A program made the position numbers and the translations under genes. From the NCBI RefSeq assembly GCF_021049285.1, contig NZ_CP088017.1, forward strand, positions 62,001-126,000: 64,000 nucleotides of DNA, in the 5' to 3' direction. This DNA is from Ruania halotolerans. GTDB taxonomy: Bacteria; Actinomycetota; Actinomycetes; Actinomycetales; Beutenbergiaceae. The notes under the pieces are model-generated. The model made no database searches and was not told the origin of the DNA. It saw nothing but the letters and a program-made list of their open reading frames with translations. Position 1 is the stretch's first letter, and each line of letters starts with the position of its first letter. Shown piece after piece: positions 1 to 64,000 of this stretch.

Positions 1-12
1 CCTCGTCCGGTC

Positions 13-1506
13 CTAGAACCGCCGCTGTCGAGCAGCTAGAACATTGTCGCGCCACGCGCTGGCGGCGACCTCCGCTCGCTGCCAGTCACTGCCGAACATG
101 CCACCAAGCAGGGGCCACCAGCGCTCGCGCTGTCCTTGCACATCGCGGACTGTCTCCGGCGCGAGACCAGCGTTCTCGTCGAGGTAGCGCTCGGCGTGCC
201 CGATGCGACCGATCCAGTGCGAGCGCCCACGTCGGTACTCCGGGGCGGTATCGCTGTTTGCTGCGAAATCCAGTTCGGACATAGCCAGGAAGCCCTCCGT
301 CTGGTTGAAGAGCTGTTCGTACTCCTGCTCGTCGAGCACGAACGGTTCTGCCAACTGACGAAGTACGCGGAACAAGTGCTCGGATACGGGTGTGTAGAAC
401 TTGCCTGCGCCCTTCTCATATTCAGCGAGGCGTTCCTCGATGGTCCCGCCGCTGATACCAACACGCGCCAGGACTGACGCGGCCACGTCGGCTTCCCGGA
501 ACGGCTGCCACGGGCTGGTCGCAGCGGTCAACGCAAACGAGTGCCCGTTGATGTCCACCCGTGGGTCGAGCGTGAACGCGCGCACCATGCGACCGTTTCG
601 TCGCGCTACCGCGCCCATGACTCCCGCGTATATGACCGGCAACAGCACGTACTCTCGCAGGTGGATCAGTGCGGTGAAGCCACCTTGCACCTCATTAGTG
701 ACCGCCGCGATGCGTGACATTGCGCGGGCGGCAAGGACCGCGTGGTCTTCGGCACCCCAAGCGCCGAGCGTGATCGCAGCATGGACGAGCGGCCCGACAA
801 GTTGTTCGTACTCCTGGGCGCGCTCGACCATGGTCACCACACTGGGGCCCGCGCCTCCACCCAACGGGAAACGCTCCTGGTCTTTGAGCGCTTCGATAAC
901 CGTCTTCACTTCGCCGAGGAACAGATCCTCGGTCGCCATCATCTTGGAGGGGTCGGTAATACCCAGCTTGAGTGCTTCGGCGAGGCGTGGACCGCGATCG
1001 GCATCGTTCGCCGTCGCAATGGCGGCTGCGATCGTCGCTGCCGAGGTGGTAGACGTGCCGAAGATGCCCATGATGGCAGCGACCAATCGAGCAAGATTGG
1101 CTTCGCGGTTCGGACCGAAAATGTCGATGCGCTGGAGGCTGTTGAGCGTCCGACCACCACCGAGGTCGTAGTTCGGAAGGTCGCAGTCGTCCAGTCGAAC
1201 CGGAAGAAGCCAAACGTGGCCGAGTGGCCGGAGTCGAAACTGGTCGACCGCCAGCGCCAGCTCCTCGTTCATGAAGGTCTTAGTCTTGGAGACGCTAATC
1301 GTGGAGAAGCAGGCGATGAACGCCAGCGAGCCATCCTCGATCGCCGAGCGGATCTTCTCCTTCCAGTCCTCGCCGGGCCACAGATTCTCTGTGTCCTTCC
1401 ACACCGGAATCCCTGCCGCACTCAGCACCGACGCCAACGTCTCGACAGCCTCGGCGTTCTCGTGAACGTAGGAGAGGAACGCATGCTGCACGGGACTATC
1501 GACCAT
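13..1506 (-). CDS. TIR-domain protein, possible NAD-consuming defence effector
   Basis: The 497-aa product opens with a TIR domain (about residues 5-150): the FLSYVHENAE strand-1 motif, a VWKD box, and a FMNEEL helix whose Glu81 or Glu82 is in the place expected for the catalytic glutamate of TIR NADases. Residues 150-497 are mostly helical and match nothing I recognise; they could be a sensor or oligomerisation region. There is no signal peptide or membrane segment. TIR proteins of this architecture are known bacterial defence effectors or signalling enzymes; NADase activity here is inference. The gene is transcribed leftward, away from the 45-aa gene, and a restriction-like nuclease lies 6 kb away. 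The ATG start at 1506 has only a weak upstream GGTGG. Confidence 0.8.
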   Translation of the reverse strand: MVDSPVQHAFLSYVHENAEAVETLASVLSAAGIPVWKDTENLWPGEDWKEKIRSAIEDGSLAFIACFSTISVSKTKTFMNEELALAVDQFRLRPLGHVWLLPVRLDDCDLPNYDLGGGRTLNSLQRIDIFGPNREANLARLVAAIMGIFGTSTTSAATIAAAIATANDADRGPRLAEALKLGITDPSKMMATEDLFLGEVKTVIEALKDQERFPLGGGAGPSVVTMVERAQEYEQLVGPLVHAAITLGAWGAEDHAVLAARAMSRIAAVTNEVQGGFTALIHLREYVLLPVIYAGVMGAVARRNGRMVRAFTLDPRVDINGHSFALTAATSPWQPFREADVAASVLARVGISGGTIEERLAEYEKGAGKFYTPVSEHLFRVLRQLAEPFVLDEQEYEQLFNQTEGFLAMSELDFAANSDTAPEYRRGRSHWIGRIGHAERYLDENAGLAPETVRDVQGQRERWWPLLGGMFGSDWQRAEVAASAWRDNVLAARQRRF

Positions 1507-1678
1507 GCCACCAGGGTAGGGCTGACCACCGACGAAACGACGCGAGACATCGACACCCCGACGCCCGCGAAGCGCCGCCTGCGACCAACGAGCTCACCGG
1601 CCGTCCCGGGCTGCGACTGCGTCACTCCGCCGCGACTGGTCGGCGATGAGTTGCTCCAACCGAAGTGTCGGCGGTGGC

Positions 1679-1687
1679 TGGTATAAT
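1679..1687 (+). promoter_or_regulatory. Extended -10 promoter element
   Basis: The sequence TGG-TATAAT is a perfect -10 hexamer preceded by a TG dinucleotide. I find no good -35 at 16-18 bp, which is typical of extended -10 promoters. Transcription would start near 1694 and run into the hairpins and the 45-aa gene. A perfect TATAAT is rare in DNA this GC-rich. Confidence 0.5.
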
Positions 1688-1688
1688 C

Positions 1689-1775
1689 GACGCAGCCTCG
1701 TTGGTTGAGGTGCGTCAGTGCTGGAGGGTTCGACTCCCTTCAGTTCGTAGCGGGAGTGCTAGCAGTTCTACTGCT
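1689..1775 (+). ncRNA. Tandem-hairpin leader, one arm resembling a tRNA T-arm
   Basis: Three stem-loops follow each other. The first (1689-1716) pairs GACGCA with TGCGTC and CCTC with GAGG around a 7-nt loop. The second (1722-1742) pairs TGGAGGG with CCCTTCA around loop TTCGACT, which looks like a tRNA T-arm. The third (1761-1775) pairs AGCAG with CTGCT. No complete tRNA cloverleaf can be drawn. If the extended -10 is real, transcription starts inside the first stem, so promoter and full first hairpin cannot both act in one transcript. It may be a leader of the 45-aa gene, a small RNA, or a tRNA-derived scar. Confidence 0.35.
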
Positions 1776-1830
1776 CTCAGCGGTCCGTCTTCTATCCGAG
1801 CGTCCATGGCGTTCAAGGAAGGAGCGACCG

Positions 1831-1968
1831 ATGAACAGAGGCAAGCACAGCAAGACAACCAGCGACAACTACCGTGAAGTTCAGACCCAGCGTCACTACA
1901 TGCAGTACGCACTAGAGACCGTATGGACGGCCGTAGCGGGAGCAGCAGGCGGGCACTGGCTCTCCTGA
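1831..1968 (+). CDS. 45-aa small protein of unknown function
   Basis: The product starts MNRGKHSKTT and ends GAAGGHWLS. The N-terminal half is basic and polar, while the C-terminal 20 residues are mildly hydrophobic (ALETVWTAVAG). The strong ribosome binding site AAGGAAGGAG lies 7 nt before the ATG, which is why this start is preferred over upstream in-frame codons. With the extended -10 promoter and the structured leader this looks like a real, tightly controlled small gene. I do not recognise the family. A role as toxin, antitoxin, or partner of the divergent TIR gene is possible but unsupported. Confidence 0.5.
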   Translation: MNRGKHSKTTSDNYREVQTQRHYMQYALETVWTAVAGAAGGHWLS

Positions 1969-2241
1969 ACCAATGAGGCAAACGCGCCGCAGCCACTCGA
2001 GTTGCGAGTACATCAATCCGCCGCGTCGAGGCGCCCAGGACGACTCGGCGTTTCTGCGCTCGAAGCGTGGCGTCGCATCAGCCGTGGATCTCGTCGCGAA
2101 TGGGCGGACAGCGCCGACGCCCTGAAGGACGGGTCCCTTAATGGCAGTCGCGCCACTATCGTTTGTGGCTCACACGACGGTGAGTAGTAGCCGCCAGCGG
2201 CGTCCTCTACGTCCCTGCAAACGACCTGCTGAAAGTTGCCG
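1969..2241. other. Intergenic region without a recognised gene
   Basis: About 270 bp separate the 45-aa gene from the next coding region. A 61-codon open frame at 2002-2187 has no recognisable ribosome binding site and a biased, shadow-like composition. No strong hairpin or promoter was seen. Confidence 0.4.
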
Positions 2242-3048
2242 ATGGCTGAGATCCCCGAAGAAGTCCTTGCCGGCTATCTAGGAACCCTGCACGCGTTCGT
2301 GCGCCGAGCCCGGCGCATCGAAGCGCACTCGCTGCAGGCCGACCGCGACCAGTTCATCAAGTGGGTGCATGGCTCGGCACAGCTGACGCTCGGGAACGGC
2401 GCTGGCGAGATGCACTACGACGTGCCGCCCGAGGAGGCATTCGAGTCGCTTGCAGCCCGCGTCCGACCCCTCCTGCTTGAACAGGACGGCATCCACTTCT
2501 CCCGAATCCTCGCCGCCATTGGCGCCTTCGGTCGAGGCGACGAAGGTGTCATGCGAACCCGGCAAGTCTTGAACAAGGCGTGGCAACGCATCACCGGGGC
2601 AAGCATCGTCGGCTTCGCTATCAGCGAGCCCGTCGACGGCGCGCCGCTGATCAACGACGTCGATCTGGCCCACGGCTGGTTGTACGGCGACCTTGTACAC
2701 GCCGCCCCGGACGTACCGGAAGGCGTCTTGAGCGCCACGCTGAACCAGCGCTACTTAGCCGCCGTCCTCATCTACGGCCAGGCGGCACTGGCTGCCGTCG
2801 CGACCCTGAACGTGGTCCGGATGCTCGTCGCGAAGGGCCTGCTCACCCTGGATGCGGATGCGGAAGCCAGCCCGGTTGTCGTCTCAATGCCGATGACGCT
2901 TCCAGTGGTGGCCGCCCGGCTCACGCCGACTGACCAACTCACCGGACTCGGGGCGGCGTCGCCCAGCGCGACGACCACGCCGCCGGCCCCTGCAGTGCCG
3001 CGCGGGGCCAATGACCACGGCGGAATTGGACCGGGCGACTCGACCTGA
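2242..3048 (+). CDS. Uncharacterised 268-aa protein
   Basis: I do not recognise the family. The protein (MAEIPEEVLAGY...) appears soluble and mainly helical, with an Arg-rich N-terminal helix, a central segment containing the phrase WQRITGASIVGF, a helical segment near residues 170-190 rich in Ala and Leu, and a Pro/Thr/Ala-rich disordered tail over the last 50 residues. The ATG at 2242 is preferred to TTG at 2236 because GAAAG stands 6 nt before it. In the roughly 130 bp after the stop, a shifted frame reads LKIYKRVAQGWLALN, which looks protein-like and could mean the gene was once longer and is now frameshifted. It lies alone in the accessory region. Confidence 0.55.
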   Translation: MAEIPEEVLAGYLGTLHAFVRRARRIEAHSLQADRDQFIKWVHGSAQLTLGNGAGEMHYDVPPEEAFESLAARVRPLLLEQDGIHFSRILAAIGAFGRGDEGVMRTRQVLNKAWQRITGASIVGFAISEPVDGAPLINDVDLAHGWLYGDLVHAAPDVPEGVLSATLNQRYLAAVLIYGQAALAAVATLNVVRMLVAKGLLTLDADAEASPVVVSMPMTLPVVAARLTPTDQLTGLGAASPSATTTPPAPAVPRGANDHGGIGPGDST

Positions 3049-3283
3049 AGATCTACAAGCGCGTCGCCCAGGGTTGGCTGGCACTGAACATCGTCAGTTG
3101 TCCAGGTAACCGCCCGTTCCAGCACCCGGGCGTGGTCGACGTCGACGCCAACCATGACGACCTCGCTACACACCCTGACGGGCCGCGATGAGTGCGTCAT
3201 ACCGCCGCGATCGACGCGGGCACTCCACCGGGGCGGGAGCCCACGACGAGTTTGTCGGCAACTGCTCCCGGTTGGGGATCGGT

Positions 3284-3805
3284 TTACGATCGCTCCTTGA
3301 GCCGAACGAGACCGGCCGGGGTGGGCTCGAAGCCGCATGACTCGATATAGAACGGTGTGAGGTCGGGCCCGAAGTCGACGAACAGCCACTCGCAGCCGGC
3401 GGCGCGCGACTCCTGTACCGCTCGGGCAACGACCGCTGTGCCGAGCCCTCGATGTTGATGGGAGGGGCGCGTCTTGGTATCGATAAGGAACGCATGGTCG
3501 CCGCCGTCCCAAGCCACGTTGACGAAGCCCACGAGTTGGCCGGCCGGGCTCCGGGCAGTTACCCATCCCAGTGAGTGTTCGCGGAGGCGGTCCCACCAGC
3601 CCGGAAGTGGCGACCCGCCGTGCGACTCGGTCAACTCAACGAGTTCGGCGTCGGACACGGTGGATCGCCAACTGATCTGTGCGTCGTCGTCGGCCATCAG
3701 CCAAGGTTGGACCACGGCGCCGCAGCCCGCAACGGCATCTGCAAAACGGCGAGGAACAAGCAACGCCGCGCCCTGAAACAGCAACTCCGCAAGCTCACCG
3801 CTCAC
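3284..3805 (-). CDS. GNAT family N-acetyltransferase
   Basis: The 173-aa product has the core of a GCN5-related acetyltransferase, which transfers acetyl from acetyl-CoA to an amine. Visible parts are a central strand GFVNVAWDGGDHAFLIDTKTRP, shortened here to its key features, and the acetyl-CoA loop Q-H-R-G-L-G followed by helix TAVVARAVQES near residues 117-131, and the terminal motif with FYxxxGF. GTG at 3805 with GGGAAG 9 nt upstream gives the full length; an internal ATG at residue 37 is an alternative and would still keep the whole domain. The substrate cannot be told. It stands between unrelated genes. Confidence 0.75.
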   Translation of the reverse strand: MSGELAELLFQGAALLVPRRFADAVAGCGAVVQPWLMADDDAQISWRSTVSDAELVELTESHGGSPLPGWWDRLREHSLGWVTARSPAGQLVGFVNVAWDGGDHAFLIDTKTRPSHQHRGLGTAVVARAVQESRAAGCEWLFVDFGPDLTPFYIESCGFEPTPAGLVRLKERS

Positions 3806-4034
3806 GCCGGCTCACTTCCCGAAGACACCCGCCACCGACCAGAGATCGCGCGGGCACCGGAGAGCGCCTGACTCAACAACGCCAGCTCCAGCGCGACATG
3901 GATTGAGGACCCTTGTAAGGACTTAGGTCGCCTTCGTCGGGTCCAGGGTGGCTGAGTCCACGGAGTGGAAGGATGGGTGCAGCTCGGCATCGAGGGGGAT
4001 GCTCGCTCCAACCCGTCTCAGGAAGGAAACATGC

Positions 4035-4686
4035 ATGATCTCGTTGTCCGCCGCAGCCGGCATCGCTCTCGTCGAGCTTGGGCTCGCCCTCACCCCCGGG
4101 CCGAACATGATGTACCTGGTCTCTCGCAGCATCAGTCAGGGATGGCGTGCGGGGATGATGTCACTGTCAGGGACGGCGGTCGGCTTCGTCGTGTACATGG
4201 TGATGGCAAACCTCGGACTAGCGGCAGTGTTCCTCGTTGTCCCATGGCTGTTCATCGCGCTGAAAATCGCGGGTGCCATCTACCTCCTCTGGCTCGCGTA
4301 CAAGACGCTTCGCCCGGGGGGGGGGGAAATCGCTGTTCGAGACCAGCGAACTCCCGCGCGACTCGTTCGGCAAACTCTTCCGCATGGGGCTCCTGACGAA
4401 TCTGCTCAACCCCAAGGTCGCGATCCTCTACCTCGCGCTCATCCCGCAGTTCATCGACCCCTCCGCCGGCAGCATCGTCGCACAAGGATTCCAGCTCGGG
4501 GCGATCCAGATCCTCGTCGGCGTCGCGGTCAACGGTGCGATCATCGTCGCCGCAGGTTGGGTCGCCACCTTCCTACAGCGCAAGCCTGCATGGATGCGAT
4601 GGCAGAAATGGGTCACCGGCACACTCCTCGGTGCGATCGGCGTGAAGCTCGCGATTGATGCCCCTGCCCCCGCTGTCGCCCCGTAG
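4035..4686 (+). pseudogene. LysE/RhtB-type amino-acid exporter, frameshifted at a G-run
   Basis: The first frame begins MISLSAAAGIALVELGLALT with the signature GPNMMYLVSRS and two to three membrane helices, as in LysE/RhtB exporters that pump amino acids or homoserine lactones out of the cell. At 4316-4326 there are 11 consecutive G residues. The downstream sequence resumes in another frame (GKLFRMGLLTNLLNPKVAIL) and carries the rest of the family, ending at 4686. Joined, the halves make a normal length of about 210 aa. The GGAAGGAA ribosome binding site before ATG 4035 is intact. This is a broken gene, a phase-variable gene, or a sequencing error in a homopolymer; the sequence alone cannot decide. 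Confidence 0.8.
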
Positions 4687-4932
4687 CGGCCGCCACTTCG
4701 CCCGTCGTATGGCGGATGAGCGTCCACCTGCCGGAACATCCACATTCGGGGCTCCCATCCCAGGACCTTTAGCACCGAGAAAAGAACGCCATCTACAATT
4801 GCGATTCACAGCAGGCGGTGACCGAGTCGACCACGAGGCTGCGAGGCGTCCCGGTGAGGGATCGGCTTCCGGGACGATGGGAGTGCTGCACTAACGGGCG
4901 ACAGTGGCTAGTCCCGTTCGTGCAGGAGACCA

Positions 4933-5472
4933 TTAGGTGTCTCGCGAATCCTCGAGGTCCGTTAGTACGAGGTACTCCTTGTACTTCGGCGGACAGAGTG
5001 CGTCTGCGACCGCGTCACATTGGGTGTCCGCAGCGGAACTCACCTCGCCCCGCTCGACATCAATGTCAACGCTCCAGCAGAGAACGGCCCAATGCAGCGC
5101 GCCCCTCACGCCGTCGACTGTCCCAGATCGAGCGGATGCCAGTTCGATGCGAGTTCGCTCACCGACCTGCTCGATCGAAGCGAGCCACGTACTGTCGCTA
5201 CTCCTGGCCGTCGCCAGGTGTTCGTCGTCAGCGTTTGCGTAGTCGACCTCGACACAGTCGCCGAGAGCGGCCGTCAAGTCACCTGCAGCCGGGAGCGCAC
5301 GAACTTGCGCGCGCAGGCAATCGAGTATCTCGAAGTACTCCTCGGAAAGAGAGTCGACCGCTAGCTGCCGAGCTACGTCTCGATTCGACGGTCCGCAGGC
5401 GGAAACGCTCGCAGCAACTAGTCCGACGCTAGTAGCCAATGCTAAGCAGCGTCTCGTCAAGTACCTTGGCAT
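4933..5472 (-). CDS. Small secreted lipoprotein
   Basis: From the ATG at 5472 the 179-aa product has a basic N-terminus (MPRYLTRR), a hydrophobic stretch and the lipobox VSAC, so it should be exported, lipidated and tethered to the outer face of the membrane. The mature part carries several Cys residues (DCLRAQ, DCVEVD, LCWSVD, TQCDA, LCPPK), which may form disulfides. I do not recognise a domain. A longer in-frame start at 5601 is rejected because it would bury the signal peptide. The next gene upstream on the same strand is also a lipoprotein. Confidence 0.65.
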   Translation of the reverse strand: MPRYLTRRCLALATSVGLVAASVSACGPSNRDVARQLAVDSLSEEYFEILDCLRAQVRALPAAGDLTAALGDCVEVDYANADDEHLATARSSDSTWLASIEQVGERTRIELASARSGTVDGVRGALHWAVLCWSVDIDVERGEVSSAADTQCDAVADALCPPKYKEYLVLTDLEDSRDT

Positions 5473-5650
5473 AAAGACTCGTTCCCAACTGGTTCGGGTG
5501 CATGGAGGTTGCTGAGACAAATTGATCGTCTCCATGGGTTGCAGCAAGGCATAGTGAATTGATTCCTGGTTGCGCGTCGCACGCGCCAGGGTCTGCTGCA
5601 CGGATAGGTGACGTTAGTGGTTAGTCACGCAGCCAGGTCGGCTGTCGTGG

Positions 5651-6361
5651 TCACTCGAATCGGATGTCGATCACCACCCGGGAGGGGTCAACGCTGCTGC
5701 TCAGGCAGTACTCAACGTCGGTGCTGCTCAGGCCGAGGTACAGCGAGCCGCCGCCTTCGAATCCGGTGAAAGCACCAGTCATGGCGACATCCTCCACTAC
5801 GCCGCCGCGCGGCAGCGCCACATCGGGCGCCGGCTCATCGAGTAGTGGCGACGCGCCCGGAATGCTGACCTGAAGCAGAAACTCCCCATCCATGGGAATC
5901 ACCGGACTGGGACCCTCGCTGATCGCCTCTTCGACAGCCGACGCCCATAGTTCGATCTCTCCTGAACCGCTCGTTCCCCCATCGCGGTTGAAGTTGAGGA
6001 TCACGCGTTGGCCATCACTGCGGTCCTCGATCAGCACCTCTTGTAGTTCCAACCCGAGGACGTGACCATCGCGGAAGACGGCAGCGTCACTCGTTCCCAG
6101 GCTGAAGAAGCCCGTGGGCATCGTGTCCTCGAGAGCTTCTTGTGTGGGCTCAAGCGGCGGTGATGGGCTCGTCGAGTCGCCAGCGGCGGAAGGACTCGAC
6201 GAACTGGTGGAGGCTGCCGTCGGTGCCGGTGGTTCCGTATCGCCTGGAGCGCAAGCAGCCATGATCGCCGTCAAACTGAAAACATGGACGGCGGCGACGA
6301 AGCGCGCCCAGGCCGGTCGCAACACCGTTTCGGCTTGTCTACGCTGCATTCGGTTCGACAT
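5651..6361 (-). CDS. Lipoprotein with AMIN-like C-terminal domain
   Basis: The 236-aa product has a signal sequence ending in the lipobox MAAC, then a Ser/Pro/Thr-rich linker (about residues 40-75), then a beta-rich domain. The C-terminal part, containing VAMTGAFTGFEGGGSLYLGL and ending RVVIDIRF, resembles the AMIN-like domain of actinobacterial lipoproteins, which is thought to bind cell-wall material. No enzyme motif is seen. The gene lies upstream of the other small lipoprotein gene on the same strand, with a gap of about 180 bp. Function beyond envelope association is unknown. Confidence 0.65.
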   Translation of the reverse strand: MSNRMQRRQAETVLRPAWARFVAAVHVFSLTAIMAACAPGDTEPPAPTAASTSSSSPSAAGDSTSPSPPLEPTQEALEDTMPTGFFSLGTSDAAVFRDGHVLGLELQEVLIEDRSDGQRVILNFNRDGGTSGSGEIELWASAVEEAISEGPSPVIPMDGEFLLQVSIPGASPLLDEPAPDVALPRGGVVEDVAMTGAFTGFEGGGSLYLGLSSTDVEYCLSSSVDPSRVVIDIRFE

Positions 6362-6660
6362 TGCGACGCCCCCCGGGTCAACAATTTCGATGGTAGCAAT
6401 GAGGGCGGTTGATGACTCGCCGTCGCGGATCGCAATCGCCCCGGACTCTCGATGCTGAGGAGCTGACCAGGCACAACGACTTCGTGGCCCTCATGCAAGA
6501 CACGAAGCCTGGGCGACGCCACTCGGCAGGGCCACCCAGTCGCGAAGAAACAGGCCCGTAGGTCGATCCGTGTGCGGGACCAACACACTCGGAGGGGCGA
6601 GCAGGCTTGAATACCGGATGGCCCCCGCTCGCAGCGGGCGAGCGTCTGCCCGACTCGGCG
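6362..6660. other. Intergenic region with one weak small ORF
   Basis: About 300 bp lie between the AMIN-like lipoprotein and the broken DUF6998-like gene. The only candidate is a 49-aa frame on the plus strand at 6412-6561 (MTRRRGSQSP...), with GAGGG some 6 nt before its ATG. I cannot recognise it and give it low weight. No other feature was found. Confidence 0.3.
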
Positions 6661-7170
6661 TTATCCGAGATGTGCTCCGAGAGCGTTTGCCACGGCAGAT
6701 GTCTCGTCGGTTCGATCGACGGAGCCGTCGAAGTCGAGCAGTTGGGTCTTGGTGCTGATCCGGCTGCCGTTGACGTGCTTGCTCCATGAGGATGCCTTCT
6801 GGACCGAGGCGGCGGGTACCTCGACGGCACGTAGGACTTCGTATGTGTGCGCGTCGAGAACTATGAACAGGCACACGTCGAAGTCCCAGGACCGGAACGG
6901 GCTGTAGAAGTGGGAACGGTTGTCACCTGTAGCGATCAGGCGAGCCTTGACCTGAACGAGCCGCCCGTCTGCAGCGCGGACGTCCCAACTCTTCTCGGAC
7001 TACGGGGCGAGCGTGCCACCGTATAGGGTGGCGGCGATCCATTCGGCGAGGTCTCCGGCCGGCGCGTTCCGCGAACGGATCACCTGCCGTCTTACAAGCT
7101 CGGTAAGAATGTCGGCATACAGGCGTAGCAGTTGCAGCGTCGAGTGCGAGCGCAGATTGTGCTCATCCAT
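6661..7170 (-). pseudogene. DUF6998-like gene interrupted by one in-frame amber codon
   Basis: Reading leftward from ATG 7170 (with GGAGGA 8 nt upstream) gives MDEHNLRSHSTLQLLRLY and a helical N-terminal region up to GGTLAP. A TAG stop follows at 7002-7000, and the same frame then continues with SEKSWDVRAADGRLVQVKAR to the stop at 6661. The second half, with a VQVKAR strand and a region ending DETSAVANAL, resembles the DUF6998 family, which has a nuclease-like strand pattern. A single C-to-T change of CAG would explain the stop. Without it the protein would be about 168 aa. Either the gene is dead or, less likely, the stop is read through. Confidence 0.65.
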
Positions 7171-7310
7171 TGCGTGTGTCCTCCGGTCGAGCGGTGGCAA
7201 CCTCCAGCGGGCGGCAGTGTCCGCCCGACCTGGATAGTCGCATGAGCCCTCGGTTCGTCCGGGCGCGGAGGGTGTTTGTGGGGCCCCGCTGACCGATCCC
7301 CGAGCGGGTA

Positions 7311-7343
7311 AGTGAGACCTCGACTGCAGGCCGAGGTCTCACT
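7311..7343. repeat. Perfect 12-bp inverted repeat between divergent genes
   Basis: AGTGAGACCTCG and CGAGGTCTCACT form a perfect inverted repeat with a 9-bp spacer. It lies between the start of the broken DUF6998-like gene and the start of the nuclease gene, so a terminator is unlikely: no gene ends here and no T-run follows. A repressor operator or a recombination scar are possible. Confidence 0.5.
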
Positions 7344-7434
7344 GACCGAGGATAGATGCGAATGGCGCAGCTTGGACGTTCTCGGCAAGCCAGTTTACGT
7401 GACGGTCAGGTGGTGAGGTTGACGTCGTGACAGT

Positions 7435-8304
7435 ATGGCGACAAACCTCTCAGCGACGCGAATGGATACGACTGTGGCCTATCACTACCCACCGCCAGCG
7501 GAGTGGCAGACATATCAGACACTAGTTGCCGGCTTCGCGCGGATCCTTTACGACGAGCACACAGTTGAGGAGTACGGCAGGACCGGGCAACGACAGCATG
7601 GCGTCGATGTTTTCGCTCGCGATCATGCTGGCAAGAATATAGGACTGCAGTGCAAATGGACCCATGAATCGCTGAACGAGGATGCCTTGCGGAGCGAGTG
7701 TCATAAGGCCCAAGAGTTCGTTCCGGCGTTGGACTACTTCATCCTCTGGACGACAGCCAGGCGTGATGTACATCTTCAAGACTTGGCCCACGAGTTGGAT
7801 CAGTGGGGCGTGTACCCCTTCGCGCTGGGGATTCGTTTCTGGGATGACGCAATCGAGCAATTGAACCGGATGTACACGGTCGCGAGCACTTACTACGCCG
7901 AGTGGCTTGATGAACACCAGCTCACCGCTGACCACGATCATCGCCGGAAACTACGGATCGCGTTCGATCGACCGGCTTTCCATGACCCGATCTACTTAGA
8001 GCGAGACTTCGATGATCTGCTGCAGGCCGTCAGAGACACGCTCGTCTTCTTGAAGGCCGGACTCCTGTACGATCGCTATAACAGGACCCTCATCGCCCAG
8101 GCCTTGCCGTTCAGTTTGCTGAGCGACGCCAAGTACATCGAGGGCCTTGCGAAGCTGGTGTCGATGTTGACTGGTCTCGAGGCGCTCCTACGGCGCAGCG
8201 CCGCGGCGTTTGGCACGCCGATCATGACAGATCCGCGCGACGTCGAGGAGTGCGATCGAGAGCGACAGCGCATCGTCAGTAAGGTGAGTTCACTGTTGCG
8301 GTGA
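7435..8304 (+). CDS. Mrr/Cap4-like PD-(D/E)XK nuclease
   Basis: The 289-aa product has a nuclease core in its N-terminal half: a Glu-containing helix (EEYGRTG), then GVDVF with Asp58, then LQCKW with Gln72 and Lys74, the D-x(n)-Q-x-K form of the restriction-like fold. A later motif IRFWDDAIEQLN matches the helix after the nuclease core of several STAND or ABC-associated effector nucleases. The C-terminal 120 residues are helical and unrecognised. DNA cleavage is therefore likely. No methylase or ATPase partner is adjacent, so it is not a classical restriction system; a defence effector is the best guess. ATG 7435 lacks a clear ribosome binding site; ATG 7462 or nearby starts would also keep the core. 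Confidence 0.7.
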   Translation: MATNLSATRMDTTVAYHYPPPAEWQTYQTLVAGFARILYDEHTVEEYGRTGQRQHGVDVFARDHAGKNIGLQCKWTHESLNEDALRSECHKAQEFVPALDYFILWTTARRDVHLQDLAHELDQWGVYPFALGIRFWDDAIEQLNRMYTVASTYYAEWLDEHQLTADHDHRRKLRIAFDRPAFHDPIYLERDFDDLLQAVRDTLVFLKAGLLYDRYNRTLIAQALPFSLLSDAKYIEGLAKLVSMLTGLEALLRRSAAAFGTPIMTDPRDVEECDRERQRIVSKVSSLLR

Positions 8305-8589
8305 CACTGCGGTCACCTCGAGACTTCGGCGTAGGCCGACGAGCGCGTAGATTCTGTCGCGGCGGGAGGATGCACTGACCGCAGCCTAATTCAGGTGTCG
8401 ATGCCTGCCGTAGGCGCGGAAGTCTCTGACCACCACGAAGCTGCGGGGACCCCATCTCGCCCCGCCGCTGGCGACGCGCCCTCGGCCGTCCGAGTCCACT
8501 GAGGGCCAGACCGTCGTGACCATGGCGACCACCCGTCCGTGTGCCCAGTCACCGACGCGTGCAGCAGCCCCAATCACCTATCCCCACGC
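8305..8589. other. Intergenic region, possible gene remnant
   Basis: No convincing gene. A 63-codon minus-strand frame at 8386-8577 reads MIGAAARVGDWAHGRVVAMV and ends YGRHRHLN. It looks more protein-like than a random shadow but has no recognisable family and may be a remnant. The enolase-superfamily gene ends at 8590. Confidence 0.3.
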
Positions 8590-9732
8590 TCATCGGACGA
8601 GATTGGCGAAGGCCGGATTGGTGGCGTATTTCATGATTCCATCGCGGTCGAGCTCTATGCCTAGTCCGGGTCGCGCTGGGATTGGTAGGTGTCCGTTTTC
8701 GTCGAGCACCCACTCGGTTTTACTGATCTCGTCGATATAGGCTGATCCGGTCTTGTACTCGACCAGATCGGTGTCCGGGAGTGCGGAGGCGAGTTGGAGG
8801 TCAGCCGCCAGCCCTACCGCTGTGTTCCAGCCGTGCGGGATGAGGCGCGCTCCGCGTTCGGCCGCGAGCCATCCGATCTTGCGAGAGTCGCTCAAGCCGC
8901 CGCCCTTCGTAGTGTCAGGCTGAACGATGTCGAAGGCTCCCTGGAGAAGGTAGGGGACGAACGTCTGACGCCGTGTCATCACCTCGCCCCCGCTGATCGG
9001 CACGGGTGACTGGCGCCGGAGCTCGCAAAAGTCGTCGAGCATGTCAGGCGGAAGCGCTTCCTCAAACCATGCCACGCCGTAGTCTGCGAGCATCTGCGCG
9101 GTGCGCAGTGCCCACTTCAAACGTCCCGGAAAATTGGCGTCTGATCCGCCGGCGTCCACCGCCAGTAGGGCGTCGGCGCCGATCGCCGTTCGAGCGGCGG
9201 AAACGATCGCCTCGTCCGTCCGGTGGTTAACGCGCCCGAAAGGGCCCCATCCGATCTTGAAGGCGCGAAAGCCTTGGCCCAGCAGCTCGTGCAGGTGAGC
9301 GGTGAGAACTGCCGGCTCATCCATCAGCAGCGAGGCATAGGGCAGGACGGTCTCGCGATAGCGCCCGCCAAGCAGCACACCGGTCGGCAAGTCTGTCGCT
9401 TGACCTAACAGGTCCCACAAAGCTGTGTCGATCCCGCTGATGGTGTGTGTGATGGCCCCGCCGTGTCCAAGCCAGAAGGAGTTGCGGTGCAACTGCTCGG
9501 TGAGCCTCTCTGCTTGACGCGGATCCTCGCCCAGCAGGAATGGCTCCAGCGCCTCGAGGGCCCCCCGAACGAGAGTGTTGGTAGTGAAACAGCTGCCCAG
9601 GCCGATCAGGCCGCATTCGGTCTCCACAGCCACGATCGTGTGGACGACGTCGTCTGGCTGCAGTTCGGCGGCCCACCCGCCTTCGGGTGTCGCCCCTCGC
9701 AGGCCGGTTGAGTGCACCTTCGCGATCTTCAC
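8590..9732 (-). CDS. Enolase-superfamily enzyme, mandelate racemase subgroup (acid-sugar dehydratase-like)
   Basis: The 380-aa product has an N-terminal capping domain and a C-terminal barrel. The three metal ligands expected of the family are present: Asp193 (AVDAGG), Glu224/225 (WFEEAL) and Glu250 (SGGE). The His-Asp dyad of the mandelate racemase subgroup is Asp273 (VQPDTT) and His300 (IPHGWN). Lys159 sits in FKIGW, so the usual KxK or KxH motif is altered. Such enzymes abstract the alpha proton of carboxylates and often dehydrate acid sugars. AGGAGG precedes the ATG. It diverges from the TRAP transporter operon with an operator-like repeat beside it, so it belongs to the same GntR-controlled pathway. 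Confidence 0.85.
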   Translation of the reverse strand: MKIAKVHSTGLRGATPEGGWAAELQPDDVVHTIVAVETECGLIGLGSCFTTNTLVRGALEALEPFLLGEDPRQAERLTEQLHRNSFWLGHGGAITHTISGIDTALWDLLGQATDLPTGVLLGGRYRETVLPYASLLMDEPAVLTAHLHELLGQGFRAFKIGWGPFGRVNHRTDEAIVSAARTAIGADALLAVDAGGSDANFPGRLKWALRTAQMLADYGVAWFEEALPPDMLDDFCELRRQSPVPISGGEVMTRRQTFVPYLLQGAFDIVQPDTTKGGGLSDSRKIGWLAAERGARLIPHGWNTAVGLAADLQLASALPDTDLVEYKTGSAYIDEISKTEWVLDENGHLPIPARPGLGIELDRDGIMKYATNPAFANLVR

Positions 9733-9742
9733 ACTGCCTCCT

Positions 9743-9760
9743 GTTGATAATTAACTGTTG
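9743..9760. promoter_or_regulatory. Operator candidate 1 for GntR-family regulator
   Basis: GTTGATAATTAACTGTTG lies 10 bp upstream of the enolase-superfamily start. It matches the sequence at 9866-9883 at 15 of 18 positions and is AT-rich in a GC-rich genome. Part of it is an imperfect palindrome (GTTGATAATTAAC). The FCD-type GntR regulator encoded at 14765 is the likely binder. Confidence 0.5.
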
Positions 9761-9852
9761 TGGATAGTCGGGACTCTAGCTCAATTCCCACCTGGTGGCG
9801 CAAGTCCGGCCTTAGGTTGCCGATCCAGCGTTGTGACAGGCTCCGCAGGGCC

Positions 9853-9883
9853 TTGACAGACGGTAGTTGATAGTTAATAGTTG
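9853..9883 (+). promoter_or_regulatory. TRAP operon promoter overlapped by operator candidate 2
   Basis: A perfect -35 TTGACA (9853-9858) is followed after 16 bp by TAATAG (9875-9880). The repeat GTTGATAGTTAATAGTTG (9866-9883) covers the -10, so a bound repressor would block RNA polymerase. The TRAP binding-protein gene begins at 9921. Confidence 0.5.
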
Positions 9884-9920
9884 GCGCGATCGGTAGTCCA
9901 TCACTGCGCAAGGAGGCTGC

Positions 9921-10958
9921 ATGAGTACTCACCAATCCTTCAATCGGCACCGCCGGCTCACTCGTCACGGCGTCCTGGCGGCCCTGGTCGCCGGGAGCGT
10001 CGCGGCCCTGGCTGCTTGCGGCCAAGATGCTGAGGGTGGCGAGGTGACTTTGCGCATCGGCCACACCCAGGGTGATGCGCATCCATACCAGGCCTGCGGG
10101 ATCGAACACCTGCAGAGCGAGCTTGAGGCGAGCGGGACGGGTGTGTCGGTGCAGGCGTTCCCGAACGCCCAACTGGGCTCCAACGAGGACAATCTCACTG
10201 CGATCCAAGGTGGTGAGCTCGACGGCGCGATTCCGGGTGTCGGAAGCTTGAGCATCTTCGACCAACGTGTGGGAGTCCTGGAACTGGCCTTCGCCTACGA
10301 CTCGCTGAACGACGTCCAGCAAGTCATGGATAGCGAATTGGGGCAGGAGATCTTCGAACCGTTGCGTGAGAGCGCGAACGTCCGAGTACTCGGACCGCTA
10401 TGGCCGCTGGGAACGCGGCACGTTACAGCGAATGTCCCGGTCACCTCCCCGCAGGATCTTCAGGGCCTGAAGCTGCGATCTCAAGATACGCCGAGTAGCC
10501 GAGCGACCGTGGAAGCACTCGGCGCCTCAGCCAACCCGATTAACTTCACAGAGCTATATCTGGCTCTGTCTCAAGGAGTAGTCGACGGCCAGGAGAACCC
10601 GTTGAACCAGATCGACTTCGGCAAGTTCCAGGAGGTGCAGGAGCACCTGTCGCTAACCGGGCATGTTCAGAACGCTTCGACCCTCGTCGTCTCCGAGTCC
10701 TCCTACTCGAGCCTCACGGCCGAACAGCAAGATGCCCTCGACTCGGCGGCCAACGGAGCCCAGGAGGCTGTTGCGGCGTGCATTGCCGACATCGATGATG
10801 AACTCCTGGAAGAGTGGCGCGTCACTGACGTCATCGAGATCGTCGACGCCGAGCAGATCGACCGCGCTGCCTTCCGAGAGCAGGCGCGGCAGGTCTACAG
10901 CGACCCGCAGTATGCAGACATCGGAGGCGACCTCTACGACGACGTGGCAAGCGACTAG
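9921..10958 (+). CDS. dctP: TRAP transporter solute-binding lipoprotein, DctP family
   Basis: The 345-aa product is the substrate-capturing subunit of a tripartite, ion-gradient driven importer for organic acids. A basic N-terminus, hydrophobic stretch and lipobox LAAC (near residue 33) show it is a membrane-tethered lipoprotein, as expected in a Gram-positive. Family marks follow: LRIGHTQGDAHPY, a central LKLRSQ motif with the Arg that salt-bridges the substrate carboxylate, and VVDGQENPLNQI. DctQ starts a few bases after the stop and DctM overlaps DctQ, so all three are co-transcribed. The neighbouring enzymes suggest a hydroxy-acid, sugar acid or lactone substrate. Confidence 0.9.
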   Translation: MSTHQSFNRHRRLTRHGVLAALVAGSVAALAACGQDAEGGEVTLRIGHTQGDAHPYQACGIEHLQSELEASGTGVSVQAFPNAQLGSNEDNLTAIQGGELDGAIPGVGSLSIFDQRVGVLELAFAYDSLNDVQQVMDSELGQEIFEPLRESANVRVLGPLWPLGTRHVTANVPVTSPQDLQGLKLRSQDTPSSRATVEALGASANPINFTELYLALSQGVVDGQENPLNQIDFGKFQEVQEHLSLTGHVQNASTLVVSESSYSSLTAEQQDALDSAANGAQEAVAACIADIDDELLEEWRVTDVIEIVDAEQIDRAAFREQARQVYSDPQYADIGGDLYDDVASD

Positions 10959-10963
10959 CTGCC

Positions 10964-11467
10964 ATGCGCAACGTGGTCCGACTCGTCCGTCGCTCCCTGG
11001 CGGTCACTTCGCTGAGTGTCGCCGGTGCGCTCGTTGCGGGCGTCTTCGTGGTCGTCATCGCCCAGGTGTTCTCGCGTTTCGTCCTGGGCAGCCCGCTTGA
11101 CGGCACCGACGAGTTGGCCCGCCTCATCTTCGTCTGGCTCACCTTCGTCGGGGCTGGTTCGATAGCCGCGACTCAAGCCGGGCACATTGCTGCTTCGGCG
11201 CTGACCAGGAAGAGGGGCGGTCTCCCAGCGCCCATGGTCGTCGTGGTCCAACGCGCGATGGTGTTCCTCGCCTGCCTAGTCATCACCTACGCCACAGCCG
11301 GCACGGTCAAACTGTCAGCGCTGCAGGTCTCCACATCTCTCGGCGTGTCGATGAGTTGGCTCTACCTGGCTCCCTTGATCGGGATGGGACTCATCGCCAT
11401 CCATCAACTCATCAACCCGATCCGAGCTGAAGATGAGGAATCCGGGGAACCGGAGACAATGATATGA
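10964..11467 (+). CDS. dctQ: TRAP transporter small permease, DctQ family
   Basis: The 167-aa membrane protein has four hydrophobic segments, as is normal for the small subunit of TRAP transporters, which bridges the binding protein and the large permease. The region reading VFSRFVLGSPLDGTDELARL followed by FVWLTFVGAG is typical of DctQ. It starts 6 bases after the binding-protein gene and its 3' end overlaps the start of the large permease gene by 4 bases (ATGA), so the two are translationally coupled. Confidence 0.88.
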   Translation: MRNVVRLVRRSLAVTSLSVAGALVAGVFVVVIAQVFSRFVLGSPLDGTDELARLIFVWLTFVGAGSIAATQAGHIAASALTRKRGGLPAPMVVVVQRAMVFLACLVITYATAGTVKLSALQVSTSLGVSMSWLYLAPLIGMGLIAIHQLINPIRAEDEESGEPETMI

Positions 11468-12735
11468 CGTTACTGCTCGTTCTTGTCGCCTTTCTCGTAC
11501 TGTTGCTGGTCGGTGTTCCTATCGCATTCGCCATCTTCATTCCGAGCCTGGCCTACTTCGTCCTGAGCCCGAACACCTCGTTAGCGAGCGTCGCTCCCAC
11601 GATCGTGTCAAGCATTGACAGTTTCCCATTGGTCGCAGTGCCGATGTTCTTGCTACTCGGCGCGATCGCCGGCCGTACTTCGGCAACTGAGAAGATCTTC
11701 AACTTCGCCGAGAGCGCGCTGGGAAACGTCCGAGGGAATCTGGGCTACGTCAACATCGGCACGAGTCTCGGCTTCTCCTGGATATCAGGATCAGCCATTT
11801 CCGATGCTGCTGCGCTGAGCAAGATATTGGTGCCGAACATGGTGCGTCGGGGTTACCCACGCACCTACAGTCTCGGCATCACGGCGGCGTCCTCGGTCAT
11901 ATCGCCGATAATGCCCCCGAGTATCGCCGCAGTGCTCTACGCGGTCGTCAGCGGCGTGTCACTGGGCGGGATGCTCCTGGCCGGGATCGGCCCTGCGCTC
12001 CTGATCACCGCCATCCTGTGCATGTATACCTGGCTTTGGGCGCGGTTCACAAAGGCTCCTATTGATAGCGAATCCTCGGACGGCCCCGGTAGATGGCGCA
12101 CTCTGCGCGCCGTACTGCCGGTCTTCGGGGCTCCGGTGATCTTGATTGGTGGGATTCTGGGCGGCGTATTTACCCCTACGGAAGCTTCGGCGGTGGCCGT
12201 GCTCTACCTCCTCCTGCTGGGCTTAATCGAGAAGAAGATCAACCCGAGGGCGCTCGGGTCGGCCCTGGCCGAGACCGGAAGGACTGTAGGGTCGATCATG
12301 CTGATCGTTGCTGCAGCCTCACTTTTCGGCCGTATCGTCACTCTCGAGGATGGAGCGCGCTTACTGTCCGAGTTCCTCTTATCACTCACCGAGAATCCTC
12401 TTGTATTTTTGCTGATTGTCAATGTTCTGCTTCTGGTGGTCGGGATGGTCCTTGAAGCTGGCGCAGCCATTCTTTTGCTGGTGCCGATACTCCTTCCCAT
12501 TGCCGCGCAGTACGGAATCGATCCGCTGCACTTCGGGTGCATCGTAATTCTCAACTTGCTCATCGGTCTCCTAACCCCGCCGCTGGGGTTATTGACTTAC
12601 GTGCTAAGCGCTAGCACTAACGTACCGATCGCTGAAGTCTTCCGATCTGTCGCCGTCGTTCTAATTCCATTGATAATAGGCCTGTTTTTGGTGACCTACA
12701 TTCCCATCATCAGCCTGTGGATACCGAACCTCTAG
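11464..12735 (+). CDS. dctM: TRAP transporter large permease, DctM family
   Basis: The 423-aa product has about 11-12 hydrophobic segments and is the translocating subunit of the TRAP importer. Family features include FPLVAVPMFLLLGAIAGRT near the N-terminus, SGSAISDAAAL, and the motif IMPPSIAAVLYAVVSG, where two pseudo-repeats contain conserved Pro and Ser. Length is normal for DctM. It is coupled to DctQ by ATGA, and the phosphotriesterase-family gene begins 13 bp after its stop, so transport and catabolism share one message. Confidence 0.92.
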   Translation: MTLLLVLVAFLVLLLVGVPIAFAIFIPSLAYFVLSPNTSLASVAPTIVSSIDSFPLVAVPMFLLLGAIAGRTSATEKIFNFAESALGNVRGNLGYVNIGTSLGFSWISGSAISDAAALSKILVPNMVRRGYPRTYSLGITAASSVISPIMPPSIAAVLYAVVSGVSLGGMLLAGIGPALLITAILCMYTWLWARFTKAPIDSESSDGPGRWRTLRAVLPVFGAPVILIGGILGGVFTPTEASAVAVLYLLLLGLIEKKINPRALGSALAETGRTVGSIMLIVAAASLFGRIVTLEDGARLLSEFLLSLTENPLVFLLIVNVLLLVVGMVLEAGAAILLLVPILLPIAAQYGIDPLHFGCIVILNLLIGLLTPPLGLLTYVLSASTNVPIAEVFRSVAVVLIPLIIGLFLVTYIPIISLWIPNL

Positions 12736-12748
12736 AAGGGAATCACCG

Positions 12749-13735
12749 GTGAGTGTAATGACTGCGACGGGCCCCGTCGCTGCCAACGAACTGGGCCAGA
12801 CGTTGATGCACGAGCACATTTACGTCAATCTCATGCGTGAGTTTCGCGGTACCGGGCTCCTCAACGATCATCAGGAAGCCGTCGAGGAGTTAGCCGCCTT
12901 CGCCGCACTGGGCGGCGGCACCATAGTTGATGCAACCCCAGCGGAACTGTCCGCAGGTGCCGCTCCTGACCCGGGCGGGTGGCGCGATCCCGCACCCCCG
13001 GAGTCCGAGTTGAGTCCGGCATCACGCACGGCGACGAATGCGCTAGCGCTGCGGGACTTGTCGGAACAGACTGGCGTGCGCATCGTGCTCGGTACGGGCC
13101 ACTATCGCGACCCCCACCTGACTCGAACCATAGTGCAGAGTCGGGACCCGGAAGAGGTAGCTGAACAACTGATCTTGGACATCAGGGAAGGATTCGCCGG
13201 CACCGGCGTGAGGGCTGGGATCATCGGCGAGGTCGGTGCCGAGCGCTGGTTTATCTCGGAGCTCGAGCACCGTTCGTTCCTTGCGGCTGCTCGCGCGCAC
13301 CGCTGTACAGCGCTACCTGTCACCACGCATGCGGCCCGCTGGCCGAACGGGTTGCTGCAGCTCGATCTGCTCGCAGAATACGGCGTTCCGCCGGAGGCGG
13401 CCATCATCGGTCACTGCGACACCGTCCCTATCCCTGAGTATCATCAAGCGCTAGCCGCTCGTGGGGCGTATGTGCAGTTCGATACCTTCCGGCACGCTTC
13501 AGGTCCCCATTTCGAGCGCAGAGTGGATTTCATCCTCAAACTGGTCGCCGCAGGTTTCGCGGACCAGATCCTCGTTTCCCACGACGTCTGCGAGACGACA
13601 CATCTGCGTAGCAACGGCGGACAAGGATTCACCGCCATCCCCTCTGCCCTTCGTCAGCGCTTGGAAGATCTCGACATGCCCGAGGTCTACCAAGCCATCA
13701 TGGTGACGAACCCAAGCCGTGTCTTCGGAGGCTGA
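12749..13735 (+). CDS. Phosphotriesterase-family metal-dependent hydrolase, probable lactonase
   Basis: The 328-aa product has the binuclear metal site of the amidohydrolase superfamily: His21 and His23 (HEH), a bridging Glu161 (GEVGAE) in place of the carbamylated Lys of classical phosphotriesterase, His194 (TTHAAR), His222 (GHCD) and Asp279 (SHDVC). Family members with a bridging Glu are mostly lactonases or esterases of unknown natural substrate. GTG 12749 has AGAAGGGA upstream; ATG 12758 is a near alternative. With a TRAP importer before it and a hydroxyacid dehydrogenase after it, opening of a sugar-acid lactone is plausible; this is inference. Confidence 0.82.
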   Translation: MSVMTATGPVAANELGQTLMHEHIYVNLMREFRGTGLLNDHQEAVEELAAFAALGGGTIVDATPAELSAGAAPDPGGWRDPAPPESELSPASRTATNALALRDLSEQTGVRIVLGTGHYRDPHLTRTIVQSRDPEEVAEQLILDIREGFAGTGVRAGIIGEVGAERWFISELEHRSFLAAARAHRCTALPVTTHAARWPNGLLQLDLLAEYGVPPEAAIIGHCDTVPIPEYHQALAARGAYVQFDTFRHASGPHFERRVDFILKLVAAGFADQILVSHDVCETTHLRSNGGQGFTAIPSALRQRLEDLDMPEVYQAIMVTNPSRVFGG

Positions 13736-13736
13736 G

Positions 13737-14666
13737 ATGACGATCCGTACCTGGGCTGGCCCGGCCCATGTCCCCAATCTCATTGAGCGCACTGCCGCGC
13801 TGGGCGTCGTGGAAGTCTCCCTGCAGGAGGAACCGGAACTGCTGATCTGGACCGAGCACGCCGAGGCGGCCAGACTTGCGGAGATCTTGAACCGCACACC
13901 CAGCGTGCGTTGGGTGCAACTGCCCTCGGCTGGCGTAGAAGACTTTATTGACGCCCGGGCGCTGGACCGTACGGACGTCGCTTATGCTTCATGTCGTGGC
14001 GCATTCGCTGTACCAGTGGCAGAACACGCGATCATGCTGCTGCTGGCGGTCCTGAGAAACCTGAAGACCCGTGCCAGATCCCAAACTTGGGGCAGCCAGA
14101 GTGGACAGTTGCTCGCCGGCTCGCGCGTACTGATCGTCGGAGCAGGTGGGGTCGGCCTCAGGACAGCGAGCCTCCTGCAAGCCTTCCATGCCGAGGTCAA
14201 TCTCATTGGACGAACGGCTCGAAGGGTGCAGATCGACGGTGCTATTCACTACGTCCGTGCGTTCGAACACCTGGACCATCTGTTGGACCGCCACAACATA
14301 CTGATCCTGGCATGTCCGGTGACAGCCCATACCCGAGGGCTGATCGGCCGCACTCAACTAGAACGGCTGGATCGAGGAGCTCACCTCGTGAATGTTGGCC
14401 GCGGCCCGGTGTTAGACACCCAGGCTCTCCTCTGGGCACTCGACGAAGGGCACCTGCACGGTGCCGGCTTGGACGTCACAGACCCCGAACCGCTCCCCAT
14501 AGGCCACCCGCTATGGGACAGAGATGATGTACTCATCACCCCGCACACGGCCGATACCCTGGAGATGGTGGAACCGCTCTTCATCGAGCGCACAGTCGCT
14601 AACGTCCAGCGGCTGGGCACGGGGCAGCCACTCCTGGGAGAGGTCTCCCTCAGCAATGGATACTAA
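13737..14666 (+). CDS. D-isomer specific 2-hydroxyacid dehydrogenase
   Basis: The 309-aa product should interconvert a 2-hydroxy acid and a 2-keto acid with NAD(P). It has the nucleotide-binding motif GAGGVG (residues 135-140), the catalytic Arg in VNVGRGPVLD, an acidic residue in DVTDPEPLP, and the catalytic His in ITPHTAD. The first domain is shorter and more divergent than in glyoxylate reductases. ATG 13737 begins 1 base after the hydrolase stop, with GGAGG just upstream, so an upstream in-frame start at 13719 is rejected. It is the last enzyme of the TRAP operon and probably reduces or oxidises the pathway product. Confidence 0.87.
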   Translation: MTIRTWAGPAHVPNLIERTAALGVVEVSLQEEPELLIWTEHAEAARLAEILNRTPSVRWVQLPSAGVEDFIDARALDRTDVAYASCRGAFAVPVAEHAIMLLLAVLRNLKTRARSQTWGSQSGQLLAGSRVLIVGAGGVGLRTASLLQAFHAEVNLIGRTARRVQIDGAIHYVRAFEHLDHLLDRHNILILACPVTAHTRGLIGRTQLERLDRGAHLVNVGRGPVLDTQALLWALDEGHLHGAGLDVTDPEPLPIGHPLWDRDDVLITPHTADTLEMVEPLFIERTVANVQRLGTGQPLLGEVSLSNGY

Positions 14667-14764
14667 AGCCGGTGTTGCCACGAAGCTCGGGCGCCACGGT
14701 CCCCGATTCGTGACCGCGTCAGAGAGACTAGCCAGATGATCAGGTCCAAGATGAGGAGGGGACG

Positions 14765-15451
14765 ATGTTAGAGAGTCGCCTCGGGCCTTCGTCGCTACTC
14801 CGGGTGCCTGCGGGTGCGGTCGTTGCCGATGTGCTACGCGATGCAATCGTGGAGGGTCGGCTACGGCCCGGCGATCGGTTGAAGCAGGAAGACCTCATGC
14901 AGTACTTCGGGGTGAGCGTCGGACCCGTGCGCGAGTCTCTGCGCACCCTAGAGAGCGAGGGGATCGTTGTTTCGGCGGCCCGCCGAGGATACCTGGTCTC
15001 CGACGTAACCCTTGAGGAGGTGGAGTTCCTCTTACCTATACGACTGGTCCTAGAGCAAGCCGCATTCACTCAATTGCAGCAAACCCTCGACGAGGATGTG
15101 CTGCGCGCCCTGCGTCAAAGAATCGAAGAGATTCGCGACGGGGCGAGCAACAATAGCATTCGTCAGGTCAACGAGGCCGACCAGGCCTTTCACGAGGCAG
15201 TTGTCCTTTCCTGCTCCCGCTCCCCTCAGGCCGTCCGGCTGTGGCGACTTATTATGCCTCGCGTGCGGATGTTGTTCAATATGCTTACTCCGATGCACCG
15301 GACGCTGTCTGCCGTTGCCCAAGAACACGAAATTCTAGTCCAAGCTGTCGAAAGCGGATCTCAAATCCTCCTTCAGACCGAACTGGACAAACACATCCGG
15401 ACTCAGCCGCAAACACTCTTACAGGCCAAGATTGCCTCTCCTGGGCACTGA
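14765..15451 (+). CDS. GntR-family transcriptional regulator with FCD domain
   Basis: The 228-aa product has an N-terminal winged helix (LRPGDRLKQEDLMQYFGVS, then GPVRESLRTLESEGIV) and a helical FCD ligand-binding domain. FCD residues that bind metal or carboxylate ligands are visible (EADQAFHEAV and QEHEILVQAV with conserved Asp/His). GAGGAGGGG precedes the ATG. It ends the TRAP cluster on the same strand and is separated from the dehydrogenase by about 100 bp. The natural targets are the two 18-bp repeats at 9743 and 9866, with a pathway acid as likely inducer. Confidence 0.88.
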   Translation: MLESRLGPSSLLRVPAGAVVADVLRDAIVEGRLRPGDRLKQEDLMQYFGVSVGPVRESLRTLESEGIVVSAARRGYLVSDVTLEEVEFLLPIRLVLEQAAFTQLQQTLDEDVLRALRQRIEEIRDGASNNSIRQVNEADQAFHEAVVLSCSRSPQAVRLWRLIMPRVRMLFNMLTPMHRTLSAVAQEHEILVQAVESGSQILLQTELDKHIRTQPQTLLQAKIASPGH

Positions 15452-15626
15452 ACTTCCTTGGGCGCCCGGCCCTGGAAACCGTCCGATTTGGCGTTCTGAG
15501 TCCTCCCCTTGCAGGGTCAACAACGCTACCGTCCGGCCGTCTGCCGGGTTGCGGGTGGGCGACTCCTTCGCACGAGACCGTGGCGCTACCTGGACCTTCA
15601 TCCTCGGCGTCCCTCACGATGACTGC

Positions 15627-16163
15627 GTGACCAACGAACGCGCGCTCGTACGAGCATTCGAGAGCGTGCGCGACTTGCCGTACGACACAACTGCTGCCCA
15701 CGATGCAGCCGGCTTGCGTGCGCGTGGTCGTGGGAACTGCGTCGCGAAAGCGGCCCTTCTTGCCGAGGAGCTGAGCAGGTTCGGCGCCACTTGCCGCTTG
15801 GTCTCCTGGGAGTACGAGCTGCCCATCTTGGTGGCGGTGCAGCGCGATCTGTCCTTCACCTCTGACATCCACACGGCAGTCCAGGTGCGCGTCGATGACC
15901 GCTGGATCGTTGTGGATGCGACCCACGACCCAGCTCTCGCCAACCTCGGCCTCACCGTGGGTCGATGGGACGGACGAGCAGCGACAGAACCCGCGTATCA
16001 GCCGGTTGATCCTGTCGTCCCGCACGGCCCATATGGCCTCTCGAAATCGCCGCTTGATTCCGTGATGGCGCGGATCGGCCATCAGGTGGAGGCGACTGGC
16101 CCCGATCTGATCGCGCAGTACCAGCGTGATCTGAACGTGTTGTTCGAGCTCGCCCGGGCATAG
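15627..16163 (+). CDS. Transglutaminase-like cysteine protease-fold protein
   Basis: From GTG 15627 the product has 178 aa. The catalytic triad of the transglutaminase-like superfamily is in place: Cys38 (GRGNCVAKA), His82 (DIHTAVQV) and Asp97 (VVDATHD). There is no signal peptide, so it is cytoplasmic. Members of this compact family often act as amidases or peptidases, but the substrate is unknown. No good ribosome binding site was found. The frame is open from 15432, and a GTG at 15555 is another option; the extra N-terminal residues look unlike protein. It lies downstream of the GntR gene. Confidence 0.65.
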   Translation: MTNERALVRAFESVRDLPYDTTAAHDAAGLRARGRGNCVAKAALLAEELSRFGATCRLVSWEYELPILVAVQRDLSFTSDIHTAVQVRVDDRWIVVDATHDPALANLGLTVGRWDGRAATEPAYQPVDPVVPHGPYGLSKSPLDSVMARIGHQVEATGPDLIAQYQRDLNVLFELARA

Positions 16164-16329
16164 CCGGCTGCGGTGATCTCCTCGCTCAGGGGCCCCTGCG
16201 GCGTGTGCGGAGATCGTTCGGAATGCTCAGGTCGTCCCTCCGGTCATCGCCTCCTTGGCCGGTAGTGGCCAAGGGCATGAAGTGGCCACTGGAAGGCGTT
16301 GTGCGGGCGTGTAGCGGGCTTCTAGGGTC

Positions 16330-18252
16330 GTGAGGTTCGGTTGTCGAGGCGGTCGGGGTGGGTTCGTGCGTTGTCGTGGTGTGGGGGTGGCCGGTGTGCT
16401 GGGGTTGGCGTTGCTGGGGGCGGTGGCAACGGCCGGGCCGGCCGTGGCTGCGGTGGATCCGGTCGAGCACACCGTCGATGTGACTGAGGTGGGTCCGGGA
16501 TCGTGGCAGGTACCCGAACTCGCGTCCGAGGTGCAGGTGACGTTGCGTGGTGCGGCGGGCGAACTCTGCGAGAGGTCCGGTGGCTCAGCTCCTGGTGGTG
16601 CCGGTGGTGTCGTGGCCCTGGCATTGAGTGAGGACGTGGCCGGGAGCGAGTTGTCCTACACGGTCGGTGCGGTCGGTGGCGGTAGCCCCGAGCGCGAGGA
16701 TGGATCGCCCAACTACCGTGGCGGCGCCGGCACTGCCGTGGCGACCGATGACGGACTGCTGGCCGTGGTCGGCGGAGGCGGCGGGGGCGCCGCCACCCAC
16801 GACTCCTATGATATTGGCACCGGCGAAAACCCCTTCGTTGGGTGTGTGGCTGGCGGTGCTGGTGGGGTGGCGACCTCGCCGGGGGTCGGTGCTGGTCAGG
16901 CGGGGTTGGGTAGCGACTTGTTCGACTCCCACGCCCCAGGTGACGGCGGTACCGAGACCGGTGGCCAACCAGACCCCGAGGCGTCGTTCCACGAGAACTC
17001 GATTTACGGGGGGCAGGCAGGCGAGGACGGGCCACCTTCGCTCGTCGACGGGTCCATCAGCCTCAGCGCCGGCGGGTACGGTGGGCACATCGGTGGTGGC
17101 GGCGGGTCCGGGTACGCCGGCGGCGCTGGCGGCACCTTCGACTACGCCACGGTTGACGACTCTGCTGTTGACGACCTCGGCGCCGGTGGTGGTGGGTCGG
17201 GTTTCCTGGTCGATGACCCGCGGGTCAGTGCCGTGCCCGGTTCAGCCGGCACGAACCACGGGGCCGGGTCGATCACGATCACCTACCTGATGCCTGGCCC
17301 AGCTACCGCGGCCGACGCCGACGTTGAGACCGGCTACGGCGACAGGTCTGTGCGGGTGACCCCGGAGGTGGACGGTGCCACCATCCTGAGCCTGAACGAC
17401 GAGCCCGAATTCGGGCAAGCGGACGTGGAGGACCTGGACCTGGTCTACACCCCGGATTCGGACTTCGTAGGCACCGACTCCTTCACCTACACCGCTAGCG
17501 GACCAGGCGGGGACAGCGACCCGGCAACGGTGACCATCATCGTGGCCGCCCCCGATCTCACCGTCGGCGGCGACTTGCCGGAGGCTATTCAGGGCCACTC
17601 GTACGAGCACACTCTCACCGTGACCGGTGGCACCGAGCCACACGAGTTCACTGCCGAGGACCTACCCGAGGGCATCGCCCTTGACGATGGGGGGCTGACC
17701 GGGAACCCGACGGCGGCCGGGGAGCATCCGATCACGGTCACGGTCGCTGATTCCAGCCGCCCCGAGGCCGTCACCACCACCGTGGAGCTGGTGCTGCACG
17801 TGCACTCCAACCAGTTCGAGGCACCCGCTAGCGCCGAGGCCGGTACCGACATCACCCTGACCGGCACCGATCTGCCTGACGGGGACTACGACATTGTGCT
17901 CCGCTCGGACCCGGTCACCCTGGGCCAGACCACTATCACCGGCGGTGTGCTGGAGGCCGAGGTCACCATCGCGGCCGAGACCAGTACCGGGGAGCACACC
18001 CTCGAACTGGTGCGCGAGGGCGTGGTCATCGGCACGCATCCCCTGGAGGTCACCGCTCCACCGGCCGCCGACCCCACCCCGGAGCCGGAGCCCACCACCG
18101 AGACCGAGCCGGAACCCACACCAGAGACGCAGCCGCAGAACAAACTCCCCGAAACCGGCGCCACCTGGACCACCCCCGCCGTCCTGGCACTACTCCTCAT
18201 CGCCAGTGGCGCTGCTGCACTGGGCGTCCGCCGTATACGCTCCACCGGCTGA
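16330..18252 (+). CDS. LPETG-anchored glycine-rich surface protein
   Basis: The 640-aa product has a Sec signal (hydrophobic stretch ending AGPAVAA near residue 41), then a Gly-rich domain (about residues 85-310) with repeated GGGGGG and GGxG patches, then Ig-like modules: a cadherin-like repeat with TPDSDFVGTDSFTYTASG (about 330-400), a He_PIG-like repeat with LPEGIALDDGGLTG (about 405-495), and a third beta domain to about 580. A Pro/Glu/Thr spacer leads to LPETG, a hydrophobic helix and the positive tail RRIRSTG, so a sortase should attach it to peptidoglycan. GTG 16330 has AGGG upstream. Adhesion or glycan binding is likely. Confidence 0.8.
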   Translation: MRFGCRGGRGGFVRCRGVGVAGVLGLALLGAVATAGPAVAAVDPVEHTVDVTEVGPGSWQVPELASEVQVTLRGAAGELCERSGGSAPGGAGGVVALALSEDVAGSELSYTVGAVGGGSPEREDGSPNYRGGAGTAVATDDGLLAVVGGGGGGAATHDSYDIGTGENPFVGCVAGGAGGVATSPGVGAGQAGLGSDLFDSHAPGDGGTETGGQPDPEASFHENSIYGGQAGEDGPPSLVDGSISLSAGGYGGHIGGGGGSGYAGGAGGTFDYATVDDSAVDDLGAGGGGSGFLVDDPRVSAVPGSAGTNHGAGSITITYLMPGPATAADADVETGYGDRSVRVTPEVDGATILSLNDEPEFGQADVEDLDLVYTPDSDFVGTDSFTYTASGPGGDSDPATVTIIVAAPDLTVGGDLPEAIQGHSYEHTLTVTGGTEPHEFTAEDLPEGIALDDGGLTGNPTAAGEHPITVTVADSSRPEAVTTTVELVLHVHSNQFEAPASAEAGTDITLTGTDLPDGDYDIVLRSDPVTLGQTTITGGVLEAEVTIAAETSTGEHTLELVREGVVIGTHPLEVTAPPAADPTPEPEPTTETEPEPTPETQPQNKLPETGATWTTPAVLALLLIASGAAALGVRRIRSTG

Positions 18253-18389
18253 CCCAACCAGCGCCCGCCGGCATCCCATCGTGCCCACGGTCGCCTCTGC
18301 TGGTGGCTCTTCCTCGCTCGGAAGCACGGCCGCCGCCACCCTCACGCGCTGTGCCCAGGTGGTCGCTCCGCGGTCCTGGTACCGGGCGC
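18253..18389. other. Convergent intergenic gap
   Basis: 137 bp separate the 3' ends of the LPETG gene (plus) and the RibD/DHFR-like gene (minus). No clear terminator hairpin was seen. Confidence 0.4.
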
Positions 18390-19034
18390 TCATCGCCTCC
18401 AGAACAGGTGATGCCGTACGCCGCTCGGGCTCGGTACCACCTCGAGGTGGAAACGCTCGAGCAGTTCCTCGGGGGTGTGCCACAGCCGGACGCCTGATCC
18501 GAGCTCGACGTCGGACACCGCGATGTGCATCGTGTCGATCAGATCGGCGTCGAGGAACTGGCGGATAGTGGTTGCACCGCCGCCGAGCCGGACGTCCTGA
18601 CCTTGAGCCGCCGCCTTGGCCCGGTCCAGCGCTTCCGCCGGCCTGGCATTCAGGAAGTGGAAGGTGGTGTCGGAGAGAGTGAAGGACGGTCGTTCGTGGT
18701 GGGTGAGCACGAACACCGGCGTGTGGAACGGGGGCTCGTCGCCCCACCAGCCCTGCCACTCGTGGTCCCGCCACGGCCCGCGCTGCGGTCCGAACTTGTT
18801 GCGCCCCATGATTTCGGCGCCGATGTTTCGCGCGAAGTCGCGGGTGAAGTAGTCATCGAGACCGCGGGTTCCGCCGGGGTCGGCGCGGTTGGGCCAGCTG
18901 GCCGTGGCCCCGGCCCAGGCGAACATGTCGCCGGGGTTCGCGTGGCCGAAGGGCCGTTCCAGGGACTGGTCCTCACCGGCGCCGAATCCGTCGCGCGAGA
19001 GGTTGAAGCAATGGACTCTGAGCAGCTGATCCAT
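18390..19034 (-). CDS. RibD C-terminal / dihydrofolate reductase-family protein
   Basis: The 214-aa product belongs to the RibD-C/DHFR-like family of NADPH-dependent reductases. Marks are the N-terminal strand LLRVHCFNLSRDGF, IMGRNKFGP (the MGRxTF-type motif), PVFVLTHHERP, and LGGGATTIRQFLDADLIDTM, a glycine motif that binds the cofactor. ATG 19034 with GGAAGAG 5 nt upstream is chosen; the longer frame to 19187 overlaps the SRPBCC gene and is rejected. It is last in the ArsR-SRPBCC-reductase operon. These are common in soil actinobacteria; the substrate is not known. Confidence 0.82.
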   Translation of the reverse strand: MDQLLRVHCFNLSRDGFGAGEDQSLERPFGHANPGDMFAWAGATASWPNRADPGGTRGLDDYFTRDFARNIGAEIMGRNKFGPQRGPWRDHEWQGWWGDEPPFHTPVFVLTHHERPSFTLSDTTFHFLNARPAEALDRAKAAAQGQDVRLGGGATTIRQFLDADLIDTMHIAVSDVELGSGVRLWHTPEELLERFHLEVVPSPSGVRHHLFWRR

Positions 19035-19063
19035 GTGAACTCTTCCGTGCTCTTTGCGTGTGG

Positions 19064-19519
19064 TTATCGAGGTAGGTGTGTGGTCTCGAGGTACGCCGCC
19101 AGGGCGTCCAAAGTCGAGGCGAGGCCTTCCGCGGCACGCTCGGTCTGAAGCTCGTGCGGCAGTGACCGTTGATGGACAGTGATGCACGTGTCGTCACCCA
19201 CGCCACGCAACGTGATGGTCGTCCTGATCCCGGTGCGCGGCTCGTCGAACACCATCTCCTGCGGTGCTGCGAGCCGTCGGTAGCGGAAATGGAGTCGATG
19301 TCTGGACCCGTCAGGCGCTTGGGTGTCGAGAGCGAATCCTCCTCCGGTGCGCAGGTCGACCGCCACTGACTCCGGTGGCACCGCGGCGTGAGTGCCGCCC
19401 CAAAACGCTGCGAGACTCGCTGGCCGGGTGAACGCCTCCCAGACTTGTTCAGGTGTCGCTCGTAGGCGACGCTCAGCGATCAGCTCGCCATCGCGAAACT
19501 GCGGCGTGCCCGCGGTCAC
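19064..19519 (-). CDS. SRPBCC / AHSA1-family protein
   Basis: The 151-aa product has the START-like lipocalin-type fold of the AHSA1 group: the N-terminal ERRLRATPEQVWEAFT helix, then the strand series with AAFWGG and the C-terminal long helix with GLASTLDALAAYL. Such proteins bind hydrophobic ligands and are very often paired with an ArsR regulator as here. The GTG start at 19519 overlaps the stop of the ArsR gene by 4 bases, so translation is coupled. The RibD/DHFR-like gene follows after about 30 bp. Ligand unknown. Confidence 0.87.
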   Translation of the reverse strand: MTAGTPQFRDGELIAERRLRATPEQVWEAFTRPASLAAFWGGTHAAVPPESVAVDLRTGGGFALDTQAPDGSRHRLHFRYRRLAAPQEMVFDEPRTGIRTTITLRGVGDDTCITVHQRSLPHELQTERAAEGLASTLDALAAYLETTHLPR

Positions 19520-19863
19520 TGTCTCTCCTCCGAGTGTTCGAGGTGTGCTTCAAGCGCATCGAGCCGGTCGTTCCATTCGCGGCGTTGATCGTCGATCCAC
19601 GTGCTCAATCGATCGAGCTCCCCGATGTTCAGCCGACAAGGCCGACGCGTTCCGTCACGAGACTGGTCGACCAAACCGGCCCGGCGCAGGACTGCCACGT
19701 GGTGTGAGATCGCCTGAGGCGTGAGCGCGAATGGCTTGGCCAGCTCCTTCACGGTGGCCTCGCCCGCCACCAGGCGGTTCACCAATCTCCGCCGCACCGG
19801 GTCTGCAAGAGCGGCAAACGCGGCGTCCAGTGCCGGGTCCGCGTGGGCCAGTGACGAGCGCAT
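19516..19863 (-). CDS. ArsR-family transcriptional regulator
   Basis: The 115-aa product is a compact winged-helix repressor: FAALADPVRRRLVNRLVAGE, a recognition helix PQAISHHVAVLRRAGLV, and the wing SRDGTRRPCRLN. No metal-binding Cys-x-Cys box of ArsR/SmtB is visible in the recognition region, so it probably responds to an organic ligand. It leads the three-gene operon and likely regulates it. An 8-bp palindrome TTGCGCAA at 19890-19897, 27 bp upstream of the start, is the best candidate for part of its operator. Confidence 0.9.
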   Translation of the reverse strand: MRSSLAHADPALDAAFAALADPVRRRLVNRLVAGEATVKELAKPFALTPQAISHHVAVLRRAGLVDQSRDGTRRPCRLNIGELDRLSTWIDDQRREWNDRLDALEAHLEHSEERQ

Positions 19864-19889
19864 GCCTCGACACTACAACAAACATGTGC

Positions 19890-19897
19890 TTGCGCAA
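19890..19897. promoter_or_regulatory. Possible ArsR operator core
   Basis: TTGCGCAA is a perfect 8-bp palindrome in an AT-richer patch just upstream of the ArsR gene. The position fits autoregulation, but the motif is short and could be chance. Confidence 0.25.
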
Positions 19898-20074
19898 ATA
19901 GTTACTTGTGGATGCGAGCGGTTGTGAAGACGTTGCTTGGCCCGGTCGCCCAGAATGATCAACGGAATTGGCCGTGTTGGAGTCGGGCAACTGGCCGAAT
20001 CGGTTTGTTAGCACCGGCGAGCCGTGCGTTAAGCGTTCACGACTGCCAGCGGCCCCGAGCAGAGCGGCCGATCG

Positions 20075-21613
20075 TCAGCGCGAGGCCGTCGCCCGCCCTG
20101 CCTGCCGACGTCCCGCCAGCACCAGCCCCACGAACGCGATCGCTGCGGCGAGCATGACCACCCCGTTGCCGGCGAGCACCAGCGTCCACCCATGACCGAA
20201 CCCATCGACGGCGACCGAGCGGCTGATCGCGGCGACGTCACCAGTGGCGAGGCTGTCCGCCGTCCGCGGTCCGACGCGGGCGGCGATCGCGACCACCAGG
20301 CCCGCACCGAAGAGGGCGAGCACGATCGAGGTCGAACCGGCGCGCACCGTGTTCAGCAGGCCCGAGGCCATGCCGATGCGGTCGTGGTCGATGCGTGACA
20401 TCAGCTGGGCGTCACTGAGCGCGGTCAGCGAGCCGATCGCGACGCCGAGGGCCGCCGTCGGGATGAGCGCCACCCACACCTCGCCGACCGTGGCCAGCAA
20501 ACCGAAGGTGAGGTACGCCGTCGCAGCGAGCACAAGGCAACTGGCGGCGATCTTCGGGGCGGAACCACCGCGGTTCACCCAGCGGGAGACGATCATCGGC
20601 ACTACGAACAGCGGGATGGTGAACGCGAGCATCCAGGTGCCGGCGGCGGCCGCGTTCAGCTCGTGCACCACCAGCAGGTAGGTGGGCAGATACACCGCGA
20701 ACCCGGCCATGCCCGCCCCCGCCATCACGGCGCTGATCAGCCATGCTGAGGCGATCCGGTCACGCAGCAGGCTCAGCTCCAGCAGCGGCGCCGAGACGCG
20801 CAGCGCGCGCACGATGAATAGGGTCAGCACCACGCCCGCGCCCACGAGCTGGCCACCGCCCACCACCGTGTTGCCGGAGGTCATCGTCGAGATGCCCAGC
20901 AGCAGCAGGCTCAGGCCCACGATCAGCATCAGCGCGCCGATCAGGTCGAACGGGCGCGGCTTCTCCGCCCGGGACTCCTTGATGAAGAAGGTGCTCACCA
21001 CCATCAACACCGAGGCGCCCGCGAGCACGCCGAACGTGCCGCGCCACCCAACCGCGTCCACGATCCAGCCCGCGGCCGAGGGCCCGATCGCCATCCCGAT
21101 CCCACCCGCAGCACCGCACAGAGCGAACGCCTTCACCCGGTCCGGGCCGGTGAAGGAGGTCGTCAGGACCGCCGCACCGCAGGCCATCAAACCTGCCGAT
21201 CCCACACCCGCGCTGATCCGGGCTGCATTGAGTATCAGGATGGTGGGGGCGATCGCCGAGAGCGCGATGCCGGCGGTGTAGACACTGGCGGCCACCCGCA
21301 GCACCAGCCGCCGCCCGAACCGGTCACCGAGGGCACCGGCGATGAGCACCAGACAGGTGGTGGCGAGCAGATACCCGGTCACGAACCACTGCATCGCGGC
21401 CGGGCCGGCCTGCAATTCGGCGGAGATCCTCGGCAGCGAGATCGCCGTGCCCGAGGTGGTCAGCGAGCCCACCACATACCCGGACAGCACACAGAACAAT
21501 GCCGCCCACTGGCGGGCCGTCCACCGCGCAGCCGGCGCGCGGCGAGCCGGGCGCCGTCGGACCCGAGGCCGGACGAGCCGGCGCGGCGAGTCGTGCTGAA
21601 CCGATGAAGTCAC
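20075..21613 (-). CDS. MFS drug/proton exporter, DHA2 (14-helix) type
   Basis: The 512-aa product has a basic N-terminal tail and about 14 hydrophobic segments. Motif A of the major facilitator superfamily is seen as GALGDRFGRRLVLR, and motif C-like glycine-proline residues appear as GIGMAIGPSAAGWIV, typical of EmrB/QacA drug:H+ antiporters. Length fits the DHA2 group. The start is GTG 21613, with GGTGG a few bases upstream. The next gene on the same strand upstream is a GntR regulator transcribed from 22414, which may control it. Substrate not predictable. Confidence 0.85.
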   Translation of the reverse strand: MTSSVQHDSPRRLVRPRVRRRPARRAPAARWTARQWAALFCVLSGYVVGSLTTSGTAISLPRISAELQAGPAAMQWFVTGYLLATTCLVLIAGALGDRFGRRLVLRVAASVYTAGIALSAIAPTILILNAARISAGVGSAGLMACGAAVLTTSFTGPDRVKAFALCGAAGGIGMAIGPSAAGWIVDAVGWRGTFGVLAGASVLMVVSTFFIKESRAEKPRPFDLIGALMLIVGLSLLLLGISTMTSGNTVVGGGQLVGAGVVLTLFIVRALRVSAPLLELSLLRDRIASAWLISAVMAGAGMAGFAVYLPTYLLVVHELNAAAAGTWMLAFTIPLFVVPMIVSRWVNRGGSAPKIAASCLVLAATAYLTFGLLATVGEVWVALIPTAALGVAIGSLTALSDAQLMSRIDHDRIGMASGLLNTVRAGSTSIVLALFGAGLVVAIAARVGPRTADSLATGDVAAISRSVAVDGFGHGWTLVLAGNGVVMLAAAIAFVGLVLAGRRQAGRATASR

Positions 21614-21700
21614 GGACCACCATTCTACCGGCGCACCCTCCGCGCGGTCGAAACGTTTTTGGTCACACCGCGGCGTACCCCGATGAGAGGCGAGTAGCGA

Positions 21701-22414
21701 TCAGCGGCTGACGGCGGACGCGTCCCGCAGAGTGCGCTCGCGCACCCCGGCCAGGTGGGCGGTCATGGCAGCCACGGCCGCCTCCCGATCCCCGGCCTCG
21801 ATCGCCGCCAGCACCGCCCCGTGTTCGGTGATCGCCAGGTCGGCGTCACTGTGGCGCTGTTCCACGAACTGCCTCAACCGCTCACCGTGGATACCGATAT
21901 GCCCGGACATCTGCTGCAGGTACCGGTTCCCGGTGGCCGCGAGCACCGCGTCGTGAAAGGCGCGGTCCGCCGCCAGGTAGGCGCGCAGGCTCGGCACGTC
22001 GGTGCTGCCGGTGAGCAGCTCGGCCTGGCGGCGCTGGTCGGCCAGGGATGCGGCGAGCGTGCCGGTCAGCTCCTGCCAGGCGTCGTCGGGGATCTGACGC
22101 AGCGCTCCCACTTCCAGTAGCACGCGAGCGTCGAAGAGCTCATTGATGGCGCCGGCGTCCAGCGGTGGCGCCACCTTGTACCCGCGCAGCGCGCTGCGCA
22201 TCACCAGCCCGGTCGACTCCAGCTGCACCAGCGCCTCGCGGATCGGTGTGGGGGAGACGTCCAACCGGGTGGCGAGCGCGTCGATCCCGAGCTGGGCCCC
22301 GGATTCCCATTCGCCGGCCACCAGCAGCTCGAGCAGCGCGTCGTAGACCTCATCGCGCAGCGCCCGCCGGGAGGCCCGCTGGCCACGCGAGCCGCCCGTG
22401 CCCGGAGCGCTCAT
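21701..22414 (-). CDS. GntR-family transcriptional regulator with FCD domain
   Basis: The 237-aa product carries a winged-helix domain (LRDEVYDALLELLVAGEW; LGIDALATRLDVSPTPIREAL; GLVMRSALRGYKV) and an FCD effector domain with AADRAFHDAVL and GHIGIHGERLR, the conserved Asp/His ligands. It lies downstream of argS on the same strand with a gap of 7 bp, and upstream of the MFS gene. Control of the exporter or of a distant catabolic gene is possible. The nearest operator was not found. Confidence 0.87.
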   Translation of the reverse strand: MSAPGTGGSRGQRASRRALRDEVYDALLELLVAGEWESGAQLGIDALATRLDVSPTPIREALVQLESTGLVMRSALRGYKVAPPLDAGAINELFDARVLLEVGALRQIPDDAWQELTGTLAASLADQRRQAELLTGSTDVPSLRAYLAADRAFHDAVLAATGNRYLQQMSGHIGIHGERLRQFVEQRHSDADLAITEHGAVLAAIEAGDREAAVAAMTAHLAGVRERTLRDASAVSR

Positions 22415-22421
22415 GCCCGGC

Positions 22422-24248
22422 TCACATCCGCTCCGGTGCCGCGATCCCCAGCAGGTCCAGCCCCTGAGCCAGGGTGCGCCGGGTCAGGTCCACCAGCGCC
22501 AGGCGACGCTCGCGCACCGACCCTTCCGAGGCGAGCACCGGGCACGCCTCGTAGAAGTCGGTGAACGCACGGGAAAGCTCGTACAGGTAGGTGGTGAGAC
22601 GGTGCGGCTCCAAATCCTCGGCCACGGCAGCGAGCACATCACCGAGACCGTCATTCGCGAGCACCAGGGCCCGTTCGGCCCGCTCCAAGGCGACCTCATC
22701 GATCGCGGAAGGGACGCCGTCGGGAAGCTCGACACCACGCTCGCCGGCCCGGCGCAGGATGGAGACCATCCGGGTGTGCGCGTACTGCAGGTACACCCCG
22801 GTGTTGCCGTTGAAGGCGGTCATCCGCTCCGGGTCGAAGACGTAGTCCTTGGTGCGTGAGCCGGAGAGGTCGGCGTACTTGACCGCCCCGATGCCGGCCT
22901 GCTCGGCAATCTCGGTCAGCGCGGCCTCGTCCAGGTCGCTGCCCTTGGCCTCGGCGCCCTCCCGGACCACCGTCGCGGCAGCCGCCACGGCCATGTCCAG
23001 CAAGTCCATCAGCCGCACCGTCTCCCCGGAACGGGTCTTGAACGGCTTGCCGTCCGGGCCGAGGATCGAGCCGAAGGAAATGTGCCGGGCGTCCACGTCC
23101 TCGCTGAGCCACCCGGCCCGGCGGCCGGCCTCGAACAGCAGCCGGAAGTGCAGGGTCTGCCGGGCGTCCACCAGGTAGAGGATCCGGTCCGCCTCGAGCT
23201 CGCTGATCCGGTACTTCAACGTGGCCAGGTCGGTGGTGTCGTACCCGTAGCCGCCGTCGCGCTTGCGCACCATCAGCGCAGCGGGCTGATCGTCCGGGCC
23301 CTTCACGTCCTCCGACAGCACCACGAGTGCGCCGTCGGAGATCTCGGCGATTCCGGCTTGCTCCAGCTCGGCGGCCACGCCGTCGAGCATGGTGTTGTAG
23401 GAGGACTCACCGCGGGAGTCCTCGGAGCGCAGCAGGATCCCGAGCCGGGCGTAGACCTCGTCGAAGTAGAACTCCGACTCGGCCACGATCTCTTTCCAGA
23501 CCGAGAGCGTCTCCTCGTCGCCTGCCTGCAGGGCGACCACGCGGGCCCGGGCGCGGTCAGCGAACGCCTCGTCGGCGTCGAAGGTCTTGCGCGCTGCCTT
23601 GTACAAGGCGTCCAGGGCGGAGACGGTGGTGGCGTCAGCAGAGCCAGCCAGATCGCTGTGCCGCCACAGTTGCTCCGGGTGCTCGGTGATGTACTGGATC
23701 AGCATCCCGAACTGGGTGCCCCAGTCGCCGAGGTGGTTCTGTTTGATCACGTCCGAGCCGAGGAAGCCGAGCACGCGGACCAGGGCGTCCCCGATCACGG
23801 TGGAGCGGATGTGCCCCACGTGCATCTCCTTGGCGATGTTCGGCCCGGAGTAGTCGATCACCGTGCGCACGCCCGCCTGCGCGGCCGGCACCCCGAGGCG
23901 GTCCGAGGCGCGCCGCGCCTCCACCTGGGCCCACAGAGCGTCATCGGAGAGCGTCAGGTTCAAAAAGCCCGGTCCGGAGATCTCCACACTCCCGACGGCG
24001 GAGCCTGCCGGGATCTGTTCGGTCACCGTGGCAGCGACCTCACGGGGGTTCGCGCCCACCTTCTTCGCCAGGGCGAGGGCGGCGTTGGCCTGCAGGTCCG
24101 CGTGGTCGCTCGGGCGGATCAGCGGGTCGGCACCGGCCTGCTCGGGGTAGGCGGCCGAGATGGCCGCACCGACGGCGTCGGTGAGCTGCTGGGAGAGCGA
24201 GGGGACGGCGTCGGGGGCGGGGGAGATCTCAGACACGCCTGTCATCAT
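22422..24248 (-). CDS. argS: Arginyl-tRNA synthetase
   Basis: The 608-aa class I synthetase charges tRNA-Arg. The class I signature is MHVGHIRST, in the segment GPNIAKEMHVGH near residue 140. The insert MVRKRDGGYGYDTTDLATLKYR and the region KPFKTRSGETVRLMDLLD are typical of ArgS, which often has no canonical KMSKS. The C-terminal DALR anticodon-binding domain begins around residue 480 (YAHTRMVSILRRAG) and ends in the usual position. The N-terminal Arg-tRNA D-loop domain (PLIRPSDHADLQANAAL) is present. AGGAGG stands 8 nt before ATG 24248. Housekeeping gene flanked by accessory loci. Confidence 0.97.
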   Translation of the reverse strand: MMTGVSEISPAPDAVPSLSQQLTDAVGAAISAAYPEQAGADPLIRPSDHADLQANAALALAKKVGANPREVAATVTEQIPAGSAVGSVEISGPGFLNLTLSDDALWAQVEARRASDRLGVPAAQAGVRTVIDYSGPNIAKEMHVGHIRSTVIGDALVRVLGFLGSDVIKQNHLGDWGTQFGMLIQYITEHPEQLWRHSDLAGSADATTVSALDALYKAARKTFDADEAFADRARARVVALQAGDEETLSVWKEIVAESEFYFDEVYARLGILLRSEDSRGESSYNTMLDGVAAELEQAGIAEISDGALVVLSEDVKGPDDQPAALMVRKRDGGYGYDTTDLATLKYRISELEADRILYLVDARQTLHFRLLFEAGRRAGWLSEDVDARHISFGSILGPDGKPFKTRSGETVRLMDLLDMAVAAAATVVREGAEAKGSDLDEAALTEIAEQAGIGAVKYADLSGSRTKDYVFDPERMTAFNGNTGVYLQYAHTRMVSILRRAGERGVELPDGVPSAIDEVALERAERALVLANDGLGDVLAAVAEDLEPHRLTTYLYELSRAFTDFYEACPVLASEGSVRERRLALVDLTRRTLAQGLDLLGIAAPERM

Positions 24249-24324
24249 CCCACTAACCTCCTGCGCACAGAATCACTCATTGATCTGGTGGGTGAGTGGC
24301 GGGAGCTGCTGGCGGCCCTTCGGC

Positions 24325-24646
24325 TCAGCGGAGCTCGATCAGGCGCTGCCTGTCTTCAATCAGGCGAACGATCTCGTCGATGAGGGGCTCGAACCACGCG
24401 AGCAAGGCTCGTCGGCGCGTGTTGCCCACCCGGATCCACAGCAGGACCGGCGCACGATCGGATAGGAACGCCATGGTGGAGAAGTCGTCATCCTTGGTGA
24501 TGAGAATGGCGTCGTGACCTAGGGCGTACGCCCAGAGCTCGTGATCGGTGGCATCGCCACGCATGATGTCGCCTGGCGTGCTCTGCCTGGTGGCCGTGCG
24601 CCGCAAGGACGCGCGCCAGTGCTGGTGGCAGCTGCGCACCCTGCAT
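24325..24646 (-). pseudogene. Decayed DUF5615 PIN-like toxin
   Basis: One frame from ATG 24646 reads QLPPALARVLAAHGHQAEHA, the N-terminus of DUF5615 (Mut7-C-like, PIN-fold) toxins. A single extra base near 24574 breaks it, and the adjacent frame continues GDIMRGDATDHELWAYALGH, AILITKDDDFS and LLWIRVGN to the stop at 24325. Asp residues for a PIN-type metal site (DHELW, TKDDDF) remain. The start overlaps the kinase stop (24654) closely, and the usual LLVDAQLPP opening is garbled, so the 5' end seems damaged too. No DUF433 or other antitoxin is adjacent. It is a toxin-antitoxin remnant. Confidence 0.65.
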
Positions 24647-24653
24647 CCACAGC

Positions 24654-26129
24654 TCAGCTGCGGAACCACTCCTTCAGCGCCGGGTACAGCTGGGCGTAAG
24701 ACTGCGCTGCGGGCGCATAGACGGCCACCAACTCCGGGGTCGGCTGGACCCGCCGCTCCACGCTCACCATCGCCTCGGCTGCCGCGGCTATCCCACCGGG
24801 AACGAGACCCACGGCGCTCGCGGCCAGGATCGCCGCCCCGAGCGCGGTGGCCTCGGTGGTGGAACTGATGGCCAGTGGCCGGTTCAGCACCGAGGCGAGG
24901 ATCTCGATCCACGCGCGCGAGGCCGACCCGCCGCCGAGCACCACGATCTCTTCCACCCGGCCGGCCGGGACCTCCAGCCGGTCCAGCAGCACCTTCGTCT
25001 CGAACGCCAAGCCCTCGAGCACGGCCCGGTAGAACTCACCAGCGCCGTGGCTCTCGGTGAAGCCGGCGAAGGTGCCGCGTGCCTGGTCGTCCCAGAACGG
25101 GGTGGCCGAGCCGCTCAGGTACGGGAGGTAGCGCAGGCCGCCGGCACCCGGAGCGGTCGAGTCCAGCAGGTCCTCCAACCCGGCCGGATCCTCCGGGATC
25201 GCGCCGGCGAACGCCTTCCGGAACCACGCCACCGAGAGGGCGCCGGAGTTGATGAACCCTTCGATGGTCACGCCCTCACCGAGCGGCGAGCCGAGCAGCC
25301 GGTAGTCCCAGCTCGCGTCCGCCCCCTCAGCGGCGTGCACCCCCAGCGTGATCGACGTGCCCAGGCTCAGGTAGGCCAGCCCCTTGCGCGAGACGCCAGC
25401 GCCGAGTCCGCCGCTCTGCCCGTCCCCGGCGCCGGCGACGACCGGCAGGCCCTCCGGCAACCCGGTCAGCTGTGCCACCTGCGCCGTCACATGCCCGACC
25501 ATCCCACCGGGCGGCACAAGCGCCGGCATCTGCTCCCGGCGCAGCCCCACCCGCGTGAGCAACTCCTCAGACCAGTCGTTGCTGGCCATATCCACCAGGC
25601 CCATCGGGTCCGCTGACGCCGTGGAGGTCGCGAGGTTCCCTGTCAACCGATGGCTCAGGAAGGCGTGCACATCGGCCACGTGCTGCGCCGCGGCGAGCGT
25701 CTGCGGCTCGTGGTCGGCGAGCCAGCCCAGTTTGTAGAAGCTGGGAGTGGTCGAAGGCGGTTTGCCCGAGATGCGGTGCGCCGTGCCGTCGCCGAGCCGC
25801 TCCACCTGCGCCCCGGCGCGCGCATCGAGCCAGAGCATCGCCGGCCGCAACGGCCGCATCTGCCCGTCCAGGCAGACGAAGGACTCCCGCTGATGCGTGA
25901 TTCCGATCGCGCGCACCGTGTGCCCACCCGCCGTCAGCTCGCCTGCCGCGCCGATGAGCACGTCCAGGGTGGAGCTCCACCACTCCTCGGCGTCCTGTTC
26001 ATGCCAGGTCGGTTCGGGCGAGTGCCGATCGATCGCCGCCCGGGTGAGGGCATGCACGGTCCCGTCGGGCCCGAACGCCACGGCCTTCGTGCCCGTCGTG
26101 GAGGCGTCGATCCCGATCACCACGTCCAT
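24654..26129 (-). CDS. FGGY-family carbohydrate kinase (xylulokinase-like)
   Basis: The 491-aa product phosphorylates a sugar or polyol with ATP. The first actin-like domain starts IGIDASTTGTKAV (phosphate 1 motif); ITHQRESFVCLD, MLWLDARAG, and GAGDGQSGGLGAG follow; the second domain has SLGTSITLGV, FINSGALSVAWF and the adenosine motif VVLGGGSASRAWIEILASV. Length fits xylulokinase and related ketose kinases; the exact sugar is not set. ATG 26129 with AAGGAG 9 nt upstream is chosen over a longer frame. It follows the GpsA-like gene after about 175 bp and completes the minus-strand half of the sugar locus. Its 3' end abuts the decayed toxin. Confidence 0.86.
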   Translation of the reverse strand: MDVVIGIDASTTGTKAVAFGPDGTVHALTRAAIDRHSPEPTWHEQDAEEWWSSTLDVLIGAAGELTAGGHTVRAIGITHQRESFVCLDGQMRPLRPAMLWLDARAGAQVERLGDGTAHRISGKPPSTTPSFYKLGWLADHEPQTLAAAQHVADVHAFLSHRLTGNLATSTASADPMGLVDMASNDWSEELLTRVGLRREQMPALVPPGGMVGHVTAQVAQLTGLPEGLPVVAGAGDGQSGGLGAGVSRKGLAYLSLGTSITLGVHAAEGADASWDYRLLGSPLGEGVTIEGFINSGALSVAWFRKAFAGAIPEDPAGLEDLLDSTAPGAGGLRYLPYLSGSATPFWDDQARGTFAGFTESHGAGEFYRAVLEGLAFETKVLLDRLEVPAGRVEEIVVLGGGSASRAWIEILASVLNRPLAISSTTEATALGAAILAASAVGLVPGGIAAAAEAMVSVERRVQPTPELVAVYAPAAQSYAQLYPALKEWFRS

Positions 26130-26231
26130 GTGCTGCAACTCCTTCGTTGTCATACCCGACGGCGGCCCTCGCCTGATCACGCACCCTCACCCGAGCAAGC
26201 ACCCTCACCTGAGCACGCACTCGCACCCGAC

Positions 26232-26287
26232 CGAGTGCGGCCCATTGTGGCTATATCTCGCAGAATGAGCGAAATTGGCCGCACTCG
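26232..26287. repeat. Imperfect 15-bp inverted repeat between GpsA-like and kinase genes
   Basis: CGAGTGCGGCCCATT (26232-26246) pairs with AATTGGCCGCACTCG (26273-26287) at 14 of 15 positions, with a 26-nt loop that has a small internal TCGC/GCGA pairing. It is placed in the roughly 175-bp gap of the operon, so it could attenuate expression of the kinase, protect the upstream message, or be a REP-like element. Next to it (26180-26230) is a tract of repeated CACCCTCACC/GAGCA units. Confidence 0.55.
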
Positions 26288-26305
26288 CGGATGGGGGTGG
26301 TGGGG

Positions 26306-27346
26306 CTAGAGGGCTTGGCGGATCACTGTGAGCGGATCGTCGGCACCGGCCAACACCACCCTGATGGCTGCCAGGAGGGTAAGCCGGTCTGCGATGTTAC
26401 CGAGCCGCGTATCCACCAGGTGCGCCGCGAGGCCGCTTGCCGCGACGCCTTCGACCGTCTGGCCGGCCTCCCGCATCCGTTCTAGTGCCTCCGAAGCAGT
26501 CTCCCCGGCGCCTATCCGGGCGCCGTACACCTTGTTCCGGCCCGACAACCCCGTGACCTCGAGATCACCGACACCCGGTAGACCGAAAGCCGTCTCCACC
26601 CGGCCACCCAGTGCCTCGGCCACCAGGCCCATCTCCTGTGCGGCGCGGGCGAAGATCGCTGACTTGAAGTTGTGCCACGGCTCTCCCGTGGCCTGCTCCA
26701 TCCCGTCGGCAAAGCCGAGCGCGATGGCGTAGACGTTCTTCAGCGGGGCACACACCTCCAGGCCTGCCTCATCATCACTGATGCTGGGCTGGTAGTCCGG
26801 GGTGCGCATCAGGTCGGCGAGCGCGGTGGCTGCCTGCCCGTCATCGGTGGAGGCGAAGGCGGTGGCGGTGAACCGGCCTGCGGCCACCTCGTTGGCCTTG
26901 CACGGGCCGCCGATCGCGACGATCACGGCGCCCGGGTCCTCGATCGCCTCGCGGACGGCCTCGGGCATCAGGTCGATGGAGCCGTCCGTGCGCTGGTGGA
27001 AGCCCTTGCTCACCAGGCCGAGCACGGGTCGGTGGGCCGGGTCGGCCGAGCGGGTCAGGTGCGGCGCAGCAAGGCGACTCACCTCCAGCACCCCCACCGA
27101 GGCGACCGCCACGATCACCGCATCCGCGCCCGCCAGGGCGTCGGCGATCCGGTCGCTCGTGAACACCTCGGCCCCCCGGGCCAGGGGGACCTTCGTACCG
27201 GGGTGAGGGCCGCCGTCGGCGAGCTCTTCAAGGAAATGATCGTCCAGCCAGGTGCCCCACAGGGCCACCTCGTGGCCGTTTGCGCGCAGGGGAGTGGCCA
27301 GGGCCGAGCCCATGGCGCCGGCACCGAGGATCGTCACGCGCGCCAT
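26306..27346 (-). CDS. NAD(P)-dependent glycerol-3-phosphate dehydrogenase-like protein
   Basis: The 346-aa product has the GpsA fold: N-terminal nucleotide motif LGAGAMGSALATPL, the VSKGF segment, IGGPCKANEVAAGRFTA in place of the usual SGPSFA(K/R)E, and the catalytic Lys region APLKNVYAIALGF. The C-terminal helices include LPGVGDLEVTG. It is not the expected housekeeping gene: it lies between an alcohol dehydrogenase and an FGGY kinase, so its substrate is probably a phosphorylated polyol or ketose produced by that kinase. ATG 27346 overlaps the TGA of the alcohol dehydrogenase gene (TGATG), giving coupling. Confidence 0.83.
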   Translation of the reverse strand: MARVTILGAGAMGSALATPLRANGHEVALWGTWLDDHFLEELADGGPHPGTKVPLARGAEVFTSDRIADALAGADAVIVAVASVGVLEVSRLAAPHLTRSADPAHRPVLGLVSKGFHQRTDGSIDLMPEAVREAIEDPGAVIVAIGGPCKANEVAAGRFTATAFASTDDGQAATALADLMRTPDYQPSISDDEAGLEVCAPLKNVYAIALGFADGMEQATGEPWHNFKSAIFARAAQEMGLVAEALGGRVETAFGLPGVGDLEVTGLSGRNKVYGARIGAGETASEALERMREAGQTVEGVAASGLAAHLVDTRLGNIADRLTLLAAIRVVLAGADDPLTVIRQAL

Positions 27347-28380
27347 CAGGGCACCAGCGCAAACTTCGAGCCACGGCCGGCGGCCATGTCTTCCAGGCTG
27401 TCCACGAGGGCCTCCAGCGGACGGGTCTCGGTGATCAAGGACATCCCGTCCACCCGCCCGGTGGCCAGCAGCTTCACCGCGGTGGCCACATATCGCGGCT
27501 GGTGGTGGAAGACGCCCTTCATGGTGAGCTCCTCGTAGTGCACCCGCGAGGTGTCCACGCTCATCAGGGCCCCCTTCGGGGTGCCACCGAACCAGACGGC
27601 GGTGCCTCCCGGGCGGACCGTGTCCAGCGTCTGCTCCCACACCGGGGGCAGGCCGACCGCTTCGATGCCCACATCGGCTCCCCGCTCACCGGGGGTGTGG
27701 GCACGGATCGCCTCCAGGCGAGCACCGTCGTCGAGGTCGGTGATGTTCACCGTGTGCTCGGCGCCGGCGGCCAGTGCCTGCTCCAGGCGCCAGGCGCTCT
27801 GGTCCACGCTGATCACGTGCGCACCGCGCAGCGTGGCCAGGCGCACGAACATCAGACCGATCGGCCCGGCGCCGTGCACCACCACGCTGTCACCGAGCCG
27901 GATGCCGGACTCGTCCATCCCGTGCACCACGGTGGCGAGCGGCTCCAGCGGGGCGGCCGCCTCGAACGGGAGGGTCTCGGGGATCTCGTAGGTGTTGCGC
28001 GCCACGATCGGGGCGGGCACCACGATCTCCTCCGCGAAGGCGCCGTTGAGGAAGACCAGGTTCTCGCACAGGCTCTCCCGGCCGAGGGTGCACGCCCAGC
28101 AGCACCCGCACGGGGCGGTGTTCGCCGCGACCACCCGCATCCCGGGCGTGAAGCTCTCGACGCCGTCGCCCACCTTGGTGATCACACCGGCGAACTCGTG
28201 TCCGAACCGGGCCGGGAGGGTGGGGAACAGTTTCGGGTGCCCGCGGCGGTAGGACTTCAGATCGGTTCCGCAGGTCGCGGCGGCGCGCACCTCGACGGCG
28301 ATCTCACCTGGGCCGGGCTGTTCGCGCTCGATCTCCTCGATTGCGAGCTCCCCGGGTCCGCGGAAGATCGCGGCCCTCAT
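27346..28380 (-). CDS. Zinc-dependent alcohol dehydrogenase (polyol dehydrogenase type)
   Basis: The 344-aa medium-chain dehydrogenase has the catalytic zinc ligands Cys (ATCGTD) and His with Glu (GHEFAG), and the four-cysteine structural zinc loop (PCGCCWACTLGRESLCE). The nucleotide-binding motif is VVHGAGPIGLMFVRLA. Sorbitol, threonine and other polyol dehydrogenases share this arrangement; oxidation of a polyol to a ketose would feed the downstream kinase. The start ATG 28380 is supported by similarity at MRAAIFRGPG; about 37 bp separate it from the DeoR stop, so they form one operon. Confidence 0.88.
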   Translation of the reverse strand: MRAAIFRGPGELAIEEIEREQPGPGEIAVEVRAAATCGTDLKSYRRGHPKLFPTLPARFGHEFAGVITKVGDGVESFTPGMRVVAANTAPCGCCWACTLGRESLCENLVFLNGAFAEEIVVPAPIVARNTYEIPETLPFEAAAPLEPLATVVHGMDESGIRLGDSVVVHGAGPIGLMFVRLATLRGAHVISVDQSAWRLEQALAAGAEHTVNITDLDDGARLEAIRAHTPGERGADVGIEAVGLPPVWEQTLDTVRPGGTAVWFGGTPKGALMSVDTSRVHYEELTMKGVFHHQPRYVATAVKLLATGRVDGMSLITETRPLEALVDSLEDMAAGRGSKFALVP

Positions 28381-28417
28381 GACGCTGGTCCGTTCGGCTG
28401 GGGGCCTCGGGTCATGG

Positions 28418-29230
28418 TCAGCTCTCCTGTTCCTCAGTGACTTCGGCGACGATGACGGTCTCGACGTGCTCACGCAGTCGGCGCAGATCCTCGGAATCGA
28501 TGCCGTCGTCAACGACGACCGCATCCATCTCGGACAGCCCGGCCTGGCGGTGCAGGGCACGGCGGGAGAACTTGGTGTGATCGACCAGCAGCACCGACCG
28601 GGCGGCCTGGTCGATCAGGGTGCGCTTGACCTGGAGCGGGCCCTCCTCAGGATGGAAGATGGCCCCTTGACCGACGGCGGTCGCCGACAGGAAGAACACA
28701 TCGATCTGGATCGAACGGATCGCTTCGTGCGTGCTCGAGCCCTGGAACGACTGGAAGCCGGGTGAGAAGGTGCCGCCCAGTCCGAACATCGTGGCGTGCT
28801 CGGCGGCGGCGACCTGCTCGATCACCGGCAGGAAGTTCGAGACGATCGTGAGACCGTCCCTGCCCGCAAGCTCCTCGACCAGTGTCAGTGCACTGGTGGA
28901 GTCGTCCAGGGCGACGACCCGCGTCTGGCGCCGCTCATCGACCGTGTCCAACCACGCCAGCGCGGCAGTGGCCATGGCTCGCTTCTGCGGGAGCATGTGG
29001 TGGCGGCGCAAGGCGACGTTGCGCTCGACCTCCTCGATCGGGGTCGCTTTGGCGCCGGAGCGCACCTTCGAAACGACGCCGCGGGCGTCAAGCTCGTCGA
29101 GGTCCCGGTGGATGGTCATAGCGGTGACACCGAAATGCTCGGCGAGCTCGTCGATGCGGATGAACCCCTTGGCCGAGACGATCTCGGAGATCTCGCTGCG
29201 CCGCTCCTGCGCGGCCTGGCGCCGTCTCAT
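28418..29230 (-). CDS. DeoR-family transcriptional regulator
   Basis: The 270-aa product has the DeoR helix-turn-helix (RRSEISEIVSAKGFIRIDELAEHFGVT, AMTIHRDLDELDARGVV, shown here in two parts) and a sugar-phosphate isomerase-like sensor domain with the motifs ALDDSTSALTL, IVSNF and LVDHTKFSRRAL. Such regulators usually sense a phosphorylated sugar. It heads the minus-strand operon and diverges from the ABC importer. TCACAT/ATGTGA and TAACAT/ATGTTA repeats fill the 160-bp spacer, so it probably regulates both directions. Confidence 0.9.
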   Translation of the reverse strand: MRRRQAAQERRSEISEIVSAKGFIRIDELAEHFGVTAMTIHRDLDELDARGVVSKVRSGAKATPIEEVERNVALRRHHMLPQKRAMATAALAWLDTVDERRQTRVVALDDSTSALTLVEELAGRDGLTIVSNFLPVIEQVAAAEHATMFGLGGTFSPGFQSFQGSSTHEAIRSIQIDVFFLSATAVGQGAIFHPEEGPLQVKRTLIDQAARSVLLVDHTKFSRRALHRQAGLSEMDAVVVDDGIDSEDLRRLREHVETVIVAEVTEEQES

Positions 29231-29287
29231 GCTGCCTCCTCGCGATCACATGTCGTCATGGGCCAAGTGTGACGTGTTCTGGGAACG

Positions 29288-29304
29288 TAACATAGGCAAT
29301 GTTA
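29288..29304. promoter_or_regulatory. Operator candidate for the DeoR regulator
   Basis: TAACAT and ATGTTA form a perfect 6-bp inverted repeat with a 5-bp spacer between the divergent DeoR and ABC genes. It resembles the TCACAT/ATGTGA site 56 bp away. Confidence 0.45.
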
Positions 29305-29343
29305 GAACGAAAGGGTTGTAGCGTTAGGAAACATGCTCTAGAG

Positions 29344-29358
29344 TCACATTTCATGTGA
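29344..29358. promoter_or_regulatory. Second operator candidate for the DeoR regulator
   Basis: TCACAT-TTC-ATGTGA is a perfect inverted repeat 38 bp before the ABC ATPase start. Related half-sites TCACAT (29246-29251) and TGTGA (29268-29272) occur beside the regulator gene, so a shared half-site T(C/A)ACAT is likely. Confidence 0.45.
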
Positions 29359-29396
29359 TGCGCATCGCGGCGCGAACCGAGACGAAGGGGTCCCGC

Positions 29397-30926
29397 GTGG
29401 TTCCAGCACTGCAAGTGAACGGCCTGTCGAAGGCTTTCGGCGGTGTCCCCGTCCTGCGCGACCTGAGCTTCGCTGCGGAGCCAGGCTCGGTGGTCGTCCT
29501 CGCCGGTGAGAACGGCGCGGGAAAGTCCACGCTGTTCAACATCGTCATGGGCCGGCTACCCGCCGATGCCGGCACGGTGACGCTGCGTGGCACCGCACTG
29601 ACCCACCCGTCGCCACGGCACGCACGCGACCTCGGCGTGGCGCTGGTTCCCCAGGAGCTCGCCCCCTACGAGGACCTGACGGTGGCCGAGAACATCGCCG
29701 TCGGGCGCGAACCCCGCGCCGCAGGGTTCATCCTCCGCCGTCGGCAGATGCGAGCCCACGCCCGCGAGCTGCTCGCCGAGTTCGACGTCGACATCGACCC
29801 GGACCTCCCGATGAACCGGCTCTCCGTGGCGCTGACCCAGATCGTGGAGATCGTGAAGGCCACCAGCTCCGGGGCCAAGGTGCTGCTGCTGGACGAGCCG
29901 ACATCGTCGATTCCCGAGGCGGAGGTGGAACGGCTTTACCAGGTGATCCGCAGGCTGCGTGATCGCGGGGTCGCCATGGTCTACACCACGCACCGGATGC
30001 AGGAGATCGAGGCCATCGCCGACCGGGTCGTCGTTCTGCGGGACGGGGGACTCACCCTCGACGAACAGGCACGAGAGGTGCAGCCCCACCAGATCGTCAC
30101 CGCGATGATCGGGCGCGAGCTCGGCACCATGTTCCCTGAGCGTCCCGCTCCCGGGACGATGCCGGCCCTGGAGGTCAACGAGCTGCAGCGCCGGCCGGGT
30201 CGGCCCACCGTCACCCTCACCGTCCGCGCCGGTGAGGTGGTGGGCCTCGGCGGGTTGGTGGGTGCCGGGCGATCGGCCACCCTGCAGGCGATCTTCGGCG
30301 CGAGACGGGCCGCGGCCGGGACCGTCACCGTGAACGGACACTCCCTGCACCGTCAGACGGCGCGCGCGTCCATCGACGCCGGCCTCGCCTTCGTCCCCGA
30401 GGACCGCAAGCGGGACGGTCTCGTGCTCGGCCGCTCGATCCTCGACAACATGACCCTTCCCTACATCGCCGACTACTCCCGCTTCGGGGTGATGCGCGCC
30501 GGGGCGCGGACCACAGCCGCCACACGACACGTGGACGATATGCGGCTGCGCTACCGCTCCCTGCAGCAGCTCACCGAGACCCTCTCCGGCGGGAACCAGC
30601 AGAAGGTCGTCATCGCCCGCTGGATGGATCGATCCCCGGCGGTGCTCCTGCTCGATGAACCCACCCGCGGCGTGGACGTCGGCGCGCGTAGCGAGATCTA
30701 CCGCATCATCAGCGAGCTCGCGGCGACGGGCCTCGGCGTGCTGGTGGCGAGCTCGGACATGCCCGAGCTGATCGGACTGACGCATCGGGTGCTCGTCATG
30801 CGCGAGGGCGCGATCGCCGGTGAACTCGACCGAGCCGATCTCGACGCCCCCGATGCCCAAGCTCGCATCTTTCACCTGGCCAGCGGTGAGGACGCCGCCC
30901 GCCACACGACCGAGGAGGGTCGATGA
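29397..30926 (+). CDS. Sugar ABC transporter ATP-binding protein, ribose/RbsA type
   Basis: The 509-aa product has two ABC domains. The first has Walker A GENGAGKST, an LSVALTQIVEIVKA signature and LLLDEPTSSIP. The second has a degenerate Walker A (GLVGAGRSATLQ), as usual in RbsA-like ATPases, and intact LSGGNQQKV and LLLDEPTRGVDVG. It powers uptake of a monosaccharide or polyol. GTG 29397 with AAGGGG 6 nt upstream is preferred over GTG/ATG at 29355/29358, since those overlap the operator palindrome and add a non-conserved stretch. The permease gene overlaps by 4 bp. Confidence 0.92.
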   Translation: MVPALQVNGLSKAFGGVPVLRDLSFAAEPGSVVVLAGENGAGKSTLFNIVMGRLPADAGTVTLRGTALTHPSPRHARDLGVALVPQELAPYEDLTVAENIAVGREPRAAGFILRRRQMRAHARELLAEFDVDIDPDLPMNRLSVALTQIVEIVKATSSGAKVLLLDEPTSSIPEAEVERLYQVIRRLRDRGVAMVYTTHRMQEIEAIADRVVVLRDGGLTLDEQAREVQPHQIVTAMIGRELGTMFPERPAPGTMPALEVNELQRRPGRPTVTLTVRAGEVVGLGGLVGAGRSATLQAIFGARRAAAGTVTVNGHSLHRQTARASIDAGLAFVPEDRKRDGLVLGRSILDNMTLPYIADYSRFGVMRAGARTTAATRHVDDMRLRYRSLQQLTETLSGGNQQKVVIARWMDRSPAVLLLDEPTRGVDVGARSEIYRIISELAATGLGVLVASSDMPELIGLTHRVLVMREGAIAGELDRADLDAPDAQARIFHLASGEDAARHTTEEGR

Positions 30927-31930
30927 CCAGAACCGTGCCCGCAATCGCTGCGAACGTCCGGCAGCTCACCGACGGCAAGTCCGCGCGCGAGGTGGCCACG
31001 GCCTTGCTCGTGCGCAACGCCATGGTGCTGATCCTGGCGGTGGTGATCTGCTACTTCGCCTACCGCAGCGCGCGCTTCGCCACCTTCGACAACGCCACCT
31101 CCATCCTCATCGCTGCCGCCCCCTTCGCACTGATTGCTCTCGGTCAGACGTTGGTGATCCTCACCGGTGGGATCGACCTCTCCGTCGGATCGGTGATCGC
31201 GGTCAGTGCCATGAGCGCGGCCTGGACGGCCGTGCGGATACCGGACCAGCTCTGGCTCGCGCCGGTGGTGGCCACCGGTGTGGGACTGCTGGCGGGCGCC
31301 GTCAACGGACTGCTGGTGAGCAGATTCTCCGTACCGCCGTTCGTGGCCACGCTGGGGATGCTCACCGCCGCGTCCGGCTTCGCCTACGCCATCGGCAACG
31401 GCGCCCCCATCAACGGTGTGCCGGACGGCTACGGCGCCTTCGCCAACAGTGAGGTGCTCGGGATGAAGATCCCGGTGTTGCTGATGATCGTCGGATTCGT
31501 CACGTTCTGGTTCGTGCTCCGGCACACCACGTTCGGTCTGCGCATCTACGCCATCGGTGGCAACTCCAGCGCCGCATCGCTCGCCGGTGTTCCCACCGAG
31601 CGGACTCGCGTGTGGGTGTACCTCATCAGCGGCGGCCTGGCCGGACTGTCCGGGCTGATGATCTCCTCCCGGGTGATCTCCGGGGCGCCCACGCTCGGCG
31701 AGGGCTACGAGCTGGACGCGATCGCCGCCGTCGTGATCGGTGGCGCCAGCCTCTTCGGAGGCCGCGGCACCATCTGGGGCACCCTGCTCGGGCTCATGCT
31801 CATCCAGACCCTGAACAACGGCCTGCAGATCCTCGTGATCCCTCCGTACTGGCAGGCCGTCATCAAAGGCGCCCTGATCGCGGCCGCCGTCGCCATCGAT
31901 GTCTGGGCCACCAGACGCACCCGATCCTGA
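30923..31930 (+). CDS. Sugar ABC transporter permease, ribose/RbsC type
   Basis: The 335-aa product has about 8-10 hydrophobic segments of the BPD_transp_2 family. Characteristic motifs are [18 protein letters not shown] near the first third and [19 protein letters not shown], followed by the cytoplasmic EAA-like loop [20 protein letters not shown]. It forms the transmembrane channel for the RbsA-like ATPase. The ATGA overlap with the ATPase gene and the following binding-protein gene with a 50-bp gap make one operon. Confidence 0.92.
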
Positions 31931-31979
31931 CCATCCCGAACCCCGTAAGAGACCCACCCACCTGCAAGGAGGCACGAAG

Positions 31980-33008
31980 GTGCGACACCACGCGAAGAAG
32001 ACGATGATCGCCGCCACGCTCGGCGGCGGGTTGCTGCTCGCCGGCTGCGGTGCCGGCGATCCTGACGCCGGCGACGACACGCTGCAGATCGGCGTCTCGG
32101 TCTACGACATGAGTTCATTCATCACCCAGGGCCAGGAAGGAATGGAGGCCTACGCCGAGGCCAACGACATCGAGCTGCTGTGGAACTCCGCCGGGCTCGA
32201 CGTCTCCACCCAGGCCGACCAGCTCGACCAGTACGTCAACGCCGGCGTGGACGCAATCGTGGTCGTTCCCGTTCAGGCGGACTCGCTCGGTCCACAGCTC
32301 GTCGCCGCCTCAGATGCCGGCATTCCGGTGATTCCCGTGAACGCGGCCCTCGACGACACCACCAACGTCACTGCCTCGGTCCTTCCCGACGATATCGCCG
32401 CCGGCGAGAGCGAGGCGCAGATGATGGTGGACGAACTCGGCGGCGAGGGCAACGTCGTCATCCTGCAGGGCCCACTCGGCCAGTCCGCCGAGATCGACCG
32501 CACCGAAGGCATCGAGAACGTGCTCGCGGAGAACCCCGGCATCGAGGTCCTCGCGATGGACACCGCGAACTGGACGCGAGACGAGGCGGTGAACCTCATG
32601 GCCAACTGGATCTCCGCCTTCGGTGAGGACATCGACGGCGTCATCGCCGAGAACGACGATATGGGCCTGGGTGCCCTCCAGGCGCTGAACGAGGCCGGAA
32701 TGAGCGTGCCGATCGTCGGCATCGACGGCATTGAGGACGGCCTGGCAGCCGTCGCCGACGGTGACTTCATCGGCACCCATCTCCAGCACGGCCGGGTCGA
32801 GCTGGCTGCCGGCCTCGCCGTGGCCGAGCGCGCCGCGAACGGTGAGGACGTCGAGGACCTCTACACCTATGTCATGCCCACGGTGACGCCGGACAACGTC
32901 GAGGACGTGCGGGCGAACGTGGTGACCGACGTCGAGGCCTTCCTGGACCGCCTGCCTGAGCTCATCGAAGCCAACCTCGCCTCCGGCGACCTGTCGAACG
33001 AGGAGTGA
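31980..33008 (+). CDS. Sugar ABC transporter substrate-binding lipoprotein
   Basis: The 342-aa product is a periplasmic-binding-protein type 1 fold of the RbsB group, anchored as a lipoprotein: [19 protein letters not shown] then LAGC. It has the pattern of two alpha/beta lobes with [19 protein letters not shown] and [17 protein letters not shown], both conserved in ribose/xylose-type proteins. GTG 31980 with AAGGAGG 7 nt upstream is the start. Ligand is probably a pentose, tetritol or other small polyol, given the kinase and dehydrogenases around it. The aldolase fusion follows after about 65 bp. Confidence 0.9.
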
Positions 33009-33073
33009 CCTACCGCCGTCGGGTGCCGGCTGCCGGTACCCGACGGCACCATCGCACGATCACGAGGAGAACG

Positions 33074-34993
33074 ATGACCTTCCATGACGACGCCCTGGAC
33101 GCGTGTGTCCGCGTCTCCCGAACCCTGGGCTCGGACCCCTCCCTGGTGCTGCATGGAGGCGGCAACACCTCGGTGAAGTCCACCCGGACCGACGTCACCG
33201 GCGAGAGCGTGGAGGTGGTGCTGACCAAGGGCAGCGGGTACGACCTCGCCTCCATCGTTCCCGAGGGGTTCACCCCGCTGCGCAAGGATCGGGTGCTGGC
33301 GCTTGCTGAGCTCGAGTCCTTGGACGACGTCTCCCTGGTGAACGAGCTCAAGCAGGCGTCCATGGATGCCTCCGCCCCCTCGGCCTCCATCGAGGCGATC
33401 CTGCACGCGCTCATCCCGCACCGGTTCGTGCTGCACACCCACGCCGACGCGATCGTCACCCTGACCAACCAGACCGACGGCGAGCGGCTCACCGCCGAGA
33501 CCTTCGGCGAGGACGTGTGGGTGCTGCCCTACGTCAAGCCCGGCTTCGCCCTCGCCCGCCAGGTGGCCGTGGCGCTCGCGGACGTGGACGTGCGCTCCTT
33601 GCGCGGCATCGTGTTGCGCAACCACGGCCTGTTCACCTTCGCCGACGATGCCGACGCGGCACTGGCCACGCACCTGGAGCTGGTGCACACCGCTGCCGCG
33701 GCACTGCCGCAGATTCCCGACGGCGGCCCCTCACCTGATATCGATCCGCTCGCCCTGGCGGCGCTTCGCAAGGAGATCAGCGAGGCGGCCGGTGCGCCGA
33801 TGGTGCTGCAGCGCCGCACCGGGACCGCGGTGGACGCGCTGCTGGGTCGCAGCGACCTCGACCAGATCACCCAGCGCGGCCCGTTGACGCCCGAGCACGT
33901 CATCCACACCAAGCGGGTGCCGATGGTGGGCACCGATGTGGCCGCCTATGTGGCTGGGTACCAGGCGTATGTGGATGAGCACCGTGGGTTGGCCGGCGGT
34001 GAGCTCACCCCGATCGACCCGGCACCGCGGGTGATCCTCTCGGATCTCGGGTTCCTCACCGCTGGCCGCACCGTGAAGGCCGCGAACGTGGCCGCGGACA
34101 TCTACGAGCACACGGCCGCCGGGATCCTGCGTGCGGAGGCGATGACCGGTTTCCGGACGCTATCGGCGGCCGAGGCGTTCGACATCGAGTACTGGGTGCT
34201 GGAGCAGCGCAAGCTGCGTGCCAAGGGCGACCCGCCGCCGTTCGCGGGCGAGGTGGCGCTGGTGACCGGCGCCGCTTCCGGGATCGGACGCGCGTGTGCA
34301 CAGGCGCTACGGGAGGCGGGGGCCGCCGTCATCGCCCTCGACCGGGATGCTGCGGTCACCGAAGCGAACGCGCCGGACTGGTACGGCATCGTCTGCGACG
34401 TCTCCGACGCGGACGCTGTGCGGGCCGCGGTGACCGAGGGGGTGGGCCACTTCGGTGGCCTTGACATCTTGGTGCCCGCCGCAGGCGTGTTCGCCGCCTC
34501 GCACCCGATCGATGGTTTTCCGGCCGGGCCGTGGGCCACGAGCCTGGACGTGAACGTCACCGGGTTACTGACCTTGCTCGGCGCCGCGCACCCGTACCTC
34601 GCGCTCGCGCCGCGGCAGGGACGGGTGGTGCTGGTCGGCTCGAAGAACGTCCCGGCGCCCGGTCAGGGTGCGGCGGCCTACTCGGCGTCCAAGGCTGCGG
34701 CCACCCAGCTGGCCCGGGTGGCGGCGTTGGAGTGGGCGCCGGACGGGATCCGGGTGAACACGGTCAACCCGGATGCGGTCTTCGACACCGCCCTGTGGTC
34801 CCCGGAGCTGCTGGAGCAGCGGGCTGCGAAGTATGGAATGTCGGTGGCCGACTACAAACGCCGCAACCTGCTGGGCGCGGAGATCACCAGCGCCGACGTC
34901 GGCGAACTCGTGGCCGCGATGTGCGGGCCGCTGTTCGCCGCCACCACGGGCGCACAGGTGCCCATCGACGGCGGCAGCGACCGGATCGTTTGA
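33074..34993 (+). CDS. Bifunctional class II aldolase / short-chain dehydrogenase (RhaD/YuxG-like fusion)
   Basis: The 639-aa fusion joins an N-terminal class II aldolase (residues 1-390) with GGGNTSVKS, LHTHADA (zinc His residues) and LRNHG, to a C-terminal short-chain dehydrogenase (395-639) with TGAASGIGRAC for NAD(P) and the active-site YSASKAA. Relatives cleave rhamnulose-1-phosphate and oxidise the lactaldehyde product. Here the companion kinase, GpsA-like and polyol dehydrogenase suggest another phospho-ketose. GAGGAG lies just before ATG 33074; the longer frame from 33005 only overlaps the binding-protein gene. It ends at a strong hairpin. Confidence 0.88.
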   Translation: MTFHDDALDACVRVSRTLGSDPSLVLHGGGNTSVKSTRTDVTGESVEVVLTKGSGYDLASIVPEGFTPLRKDRVLALAELESLDDVSLVNELKQASMDASAPSASIEAILHALIPHRFVLHTHADAIVTLTNQTDGERLTAETFGEDVWVLPYVKPGFALARQVAVALADVDVRSLRGIVLRNHGLFTFADDADAALATHLELVHTAAAALPQIPDGGPSPDIDPLALAALRKEISEAAGAPMVLQRRTGTAVDALLGRSDLDQITQRGPLTPEHVIHTKRVPMVGTDVAAYVAGYQAYVDEHRGLAGGELTPIDPAPRVILSDLGFLTAGRTVKAANVAADIYEHTAAGILRAEAMTGFRTLSAAEAFDIEYWVLEQRKLRAKGDPPPFAGEVALVTGAASGIGRACAQALREAGAAVIALDRDAAVTEANAPDWYGIVCDVSDADAVRAAVTEGVGHFGGLDILVPAAGVFAASHPIDGFPAGPWATSLDVNVTGLLTLLGAAHPYLALAPRQGRVVLVGSKNVPAPGQGAAAYSASKAAATQLARVAALEWAPDGIRVNTVNPDAVFDTALWSPELLEQRAAKYGMSVADYKRRNLLGAEITSADVGELVAAMCGPLFAATTGAQVPIDGGSDRIV

Positions 34994-35009
34994 CGGCACC
35001 TCGCACGAA

Positions 35010-35051
35010 GAATCCCCCGCCGATCTGGTCACCCAGATCGACGGGGGATTC
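35010..35051. terminator. Bidirectional terminator hairpin
   Basis: GAATCCCCCG pairs with CGGGGGATTC, one mismatch, then CGATCTGG pairs with CCAGATCG around a TCAC loop, giving an 18-bp stem. It lies between two convergent genes, the aldolase fusion (stop 34993) and the coiled-coil membrane protein (stop 35069), so it can end both transcripts. Confidence 0.8.
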
Positions 35052-35068
35052 AATCGTGAACGACGAGG

Positions 35069-35923
35069 TCAGTCCTTCTTGTCAGCGTCGTCGGCGGCGT
35101 CCTTGACGTCATCGGCCGCATCCTTGGCGGCTTCCTCGGCCTTCTCGGCAGCGTTCTTGACGTCTTCGCCGGCCTCGTCGGCCGCCTCGTCGGCATCCTG
35201 TGCCACGTCCTGGGCGGCCCCGGTTGCCGATTCCTTGACCTCCTTGGCCTTCTCGGCGACCGTCTGCGCCGCATCGGAGGCAGCGTCGGCGGCAGTCTTG
35301 GCGGCGCCTGCGACGGCCGCACCGGCTCCTTCGGCCACGTGCTTGGCCTTCTCCACGGGCGCCGGAGCGTCGTCCCAGTACTCCTCGGCCCACGGGTCGT
35401 CCACCGGCTGCGTGCGCTTCCAGATCAGTACACCAGCACCGGCGACGGCGGCACCGACGAGCACCCATCCCAGGGTCTTGCCGAGCTTGTTCCCGCCCTT
35501 GGCTTTCTTCTCCTGCGCGGCCACGGCGTCAGTCGCAGCGTCGAGCACGGAGTTCGCCTTGCTCTGCAGGTCATCGGCGCTGCCGCTGGCCGCCTTGGCT
35601 GCATCCTCCATGGCCTGGACCACGCGCGGGAGCACCTTGTCCACCAGGGTGTCGTGCGCGGTGTCGACTGCGCCCTTGCTCTTCTCGGCGTACTCGGCGA
35701 TCTTCGGCGCGGCGGTGGTCACACCGGTGCGCCACGCCTTCTCCACACGTGGGCTTGCCCACTCGACGGCAGAGTCCACCTTCGGCCCGGCCCACTCGAC
35801 CGCGGACTCGACTCGGGGTCCCGCCCACTCCTTGCCCTGGTCGGCGAGCTGGCGCGCGACCTTGCTGGCTTCCTCGGCCTGATCCCGAAGTTGCTCGGCG
35901 TTGACCTTGCTCTTGCGCGACAT
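35069..35923 (-). CDS. Coiled-coil/repeat protein with one membrane helix
   Basis: The 284-aa product starts MSRKSKVNAEQLR and is rich in Ala, Glu, Asp and Lys. An N-terminal soluble half contains the repeat EWAGPRVESAV / EWAGPKVDSAV / EWASPRVEKAW, an 11-residue unit. One hydrophobic helix (LGWVLVGAAVAGAGVLIW, around residue 170) is followed by a long helical tail with A/K/E heptad-like repeats to the end. The topology suggests a membrane-anchored, phasin- or Late-embryogenesis-like helical protein. ATG 35923 with AGGGAG upstream is chosen over an in-frame start at 35959. Function unknown; it lies beside the ppiA-type gene. Confidence 0.72.
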   Translation of the reverse strand: MSRKSKVNAEQLRDQAEEASKVARQLADQGKEWAGPRVESAVEWAGPKVDSAVEWASPRVEKAWRTGVTTAAPKIAEYAEKSKGAVDTAHDTLVDKVLPRVVQAMEDAAKAASGSADDLQSKANSVLDAATDAVAAQEKKAKGGNKLGKTLGWVLVGAAVAGAGVLIWKRTQPVDDPWAEEYWDDAPAPVEKAKHVAEGAGAAVAGAAKTAADAASDAAQTVAEKAKEVKESATGAAQDVAQDADEAADEAGEDVKNAAEKAEEAAKDAADDVKDAADDADKKD

Positions 35924-36091
35924 ATGACTCCCTAGCTCACGTCCCGCGGGGCGGGGCACGGATCATTGGTGTGGTTCGCTCGTCCGTTTCCTATCGTGCC
36001 ACCCGGTCACCCGATGTGCACACGACTGCGCGGAACTTGTCACCTCCGTTCCTGAATTCGAACGGAACCGTGCGCTCCAAACAGTGCGAAG

Positions 36092-36625
36092 ATGGACCGT
36101 ATGGACGCAATTCTGCACACCTCGGCCGGCGACATCACCGTGGAGCTCTTCCCGCACCACGCCCCCAAGACGGTGAAGAACTTCACCGAACTCGCGACGG
36201 GCGCACGGACCTGGACTCACCCCGAGACCGGGGCCCAGAGCAATGACCCGCTGTACAACGGCACGATCTTCCACCGCGTGATCCCGAACTTCATGATTCA
36301 GGGCGGTGACCCCCTCGGCACCGGTACGGGCGGCCCCGGCTATGCCTTCGACGATGAGATCCACCCGGAACTGCACTTCCGCGAGCCGCACATGCTCGCG
36401 ATGGCCAACGCGGGGATCCAGATGGGCCGAGGCACCAACGGCTCGCAGTTCTTCCTCACCACGGCGGCCACGCCGTGGCTGCAGGGAAAGCACACCATCT
36501 TCGGCAAGGTGAAGGATCAGGCCTCGGCCGCCGTCGTGGACCAGATCGGTTCGGTCTCCACCGATCCCCGCAACGACCGCCCGGTCGAGGACGTGGTGAT
36601 CACCTCGATCGAAATCCTCGACTGA
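36092..36625 (+). CDS. ppiA: Peptidyl-prolyl cis-trans isomerase, cyclophilin type (PpiA-like)
   Basis: The 177-aa product is a single cyclophilin domain that speeds proline isomerisation in folding proteins. The core residues are seen: FHRVIPNFMIQGGD (catalytic Arg and the Phe/Gln pocket), GTGTGGPGYAFDDE, MANAG...GTNGSQFFLTT, and WLQGKHTIFGKV. It has no signal peptide, so it is cytosolic. ATG 36092 and ATG 36101 are both possible. In Mycobacterium the same gene sits just upstream of crgA and the pknAB block, which supports the orthology. The rhomboid gene follows after about 16 bp. Confidence 0.95.
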   Translation: MDRMDAILHTSAGDITVELFPHHAPKTVKNFTELATGARTWTHPETGAQSNDPLYNGTIFHRVIPNFMIQGGDPLGTGTGGPGYAFDDEIHPELHFREPHMLAMANAGIQMGRGTNGSQFFLTTAATPWLQGKHTIFGKVKDQASAAVVDQIGSVSTDPRNDRPVEDVVITSIEILD

Positions 36626-36641
36626 TCCACGGCAGCATTCG

Positions 36642-37487
36642 ATGACCAGCTACCCCGCGGCCCCGCCGCCGGGCAGTGCCGCGGGCCCACCGGTGTGCCC
36701 GCGGCACCCCGATCGGGTCTCGTACGTCACCTGCCAGCGATGCTCCCGGCCCGCCTGCCCTGAATGTCAGCGGCCCGCGGCCGTCGGGGTGCACTGCGTT
36801 GACTGCGTGCGCGAGGCGAGTCAATCGGTGCGCCCGACGCGCACCGTGCTTGGCGGCCGGGTCAGTCGCAGCGATAGACCGGTGGTGACGCTCACGATCA
36901 TCGGACTATGCGTCGCGGCGTTCCTCGCCTCCTACCTGCTGCCCGGTGCGATCTGGGCCTTCAGGTTGGTGCCGGCGCAGGCCGGAGACGAGCCGTGGCA
37001 GTTGCTCACCTCCGCGTTCCTGCACGCCGGCTGGCTGCACCTGCTGGCCAATATGTACGCACTGTGGATCGTGGGCCCGTTCCTGGAGCAGATGCTCGGG
37101 CGGTGGCGTTATATCGCGTTGTACTTGGTGAGCGCACTCGGCGGGTCGGTGGCCGTGCTGCTGCTCACCGCGCCGGAGAACTATGGGTTCGCGACGGTCG
37201 GTGCTTCCGGTGCTGTCTTCGGGCTGTTTGCCGCCGTGGCGGTGGTGCTGCGCCGCACCGGCCGTGACGCCCGGCAGATCCTGGTGGTGATCGCGATCAA
37301 CGTGGTGATCACCTTCGTCATCGCGAACATCTCCTGGCAGGCCCACCTCGGTGGCCTGGTGGTGGGTGGAGCGCTCGGCGCACTCTTCGCCTACCTCCCC
37401 AAAGAACAGCGGTCCGTCGGGGCCGTGCTGGGGGTGGGCGGGATGCTCGCGCTCCTCGGAGCCCTCACCGCCATCGCGCTGGCCTGA
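36642..37487 (+). CDS. Rhomboid-family intramembrane serine protease with N-terminal zinc-finger-like motif
   Basis: The 281-aa product combines a cytosolic Cys/His-rich segment (residues 19-57: CPRHP, CQRC, CPEC, HCVDC) that resembles a B-box-type zinc site, with six or seven membrane helices. The catalytic dyad is Ser189 (GASG) and His235 (WQAHLGG), and LHLLANM is the usual second motif. Such rhomboids cleave membrane proteins. It is coupled closely to the ppiA-like gene, an order common in Micrococcales. The long stem-loop at 37526 should end this unit. Confidence 0.92.
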   Translation: MTSYPAAPPPGSAAGPPVCPRHPDRVSYVTCQRCSRPACPECQRPAAVGVHCVDCVREASQSVRPTRTVLGGRVSRSDRPVVTLTIIGLCVAAFLASYLLPGAIWAFRLVPAQAGDEPWQLLTSAFLHAGWLHLLANMYALWIVGPFLEQMLGRWRYIALYLVSALGGSVAVLLLTAPENYGFATVGASGAVFGLFAAVAVVLRRTGRDARQILVVIAINVVITFVIANISWQAHLGGLVVGGALGALFAYLPKEQRSVGAVLGVGGMLALLGALTAIALA

Positions 37488-37525
37488 CGGACCCACGCAC
37501 TCTGCGCCACCGCGGTACTGATCGA

Positions 37526-37573
37526 AAGGCACGTCGCGCAGTTCCTCCGCAGCGGAACTGCGCCACGTGCCTT
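37526..37573 (+). terminator. Strong stem-loop terminator after rhomboid
   Basis: AAGGCACGT pairs with ACGTGCCTT and, after a C/C mismatch, GCGCAGTTCC pairs with GGAACTGCGC around an 8-nt loop. The 19-bp stem lies 38 bp after the rhomboid stop. No T-run follows, as is common in actinobacteria. Confidence 0.7.
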
Positions 37574-37838
37574 GTGGTGTGTGCAGGCGCCAGCCCGGGC
37601 ATCCTGTCTCGAATCACACGGACGTAGTTTTCCACAGCTTCATGCACAGTCTGGGGATAATCACACAGTTGTGATTCCCCGCGGACTCTCACCACACGCG
37701 GGGTTGCCGGCCGTCTCGGCGTGTGGCCCCACCGGGCGCACACGGTCTTCCGGCGAGGCGTCACGACGTGCGAACCGCATCGGGCACGCGTGCGTGGTCT
37801 GGCCGGCCTGCAGATGCGCGTGATCCACTCCGTCAAGG

Positions 37839-37847
37839 TAAGCGCTA
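37839..37847. promoter_or_regulatory. Possible second LacI half-palindrome
   Basis: TAAGCGCTA shares the AGCGCT core with the palindrome 37 bp further on. Spacing would allow two LacI dimers to bind on both sides of a promoter. The motif is short, so the call is weak. Confidence 0.3.
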
Positions 37848-37882
37848 GAAAATATGCGCACTGAACACTGGACATCACGGAA

Positions 37883-37894
37883 TACAGCGCTGTA
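37883..37894. promoter_or_regulatory. LacI-type operator candidate
   Basis: TACAGCGCTGTA is a perfect 12-bp palindrome with the central CG step typical of LacI-family sites. It lies 50 bp before the first sulfatase gene, and the LacI regulator is at the end of the same cluster. Confidence 0.5.
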
Positions 37895-37943
37895 ACGTCT
37901 CCTCTCGACGAAGACGTCCGCTCGGGAAGGAACGCGCGCAGTC

Positions 37944-39413
37944 ATGGCAGCCAAGACCACCCAGCCCAACATCGTGGTGCTGATGACAGACCAGCAACGG
38001 GTAGGTCTCACCGGTGCCGAGGGCGGCCCCGACTCGATGCCGCGGGTGGATGCGTTGTTCGCCGACGGCGCCCGTTTCGACCGCGCATACACGAGTTGTC
38101 CGGCGTGCGTACCGGCCCGGACCAGCCTGCTCACCGGGCGGTTCCCCTCCGCGCACCGCGTGCGGCAGAACAGCAATGCCGAGCACGCCTTCTACAGCAA
38201 GGACCTGCTGGATGTGCTGCGGGCGGCGGGCTACTCGTTGCACTTCAGCGGCAAGCCGCATATGCACCCTGGACCGCAGGACTTCGACACCTTCCACGGT
38301 CCGTTCATGCACGACCGCGGCCCCACAGAGAGTGCAGCGCACGAGGAGTTCGATGCGTGGCTGCACGGTCTCGACCATGCCGTGACCGAGGAGCCGACGC
38401 CGTTCCCGCTCGAGTCCCAGCTGCCCTACCGGATCGTCGACGGCGCGATCCGGGCCGTGGACGGCGCACCTGCGGAGGATCCGTATTTCCTCTGGCTGTC
38501 ATTCCCGGAACCGCACAACCCGTATCAGGTGCCCGAACCGTACTTCAGCATGTTCGACGAGGCCGAGGTGCCGGAACGGCTGGCGGGCCCGGAAGCCCTA
38601 GACGCCCTGGGCTGGCGGTTCCGTTGGTTGCACCGGTTGATCGAGGAGAAGCGACCCGGGTTCGACCAGGTGTGGAGGCGGTACCGGGCGAACTATCTGG
38701 GCATGCTGCGGATGATCGACGACCAGATCGGGCGCCTGGTGGATCATCTGGCCGATCAGCCCGGCGGGCTGGAGAACACGGTCTTCGTGTTCCTGACCGA
38801 TCACGGTGACTTCGTCGGTGACTACGGGCTGCAGCGCAAGGGCGCCGGACTGCCGGAGGCTCTCACCAGGATCCCGCTCGCTGTGGCCGGCCCTGGGGTC
38901 GAGACCCAGCATCGCAGCGAACTGGTCTCGATGGTGGACCTGCTGCCCACGATTGCCGAGTGGGTGGGCCAGCCGATCCCGCCCGGGGTGCAGGGCCGAT
39001 CCCTGGCGCCGTTGCTGCGTGGAGGCGAGGCTCCGCCGTCGGAGTTCTCCACCATCTACGCCGAGCACGGATACGGCGGCGTCTCCTACGCCGAGACCGA
39101 CCGGCCACCCCTGCACTTCCCCTACCAGGGGTACACCTTCGACGAGCTGAACAGCGTCACCCAGAGCGGGGAGATGCGCATGGTCGTCGGGGGCCGATAC
39201 AAGCTCATCGTCGACGATCGGAGCGAGGTCTTCCTCTACGACCTCGAGTCCGATCCCGCCGAGACCAAGGACCTCAGCGACGACGCCGCCCTGGCAGGCG
39301 TCCGCGAGGACCTCTATCGCCAGCTCGTGCAGTGGTTGCTCCGCGTCGCGGACGACCTGCCCGAGGGCGACTACCAGCCGAAATCCCGTCCCCACAACTG
39401 GCGCTGGGCCTGA
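37944..39413 (+). CDS. Sulfatase (arylsulfatase family, formylglycine type)
   Basis: The 489-aa product has the sulfatase signature Cys55-Val-Pro57-Ala-Arg59 (ACVPARTSLLTGR); Cys55 must be converted to formylglycine by a separate enzyme. Metal ligands appear in VLMTDQQR and FLTDHGDFVGD. The LHFSGKPHMHP and SFPEPHNPYQVPEPYF motifs carry substrate-pocket residues. No signal peptide is seen, so it acts in the cytoplasm on imported sulfated sugars. It is 50-60% similar by eye to the next gene, a tandem duplicate. A LacI-like operator precedes it, and GGAAGGAA lies upstream of ATG 37944. Confidence 0.9.
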   Translation: MAAKTTQPNIVVLMTDQQRVGLTGAEGGPDSMPRVDALFADGARFDRAYTSCPACVPARTSLLTGRFPSAHRVRQNSNAEHAFYSKDLLDVLRAAGYSLHFSGKPHMHPGPQDFDTFHGPFMHDRGPTESAAHEEFDAWLHGLDHAVTEEPTPFPLESQLPYRIVDGAIRAVDGAPAEDPYFLWLSFPEPHNPYQVPEPYFSMFDEAEVPERLAGPEALDALGWRFRWLHRLIEEKRPGFDQVWRRYRANYLGMLRMIDDQIGRLVDHLADQPGGLENTVFVFLTDHGDFVGDYGLQRKGAGLPEALTRIPLAVAGPGVETQHRSELVSMVDLLPTIAEWVGQPIPPGVQGRSLAPLLRGGEAPPSEFSTIYAEHGYGGVSYAETDRPPLHFPYQGYTFDELNSVTQSGEMRMVVGGRYKLIVDDRSEVFLYDLESDPAETKDLSDDAALAGVREDLYRQLVQWLLRVADDLPEGDYQPKSRPHNWRWA

Positions 39414-39442
39414 GCCCAGGCACTGCGATCGAGGAGGTCAGC

Positions 39443-40927
39443 ATGGCGCTACCCGTGGCGGGCCAACGGCCGCACGTTCTGCTGGTGATGACCGACCAGC
39501 AGCGAGCGGGATACACCAGCGGTTCCGGCTTCGCGCTGGACACCATGCCGTTCTGCGACAGCCTGGCCTCGGCCGGATCGCTCTTCCCGAACGCCTACAC
39601 GACCGCACCGGCCTGTGTTCCCGCGCGGGAGAGCCTGCTGACCGGGCGGTGGCCGTCCGCGCACCGCGTGACGCAGAACAGCAATGCCGCCCACGCCTGG
39701 TATAGCAAGGACCTCCTCCAGGTGCTGCGCTCGGCCGGGTACCGGCTGAGCTTCACCGGTAAGCCGCACATGCATCCTGGCCCGAACGACTTCGATCACT
39801 ACGCCGGCCCCTACTTTCACGCCGGCGGCCCGCAGCGTGACCGGGAGCAGCACCATTTCGACGCTTGGCTCGACCACCTGGACTTCGGCGTGGCCGGGGA
39901 ACCGGCGCCGTTCCCCCTCGAGGCCCAGCTCCCGTACCGCATCGTCAGCGACGCCATCGCCGACCTGGACGCGGCAGCTGGGCACGAGGGTCCGCAGTTC
40001 CTGTGGCTCTCCTTCCCGGAACCGCACAACCCGTACCAAGTGCCGGAACCGTACTTCAGCATGTTCGCCGAAGAGGAGATCCCGGAGCGTGCCCACGGCC
40101 CGGAGGCTGCCCAGGCGAAGGGCGGGCACTGGGCCTGGTTGCAGGGACTGTTCGCATCCAAGCGGCCGGGCTATGACGACGAATGGCGCCGCTATCGCGC
40201 GAACTACTGCGGGATGCTGCGGTTACTCGACGATCAGGTACGACGATTCGTCCACCATGCCCGGGCCGCACTCGAGGGCGACATCCTCGTGATCTTCGTC
40301 AGCGACCATGGCGACTACACAGGTGACTTCGGTCTGCAGCGCAAAGGCGCGGGCCTTCCCGAATGCCTGGTCCGGATACCGCTGTTCTTCTCCGGGTCCG
40401 GAGTCAGCCCCGGTCAGGTTCGAGATGAGTTCGTCTCGATTGCCGATCTGATGCCCACCCTGTGCGAACTGGTCGGTGCGCCGCTGCCTGACGGCGTCCA
40501 GGGCCGAAGCCTGCTGCCCCTACTGCGTGGGGCGCCGGGTCCGGAAGCCGAGTTCGGATCGATCTACGCCGAGAGTGGTTTCGGTGGCCTCATGTACGGC
40601 CCCACCGAACGCCCACCCCTGCACTTCTCCTATGACGGCCACACGATCGACTCGCTGAACTCCGTGACGCAGAGCGGTCGGTCACGGATGCTGCGCCGGG
40701 GCGAGCACAAGATCGTCCTGCACAGCAACGACACCGGCGAGCTGTACGACTTGGCCGCCGATCCCGGTGAGGTCACCAATCTGATCGACGACCCCGCCTA
40801 CGCCACGATCCTGCACGAGCTGCTGTGGCGGCTGGCCCAGTGGATGCTCCGTCTCCAGGACGAGCTCCCCCGTGGCACCTACACCCCGAAAACGTCCCCC
40901 CACAACTGGACGACGAGCCCGAGCTGA
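39443..40927 (+). CDS. Second tandem sulfatase (formylglycine type)
   Basis: The 494-aa paralogue of the preceding gene keeps Cys58 in ACVPARESLLTGR, the metal motifs VMTDQQR and FVSDHGDYTGD, and the pocket motifs FTGKPHMHP and SFPEPHNPYQVPEPYF. It also lacks a signal peptide. The copies differ in the N-terminal region, in AEEEIPERAHGPEAAQAKGG versus the first gene, and near the C-terminus, which suggests different sulfate positions or sugars. GAGGAGG lies 7 nt before ATG 39443; upstream in-frame extension overlaps the first sulfatase and is rejected. The two are 29 bp apart and share a transcript. Confidence 0.9.
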   Translation: MALPVAGQRPHVLLVMTDQQRAGYTSGSGFALDTMPFCDSLASAGSLFPNAYTTAPACVPARESLLTGRWPSAHRVTQNSNAAHAWYSKDLLQVLRSAGYRLSFTGKPHMHPGPNDFDHYAGPYFHAGGPQRDREQHHFDAWLDHLDFGVAGEPAPFPLEAQLPYRIVSDAIADLDAAAGHEGPQFLWLSFPEPHNPYQVPEPYFSMFAEEEIPERAHGPEAAQAKGGHWAWLQGLFASKRPGYDDEWRRYRANYCGMLRLLDDQVRRFVHHARAALEGDILVIFVSDHGDYTGDFGLQRKGAGLPECLVRIPLFFSGSGVSPGQVRDEFVSIADLMPTLCELVGAPLPDGVQGRSLLPLLRGAPGPEAEFGSIYAESGFGGLMYGPTERPPLHFSYDGHTIDSLNSVTQSGRSRMLRRGEHKIVLHSNDTGELYDLAADPGEVTNLIDDPAYATILHELLWRLAQWMLRLQDELPRGTYTPKTSPHNWTTSPS

Positions 40928-40960
40928 CGCTCGTACTCACCGAGACGAAGGAGTCTGCAT

Positions 40961-42463
40961 ATGAACACCTCAGGAACAACAGCACGTGGTATTCCCGGAC
41001 CGCGGTCCCTCGATCGCCGCCAGTTCCTCGGAGCCTCTGGCGCCAGTGCTCTCGCAGTGGCGCTGGCCAGCTGCACCGGTGGCGGTCAGAGCTCGCAGGA
41101 AGAGACGAGCGGCGGCGGTGACGGGCGGATCCAGTGGTGGGACCAGTTCCGCCCGCTGACGCAGATGCTCGAAACTGAGCTGTTCGAGCCCTATATGGCC
41201 GCCAATGAGGGCGTCACCATCGAGCGGCGCGAGCTCGCGGCCGCTGACCTGGGGCAGGCCCTGCAAGTGGCGCGACGCAGCAACCAGTTGCCTGATGTGC
41301 ACTCCCTGGCGGGCCTGGATTCGGCGCCGGCGGCACTCGTGAGTGAAGGCTGGTTCCAGCCGATCAGTGAGTTTGCCGATTTCGACGCCAGCCCGGTGGC
41401 CGATCAGATCTTCGACGGTCTGCACCGGTTCGAGGGGAACGTCTACTCCGTGCCGCTCTTCTCTGCACGCCAGCACGCCACCATCCCCTGGTACAACGCC
41501 GAGCTGCTCGAGCAAGCGGGGGTGGACCCGGCAGATGAGCCCGTCACCTGGGACGACCTGCGGACGATCGCACGGCAGGTCAAGGACAACACGGACGCGC
41601 ATGGCATCTTCCTTCCGGCTCAGAACCCGAACTACCTCAGCGCGATCGTGATCCAGCTGGCGATGGCCGCCGGGGCGCCGGGTGAGATCGACTGGCGCAC
41701 GGGTGAGTACGTGCAGGACTCCGCCCCGTTCGTGGAGGCTGTCGAATTCCTGCTTTCGCTGCAGCAGGACGAACTCGTCCACCCGTCCTCACCGGCGATG
41801 ATCCCGCGTGATGCGATGGCACGATGGGCGGCCGGCGAAGGGGCGATCTACCCCTGGGGTCCGTGGTTCATCGGCGATCTCGCCTCCGAATCCCCCGATG
41901 TGGTCGAGCGCGGTCTCGGGTGCTGGTCGATCCCGCGCCCGGACTCCGAGCTGCGCTCGGTCCGGTCCGGTCCGGCCGGCGGCGTGTTCTGGGTCTCGAC
42001 GGACTCCGCACAGCCCGAGGTGGCCGCGGATCTGCTGCTGCAGATGACCCAGGAGGAGTTCCAGTCCGCGCTCGCCACAGCGATGGATCAGCCGCCGGCG
42101 TTGCTGGAGGTGGTCGAGACCGCCGATGTACACCCCGCGTACCGCGACATGGTGGCCCGTTTCGCCGAAGATGTCCGCATCGCGCCTTCTCCCGAGATCG
42201 GTCACCCCGAGGCCTGGCGAGTCCTGGCAGAGATGCGTCCGGTCGAGCCCGGCATCGGCACGATGATGCAGTCGGCACTCAGCGGGGACGACATCGACGT
42301 CGCCGCCGAGCTGCGCACCTACCGGGAGGCGATGAGCGCCGAACGTGAGCGAGCCCTGGAGGCCGTGCAGGGCGAGGGCGCTGAGGTCGATCTGGACGCG
42401 TGGGTGTTCGGGAATTGGGATCCGGAGTCGGATTATGCAATCGCCGATTACGACGCTCGATAA
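40961..42463 (+). CDS. ABC transporter extracellular binding lipoprotein (carbohydrate family 1)
   Basis: The 500-aa product has a twin-arginine signal (LDRRQFLGASG) followed by a lipobox (LASC), so it is exported folded through Tat and then lipidated. The mature part has the fold of sugar-binding proteins of the oligosaccharide group: QWWDQF at the start, DVHSLAGL, GNVYSVPLFSAR, and DPADEPVTWDDLRTIARQ. It should capture an oligosaccharide and deliver it to the two permeases that follow. No ATPase is in the cluster, so a shared MsiK-like ATPase elsewhere is needed. It starts 33 bp after the sulfatase. Confidence 0.9.
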   Translation: MNTSGTTARGIPGPRSLDRRQFLGASGASALAVALASCTGGGQSSQEETSGGGDGRIQWWDQFRPLTQMLETELFEPYMAANEGVTIERRELAAADLGQALQVARRSNQLPDVHSLAGLDSAPAALVSEGWFQPISEFADFDASPVADQIFDGLHRFEGNVYSVPLFSARQHATIPWYNAELLEQAGVDPADEPVTWDDLRTIARQVKDNTDAHGIFLPAQNPNYLSAIVIQLAMAAGAPGEIDWRTGEYVQDSAPFVEAVEFLLSLQQDELVHPSSPAMIPRDAMARWAAGEGAIYPWGPWFIGDLASESPDVVERGLGCWSIPRPDSELRSVRSGPAGGVFWVSTDSAQPEVAADLLLQMTQEEFQSALATAMDQPPALLEVVETADVHPAYRDMVARFAEDVRIAPSPEIGHPEAWRVLAEMRPVEPGIGTMMQSALSGDDIDVAAELRTYREAMSAERERALEAVQGEGAEVDLDAWVFGNWDPESDYAIADYDAR

Positions 42464-42508
42464 GCCTGTTCGGGGTAGTGATCGGGCAATGATCGGGCGA
42501 GGAGCGCA

Positions 42509-43474
42509 ATGACGGCGTTGGATGAGAGCCGGGAGTTGTCGACGATGTCGGCGCGGCCTTCGAAACTGGGGTTGTGGCGGCGGTTGCGTCGGGATTGGTG
42601 GATTTATCTGTTCTTGTTGCCCACGATTGTGGGGTATGGGGCGTATACGGTGTATCCGTTGGTGGCCTCGTGGTGGTTCGCGTTTCTGGATTGGCCGGGG
42701 TTTGCTGATTCGGGCACGTTCATCGGTGTGGAGAATTTCCAGCGGTTGGTTGGCGATGATCTGTTCTGGAATGCGTTCACGAACTCGTTGATCTTCTTGG
42801 TACTCGCGGTGCCGTTGCGGGTGGGGTTGGCGTTACTGCTGGCGATCTTGCTGAACCGTAAACGCACCCCGTTCAAGGGCCTGTTGCGCACGTTGTTCTT
42901 CCTGCCGGTGGTCACTACCGGGGCGATCATCGGGGTGGTGTTCACGCTGTTGCTTGATGCCGGTGGCCCGATCAGTGTGGCGTTGGTAGGGGCGGGGTTG
43001 CTGGACTCGCCGGCGAACTTCGTCGCTAGTACTGATACCTCGTTGCTGGCGGGGGTGGCGGTGTGGGTGTGGAAATGGCTCGGGATCACGATGATCTACT
43101 GGCTGGCGGCGTTGCAGACCATCCCCGATGAGGTCCACGAGGCCGCGATGATCGATGGCGCCAAGCCGTGGCAGGAGTTCACCCGGATCACGATGCCGCT
43201 GCTGATCCCGTTCCTGGTGATCATCACCCTGATCGACACCGTGGGTGCGTTGAACGTCTTCGATCTGATGTACACGATGACCGGTGGTGGGCCCTCGTTC
43301 TCTTCTGAGGTGATCGAGATCTTCATCTTCCGTACCGCTTTCGGGGCCACCGTGCCCCAACTCGGATACGCCTCAGCCGCCGCCGTGCTCTTCGGGATCC
43401 TCACGATGGGCATCGCGCTGGCCCAAGCGGTCGGTCTGCGCTGGGCCCGCCGAGCCACAGGAGCAATGAAATGA
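42509..43474 (+). CDS. Carbohydrate ABC transporter permease, MalF/UgpA type
   Basis: The 321-aa product has six hydrophobic helices and the EAA loop EAAMIDGAKPWQEFTRITMPLL for contact with the ATPase. LFLLPTIVGYGAYTVYPLV is the first helix. It pairs with the next permease. The first 500 bp use TTG and G/T-ending codons far more than the rest of the operon, while the last third returns to the C-ending codons of the surroundings. ATG 42509 has GGAG upstream. It overlaps the next gene by 4 bp. Confidence 0.92.
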   Translation: MTALDESRELSTMSARPSKLGLWRRLRRDWWIYLFLLPTIVGYGAYTVYPLVASWWFAFLDWPGFADSGTFIGVENFQRLVGDDLFWNAFTNSLIFLVLAVPLRVGLALLLAILLNRKRTPFKGLLRTLFFLPVVTTGAIIGVVFTLLLDAGGPISVALVGAGLLDSPANFVASTDTSLLAGVAVWVWKWLGITMIYWLAALQTIPDEVHEAAMIDGAKPWQEFTRITMPLLIPFLVIITLIDTVGALNVFDLMYTMTGGGPSFSSEVIEIFIFRTAFGATVPQLGYASAAAVLFGILTMGIALAQAVGLRWARRATGAMK

Positions 43475-44415
43475 CCACCCCACCCACCACCACCACCGCT
43501 CCTGCTGCTGCTGCACAGAACGCGGGCAGGAATCAGCGGGTCCGGGGTCGGGCGTTGCGCCCGGACCGCCCCGATGGGCTACGCACGCTGATCCGCCGGC
43601 CGGGGAGTTTGATGATCTTCGCCGGGTTGTTGATCCTGGCGTTGATTTGGATCTACCCCTTCATCTGGTTGGTCTCAGCATCGTTGAAGACCCAACCTGA
43701 GATCTTCGGCTCCGGCCTGGGCCTGATCCCGGAGACCCCGGTGTGGGAGAACTACACCCGCGCCTGGACCGTGGTCGGGTTCGACCGGTACTTCCTCAAC
43801 TCCGTCATCATCACCGGCGGAACAGTCGCGCTGATCGTGATCCGCTCCGCCCTAGCCGGATACGTCCTGGGCCGGTATGACTTCATCGGCAAGAAACTCC
43901 TCATCGGGATCTTCCTGATCACATTCTTCCTGCCCGAGGGCTACACCATCATCCCCGTGGTCCAACTCACCGACCAGATCGGGCTACTGAACACCCACCT
44001 CGGGGTCATCCTGGGCCTGGGCGCCGGCGGTCAAGTCGCCGCCACCCTGCTGTATGCCGGCTATTTCCGTGGACTACCCAAAGAACTCGAAGAATGCGCC
44101 CGCCTCGACGGCGCCGGGCACCTGCGCATCTTCGCCCAGATCATGCTCCCCCTGGCCTGGCCGATCACCGCGACCGTGATCATCCTGAACTTCCTCTTCG
44201 CCTGGAACGTCTACCTCCTGCCACTGGTCTTCACCCTCTCCGAACCCGCCCTACGCACCCTCGCCGTCGGCATGAGCGCCTTCATCGGCGAATACTCCAC
44301 CGACTGGTCCGGCCTGGCCGCCGCCGCCACGATCTCCCTCATCCCCGTCATGGCCATCTTCATCACCCTCCAACGCAAATTCGTCGACAGCATCGCCGGA
44401 GCAGTCAAACAATGA
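43471..44415 (+). CDS. Carbohydrate ABC transporter permease, MalG/UgpE type
   Basis: The 314-aa product has a Thr/Pro/Ala-rich N-terminal cytoplasmic tail and six hydrophobic helices. The EAA motif is ELEECARLDGAGHLRIFAQIMLPL. With the preceding permease it forms the channel of an oligosaccharide importer. The ATGA start overlap implies translational coupling. An ATP-binding subunit is not encoded here. About 90 bp separate it from the GH2 gene. Confidence 0.92.
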   Translation: MTTPPTTTTAPAAAAQNAGRNQRVRGRALRPDRPDGLRTLIRRPGSLMIFAGLLILALIWIYPFIWLVSASLKTQPEIFGSGLGLIPETPVWENYTRAWTVVGFDRYFLNSVIITGGTVALIVIRSALAGYVLGRYDFIGKKLLIGIFLITFFLPEGYTIIPVVQLTDQIGLLNTHLGVILGLGAGGQVAATLLYAGYFRGLPKELEECARLDGAGHLRIFAQIMLPLAWPITATVIILNFLFAWNVYLLPLVFTLSEPALRTLAVGMSAFIGEYSTDWSGLAAAATISLIPVMAIFITLQRKFVDSIAGAVKQ

Positions 44416-44504
44416 CCGGCGCTCGGCGAGAACGTCGCCTCAGAATCCACTCATTGCCATCCGCCCACCATCAGATCGGCTACCGATCTGCACCTGGAGG
44501 AGAC

Positions 44505-47500
44505 ATGCCCACTACGTCAGGCAGGCACCGATTGCGGGCCGGAGCGACGATGCTCACCGCCTGCGCACTGCTGGTGCCGATGTCGATCGCCACCGCCGCC
44601 CCGCACGGCGATCCCGCTGAGGAGGAACAGATGCCCATCACGACGACGGTCAGTGGACAGGTCGTGGATGCCGACAGTGGCGAACCGATCGAGGCGGCGA
44701 CTGTGCACGCCTCGCGCACGGACGCCGTCACCCGCTCCGGTGCCGACGGCACCTTCGTGCTCGAGGAGGTGCCTGCGGACGCGGCACTGGTGGTCGCCGC
44801 GAGAGAGGGATACGCGTTCGCCTCCACCGCCGTCGGCTCCTCCGCCGTCGATTCCACCGCCGTCGATTCCACTGTGCGGCTCGAGCTCGAACGGGACAGC
44901 GACCCGGCCCGCGGCGAGTACCCGCGTCCGGACGCCGATCGCCGCCCGTTCACCGACGACGCGTGGCTCTCCCTGAACGGCACGTGGTCCTTCGCCTTCG
45001 ACCCCGACGACGTTGGTGAGTCCGAAGAATGGTACGAACCTGATCACGAGATGGATCGAGCCATCCGGGTGCCATTCGCGTACCAGTCGCTCGCCGCCTG
45101 GGGCGAGGAGGAACTGGCCACCAGCGAGACCTTCCTCAGCGCGTACGCCGATTATCAGGGCACCGTCTGGTATCAGCGCTCCTTCACCGTGCCGGAGGAC
45201 TTCCCGAACGACGGTGCAGTCCGGCTGCGCATCGGCGCCGCGGACTACGGCGCCGCGGTCTGGTTGGACGGCGAGGAGGTCTTGCCCTACTCCGGTGACG
45301 GCTTCACCGAGATCAGTGCCGATCTGGGCAGGCTGCGCCCGGGCTCGACCCACACCCTGGCGATCCGGGTCGAGGCGCCGTCCGTCGACCGCGAGACGCC
45401 CTACCCGCAGGGGAAGCAGACCGGTGACCCGCCGATCGAGGGAGCGAGTGAAGGGTGGTTCAGTGACGTCGGCGGGATCTGGCAGTCGGTGTGGATCGAG
45501 CCCTATCGCGGGGGTCGCCTGACCCAGACGCACGTGACGCCCGAGCTGACGTTCGAGGGAGACTCGCGAACGCCGTCGGAGGCCTTCGTGACGATTGACG
45601 TGACCGCGGAGGGCGTCCGCGGACGGCCACCGGTGACCGTGACGATCACCGACCCGGACGGGCACGTCGTGCACTCGCGGATCCGGGTGCATCTTGAGGA
45701 CGGGCGTGGCAGCGTGCGCGTACCGATCGAGGACCCGCATTTGTGGGACACCGACGACCCCGCCCTCTACACCGCCGACTTCCGGCTGCTCAGCCAGGAC
45801 GGGCTCCGGACCTCCTTCGGGATGCGCAGCATTGAGCGCAATTGGGCACCCGGGCAGGAGGGTGAGTACCAGTACATCTACCTCAACAATCGCCCGATCT
45901 ACATCCGGGGCGTCCTGGATCAGGGGTACAACCCGTGGGGCCTGTACACCTACACCGGTGAGACGGCCGGTCCCGACCTGCAGACCGGCACCGAGGCCGA
46001 ACCGGGCCGGGGATCCATGGCGATGGACCTGCAGAACGCCCGAGACCTCGGGTTCAACGTGGTCCGGCACCACCTCAAGGTCAACGAGCCCGCCTACTAC
46101 CACCGCGCCGACCAGTTGGGGATGCTGATCTGGTACGACATGCCGAACTCCGGGTGGGGCTCTCAAGGGGACCCGCAGGCCGAGGAACTGTTCGAAGAGC
46201 TGCTACGGAACACCCTCAACCGGGACCACAACCACCCCTCGATCGTGATCTGGAGCGTCTTCAACGAATCCTGGGGGCTGAACGAGCGCCCGTTCCAGGA
46301 ACCGATCGCCACCGACGCCTTCGACTATGTGCGCGGGATGGTCGACGTGACCCGTGACCTCGATTCCTCCCGCCTCGTGGTCGACAACTCACCGTGCTGT
46401 CAGAACGGCCACCTGGAAGGGTCGACCGATCTGAACGACTTCCACTTCTATCTCGATACCTACGATGCGTGGAAGAACCTGCTCGACGGGATCGAGCCAC
46501 AGATCGAGCCGGGCTCGAGCTGGAACTTCAACGACGGCGTCCAGGACGGGCAGCCGTGGCTGAACTCCGAATTCGCGGTCAAGAGCGGGCAGTTCCAGCA
46601 CAGCGTGAGCCTGTTCCGCAGCTATCCGGAGATGACCGGATACGTCGGTGTGCAGATCGCTGAGACCGAGCAGGAGGTGCAGAGCCCGTTCCGGTACGAT
46701 CGCCAGCCCAACTCCCCGGAGTTCCTCGACCACGAGGGCAGGGCTCGCACGATCGAGATGTTCCAGCGCGACGACGCGATCTCCCTGATGACGCGGACCT
46801 CACACACCCTCGAACGCGGTGAGACCATCGACGTCCCGGTCCGGATCAGCCACTTCAGCGATCTCGACCTGTCCGATGCGCAGCTGCACTGGCGGATCGG
46901 CGGCTACCGGGACGACGGCACTTGGGTGGGTGAGGCCGATAGCGGTTCGCAGACGATCGACCCCAGGCGCTATACCGTGACCGACGCCGGCACGGTTTCG
47001 CTGACCACACCGGAGGAGCTGCGCGTCGGGTACCTCTGGTTCTGGATCGAGGCCGACGGCGAGACTGCCGCGGAACAGTACCTCACCTTCGACACGCCGG
47101 TGCCGGCGGGCGGGGCGGGATTCTCACCGTCCGACGTGGTCAGCCACGAGTGGACTGGTGGCGTGGCCGCGCACGGCGAGTCGGACTGGGTGAGCGGCTA
47201 TGGCCGTGGCCACTTCGACTACGAGGTGGCGGTGCCCGAGGAGGTCCGTACCGGACAGGCCGGCGAGGTGACCCTGGTGATGGAGGTGGCCTCGGCGCAG
47301 ACCGCCGGACGGTTCGACCGCAACCACGTGACCAGCGCTCGCCGGTATCCGACGGATCTCACGGTCTCGATTGACGGGCACGAACTGCCCGCCGTCCTGC
47401 TGCCCGACGACCCGAACGGCCCGCTCGCCCTGGCGGGCCGATCACGTGGCACACCGGCCGGCGACTTCGGCAACCGGTACGGCTACCGGATTGCGGTCCC

Positions 47501-48596
47501 GATCACTGCTGACCAACTCGGTGAGGATGAGACCGCCACGATCCGGCTCGCCAGTGACGGAGGTGGGCTCTCGATCTTCGGCGCGCGGTCCGGCCGGCAC
47601 GGCCAGCCGCCGATGCTGATCAGCGGCGACGTCACGGTCGCCGACGAGCGGCCCGCCTATGAGCCGGTGGACACGCGACTGTCGGTGTACCAGGCCGGTG
47701 CGCAGATCTCACCCGAGACCGGGTCCGGGACCGCGATCGTCTCGGTCGTCAACGACACCGCCGAGACGATCGAGGAAGTCAGCGTGGCCCTGGCCGCACC
47801 GCAGGGCTGGACCGCCAGCGCCGAGGACCCGGCCGCCATCGCATCACTCGCACCCGGTGCGGCGCGGCATATCGCGTTTACCGTGCAGAGCGGCGGGGGC
47901 GTCATGCCCGGTGAGTCCGCGGACTTCACCGCGACCGCCAGCTGGGCTGATCACGCGATTCAGAACGTGAGTCCCTCGACCGTTGCCTTCGATCCGGCTG
48001 CCTACTCCGAGGTGGGGGTGAGCGACAGCTTCGACACCGACACCAGCGCCGAGTACACGTTGCACCAGCCCCTCGCGAACAGAGTGCTGCCGACGCTGAC
48101 CGTCGGGGCCGGCACGATGCAGGCACAGGCCGGCAGCCCCTACTTCGGCCTGGCCGCGCACGAGTCCGGGCCGCAGAGTCCGCAGGCGGTGGTGGTGGTC
48201 GAGCACGGCAGTTTCGGCGCCAATGGCATCACCCCGGACTCGCAGTTCAACGGGATCGTGAAGGACGAGGACAACTACGTGATGGCGTGGACCGGTATCG
48301 GCGGGCAACACGGCGTTGACGTGGTGATCGACGGTGAGCTGACCAACGCGTGCTGTACACCGGGCAGGCTCCAGCCCGGAGACCTGTGGGCGTTCGCCCT
48401 CGACGGCAACTCGATCGCCGTCTGGGTCGACCAGGGGCTCGGCTGGAACCGGATTCTGACGACCACCACCCAGGGCCGGATCGATTTCACCGAGCCGGGA
48501 GCGCTGGACGGGTGGCACTACGCCGCAGGACTGCGCAGCGGCGGGGTTCAGACGATCCACCATCTGGAGGGCCGCAGCCGAGTCGACGAGCACTAG
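44505..48596 (+). CDS. Secreted multidomain glycoside hydrolase family 2 enzyme
   Basis: The 1363-aa product has a signal peptide ending near TAAP (residue 33), a carboxypeptidase-regulatory-like beta domain (about 47-125; VSGQVVDADSGEPIEAATV), a GH2 sugar-binding domain (about 150-320), an Ig-like domain, and a TIM barrel. The general acid/base is Glu588 in FNESWG and the nucleophile is Glu689 in LNSEFAV. The region beyond 800 has more beta domains, including one resembling NEW3 (about 1050-1160), and a C-terminal lectin-like domain. It is expected to remove a terminal beta-linked galactosyl, glucuronosyl or similar unit from a polysaccharide outside the cell. GGAGGAG precedes ATG 44505. No LPXTG anchor is seen. 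Confidence 0.88.
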   Translation: MPTTSGRHRLRAGATMLTACALLVPMSIATAAPHGDPAEEEQMPITTTVSGQVVDADSGEPIEAATVHASRTDAVTRSGADGTFVLEEVPADAALVVAAREGYAFASTAVGSSAVDSTAVDSTVRLELERDSDPARGEYPRPDADRRPFTDDAWLSLNGTWSFAFDPDDVGESEEWYEPDHEMDRAIRVPFAYQSLAAWGEEELATSETFLSAYADYQGTVWYQRSFTVPEDFPNDGAVRLRIGAADYGAAVWLDGEEVLPYSGDGFTEISADLGRLRPGSTHTLAIRVEAPSVDRETPYPQGKQTGDPPIEGASEGWFSDVGGIWQSVWIEPYRGGRLTQTHVTPELTFEGDSRTPSEAFVTIDVTAEGVRGRPPVTVTITDPDGHVVHSRIRVHLEDGRGSVRVPIEDPHLWDTDDPALYTADFRLLSQDGLRTSFGMRSIERNWAPGQEGEYQYIYLNNRPIYIRGVLDQGYNPWGLYTYTGETAGPDLQTGTEAEPGRGSMAMDLQNARDLGFNVVRHHLKVNEPAYYHRADQLGMLIWYDMPNSGWGSQGDPQAEELFEELLRNTLNRDHNHPSIVIWSVFNESWGLNERPFQEPIATDAFDYVRGMVDVTRDLDSSRLVVDNSPCCQNGHLEGSTDLNDFHFYLDTYDAWKNLLDGIEPQIEPGSSWNFNDGVQDGQPWLNSEFAVKSGQFQHSVSLFRSYPEMTGYVGVQIAETEQEVQSPFRYDRQPNSPEFLDHEGRARTIEMFQRDDAISLMTRTSHTLERGETIDVPVRISHFSDLDLSDAQLHWRIGGYRDDGTWVGEADSGSQTIDPRRYTVTDAGTVSLTTPEELRVGYLWFWIEADGETAAEQYLTFDTPVPAGGAGFSPSDVVSHEWTGGVAAHGESDWVSGYGRGHFDYEVAVPEEVRTGQAGEVTLVMEVASAQTAGRFDRNHVTSARRYPTDLTVSIDGHELPAVLLPDDPNGPLALAGRSRGTPAGDFGNRYGYRIAVPITADQLGEDETATIRLASDGGGLSIFGARSGRHGQPPMLISGDVTVADERPAYEPVDTRLSVYQAGAQISPETGSGTAIVSVVNDTAETIEEVSVALAAPQGWTASAEDPAAIASLAPGAARHIAFTVQSGGGVMPGESADFTATASWADHAIQNVSPSTVAFDPAAYSEVGVSDSFDTDTSAEYTLHQPLANRVLPTLTVGAGTMQAQAGSPYFGLAAHESGPQSPQAVVVVEHGSFGANGITPDSQFNGIVKDEDNYVMAWTGIGGQHGVDVVIDGELTNACCTPGRLQPGDLWAFALDGNSIAVWVDQGLGWNRILTTTTQGRIDFTEPGALDGWHYAAGLRSGGVQTIHHLEGRSRVDEH

Positions 48597-48601
48597 GTCG
48601 T

Positions 48602-48633
48602 TGCGGCCGAGGCGCCCACGCGCCCCGGCCGCA
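48602..48633 (+). terminator. Hairpin after the GH2 gene
   Basis: TGCGGCCG pairs with CGGCCGCA and, after one mismatch, GGCGC pairs with GCGCC around loop CCAC. It begins 6 bp after the GH2 stop and should end the sulfatase-ABC-GH2 transcript before the LacI gene. Confidence 0.6.
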
Positions 48634-48712
48634 CCGGGCACAGGAGGGGGCATGTGCACACCATCGACTGACAACCGCCGCGCCGCCGCGATCACGACCG
48701 TGACCCGGTAGC

Positions 48713-49783
48713 GTGACAGGCGTGGCTCAGGACCAGAAGACCGGGCGCCCGCGCCTCACCGACGTCGCCGAGATCGCCGGCGTGTCGATGAAGACGGTCT
48801 CGAATGTGATCAACGGGTACCAGCACGTGGCGCCACGCACCCGCGAACGCGTGCTGGCGGCCGTGGACGAGGTGGGCTACCGCCCGAACCTCTCCGCCCG
48901 CAACCTCGCGCGCGGCCGCTCCGGGGTGATCGCGCTCGTGGTCCCTCGACTGGAGATGCCGTACTTCTCCGCGCTCGCGGGCCGGGTGATCGAACGCGCG
49001 CAGGCCCGGGGCTGGTTCGTGCTGATCCACGAGACCGGGTGGGACCGTGCCGCCGAGCGTGCTGCGCTTGAGGGTCACTTCCCGCAACGCATCGACGGGC
49101 TCATCGTCAGTACGCAACGCCTCTCCGCCGAGGACTTGCGCATGCGGACCGACCGAACCCCGCTGGTACTGCTCGGCGAGCACGGCTACGGCGATCTCGC
49201 CCACCACGTGGCGATCGACAACGTCGCGGCCTCACGGACCGCAGTGGAGCACCTTCTGGACCGCGGATGCCGGCGGATAGCGATGATCGGTGCCGATCCC
49301 GACGACGGTGACGATCCCCGGATGCGCGGGTACACCGAAGCGCTCGGCCATGCCGGTCTGCGGCTGGACCGGAATCTGATGCGCCGGATCGAGAGCAACT
49401 CCGGTGAGGAGGGCGAGCGCGCCACCCGGGACCTGCTCGCCCAGGTGGGTGAACCTCCGGACGGGTTGTTCGCCGTCACCGACTGGGTGGCGCTCGGCGC
49501 CATCCGGGCCCTGCACCTGGCAGGGCTGCACGTGCCCGATGACGTGGCCGTGGTGGGCTTCGACGACATCCCCTACGCCCGGGCGGTCACGCCCTCGCTG
49601 ACCACCATCTCCCCGGATCGCACCGCGATTGCCGAACTGGCGCTGCAGATGCTGGAGGCGCAGTTGAGCGGTGGTGAACTGGCGGAGCCCGTGGATCAGC
49701 ACGTGCCGTTCCACCTGGTGGTGCGCGAGAGCACCACCGGAATCGGCGCGGCGCCGGCCGAGGATCAGGAACCGGTGGCCTGA
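48713..49783 (+). CDS. LacI-family transcriptional regulator
   Basis: The 356-aa product has the N-terminal helix-turn-helix RLTDVAEIAGVSMKTVSNVIN and hinge helix SARNLARGRSG, followed by a PBP1-type effector domain with VIALVVPRLEMPYFSAL and TDWVALGAIRALHLAG, VGFDDIPYA. It probably binds the TACAGCGCTGTA palindrome at 37883 and releases it when a sugar from the glycan binds. GTG 48713 is used; GTG 48722 is also possible. Its 3' end overlaps the convergent PPOX-like gene by 19 bp. Confidence 0.9.
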   Translation: MTGVAQDQKTGRPRLTDVAEIAGVSMKTVSNVINGYQHVAPRTRERVLAAVDEVGYRPNLSARNLARGRSGVIALVVPRLEMPYFSALAGRVIERAQARGWFVLIHETGWDRAAERAALEGHFPQRIDGLIVSTQRLSAEDLRMRTDRTPLVLLGEHGYGDLAHHVAIDNVAASRTAVEHLLDRGCRRIAMIGADPDDGDDPRMRGYTEALGHAGLRLDRNLMRRIESNSGEEGERATRDLLAQVGEPPDGLFAVTDWVALGAIRALHLAGLHVPDDVAVVGFDDIPYARAVTPSLTTISPDRTAIAELALQMLEAQLSGGELAEPVDQHVPFHLVVRESTTGIGAAPAEDQEPVA

Positions 49784-50181
49784 GCCGCCCCCCAGCCGTG
49801 CCAGCGGTCCAGCTCCACCAGTACGCTCACCCGCGGCCGGTCACGTACCGGGTAGGGGTTGCCGCCGTAGTGGATGGACAGCCGGTCGATATCGGCCAGA
49901 TCGGCATCGTCGCGGATCTCGACCACATGCCCCTGCACGCTCACGTGCGTGTACCAGTTGTCCTCGGCAAGTGCGGTGAGGGAGACCTGCGGGTTCTCCC
50001 GCAGGTGCCGCAGCCGTGCGCGGCCACCATCCAGGTTCAGGAGCAGCTGCCCATCATCGGTGATCAGGTACCAGGTGGCCACCGAGACCGGGTACCCGTC
50101 CGGGTGGATCGTGGCCATCACCGCCGGGTTGGGCCGGCGCAACAGCTCGAGCGTCCTCTCCGGAAGCGGGGCGCGGGGCAT
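49765..50181 (-). CDS. PPOX-class flavin/F420-dependent oxidoreductase
   Basis: The 138-aa product is a split beta-barrel of the pyridoxamine-5'-phosphate-oxidase-like group. LRRPNPAVMATIHPDGYPVSV and LLLNLDGGRARLRHLRENPQVSLTA, cited in parts, give the cofactor-contacting strands. Members in actinobacteria often use F420, but FMN is possible. It follows the crgA gene on the minus strand by 3 bp, an arrangement not seen in Mycobacterium. Its 3' end overlaps the LacI gene tail. Confidence 0.8.
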   Translation of the reverse strand: MPRAPLPERTLELLRRPNPAVMATIHPDGYPVSVATWYLITDDGQLLLNLDGGRARLRHLRENPQVSLTALAEDNWYTHVSVQGHVVEIRDDADLADIDRLSIHYGGNPYPVRDRPRVSVLVELDRWHGWGAAQATGS

Positions 50182-50184
50182 CTC

Positions 50185-50430
50185 TCAGCGCCACCGCATC
50201 GTCATCACGAACCCGATCATCATGAGTCCGAAGCCCACGGCGAGGTTCCAGGAGCCGATATCGGGGATCGGTCCGGCGGACTGCACGATGTAGGTGACCA
50301 CCACCCACACCAGGCCCAGGATCATCAGCGTGACCATCGTGGGCGCCCACCAGCGCGGGTTCGGCTTCGGCGCGGAGGACGCGGGCGGTGGGGTGTAGGC
50401 CGGCTTCTTGCGGGACTTCGACTCAGGCAT
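50185..50430 (-). CDS. crgA: Cell division protein CrgA
   Basis: The 81-aa protein has a charged N-terminus (MPESKSRKKPAY), a Pro-rich stretch and two membrane helices (MVTLMILGLVWVVVTYIV and WNLAVGFGLMMIGFVMTMRW), ending in the typical TMRWR. CrgA recruits or regulates septal peptidoglycan enzymes in actinobacteria by contacting FtsZ, PBPs and other divisome parts. In Mycobacterium tuberculosis it is Rv0011c, between ppiA and the trpG-pknB block. Here the order is kept but the gap to each side is filled by carbohydrate genes. GAGGAGAACG precedes its ATG. Confidence 0.93.
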   Translation of the reverse strand: MPESKSRKKPAYTPPPASSAPKPNPRWWAPTMVTLMILGLVWVVVTYIVQSAGPIPDIGSWNLAVGFGLMMIGFVMTMRWR

Positions 50431-50466
50431 GGCTGCGTTCTCCTCGGGGACGACTCTGGGCCAATC

Positions 50467-52902
50467 CTACGGGCAGTGCAGCCGCACCGGGCCGAGAAGC
50501 CCCGATCGCATGGGTGCACCCTCGTAGTAGACCGCCGCGGCATTGCTGACCAAGACCTGGAGACGGTTCGTCCCAGCACGCAGCAGACCGGCCCGGATGC
50601 GGATCCGGTAGGGCGCCCAGCCAAGCACGCCGGCCTCCGTGCCGTTCACGATCACCGTGGCCGTCTCCCCGACCTCGCCGAGGTCCAGCACCACCTCGCC
50701 GGGGTCGGCATCGAGCTCCAGGTCGGTGCGGTACTCGACGGTGCCCGAGAAGCGGCGTAGCCCTGGAACGGTGAGCCAATCCACGCCGTCGGGGATCGGC
50801 TCCGCCCCGGGCAGGGCGAGCCCGTCGAGAGCGCGCGACGGCGTCCCTCGCCACCCCGCCACCGGCACGATTCGGCTCCCCGTGGGCAGTCCCAGCCAGC
50901 CCCCGACGGCGTCCCCGCCCTGGTCCGGCCCCTCACCGGCCGGACTCAGCACGGCGCTCTGACGGCGCTCCAGCACCAGCTCGACGGCCATCGCGGTACC
51001 CGCGGACTCCGCGTGCGCCGGCCGGTGCACCTCCTCGAACGGGAACCACCACTGCCAGGGCGAGCCTGCGCCGTCGGGAACCTCCAGGTGCACCGTGGTG
51101 CGGATCGCCTCCTCGCCCTCGTTCACCAGTAGCCAACGCGTGCCCACCCGGGCCACGCGCAGGCCCGGGGCGGCCGGCTGCACCCGCAGCGGCCAGGCGC
51201 CGGTGGCGTGCAGGTGTTCGAGCACGTCCTCAAGCCAGCCCGGCCCCAGCGGAACCCGGGCAAGGTTGTGGTCGCTTCCGCCTGGAATCTCGGCCAGATC
51301 TTTGCCCACACGGGCGTCCACCACGACGGCGTAGCGCTGGTCGCCGAGGTGCAGGCGCCCGTCTCTGATCTCGCCCGAGGCGAGCTGGTCGGTGCTCACG
51401 TAATGGAAGTCAACCTGCCGTTCCAGCAGCGCGGCTGCTGGAACATCCGGCGCATGCGCCTCCTCGCTGAGCACGGCCACCGGCGCCCGGGGCGGGGTCT
51501 CGGTCAGCAGGTCCGCCATCCGGGCGAGGTAGCGCACCAGCGCCGGGAACTGTGGCCACCACGGGTGATGCTTGCCCAGATCCGGTTCGCTCTCGAAGGC
51601 TCGATTGCCACGCACCGAGTCGAAGAAGGCGTGCAGGACCAGTGTGGCGACCCCGCGGCTGAGATACCAGTCCAGCAGCCACTTGGCCTCATCCATGGTG
51701 AGCTGCCAACCGTAGGCGCCGAGCACCTCCGCCACGGCCGTGGGCGCCGCGCGGTTCCGGGCGGCGCTCGCAGCCACTTTCGCCGCAGTGCTCTCCGGCC
51801 CGGTCAACGCGGTCTCGCCGGGGAGTACCCAGCGCCACACGGTGTCCTGCCCCGGCCAGTCCAGCAGTGCCGTGGTGCCGAGGTCGTCCCCGGCGGCAGC
51901 ATGACCGGTGAGTGCGATGCCGTGCTCGGCACACCACGCGGCCTGGGCGCCGTAGTACACCCGGTGCAGCCGGGCGCGCACCGTCTCCTCCCACAGCGAC
52001 CGGATGGGTTGATCGTCGCCGCCATCCCAGAGTCCGGGGAGCATCGCCAGCACCTCGTCCACGTCGATCCCGGCGCGTTCGGCCGCCTCGTGCTCCAGGC
52101 CTGAGGTGTACGGCGCGGCGCCGGGGCGCGGACCACGGCCGAGCAGGTCCGGCTCGTCGGTGAACATCGCCACCACAGTCTCGCCGAGATGGCCCTCGAG
52201 CGCGCGGGCGTACGCGCCATGGGTGAGCGTGAGGAAGGTGGCCACGGCGTCCGGGTTCAGCAGGTCCGCGGCCGGAGGGGCCAGCGCGGAGCCGTCGTCC
52301 TGATCGCCATGTGCGCCGCGGATGGTGCCGCCGCTCGGCCCGGCCGCGATCGCATGCAGCCGCCACGTGCCGGGCGGTAGGTCGGTGAGCGGAACGAGTC
52401 CGGGTGTCTCGACGTCCAGCAGGCGAGCTCCGGCGAGATCGGGACCTGCGTCCAGCAGCGGTGTGGCCACGGCGGCGAGAATCGCGGCATCCGGGGACCG
52501 GCCCAGCGGCGGATGCCAGAAGTCCTGGTCCGTGGCCCGCCCGGGCACCTGCGCGGTGACGGTCACATCCGTGCTCAGCCGGTACAGGCAGTGCGCGGCG
52601 AACTGCGGATCGCTCGCCACGACGGCACCGTTGGCCGACCCCGACGGGTAGGAGGCCTCGTCGTAGAGCATCACGTGCAGGCCGGCCGCGGCGCACTCGT
52701 CCACGCACACGCGCACCAGGCGCAGGTACTCCTCGCTCAGGTAGCCGATCTCACGGCTGAGACCGAGGCGGGCACTCGGGGTGATCCCGCGGAACCCGGC
52801 AGCGGCGAACTCACGCACCTGGGTGCGGATGCCGTCGTCGGTGAGGTCGTCGTTCCAGAAGATGAACGCGTAGGGGCCGTACGCGTTCCGGATGCCCGCC
52901 AC
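50467..52902 (-). CDS. GH106-like glycoside hydrolase (alpha-L-rhamnosidase type)
   Basis: The 811-aa product opens with a barrel region typical of GH106 and its relatives: FIFWNDDLTDDGIRTQVREF, YLSEEYLRLVRVCVDEC, LYDEASYPSGSANG, and MFTDEPDLLGRG, cited as separate motifs. The middle section has MDEAKWLLDWYLSRG. The C-terminal part is a GH2-like galactose-binding domain (EYRTDLELDADPGEVVLDLG...VNGTEAGVLGWAPY). No signal peptide is seen, so it acts on imported oligosaccharides. GTG 52902 lies 4 bp after the O-methyltransferase stop; no clear ribosome binding site, so translation coupling is likely. Shorter than the usual 1000-1100 aa. The substrate may be rhamnose-containing, as in ulvan, but this is inference. 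Confidence 0.72.
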   Translation of the reverse strand: MAGIRNAYGPYAFIFWNDDLTDDGIRTQVREFAAAGFRGITPSARLGLSREIGYLSEEYLRLVRVCVDECAAAGLHVMLYDEASYPSGSANGAVVASDPQFAAHCLYRLSTDVTVTAQVPGRATDQDFWHPPLGRSPDAAILAAVATPLLDAGPDLAGARLLDVETPGLVPLTDLPPGTWRLHAIAAGPSGGTIRGAHGDQDDGSALAPPAADLLNPDAVATFLTLTHGAYARALEGHLGETVVAMFTDEPDLLGRGPRPGAAPYTSGLEHEAAERAGIDVDEVLAMLPGLWDGGDDQPIRSLWEETVRARLHRVYYGAQAAWCAEHGIALTGHAAAGDDLGTTALLDWPGQDTVWRWVLPGETALTGPESTAAKVAASAARNRAAPTAVAEVLGAYGWQLTMDEAKWLLDWYLSRGVATLVLHAFFDSVRGNRAFESEPDLGKHHPWWPQFPALVRYLARMADLLTETPPRAPVAVLSEEAHAPDVPAAALLERQVDFHYVSTDQLASGEIRDGRLHLGDQRYAVVVDARVGKDLAEIPGGSDHNLARVPLGPGWLEDVLEHLHATGAWPLRVQPAAPGLRVARVGTRWLLVNEGEEAIRTTVHLEVPDGAGSPWQWWFPFEEVHRPAHAESAGTAMAVELVLERRQSAVLSPAGEGPDQGGDAVGGWLGLPTGSRIVPVAGWRGTPSRALDGLALPGAEPIPDGVDWLTVPGLRRFSGTVEYRTDLELDADPGEVVLDLGEVGETATVIVNGTEAGVLGWAPYRIRIRAGLLRAGTNRLQVLVSNAAAVYYEGAPMRSGLLGPVRLHCP

Positions 52903-52906
52903 GTAA

Positions 52907-53578
52907 TCAGCTGACGCGGCGGAAGAGGGCGAACCCGTCCCAGCCCTTCGATCCGACCGTCTGCAGGGCGGTGCCGTCCAGTCGTGGGTCGGCGGCGGCG
53001 AGCGCGAGCGCATCGCGCACGCCGCGCACGTCGTCGTCAGTGGAGTCCTGATCGGCCACGCGACCTGCGCGCACCACGTTGTCGAGCACGATCACACTGC
53101 CCGGGCGGGTGAGTTCGAGGGCTGCCTGCAGATACCGGGCGTTATTGGGCTTGTCGGCATCGATGAACACCAGGTCGAAAGGAGCCTGCCCGGTCTCGAT
53201 GATCCGGTCTGCGCTCTCCCCGGCCGGGCCGAGCATGATCTCGACCACGTCACCCACCCCGGCCGCATCAGCGTTGCGGCGGGCGATGCCGGCGTTCTGC
53301 TCGGACACCTCCAGGGTGACGACGCGGCCCTGTGGACCGACAGCGCGGGCCAGCCAGATGGTGCTGTACCCGGCCAGCGTGCCGAACTCGAGCACCCGGT
53401 GCGCTCCGATCATCTCGGTGAGCAGGGCGAGGAGCTTGCCCTGGTTGGGGGCGACGGCCGCCCCGGGCATCGTGGTGTCCTGGGCGGATTCCCGTGCCGC
53501 CACCAGCGCCTCATCTTCGGGCACCAGGGTCTCGACCAGATAGTCATCAACCTCGACCTGTACATCTGCGTGGCTCAT
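52907..53578 (-). CDS. O-methyltransferase (Methyltransf_3 type, SAM-dependent)
   Basis: The 223-aa product has the class I methyltransferase fold of the catechol-O-methyltransferase group: VLEFGTLAGYSTIWLA (SAM site), VVTLEVSEQNAGIARRNAD, FDLVFIDADKPNN (metal Asp), and VIVLDNVVRAGRV. Such enzymes methylate phenolic, catechol or acid groups with a divalent metal. It is the first gene of a minus-strand run with the GH106-like gene and then crgA; the GH106-like gene starts 4 bp after its stop. Role in the glycan locus is not clear. ATG 53578 faces the DUF881 gene. Confidence 0.87.
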   Translation of the reverse strand: MSHADVQVEVDDYLVETLVPEDEALVAARESAQDTTMPGAAVAPNQGKLLALLTEMIGAHRVLEFGTLAGYSTIWLARAVGPQGRVVTLEVSEQNAGIARRNADAAGVGDVVEIMLGPAGESADRIIETGQAPFDLVFIDADKPNNARYLQAALELTRPGSVIVLDNVVRAGRVADQDSTDDDVRGVRDALALAAADPRLDGTALQTVGSKGWDGFALFRRVS

Positions 53579-53649
53579 GGCACCATCGTGGCACGAGGAG
53601 CTGAGAATGCGCCGACCCGTTTCTCAGGTGAGCACCGTATCCTGGCTCC

Positions 53650-54420
53650 ATGAGCAAGCAGCCCGCGCCTGCTCACCGCACCGGCATGTCGCTGGGGGTG
53701 GGCGTCGTCGGCGTGCTCGCGGGGCTGTTGTTCGCGACGAATGCGTCTCTGTTCGCCTCCGATTCCGAGCGTCAGCCGGTGGATCTGGAAGGCCTGCTGC
53801 GCGCTGAGGATGCCCGGCTGGCCGAGACGAATGCGCAGGTACTGGCGCTTCAGTCCGAGGTGGAGGATCTTCTGGCCGAACAGGGCGGGGCGGACCCCGC
53901 CGATGGGCTGAACACACCGATGGAGCTGGCTGCCGCCCGGTCAGCGGTCAGCGGCGCCGGAGTGACCGTCTCGCTCACAGACTCACCGCTCATCCACGAC
54001 ATCCCGGAGGAGTTCGACGCCGACGACCTCCTCGTACACCAGCAGGACCTCGAAGCCGTCATCAATGCGTTGTGGGCCGGGGGAGCCGAAGCGGTCAGCG
54101 TGCAGGGGCACCGGCTGGGGCCCCTCTCCGATGTGCGCTGTGTGGGCAATGTGCTCCTCGTGGACGGAAGCACCTATTCGCCTCCCTACGTGATCTCCGC
54201 GATCGGGGATGCGCAGGAGCTGCGGGCCGGCCTGGACGATTCACATGCGGTGCGTGTGTACCGGGAATGGGTGGAGCGGGCTCGGCTGGGATACTCGGTC
54301 GAAGACGAGGACTCCTTGGAGATGCGCCGCTACCAGGGAGGGCTATCCATGGAGTACGCCCGTATCCCTGGCGACGAGCCGATCACCTGGAACCCCGCGG
54401 CGGCCGGAGGAGATGAGTGA
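53650..54420 (+). CDS. DUF881 membrane protein
   Basis: The 256-aa product has one N-terminal membrane helix (MSLGVGVVGVLAGLLFATNASLF), a coiled-coil segment (AEDARLAETNAQVLALQSEVEDLL) and a globular DUF881 domain (GAGVTVSLTDSP to the GNVLLVDGSTYSPPYVI region). This protein stands between crgA and trpG in many actinobacteria (Rv0012 in M. tuberculosis). It is thought to act at the septum or envelope, without a known activity. About 115 bp separate it from the sortase gene. Confidence 0.9.
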   Translation: MSKQPAPAHRTGMSLGVGVVGVLAGLLFATNASLFASDSERQPVDLEGLLRAEDARLAETNAQVLALQSEVEDLLAEQGGADPADGLNTPMELAAARSAVSGAGVTVSLTDSPLIHDIPEEFDADDLLVHQQDLEAVINALWAGGAEAVSVQGHRLGPLSDVRCVGNVLLVDGSTYSPPYVISAIGDAQELRAGLDDSHAVRVYREWVERARLGYSVEDEDSLEMRRYQGGLSMEYARIPGDEPITWNPAAAGGDE

Positions 54421-54535
54421 GTGCAGTGGCCAGACCACGGGGAGCGCTCAGGGTGACGTGCGCTCCCGGAGTGTTGCCGAGGGATGAGACCCACCGCCGC
54501 GAGGTCGTGCAGCGGTCATATAGAGGGGACAGAAC

Positions 54536-55315
54536 GTGAGCAACCTGGATGAGATTGCACGCGACCAGGAGCGCGAGGACGCACGCGCTGCGCACCGCCG
54601 CAAGCGACGCAGCACGCAGCGCCCCGGGGCGAGTGCGGTGGGTGTGCTCGGCGAGCTGCTGATCACCGCCGGGGTGCTGCTCGGGCTGTTCGTGGTCTGG
54701 CAGATCTGGTGGACCGATGTGGAGGGCGCCCGGCAGGCGAATGCCACGATCGAGGAGTTCAACGACGGTCTCGTCGATATCCCCGCACAGGCTGGCGAGG
54801 CCCGGACGGATGAGCCGCCGCCGGAGCCGCTCGCTCTGGAGGGCAACACCTTCGCTGCGCTGTGGGTTCCGGACTGGGGCACTGACTACAAATTCCCGAT
54901 TGCTGAGGGAGTCGACCGCCCGACGGTGCTGGATGCCGGATTCGTCGGCCATTACCCCGATACGGCGATGCCCGGTGAAGTGGGCAACTTCTCGGTGGCG
55001 GGCCACCGGCAGACCTATGGGCGCCCGCTCTACGACATCGACACCCTCGCCGAGGGTGACTCGATCATCGTGCAGACCCACACGGCCTGGTACGTGTACC
55101 GGGTGACCTCACACCAGATCGTCGATCCCACCCAGGTGGACGTGATCGCTCCCGTTCCCGGCGACCCCTCCGCCGAGGCGACCGAGGAGATGCTCACCCT
55201 CACCACGTGCCATCCGCTGTGGTCGATCGCCGAGCGGTACATCGTGCACGCCGAGCTGGACCACTGGATCCCGCTCGAGGATGGGATGCCGGAAGAATTG
55301 CTGGAGGAGTCCTGA
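54536..55315 (+). CDS. srtE: Class E sortase
   Basis: The 259-aa transpeptidase has an N-terminal cytoplasmic tail, one membrane helix (about residues 35-58) and the sortase barrel. The catalytic triad is His157 (AGHRQT), Cys225 (TLTTC) and Arg234 (AERYIV). Class E enzymes of high-GC Gram-positives anchor proteins bearing LAXTG rather than LPXTG. In this division locus the position next to trpG is conserved. The only sorting signal in the window is LPETG on the 16330 gene, so this enzyme may not be its partner. Its stop overlaps the next small gene by one base. Confidence 0.93.
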   Translation: MSNLDEIARDQEREDARAAHRRKRRSTQRPGASAVGVLGELLITAGVLLGLFVVWQIWWTDVEGARQANATIEEFNDGLVDIPAQAGEARTDEPPPEPLALEGNTFAALWVPDWGTDYKFPIAEGVDRPTVLDAGFVGHYPDTAMPGEVGNFSVAGHRQTYGRPLYDIDTLAEGDSIIVQTHTAWYVYRVTSHQIVDPTQVDVIAPVPGDPSAEATEEMLTLTTCHPLWSIAERYIVHAELDHWIPLEDGMPEELLEES

Positions 55316-55419
55316 TGAGTGTGCGGAGCCCGCGCGAAGGGACGCCGAAGGGTGAGGTGCACAGCAGCGAGGTGCACCGCAGCGAAGCGCCGGAGCACCC
55401 AGAAATGAGGAAGAACTGA
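55315..55419 (+). CDS. 34-aa small ORF coupled to sortase
   Basis: The ATG overlaps the TGA of the sortase gene (TGATG) and GGAGGAG lies 5 nt upstream, so translation is likely. The peptide (MSVRSPREGTPKG...) is polar and contains the short repeat SSEVHRSEAPEH. It ends one base into the next ATG. It may be a leader or coupling peptide rather than a functional protein. Confidence 0.4.
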   Translation: MSVRSPREGTPKGEVHSSEVHRSEAPEHPEMRKN

Positions 55420-55580
55420 TGTATGCCGCGATTTGGAGGGTCCTGCCCGGGCCCGCTGCCGTCAAGGCGCTCCTTGCCATCCTGCTCGTTGCGGCCGTGG
55501 TGGCCGCACTGTTTCTGTGGGTGTTCCCGGCGGTGGCGCCCTATATGCCGTTCAACGAGCAGACCGTGGGCTCGTCCTGA
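55419..55580 (+). CDS. 53-aa single-helix membrane protein
   Basis: The product starts MYAAIWRVLPGP, has one strong membrane helix (LLAILLVAAVVAALFLWVF), and ends FNEQTVGSS. Similar short proteins sit between the sortase and trpG genes in other Micrococcales, so it is likely a conserved divisome-locus protein. AGGAAG lies before ATG 55419, and its TGA overlaps the ATG of trpG. The function is unknown. Confidence 0.75.
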   Translation: MYAAIWRVLPGPAAVKALLAILLVAAVVAALFLWVFPAVAPYMPFNEQTVGSS

Positions 55581-56212
55581 TGGTCCGGGTGCTCGTAGTC
55601 GACAACTACGACAGTTTCGTCTACACGATCGTCGGCTACCTGCAGCAGCTGGGCGCCGAGACCACCGTGCTGCGCAACGACGACCCGGCGCTCCTGGCCG
55701 AGGGAGCGCTCGAGGGTTATGACGGTGTGCTCGTCTCACCCGGCCCGGGCACCCCGAAGGAGGCAGGGGAGTCACTGCACGTGATCTCGCGATGTGCCGA
55801 GGCCGATGTGCCGATGCTCGGTGTCTGCCTAGGCCATCAGGCGCTCGGTGAGCTGTTCGGCGGGGTGGTCAACCACTCGCCCGAACTCATGCACGGCAAG
55901 ACATCGCTGATCTCCCATGAGGGGGCTGGTGTATTCGAGGGGCTCCCCTCGCCGCTGACCGCCACCCGCTATCACTCCCTGGCCGTGCAGGCCGGGAGCG
56001 TGCCTGCAGAGCTCGACGTGACGGCCACTACCGCGAATGGCATCGTGATGGGCCTGCAGCACCGCACCCTGCCCTTGCACGGGGTGCAGTTCCATCCCGA
56101 GTCAGTGCTCACCGAGGGTGGGCACCGGTTGCTGGCGAACTGGCTGGCACTTGCCGGCGATGACGGCGCAGTCGCACGTTCGGAGGGTATGGCTCCGCTG
56201 GTCGTGCACTGA
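55580..56212 (+). CDS. trpG: Glutamine amidotransferase, TrpG/PabA type
   Basis: The 210-aa class I glutaminase supplies ammonia to anthranilate or aminodeoxychorismate synthase. The nucleophile is Cys83 (GVCLGHQALGE), and the His-Glu pair is in FHPESVLTEGG. The oxyanion region SPGPGTPKEAG is present. In actinobacteria this gene in the pknB block is annotated trpG or pabA; no partner synthase is here. The start ATG 55580 overlaps the previous stop. A short CCTCG/CGAGG hairpin follows at 56213-56231, between this gene and convergent pknB. Confidence 0.93.
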   Translation: MVRVLVVDNYDSFVYTIVGYLQQLGAETTVLRNDDPALLAEGALEGYDGVLVSPGPGTPKEAGESLHVISRCAEADVPMLGVCLGHQALGELFGGVVNHSPELMHGKTSLISHEGAGVFEGLPSPLTATRYHSLAVQAGSVPAELDVTATTANGIVMGLQHRTLPLHGVQFHPESVLTEGGHRLLANWLALAGDDGAVARSEGMAPLVVH

Positions 56213-56234
56213 CCTCGTCCGCCGGCCGAGGGAC

Positions 56235-58190
56235 TCAGTTGTTGGCGTTGGCGTTCGCGTTGGCGTTGTTGCTGTTCGGGCCACCGGAGTTGTCCGCTGC
56301 GCCGTTGGCGTCTGCTTCGGCCTCGGTATTGCCTTCGGCGTCCGCTTCGGCCTCTGCCTCGCCCGTGGTGTCCGCCTCCGCATCGGCGGTGGCGTCGTCA
56401 GTCGGCTCGTCGGTGGGTTCGTCCGTGGGCTCGGGAACCGGAATCGAGACCACCAACTCCACCTCGGAGTTCACCGGGATCGACCCCTGGCGGCTCTGAC
56501 TGAGCACCCGCCCGGCGGTCCCCTCGTCCTCCTGCTCGGTCACCCGCCAGCTCAGGCCCAGCTCCCGCAGCGTGTTCTGTGCCTCTTCCAGATCCTGATC
56601 GGTGAGATCGGGCAGTTCCACGTTCCCCGTGGCCAGCACGAGCACGATGTCACCATCGGGCGGGTGCGAGGTGCCTGCCTCGGGTTCGGTGCGGATCGTC
56701 TGGTCCGCCTCATACTCGGGGGAATCCTCGTTCTCCACCGTGAAGCCCGCGGCATCGAAGCCTGCGTCCACCAGCTCTTGCCGCGCACGATCCTGGGACA
56801 GGCCCGTGACGTCCGGGATCTCGATCGAGTCGGGACCGGCGGAGAAGACCACCTCCACGGAGCTTCCCGGTCCCACATCGTCACCGGTCTCCGGCGACCA
56901 GGACAGGGCGAGCCCCTCCTCGATCTCGTCGCTGGGTTCGGGATCGCCGATCACCAGTTCCAGGCCCTCGGCATCGGGGAGTGGCGCACCGTCCTCGTCC
57001 ACCGGAACGGTCTCGGCCAACGCCTCGCGCGCCTCCTCCTCAGTCATCCCGGCCAGGTCGGGCACGGCCACCGTGGTGGGCGGCGGGGGCTCGTCCGGCG
57101 GGCGGTTGAGCAGCAGCAGCACGATCGCGACGGCGGCGAGCACCCCGAGCACGGCGAGGATCCACACCAGCGCCTTGCGTGAGCGTGGCTGCTCGTCCTC
57201 ATCGGCAGCTGCCGCCTGCGCCTCGCGGCGGCTGGGCACCGGATCCGGGCCCACTCCACCGAGAACCTGCGTGGCGCCCACTCCGGCCGCGGCAGCTGCA
57301 GCAGCACCCACAGCAGGTGCGCGCACGACGCCGTCGTTGATCGCGGCCTCCAGGTCGGCCCGGAACTCAGCTGCCGTGCCGTAGCGCTGGTCACGATCCT
57401 TGGTGAGCGCCTTCATGGTGATCCGGTCCAGCGCCTCCGGCACATCTGAGGCGATGGCGCTCGGGGGGCGAGCCTCCTCGCTCACGTGCTGGTAGGCCAC
57501 GGAGACGGCGGAGTCACCGGTAAATGGCGGGTTCCCAGTGAGCAGTTCGTACAGCAGGCATCCGGTGGAGTACAGGTCTGAGCGGGTGTCCACCAGCTCC
57601 CCCCGAGCCTGCTCGGGGGAGAGGTACTGGGCCGTTCCCACCACGGCCTGGGTCTGGGTCATCGTGGCAGAGGAATCGGCCATCGCACGGGCGATCCCGA
57701 AATCCATCACCTTCACCGCACCGGTGGGGGTGAGCATCACGTTCGCCGGTTTGATGTCACGGTGCACGATCCCGGCGTGATGGGAGTACTCGAGAGCGGC
57801 GAGCACACCCTGGGTGATCTCCACCGCCTCGTCCAACGGCAGGGCGGCACCGTCGCGAAGCAGGTCCCGTACGGTGTGGCCCTCCACGTACTCCATCACG
57901 ATGAATGGGATGGTCACCGTGTTGCCATCGGCGCCGGTGGTGGACTCCTCGCCGGTGTCATAGACCGACACGATCGCGGGGTGGTTCAGGGACGCTGCGG
58001 ACTGCGCTTCGCGCCGGAACCTGGTGTGGAAGCTGGGGTCACGGGCGAGATCTGCCCGCAAGATCTTGACGGCGACGGTGCGGCCGAGCCGGTTGTCCTT
58101 GCCGATGTAGACCTCGGCCATCCCACCGCGCCCGATCGGCTCACCGATCTCGTAGCGTCCGGCAAGCACCCGGGGAACGTCGTTGACCAC
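56235..58190 (-). CDS. pknB: PASTA-domain Ser/Thr kinase PknB
   Basis: The 651-aa kinase senses peptidoglycan or lipid II and phosphorylates division proteins. The kinase domain (about 10-275) has the glycine loop, Lys42 (VAVKIL), Asp145 (VHRDIKPAN) and DFGIA. After a linker comes one membrane helix (ALVWILAVLGVLAAVAIVLLLL, about 345-368) and three PASTA repeats (VAVPDLAGMTEEEA; IEIPDVTGLSQDRA; VELPDLTDQDLEEA). The tail after about residue 600 is Glu/Asp/Ala-rich and ends in a run of Asn-Ala repeats, unusual for PknB, which normally ends after the last PASTA. It starts 1 base after the PknA stop and is followed by trpG convergently. Confidence 0.95.
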   Translation of the reverse strand: MVNDVPRVLAGRYEIGEPIGRGGMAEVYIGKDNRLGRTVAVKILRADLARDPSFHTRFRREAQSAASLNHPAIVSVYDTGEESTTGADGNTVTIPFIVMEYVEGHTVRDLLRDGAALPLDEAVEITQGVLAALEYSHHAGIVHRDIKPANVMLTPTGAVKVMDFGIARAMADSSATMTQTQAVVGTAQYLSPEQARGELVDTRSDLYSTGCLLYELLTGNPPFTGDSAVSVAYQHVSEEARPPSAIASDVPEALDRITMKALTKDRDQRYGTAAEFRADLEAAINDGVVRAPAVGAAAAAAAGVGATQVLGGVGPDPVPSRREAQAAAADEDEQPRSRKALVWILAVLGVLAAVAIVLLLLNRPPDEPPPPTTVAVPDLAGMTEEEAREALAETVPVDEDGAPLPDAEGLELVIGDPEPSDEIEEGLALSWSPETGDDVGPGSSVEVVFSAGPDSIEIPDVTGLSQDRARQELVDAGFDAAGFTVENEDSPEYEADQTIRTEPEAGTSHPPDGDIVLVLATGNVELPDLTDQDLEEAQNTLRELGLSWRVTEQEDEGTAGRVLSQSRQGSIPVNSEVELVVSIPVPEPTDEPTDEPTDDATADAEADTTGEAEAEADAEGNTEAEADANGAADNSGGPNSNNANANANANN

Positions 58191-59846
58191 TTAGCGTTCC
58201 TCTACTCTCTCGGATGCTCTGGACTTCAGCGGGCGGTGGGGCCACACGAGGACTGCTGTGGCGGCCCCGAACGGGGATGCTGCAGCGCCCAGCGTACTGA
58301 ACAACAGCACGAGAAGTGTGGTCAGCACCAACGCGGCCACGATGAGAGCGACCCAACGCCCGGTCGGGCCGAGCCGGTCCACGAGCGAACTGGGCCGGTG
58401 CTGTGGCGTTGCTCGGTGGCCAGGAGCGGGCTGAGCGCGCAGCTCCCGGCGGCTTGTTGCCACGTCCGACGGCGCCCGCTCGCCCTGGCGGACCGCCTCC
58501 CCACGGTCGGGGCTGCGTGGCCCCGTGGAGGGCGCTGAGCTGCCCGCCGCCGTGCCGGTGTCATCTTCCTCACGGTCCTCGTTGCCCCGGTGAGCTGCCG
58601 GGCCCCTCGTCACGGGTAGCGCTCCGGTCGCTGACAGCGGCCGCCAGCGCGGGGAGAGTTCGTCGTCCTCACCGGGGTCGCCCGTGTCGGGGTCGTCGTC
58701 AACCTCATCCGATGGACCGGATGAGCGGTGTGCACCATCGCGAACCGGCCCACGACGGGCCGCACCGGCCAGCGTGTGCGGATTCTCGCTCGTGTCCGGG
58801 CGCTGGCGCGGGCCTGTCGTGTCGCGGGCGCTGTCGGGGGTATCGGGGGTATCGGGGGCGGCGGCGCCGGACTCAGGTGGGCGGCTCGTGCTCTGCCCGT
58901 GGTCCTCACCGGTGTGGCTATGCCCCTTGAGGACGGGAACCAGTGGCGGTGGCGCGGAGACCGGCACGGCAACACTCGTGGCCGGCGGGTCGTCCTCCGC
59001 GCGCGGCTCCCGCTCGGTGGGAGCCCGCAGCTGTTCGGTCAGTGACTCCAGGGTCCGGGCCAGTGAAGCGGCAGATCGGGGGCGCTGTTCCGGGTCTTTC
59101 GCGAGCATCTGCACCACCACGGCTCGCACACGTTCGTCCAGATGTGAGGGAAGTTCCGGGATCGGCTGATTCACGTGGGCGAAGGCGATGTCCACCTGGG
59201 ATCCGCCGGTGAACGGGCGCTTGCCCACCAGAGCCTCGTACGCCACCACTCCGAGGGCGTAGATGTCTCCGGCTCCGGTGGCCGCCCGTCCCATCGCCTG
59301 CTCCGGCGGCAGGTACTGAGCGGTCCCCATCACCATGCCGGCCGCCGTCATCGGTGCCTGGTTCGCCCCGAGGGAGATGCCGAAGTCGGTGATCTTCACG
59401 TACCCGTCACGGGTGAGCAGGATGTTCGAGGGCTTGACGTCCCGGTGCACCACCCCGGCCATATGCGCGGTGTGCAGCGCACGGGCCGCCTGCGCCAGTA
59501 CGGGCAGCACCTGGGTGGGTTCGAGCGTGCGCTCGCGGCGGAGCAGATCCTCCAAGGACTCCCCGAGCACCAGCTCCATGATCAGGTAGCCGGAGCCGCG
59601 CTGTTCGCCGTAGTCGTACATCGCGGCGATGTTCTGGTGGGAGAGGGCGGCCGAATTGCGGGCCTCGGTGCGCAACCGGTCCAGGAAGTGCGTGTCTCCG
59701 GCGAACTCGGCACGCAGCACCTTGACCGCAACGTTGCGGCGCAGGTGCAGATCCGTGGCCACCCACACCTCGCCCATGCCGCCGATCGCCAACCGTTCGG
59801 TGAGCTCATAGCGCTCGCCGAGCAGCAGTCCTGCCGTAGGCGTCAT
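58191..59846 (-). CDS. pknA: Ser/Thr protein kinase PknA
   Basis: The 551-aa kinase partners PknB in regulating growth and septation. The kinase domain (1-275) has AIGGMGEVW, Lys42, Asp136 in VHRDVKPSN, and DFGISLG, then GTAQYLPPEQA. The middle (about 280-490) is Pro/Glu/Asp-rich and probably disordered. Near the C-terminus there is one long hydrophobic segment that may cross once or hairpin (WVALIVAALVLTTLLVLLF, then AAASPFGAATAVLVW). Mycobacterial PknA is shorter. The start overlaps the PbpA stop by 4 bp and PknB follows directly, so the block is one operon. Confidence 0.94.
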   Translation of the reverse strand: MTPTAGLLLGERYELTERLAIGGMGEVWVATDLHLRRNVAVKVLRAEFAGDTHFLDRLRTEARNSAALSHQNIAAMYDYGEQRGSGYLIMELVLGESLEDLLRRERTLEPTQVLPVLAQAARALHTAHMAGVVHRDVKPSNILLTRDGYVKITDFGISLGANQAPMTAAGMVMGTAQYLPPEQAMGRAATGAGDIYALGVVAYEALVGKRPFTGGSQVDIAFAHVNQPIPELPSHLDERVRAVVVQMLAKDPEQRPRSAASLARTLESLTEQLRAPTEREPRAEDDPPATSVAVPVSAPPPLVPVLKGHSHTGEDHGQSTSRPPESGAAAPDTPDTPDSARDTTGPRQRPDTSENPHTLAGAARRGPVRDGAHRSSGPSDEVDDDPDTGDPGEDDELSPRWRPLSATGALPVTRGPAAHRGNEDREEDDTGTAAGSSAPSTGPRSPDRGEAVRQGERAPSDVATSRRELRAQPAPGHRATPQHRPSSLVDRLGPTGRWVALIVAALVLTTLLVLLFSTLGAAASPFGAATAVLVWPHRPLKSRASERVEER

Positions 59847-61300
59847 TCGTCGAGCACCGCCTGGATGATCTGGCGTGCCACGGGTGCGGCCACGGACGCG
59901 CCCGTGCCCTCGTCACCGAACGCCCCACCGTCCTCGACCACCACCGCCACCACCACCTGCGGATCCTCAGCCGGGGCGAATGCGGTGAACCATGCGTCCG
60001 GGGCGAAATCCTCCTCTGAGCCGGTCTCCGCGGTGCCCGTCTTCCCGGCCACATCCACTCCGGAGATCTGCCCGGGCGCCCCGGTACCGTTCGCCACCAC
60101 ATTCACCATCAGATCGGTCATCGTGGCAGCCGTACTGGCCGAGATCGGCTGGGCGAGCTCCTCCGGTTCGGTGCGGGAGGTGACCTGAAGGTCCGGTCCG
60201 CGCTCGGTGGCGATCAGGTACGGCCGCATCAGCCGCCCGTCATTGGCCACGGCGGCCGAGACCATCGCCATCTGCAGGGGGGTGGCCCGCACATCGAACT
60301 GCCCGATGGCGCTCATCGCCGTCTGTGCCGGGTCCGGATCCGCCGGGAACTGGCTCGGGGTCACGTCCATCGGCACGGCGAGCGGCTCCCCGAACCCGAA
60401 GGCCTCCGCCTGCGCGCGCAACGCGTCGTCCCCGTGCTCCACGGCGAGCATGGCGAATGGGGTGTTGCAGGATTCCTGCACGGCGTACTCGAGTGTGACG
60501 GTCTCACCTCCGCAGGGGCCACCGCCAGGATTGCGCAGCATGGTGTCCTGCGTGCCCGGCAGCAGGTACTCGGTGGGCGCCTCGATCTCGGTCTCCGGCT
60601 CGTACTCACCCGTCTCGAGCAGCATCGCCACATCGATCAACTTGAAGGTGGAACCCGGCGCGTACAGGTTCCCGCCGATGGTGCGGTTGAACAGCGGATC
60701 ACCCTCGTCCTCGAGGAGTTCGGTGTAGGCCTCATTCACCTCGGCACTGGAGTGCCCGGCCAGCACGTTCGGGTCATAGCTCGGCCGGGAAACCATCGCC
60801 AGGATCGCACCCGTCTCCGGGTCGAGCGCCACGGCGGCACCACGGCGCCCATCGAGGGCATCCCACGCGGCCTGCTGAGCCGCCGGGTCGATGGTGAGTT
60901 CCACCGTCCCCCCACCCTGCTCGGCCCCGGTGAACAGCGTCCGGATCCGGGAGAGCAGGAGCGAATCGTCGGTGCCGTTGAGCACGGTGTGGGCGGCGCG
61001 CTCGATACCGGTCAGCTGGTACAGCCCGTACCAGCCGGTCACGGGCGCATACAGCGGACCGTCGGTGTAGACGCGCTGGTAGCCAAACGGGTCATCCACC
61101 GGTTCGGAGGCGGCGATGGGCTCACCGTCCACCACGATCGGGCCGCGGTCTCGCCCGTAGTCCCGGTACAGGGTGCGCACGTTCCGGGAATCGGCGTTCA
61201 GCGACGAGGCCTGGAAGAACTGCACCCAGGTGGCTGCCCCCATCAGGGCGAAGAACATGACGAGGATCAACACCGAGAGGCGGCGTAGCGGAGTGTTCAC
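59843..61300 (-). CDS. pbpA: Penicillin-binding protein PbpA (class B transpeptidase)
   Basis: The 485-aa class B PBP has one N-terminal membrane helix (about 8-28) and a transpeptidase domain with the three active-site motifs: Ser217-x-x-Lys220 (GSTFK), Ser277-Cys278-Asn279 and KTG in AGKTGTAET. It cross-links peptidoglycan with the RodA/FtsW polymerase encoded upstream. The start overlaps the RodA stop and the stop overlaps pknA, so it is translationally coupled. A short beta insertion between the helix and the domain (about 45-130) fits PbpA rather than FtsI. Confidence 0.95.
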   Translation of the reverse strand: MNTPLRRLSVLILVMFFALMGAATWVQFFQASSLNADSRNVRTLYRDYGRDRGPIVVDGEPIAASEPVDDPFGYQRVYTDGPLYAPVTGWYGLYQLTGIERAAHTVLNGTDDSLLLSRIRTLFTGAEQGGGTVELTIDPAAQQAAWDALDGRRGAAVALDPETGAILAMVSRPSYDPNVLAGHSSAEVNEAYTELLEDEGDPLFNRTIGGNLYAPGSTFKLIDVAMLLETGEYEPETEIEAPTEYLLPGTQDTMLRNPGGGPCGGETVTLEYAVQESCNTPFAMLAVEHGDDALRAQAEAFGFGEPLAVPMDVTPSQFPADPDPAQTAMSAIGQFDVRATPLQMAMVSAAVANDGRLMRPYLIATERGPDLQVTSRTEPEELAQPISASTAATMTDLMVNVVANGTGAPGQISGVDVAGKTGTAETGSEEDFAPDAWFTAFAPAEDPQVVVAVVVEDGGAFGDEGTGASVAAPVARQIIQAVLDE

Positions 61301-62871
61301 GGGCGATCCACCACCTCGGTGTGTTGAGTTCCTGGGTCGTCGTCCTGGTCGTCGGGACCGAATCGATCGAGCGGCTCGGTTCGACCGTCCTCGTCGGTCT
61401 CGGCGCTGCCAGCCACGCGGGCAGGGGCGGACCTGTTCCGGGCGCGAGGGCCGTCGTCGTTGGGCTCTTCTTCGGAGAGGGCGCTCAGGGCGATCATCGC
61501 CGTATCCGCCGAGACCACCTCACCGCGACCTTCCGCCGCGGGGCGCCGGGACGAATCGGAGATCCGTACGAGCAGGCCGATCACGATCCAGTTCGCCACC
61601 AGGGAGGAGCCCCCGGCGGCCATGAATGGCATCGTCAAACCGGTCAGGGGGATCAGCCGGGTGACTCCGCCGACCACCACGAAACACTGGAACGCGATCG
61701 TGAACGCCAGACCGGAGGCGAGCAATTTGCCGAACCCGTCCCGCACGCCGATCGCCATCCGGATCCCCCGCTGGGCGAGCACCAGGTAGACCATCAGGAT
61801 AGCGATCAGGCCGGTCAGGCCCAGTTCCTCACCGAGGGCGGCCACGATGAAGTCGGAGTTGGCGTAGGAGACCAGGTGCGGGAAGCCCTCACCCCACCCG
61901 GTGCCCATCAGTCCGCCGAGTGCCAGACCGAACAGGCCGCGCACCACCTGCCCACTGCCGCCGAACTCCCGGTTGTAGATCTCCGGATCGAGGGCGTTCA
62001 ACCAGATGTCGAACCGGTCGGCCACGTGCGGGAACAGCGAGACCGCGAGCACGGCACCCGCAGCGAACATGAGCAGGCCGATCACGATCCAGCTCGCGCG
62101 CTCGGTGGCCACGTACACCATCGCCACGAACAGGCCGAAGAACAACAGTGACGTGCCCAGGTCGCGTTCCACCACGAGTACGCCGATACAGGCAGCCCAT
62201 GCCACCACCAGCGGGCCGAGATCGCGCAGGCGGGGCAGCTGCAGTCCGAGCACTTTCGGCCCCGCGAGGGTCAGCACATCGCGGTTGGTCACCAGATACC
62301 CGGCGAAGAAGATCGCCAGCAGGATCTTCGCCAGTTCAGCGGGTTGGAAGGAGTAGGGCCCGAGTTGGATCCACAGTCGCGCACCGTTGATGGTCGAGCC
62401 CAGGCCGGGCACCATCGGCAGCACCAGCAGGATGATGCCGGCCACCATGGCCGTGAAGGTGTAGCGCCGCAGGATCCGGTGATCGCGGATCACCACGATC
62501 ACGAGCACCGCCAGGGTCACGCCGAGGATGGTCCAGATCAGTTGCCGCGGGCCGAACCCGGCGTCCTGTCCGCGAGCGGCCAGGCCGATGTCGATCCGGT
62601 GGATCATCGCCAGGCCGATGCCGTTCAGGGCGAGGGCGAGCGGGAGCAGCAGGGGGTCGGCATGCCGGGCCCGCCACCGCACCACCAGATGCAGCACCAC
62701 GGCCGTGGCCACCAGGGTGAGTGCGTACGGACCGAAGTTCTCCGGCAGCGCCTCACCGGTGTTCAGGCCCACCAGGGCGTACCCGCCGATACCCAGGGCC
62801 AACGCGAGCAGGAAGAGCCACACCTCGGCGGCGCGCCCGGTGCGGATACGGCTCGGTGCCACGGTGGCCAT
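61297..62871 (-). CDS. rodA: RodA/FtsW-type SEDS peptidoglycan polymerase
   Basis: The 524-aa SEDS protein has about ten to twelve membrane helices. Marks of the family include the segment with LAKILLAIFFAGYLV, the extracellular region with FDIWLNALDPEIYNREFGGSGQVVRGLFGLALGG, cited in parts, and ANSDFIVAALGEELGLTG. It polymerises glycan strands from lipid II and works with PbpA. The C-terminal tail (about 450-524) is charged and rich in Asp/Glu. The ATG overlaps the PP2C stop by 1 bp, so they are coupled. Confidence 0.94.
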   Translation of the reverse strand: MATVAPSRIRTGRAAEVWLFLLALALGIGGYALVGLNTGEALPENFGPYALTLVATAVVLHLVVRWRARHADPLLLPLALALNGIGLAMIHRIDIGLAARGQDAGFGPRQLIWTILGVTLAVLVIVVIRDHRILRRYTFTAMVAGIILLVLPMVPGLGSTINGARLWIQLGPYSFQPAELAKILLAIFFAGYLVTNRDVLTLAGPKVLGLQLPRLRDLGPLVVAWAACIGVLVVERDLGTSLLFFGLFVAMVYVATERASWIVIGLLMFAAGAVLAVSLFPHVADRFDIWLNALDPEIYNREFGGSGQVVRGLFGLALGGLMGTGWGEGFPHLVSYANSDFIVAALGEELGLTGLIAILMVYLVLAQRGIRMAIGVRDGFGKLLASGLAFTIAFQCFVVVGGVTRLIPLTGLTMPFMAAGGSSLVANWIVIGLLVRISDSSRRPAAEGRGEVVSADTAMIALSALSEEEPNDDGPRARNRSAPARVAGSAETDEDGRTEPLDRFGPDDQDDDPGTQHTEVVDRP

Positions 62872-64000
62872 CAGGTGAGCACCGCCGTCAGGAGAATGGG
62901 TGGTTCGATCGCCGTGGGGCTGGCCGTGGCATCCTCACTGGGATCCTCTGATGGCTCTGACGGCTCTGACGGCTCAGCCGGCAGCTGCTCGCGCAACCCG
63001 GCCACGATCTCCTCTGCCTCGTCCAGACTGGTGGCCGCGATGTGACCGGCCACCCGGGAACGGGCGAAGGTGGGCAGATCGGCCATCGCCAGGTCGGTCA
63101 CTTCGTGGACGTCCGAGAGGGCGAGCGGGCCGAGCTCTTGGGGGATGCCCTGATAGATCACCACGTGCTCGCCGTCGGTGCCCACGTAGTACTGCGTCTG
63201 GGACCAGCGGTAGCCGATCGTCGCCGCACCGGCCAGCAGCGCCAGGACCACCACGGCGGAGATTCCCCAGCGCAGCACCTTGCGCAGCACCGGCTCAGGC
63301 GGGTCGATCGCGGCCAGGGCGTCGCGTTCAGTGCGCCCGCTCTCGTCCGTGCCCGCCTCCTCGCTCGGAGTGGCGCGAGTGAGTGCCGCCGCACGGGCCG
63401 CGGCCCCAGATCCGCCGCGGGTGGGTCGCTCGCGATCCACTGCCGCCGCGCCCACGATCTGGGGTGCCATCTCGGGCAGATCGGTGGTGTCGACCACGTC
63501 GGCCAGCACGATCGTGACGTTGTCCGGTCCACCGGCACGTAAGGCAAGATCGATGAGCTGGTCTGCGCATCGGCCGGGGTCGGCTTCGGCCCGCAGTGTC
63601 TCGGCAATCGTCTCGGTGGAGACGTAGGAGGAGAGCCCGTCCGAGCAGAGCAGCCAGCGGTCGTCCACACGCGCCTCGCGCACGGATTCGTCCAGAGTCG
63701 GAGCGGAGGGGTCGTCGCTGAGCACCCGCAACACCACAGATCGGCGGGGGTGTTCCTCGGCCTCCTCGGGCGTGATCTGGCCGGTCGAGACGAGGTGGTG
63801 CACGAGGGTGTGATCTTCGGTGACCTGCACCAACTCGCCCGCTCGGAGCAGATAGGCACGCGAATCGCCCACGTGCACCATCGCGAGCTTGCGGCCTGAA
63901 CGCAGGAGCGCGATCACCGTGGTGCCGAGCCCGTGCAGTTCAGGCCGCTGGGACGAATAGTGGACCAGGTCGCGGTGGGCGGCATCGACCGCGTGGCGGA
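62871..64000 (-). CDS. pstP: PP2C-family Ser/Thr phosphatase (PstP), partial
   Basis: The gene runs off the right edge, so the N-terminus is missing. The visible 376 or so residues start within the phosphatase domain (LHGLGTTVIALL), then GDSRAYLLRAGELVQVTEDHT, LLCSDGLSSYVS and GGPDNVTIVLADV with the metal Asp residues. After a linker comes one membrane helix (ISAVVVLALLAGAATIGY) and an extracellular domain ending in a Ser/Glu/Pro-rich stretch with EPSEPSEPSED repeats. PstP reverses PknA and PknB phosphorylation. It leads the minus-strand operon pstP-rodA-pbpA-pknA-pknB in this view. Confidence 0.93.
   Translation of the reverse strand, partial: RHAVDAAHRDLVHYSSQRPELHGLGTTVIALLRSGRKLAMVHVGDSRAYLLRAGELVQVTEDHTLVHHLVSTGQITPEEAEEHPRRSVVLRVLSDDPSAPTLDESVREARVDDRWLLCSDGLSSYVSTETIAETLRAEADPGRCADQLIDLALRAGGPDNVTIVLADVVDTTDLPEMAPQIVGAAAVDRERPTRGGSGAAARAAALTRATPSEEAGTDESGRTERDALAAIDPPEPVLRKVLRWGISAVVVLALLAGAATIGYRWSQTQYYVGTDGEHVVIYQGIPQELGPLALSDVHEVTDLAMADLPTFARSRVAGHIAATSLDEAEEIVAGLREQLPAEPSEPSEPSEDPSEDATASPTAIEPPILLTAVLT

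Follow-up and report, generated by a model that had tools for sequence, protein, structure and literature searches.

A probable LacI-controlled sulfatase locus with constant ends and a lineage-variable importer in Ruania halotolerans

Main finding

The window analysed here, a 64-kb stretch of DNA comprising bases 62001-126000 of the 4.27-Mb single-contig genome of Ruania halotolerans (G000), carries beside crgA a locus that is probably a set of repressor-controlled genes for importing sulfate-bearing sugars and removing their sulfate. Judging from the sequences compared, a sulfatase gene (S1) and a lacI gene are its constant bookends, and the middle between them is one of two unrelated importers. 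The reading that we favour, and consider likely, is that of a LacI-controlled locus for sulfate-ester sugars made of two constant bookends and a lineage-variable middle. As a catabolic locus it would be ordinary in kind and unusual in build, its function and substrate being predicted from sequence.

Gene content of the locus

Genes were called from a listing of open reading frames and their translations, and were named by Pfam and NCBIfam, except ppiA, rhomboid, DUF881, sortase and trpG, which were named by eye. The order in the window is ppiA, rhomboid, S1, S2, SBP, permease 1, permease 2, GH2, LacI, PPOX (−), crgA (−), GH106-like (−), O-methyltransferase (−), DUF881, sortase and trpG. The type I sulfatase S1 (37944..39413, + strand; PF00884, E 5e-42), also supported by alignment of its orthologues, is followed on the same strand by a second sulfatase, S2 (39443..40927; PF00884), with 59% identity to S1, and by a solute-binding lipoprotein, SBP (40961..42463; PF13416), in which a twin-Arg motif and a lipobox were recognised by eye. 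Two permeases, which we take to be of the CUT1 type (permease 1, 42509..43474; permease 2, 43471..44415; both + strand, PF00528), precede a large GH2 enzyme of 1363 aa (44505..48596, + strand; PF02836/PF02837) with a signal peptide seen by eye, and the LacI repressor (48713..49783, + strand; PF00356, PF13377) closes the series.

The preliminary description had claimed a cluster of two sulfatases, an importer, a GH2 enzyme and a LacI regulator between rhomboid and crgA. All of these genes were found, in the order and on the strand claimed, each with a Pfam family above cut-off, and the catabolic genes do lie in that interval; a PPOX/F420-type oxidoreductase gene between LacI and crgA had been overlooked (49765..50181, − strand; TIGR03618 above cut-off). 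This gene overlaps the LacI stop and, in the crgA regions compared, adjoins crgA solely in insert-bearing genomes. Also overlooked was a GH106-like/jelly-roll glycosidase gene (50467..53013, − strand) beyond crgA (50185..50430, − strand; PF06781, E 2e-32). It reaches NF045579 at 50.3 bits (cut-off 50) and stays under the cut-off of 29 for PF17132 (18.4 bits; 27.5 for an Occultella homologue), and its start is uncertain, since relatives match it only from residue 38-43 onward. Since the open reading frames of the locus are intact and conserved in relatives, chance is not an issue.

Insertion into the ppiA-crgA block

We compared the crgA regions of the window and 12 further genomes (Ruania G001-G007, which makes eight Ruania in total, and G009, G010, G013, G014 and G017 from other genera); for G021 and G023 the comparison covered the sulfatase region. 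The rhomboid-crgA interval holds the locus in five of the eight Ruania (G000, G001, G003, G004, G006) and is without it in 5/5 genomes of other genera, where the gene spacing is 0.5-1.9 kb. The series ppiA, rhomboid, crgA, DUF881, sortase and trpG is uninterrupted by the locus in G002, G005, G009, G010, G013, G014 and G017, and in G007 only rhomboid and crgA of this block are visible, the locus being absent between them. The interval contains a glyoxalase-family gene in G002 and G007 (named by Pfam in G002, a look-alike in G007), both with the locus elsewhere, and is a 454-base gap in G005, where an S1 match at E<=1e-40 is absent. Such matches occur in 15/39 genomes searched and in 4/25 genera.

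The proposal that catabolic genes had been inserted into a conserved block is thus borne out, as the block runs on without the locus in the crgA regions of relatives; the opposite outcome named beforehand, the same genes in this interval in all relatives, is not what the Ruania genomes display. What does not hold is the picture of a single cluster inserted as a unit, because sister genomes have different middles and there is further variation on the rhomboid side and beyond crgA. The GH106-like gene lies beside crgA in G000, G001 and G004 and elsewhere in G017 and G020, and G004 has an additional GH31-type gene between rhomboid and S1. With this variation on both flanks, the block is a repeated landing site in Ruania: an arrangement left unbroken in the other genera compared has received catabolic genes in one genus.

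Two unrelated importers between constant genes

Type A loci consist of S1, S2, SBP, PERM1, PERM2, GH2 and LacI and occupy the rhomboid-crgA interval in G000, G001 and G006; type A is found elsewhere in the genome without S2 in G002 and G007, and with S2 in Occultella gossypii (G023), whose LacI is in L147. Type B loci consist of S1, SBPb, PERM1b, PERM2b and LacI, GH2 and S2 being absent, and lie at the rhomboid-crgA interval in G003 and G004 and elsewhere in G013. A form with SBPb and without permeases is present in G010, G014, G017 and G021. PERM1 and a B permease share about 28-30% identity. A side observation is that S1-SBPb-LacI arrangements without permeases between SBPb and LacI recur in L020, L024, L026, L027, L040, L047, L050, L052 and L065, where the permeases of SBPb must therefore be elsewhere.

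The type does not follow relatedness. S1 is 94% identical between G000 (A) and G004 (B) and differs at 18/264 fourfold sites between G003 (B) and G006 (A), yet each pair is of opposite types, and the S1 and LacI trees pair these nearest genomes across types (G000/G004; G006/G003). On trees of 20 S1 and 18 LacI proteins, with the permease-less form pooled with type B and 7 and 6 unlabelled rows uncounted, the type label changes 4 times on each tree, the minimum forced by strongly supported branches being 4 for S1 and 3 for LacI. Shuffled labels do as well in 191/500 cases or more, which means that the types show no grouping by lineage. Among the matches listed, G000 and G006 offer nothing close to a B permease (64% and 65% identity at best; 92% in G004), and no GH2 match at E<=1e-60 was found in G003 or G004. 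The middle may have been exchanged between the bookends by recombination, or by deletion and insertion.

One has to consider that no exchange took place. An ancestor could have carried the two importers one after the other between the bookends, each lineage later losing one of them, and we regard this as possible though rather doubtful. The tree of the type A middle, (G000,(G001,G006)),(G002,G007),G023, is in step with the bookends, so that topology lends no support to the A module having passed from one Ruania lineage to another. The type B modules of G003 and G004 show a fourfold divergence of 0.46-0.59, core-like or higher, which makes old coexistence followed by differential loss possible, and in Pseudonocardia (L048 and L049) a B locus has an A-like importer as its neighbour. 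However, no Ruania or Occultella locus examined has both importers between the bookends, and both would have had to persist across several splits, the last of them as shallow as the G003-G006 difference in S1 given above. A lineage-variable middle, probably exchanged between constant bookends, stays the preferred reading.

Between G000 and G006 the fourfold divergence of the middle is 0.31 (469/1501), against 0.46 (992/2147) for a core set that includes argS; values are also low in argS (0.27) and in the upstream sugar genes (0.22-0.34), and codon bias may account for the low figure of the middle. For G000-G004 the core without pstP gives 0.39 (877/2275), and middle figures for pairs with G003 or G004 were discarded since S2 and S1 paralogues had been compared. 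We do not claim that the A middle moved recently from one Ruania lineage to another: the low fourfold divergence hints at this, the trees do not.

Two further details concern the middle. In Kribbella steppae (L046 11485-11814) a 109-aa frame lies between S1 and LacI, downstream of an A-like importer; its last 92 residues are those of PERM2b (78%) and its start is SBPb-like (17 residues, E 0.25), so that it looks like a deletion scar of a type B importer. An enolase-superfamily gene stands before LacI in G001, G002, G006, G007 and G023 (70-100% to the G006 copy) and matches acid-sugar dehydratase models well under cut-off; 116 bases separate GH2 from LacI in G000.

Operators and promoter upstream of S1

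Two palindromic sites precede S1. The operator O1 (37835..37852, core AGCGCT at 37841-37846) is 45 bp upstream of O2 (TACAGCGCTGTA, 37883..37894), which fills the spacer between a −35 element TGGACA (37869..37874, + strand) and a −10 element TAACGT (37893..37898, + strand). The 45-bp spacing of two AGCGCT-centred sites, and the filling by O2 of an 18-nt spacer between TGGACA or TGGACT and TAxxxT, recur in 10/10 Ruania and Occultella loci examined. The exact TACAGCGCTGTA 12-mer is single copy in the 4.27-Mb genome, with one mismatch at 4 more places, and within the window the S1 promoter is its only match within 2 mismatches.

A matrix built from the Ruania and Occultella sites, leaving out G013, G014 and G021 with their related but looser palindromes, was run on 77 wider loci. 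Seventeen scored at least 14.0 and 60 at most 11.0, the cut between them being set after the scores were seen. Control stretches, 20 random ones of 240 bases per locus from the same loci, which may themselves contain true operators, gave a 99th percentile of 10.1 and a 99.9th of 24.4, exceeded by 18/77 and 13/77 loci. The operator is found in all 16 wider loci with a LacI orthologue (at least 49% identity, downstream within 6.5 kb) as against 1/61 without; that single locus, L039 of Occultella gossypii, has a 74% LacI just past the end of its stretch, and is an exception because the stretch ends before LacI. Two of the 17 operator loci, L039 and L041, belong to genomes whose sites contributed to the matrix, and the count without them is 15/75. 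The LacI protein has the HTH and periplasmic-binding domains of its family, and the operator is a palindrome with a central CG. That LacI acts on O1 and O2 is predicted from co-occurrence only.

The regulatory scenario that we propose is the following. When substrate is lacking, LacI would bind O1 and O2, and its presence at O2, between the −35 and −10 elements, would block the promoter; when the inducer is present, probably a sugar of the pathway, the operon would be expressed. The known regulons of LacI-family sugar repressors share with this scheme a local repressor, an even palindrome with a central CG and sites close upstream of the start, and about 20% of their operons have more than one site (PMC4052901). 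The difference lies in that here the repressor and the sulfatase persist while the importer differs; in the main text of PMC4052901 the string "sulfat" has 0 occurrences.

If the importer does vary around a constant repressor and sulfatase, whatever induces the locus should be common to all versions, and the substrate of an unassigned sulfatase clade could then be tested by comparing A and B strains. Taken further, S1, LacI and the two-operator promoter would be a stable frame, a fixed switch with a swappable importer, into which importers with or without enzymes have been plugged repeatedly, with one inducer and an undescribed sulfated furanose glycan of Actinobacteria; we offer this extension tentatively and would not expect all of it to hold. 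The E. coli yih sulfoquinovose cassettes (PMC12608037) resemble the Ruania locus in that a sulfur-sugar cassette occurs in two structural forms at the same genomic position, and these forms are dispersed across the tree. As described there, however, one of the yih forms is a truncation and the sulfur group is a sulfonate, whereas in Ruania two unrelated importers appear to alternate between constant flanking genes and the group would be a sulfate ester.

Sulfatases, importer and proposed route of the substrate

S1 and S2 match PF00884 at 144.6 and 149.4 bits (cut-off 25). Both contain CVPAR, with C55, P57 and R59 invariant in 29 sequences; we take C-x-P-x-R to be the formylglycine site of type I sulfatases. 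The genome encodes an FGE (260 bits), and the sulfated nutrient put forward earlier gains support from this enzyme together with two sulfatases bearing C-x-P-x-R. No signal peptide was seen by eye in S1 or S2. With 18 PF00884 matches, sulfatases are common in this genome.

Alternatively, the sulfatases might hydrolyse a small sulfate ester that is not a sugar, choline sulfate for example, or might be enzymes for phosphonate or phosphate esters; the GH2 would then be incidental. S1 and S2 match the choline-sulfatase model TIGR03417 (170.7 and 157.6 bits) and S1 matches PehA NF045661 (150.9 bits), the better PDB matches include choline sulfatases and phosphonate monoester hydrolases, and type B loci have no glycosidase between the bookends. 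Yet these scores are far under the curated cut-offs of 433 and 900 bits, and the best S1 model, arylsulfatase NF010322, likewise stays under its threshold (206 of 481). Moreover, the importers look CUT1-like for sugars, the LacI next to them is of a sugar type, and clusters labelled GH2 are present in 21/83 and 9/83 loci. A non-sugar ester thus seems improbable to us, and we retain a sulfate-ester sugar.

The binding protein and two permeases of the importer were identified by Pfam. The locus itself encodes no ABC ATPase; genome-wide there are two MalK-type (OB_MalK) matches, versus at least 22 for one CUT1 permease (E<=1e-40). A SusC/SusD pair as in Bacteroidota-type PULs was not among the Pfam matches of the ten proteins scanned. 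In the version found in the window, the secreted GH2 would trim an extracellular, probably furanose-containing glycan, and SBP with the two permeases would import the sulfated product, energised by a shared MalK/MsiK-type ATPase. Cytoplasmic S1 and S2, matured by the FGE of the genome, would then remove the sulfate, and sugar and sulfate would enter metabolism. Those Ruania that have the unrelated type B importer carry it flanked by the same S1, LacI and operators, with neither GH2 nor S2.

GH2 enzyme and candidate substrates

The preliminary description had named an algal or glycosaminoglycan-like glycan, and the GH2 enzyme points elsewhere. Its PDB ranking is led by 7xyr (1e-40) and by 9j6n and 9j6m (1e-39), then 7sf2 (2e-30) and the next chain at 5e-23; the alignment is good only at about residues 126-642 of 1363, and there are extra N- and C-terminal domains. 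No NxK occurs in the stretch EQEVQSPFRYDRQPN, which we take to be loop 8 from GUS alignments, in 6/6 GH2 sequences. Glu588 and Glu689 are invariant in 6 sequences. Pointing away from a furanosidase, the best NCBIfam GH2 model is a beta-glucuronidase, matched far under its cut-off (98.8 of 544 bits). An NxK motif in loop 8 is the rule for most GH2 beta-hexuronidases, with GH2_11 and GH2_21 as exceptions; 9J6M is placed in GH2_18 and 7XYR, uncharacterised and deposited as a beta-glucuronidase, in GH2_19, both within the furanosidase group (PMC12243196). Given the lack of NxK and the nearness to furanosidase chains, the earlier suggestion is left without support.

The window's GH2 thus appears closest to the group III furanosidases (GH2_18/19), in the sense of nearness in the PDB list and not of a subfamily assignment. 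It differs from 7xyr in having an NE motif where 7xyr has TV. It also has Val, not Thr, at what we infer to be the Trp-to-Thr column of the −1 subsite described for GH2_18/19 (PMC12243196), this Val aligning with the Thr of CYTQF in 7xyr in a weak 1.4-bit stretch. Two small GH2 enzymes tested from near S1 homologues, of Microlunatus and Jiangella, match 7xyr at 4e-114 and 9e-84, the first chain beyond 7xyr, 7sf2 and 9j6n/m coming only at 2.7e-24 and 2e-22.

GH51-like and GH43-like clusters are found near S1 homologues in 8/83 loci each, one member of each having been named by profile. Five of the 8 GH51-cluster loci are in the 42 genomes searched for PF06964, for an estimated background of less than 1 per 42 stretches; the estimate was made by hand, relatedness makes the genomes non-independent and some loci enter twice, and we read the figures as a hint of GH51 enrichment. 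Altogether, GH2 and the neighbouring enzymes would point to furanose glycans rather than glycosaminoglycans, and a sulfated furanose glycan is our leading guess for the substrate. No lyase or hydrolase for glycosaminoglycan, ulvan or carrageenan was found among the ten locus-region proteins scanned by Pfam. In G014 an A importer and a GH2 lie in a 19.9-kb stretch without a sulfatase among the called genes and with another LacI, so that this module need not serve sulfated sugars.

The GH106-like enzyme nearby could suggest an algal sulfated rhamnan, ulvan-like, as the substrate. Its gene adjoins crgA in G000, G001 and G004, and in Occultella (G017) the homologue is next to rhamnose-isomerase-, FGGY-kinase- and aldolase/SDR-type genes. 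We nevertheless think an ulvan-like substrate quite unlikely, since G006 and G002, which have full type A loci, give no GH106-like match at E<=1e-40, the gene lies past crgA on the opposite strand, and in the window TACAGCGCTGTA within 2 mismatches is confined to the S1 promoter. Literature searches found nothing on sulfatase-linked sulfated arabinan degradation or on this locus, from which we claim no wider absence.

Flanking features

Directly after rhomboid, two 9-mers within 1 mismatch of TTATCCACA form DnaA-box-like repeats (37628..37660), supported by blastn similarity, that make up a conserved non-coding edge beside the locus and outside the operon. The rhomboid-side interval has 2-5 such boxes, within 1 mismatch, in 13/13 genomes of the family, for single-base shuffle means of at most 0.10. 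On that side of crgA in 13 genomes from other families of the order, five have at least two boxes within 300 bases, five have only one and three have none in 2.6 kb. The repeats might serve as a DnaA-binding element away from oriC.

The 64-kb window yielded no tRNA, and no IS or integrase gene was noticed among those named in the insert. Phd/VapC-like toxin-antitoxin pairs, named by eye, adjoin the locus in Occultella G010 (L020 6366-6988) and in Ca. R. gallistercoris (L017 2-618). The crgA match of G004 is split into two parts that lie in different frames (L013 about 11445-11687), by a frame break or a sequencing error. A lower-GC stretch of the window (8590-15451) carries genes that, judged by eye, resemble those of mandelate racemase and TRAP transporters. 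A further catabolic insert (window 29355-34993) precedes ppiA; it consists of a ribose/arabinose-type ABC importer and a bifunctional aldolase/SDR and is found in the regions compared of G003, G004 and G006 and not in those of G001, G002 and G005.
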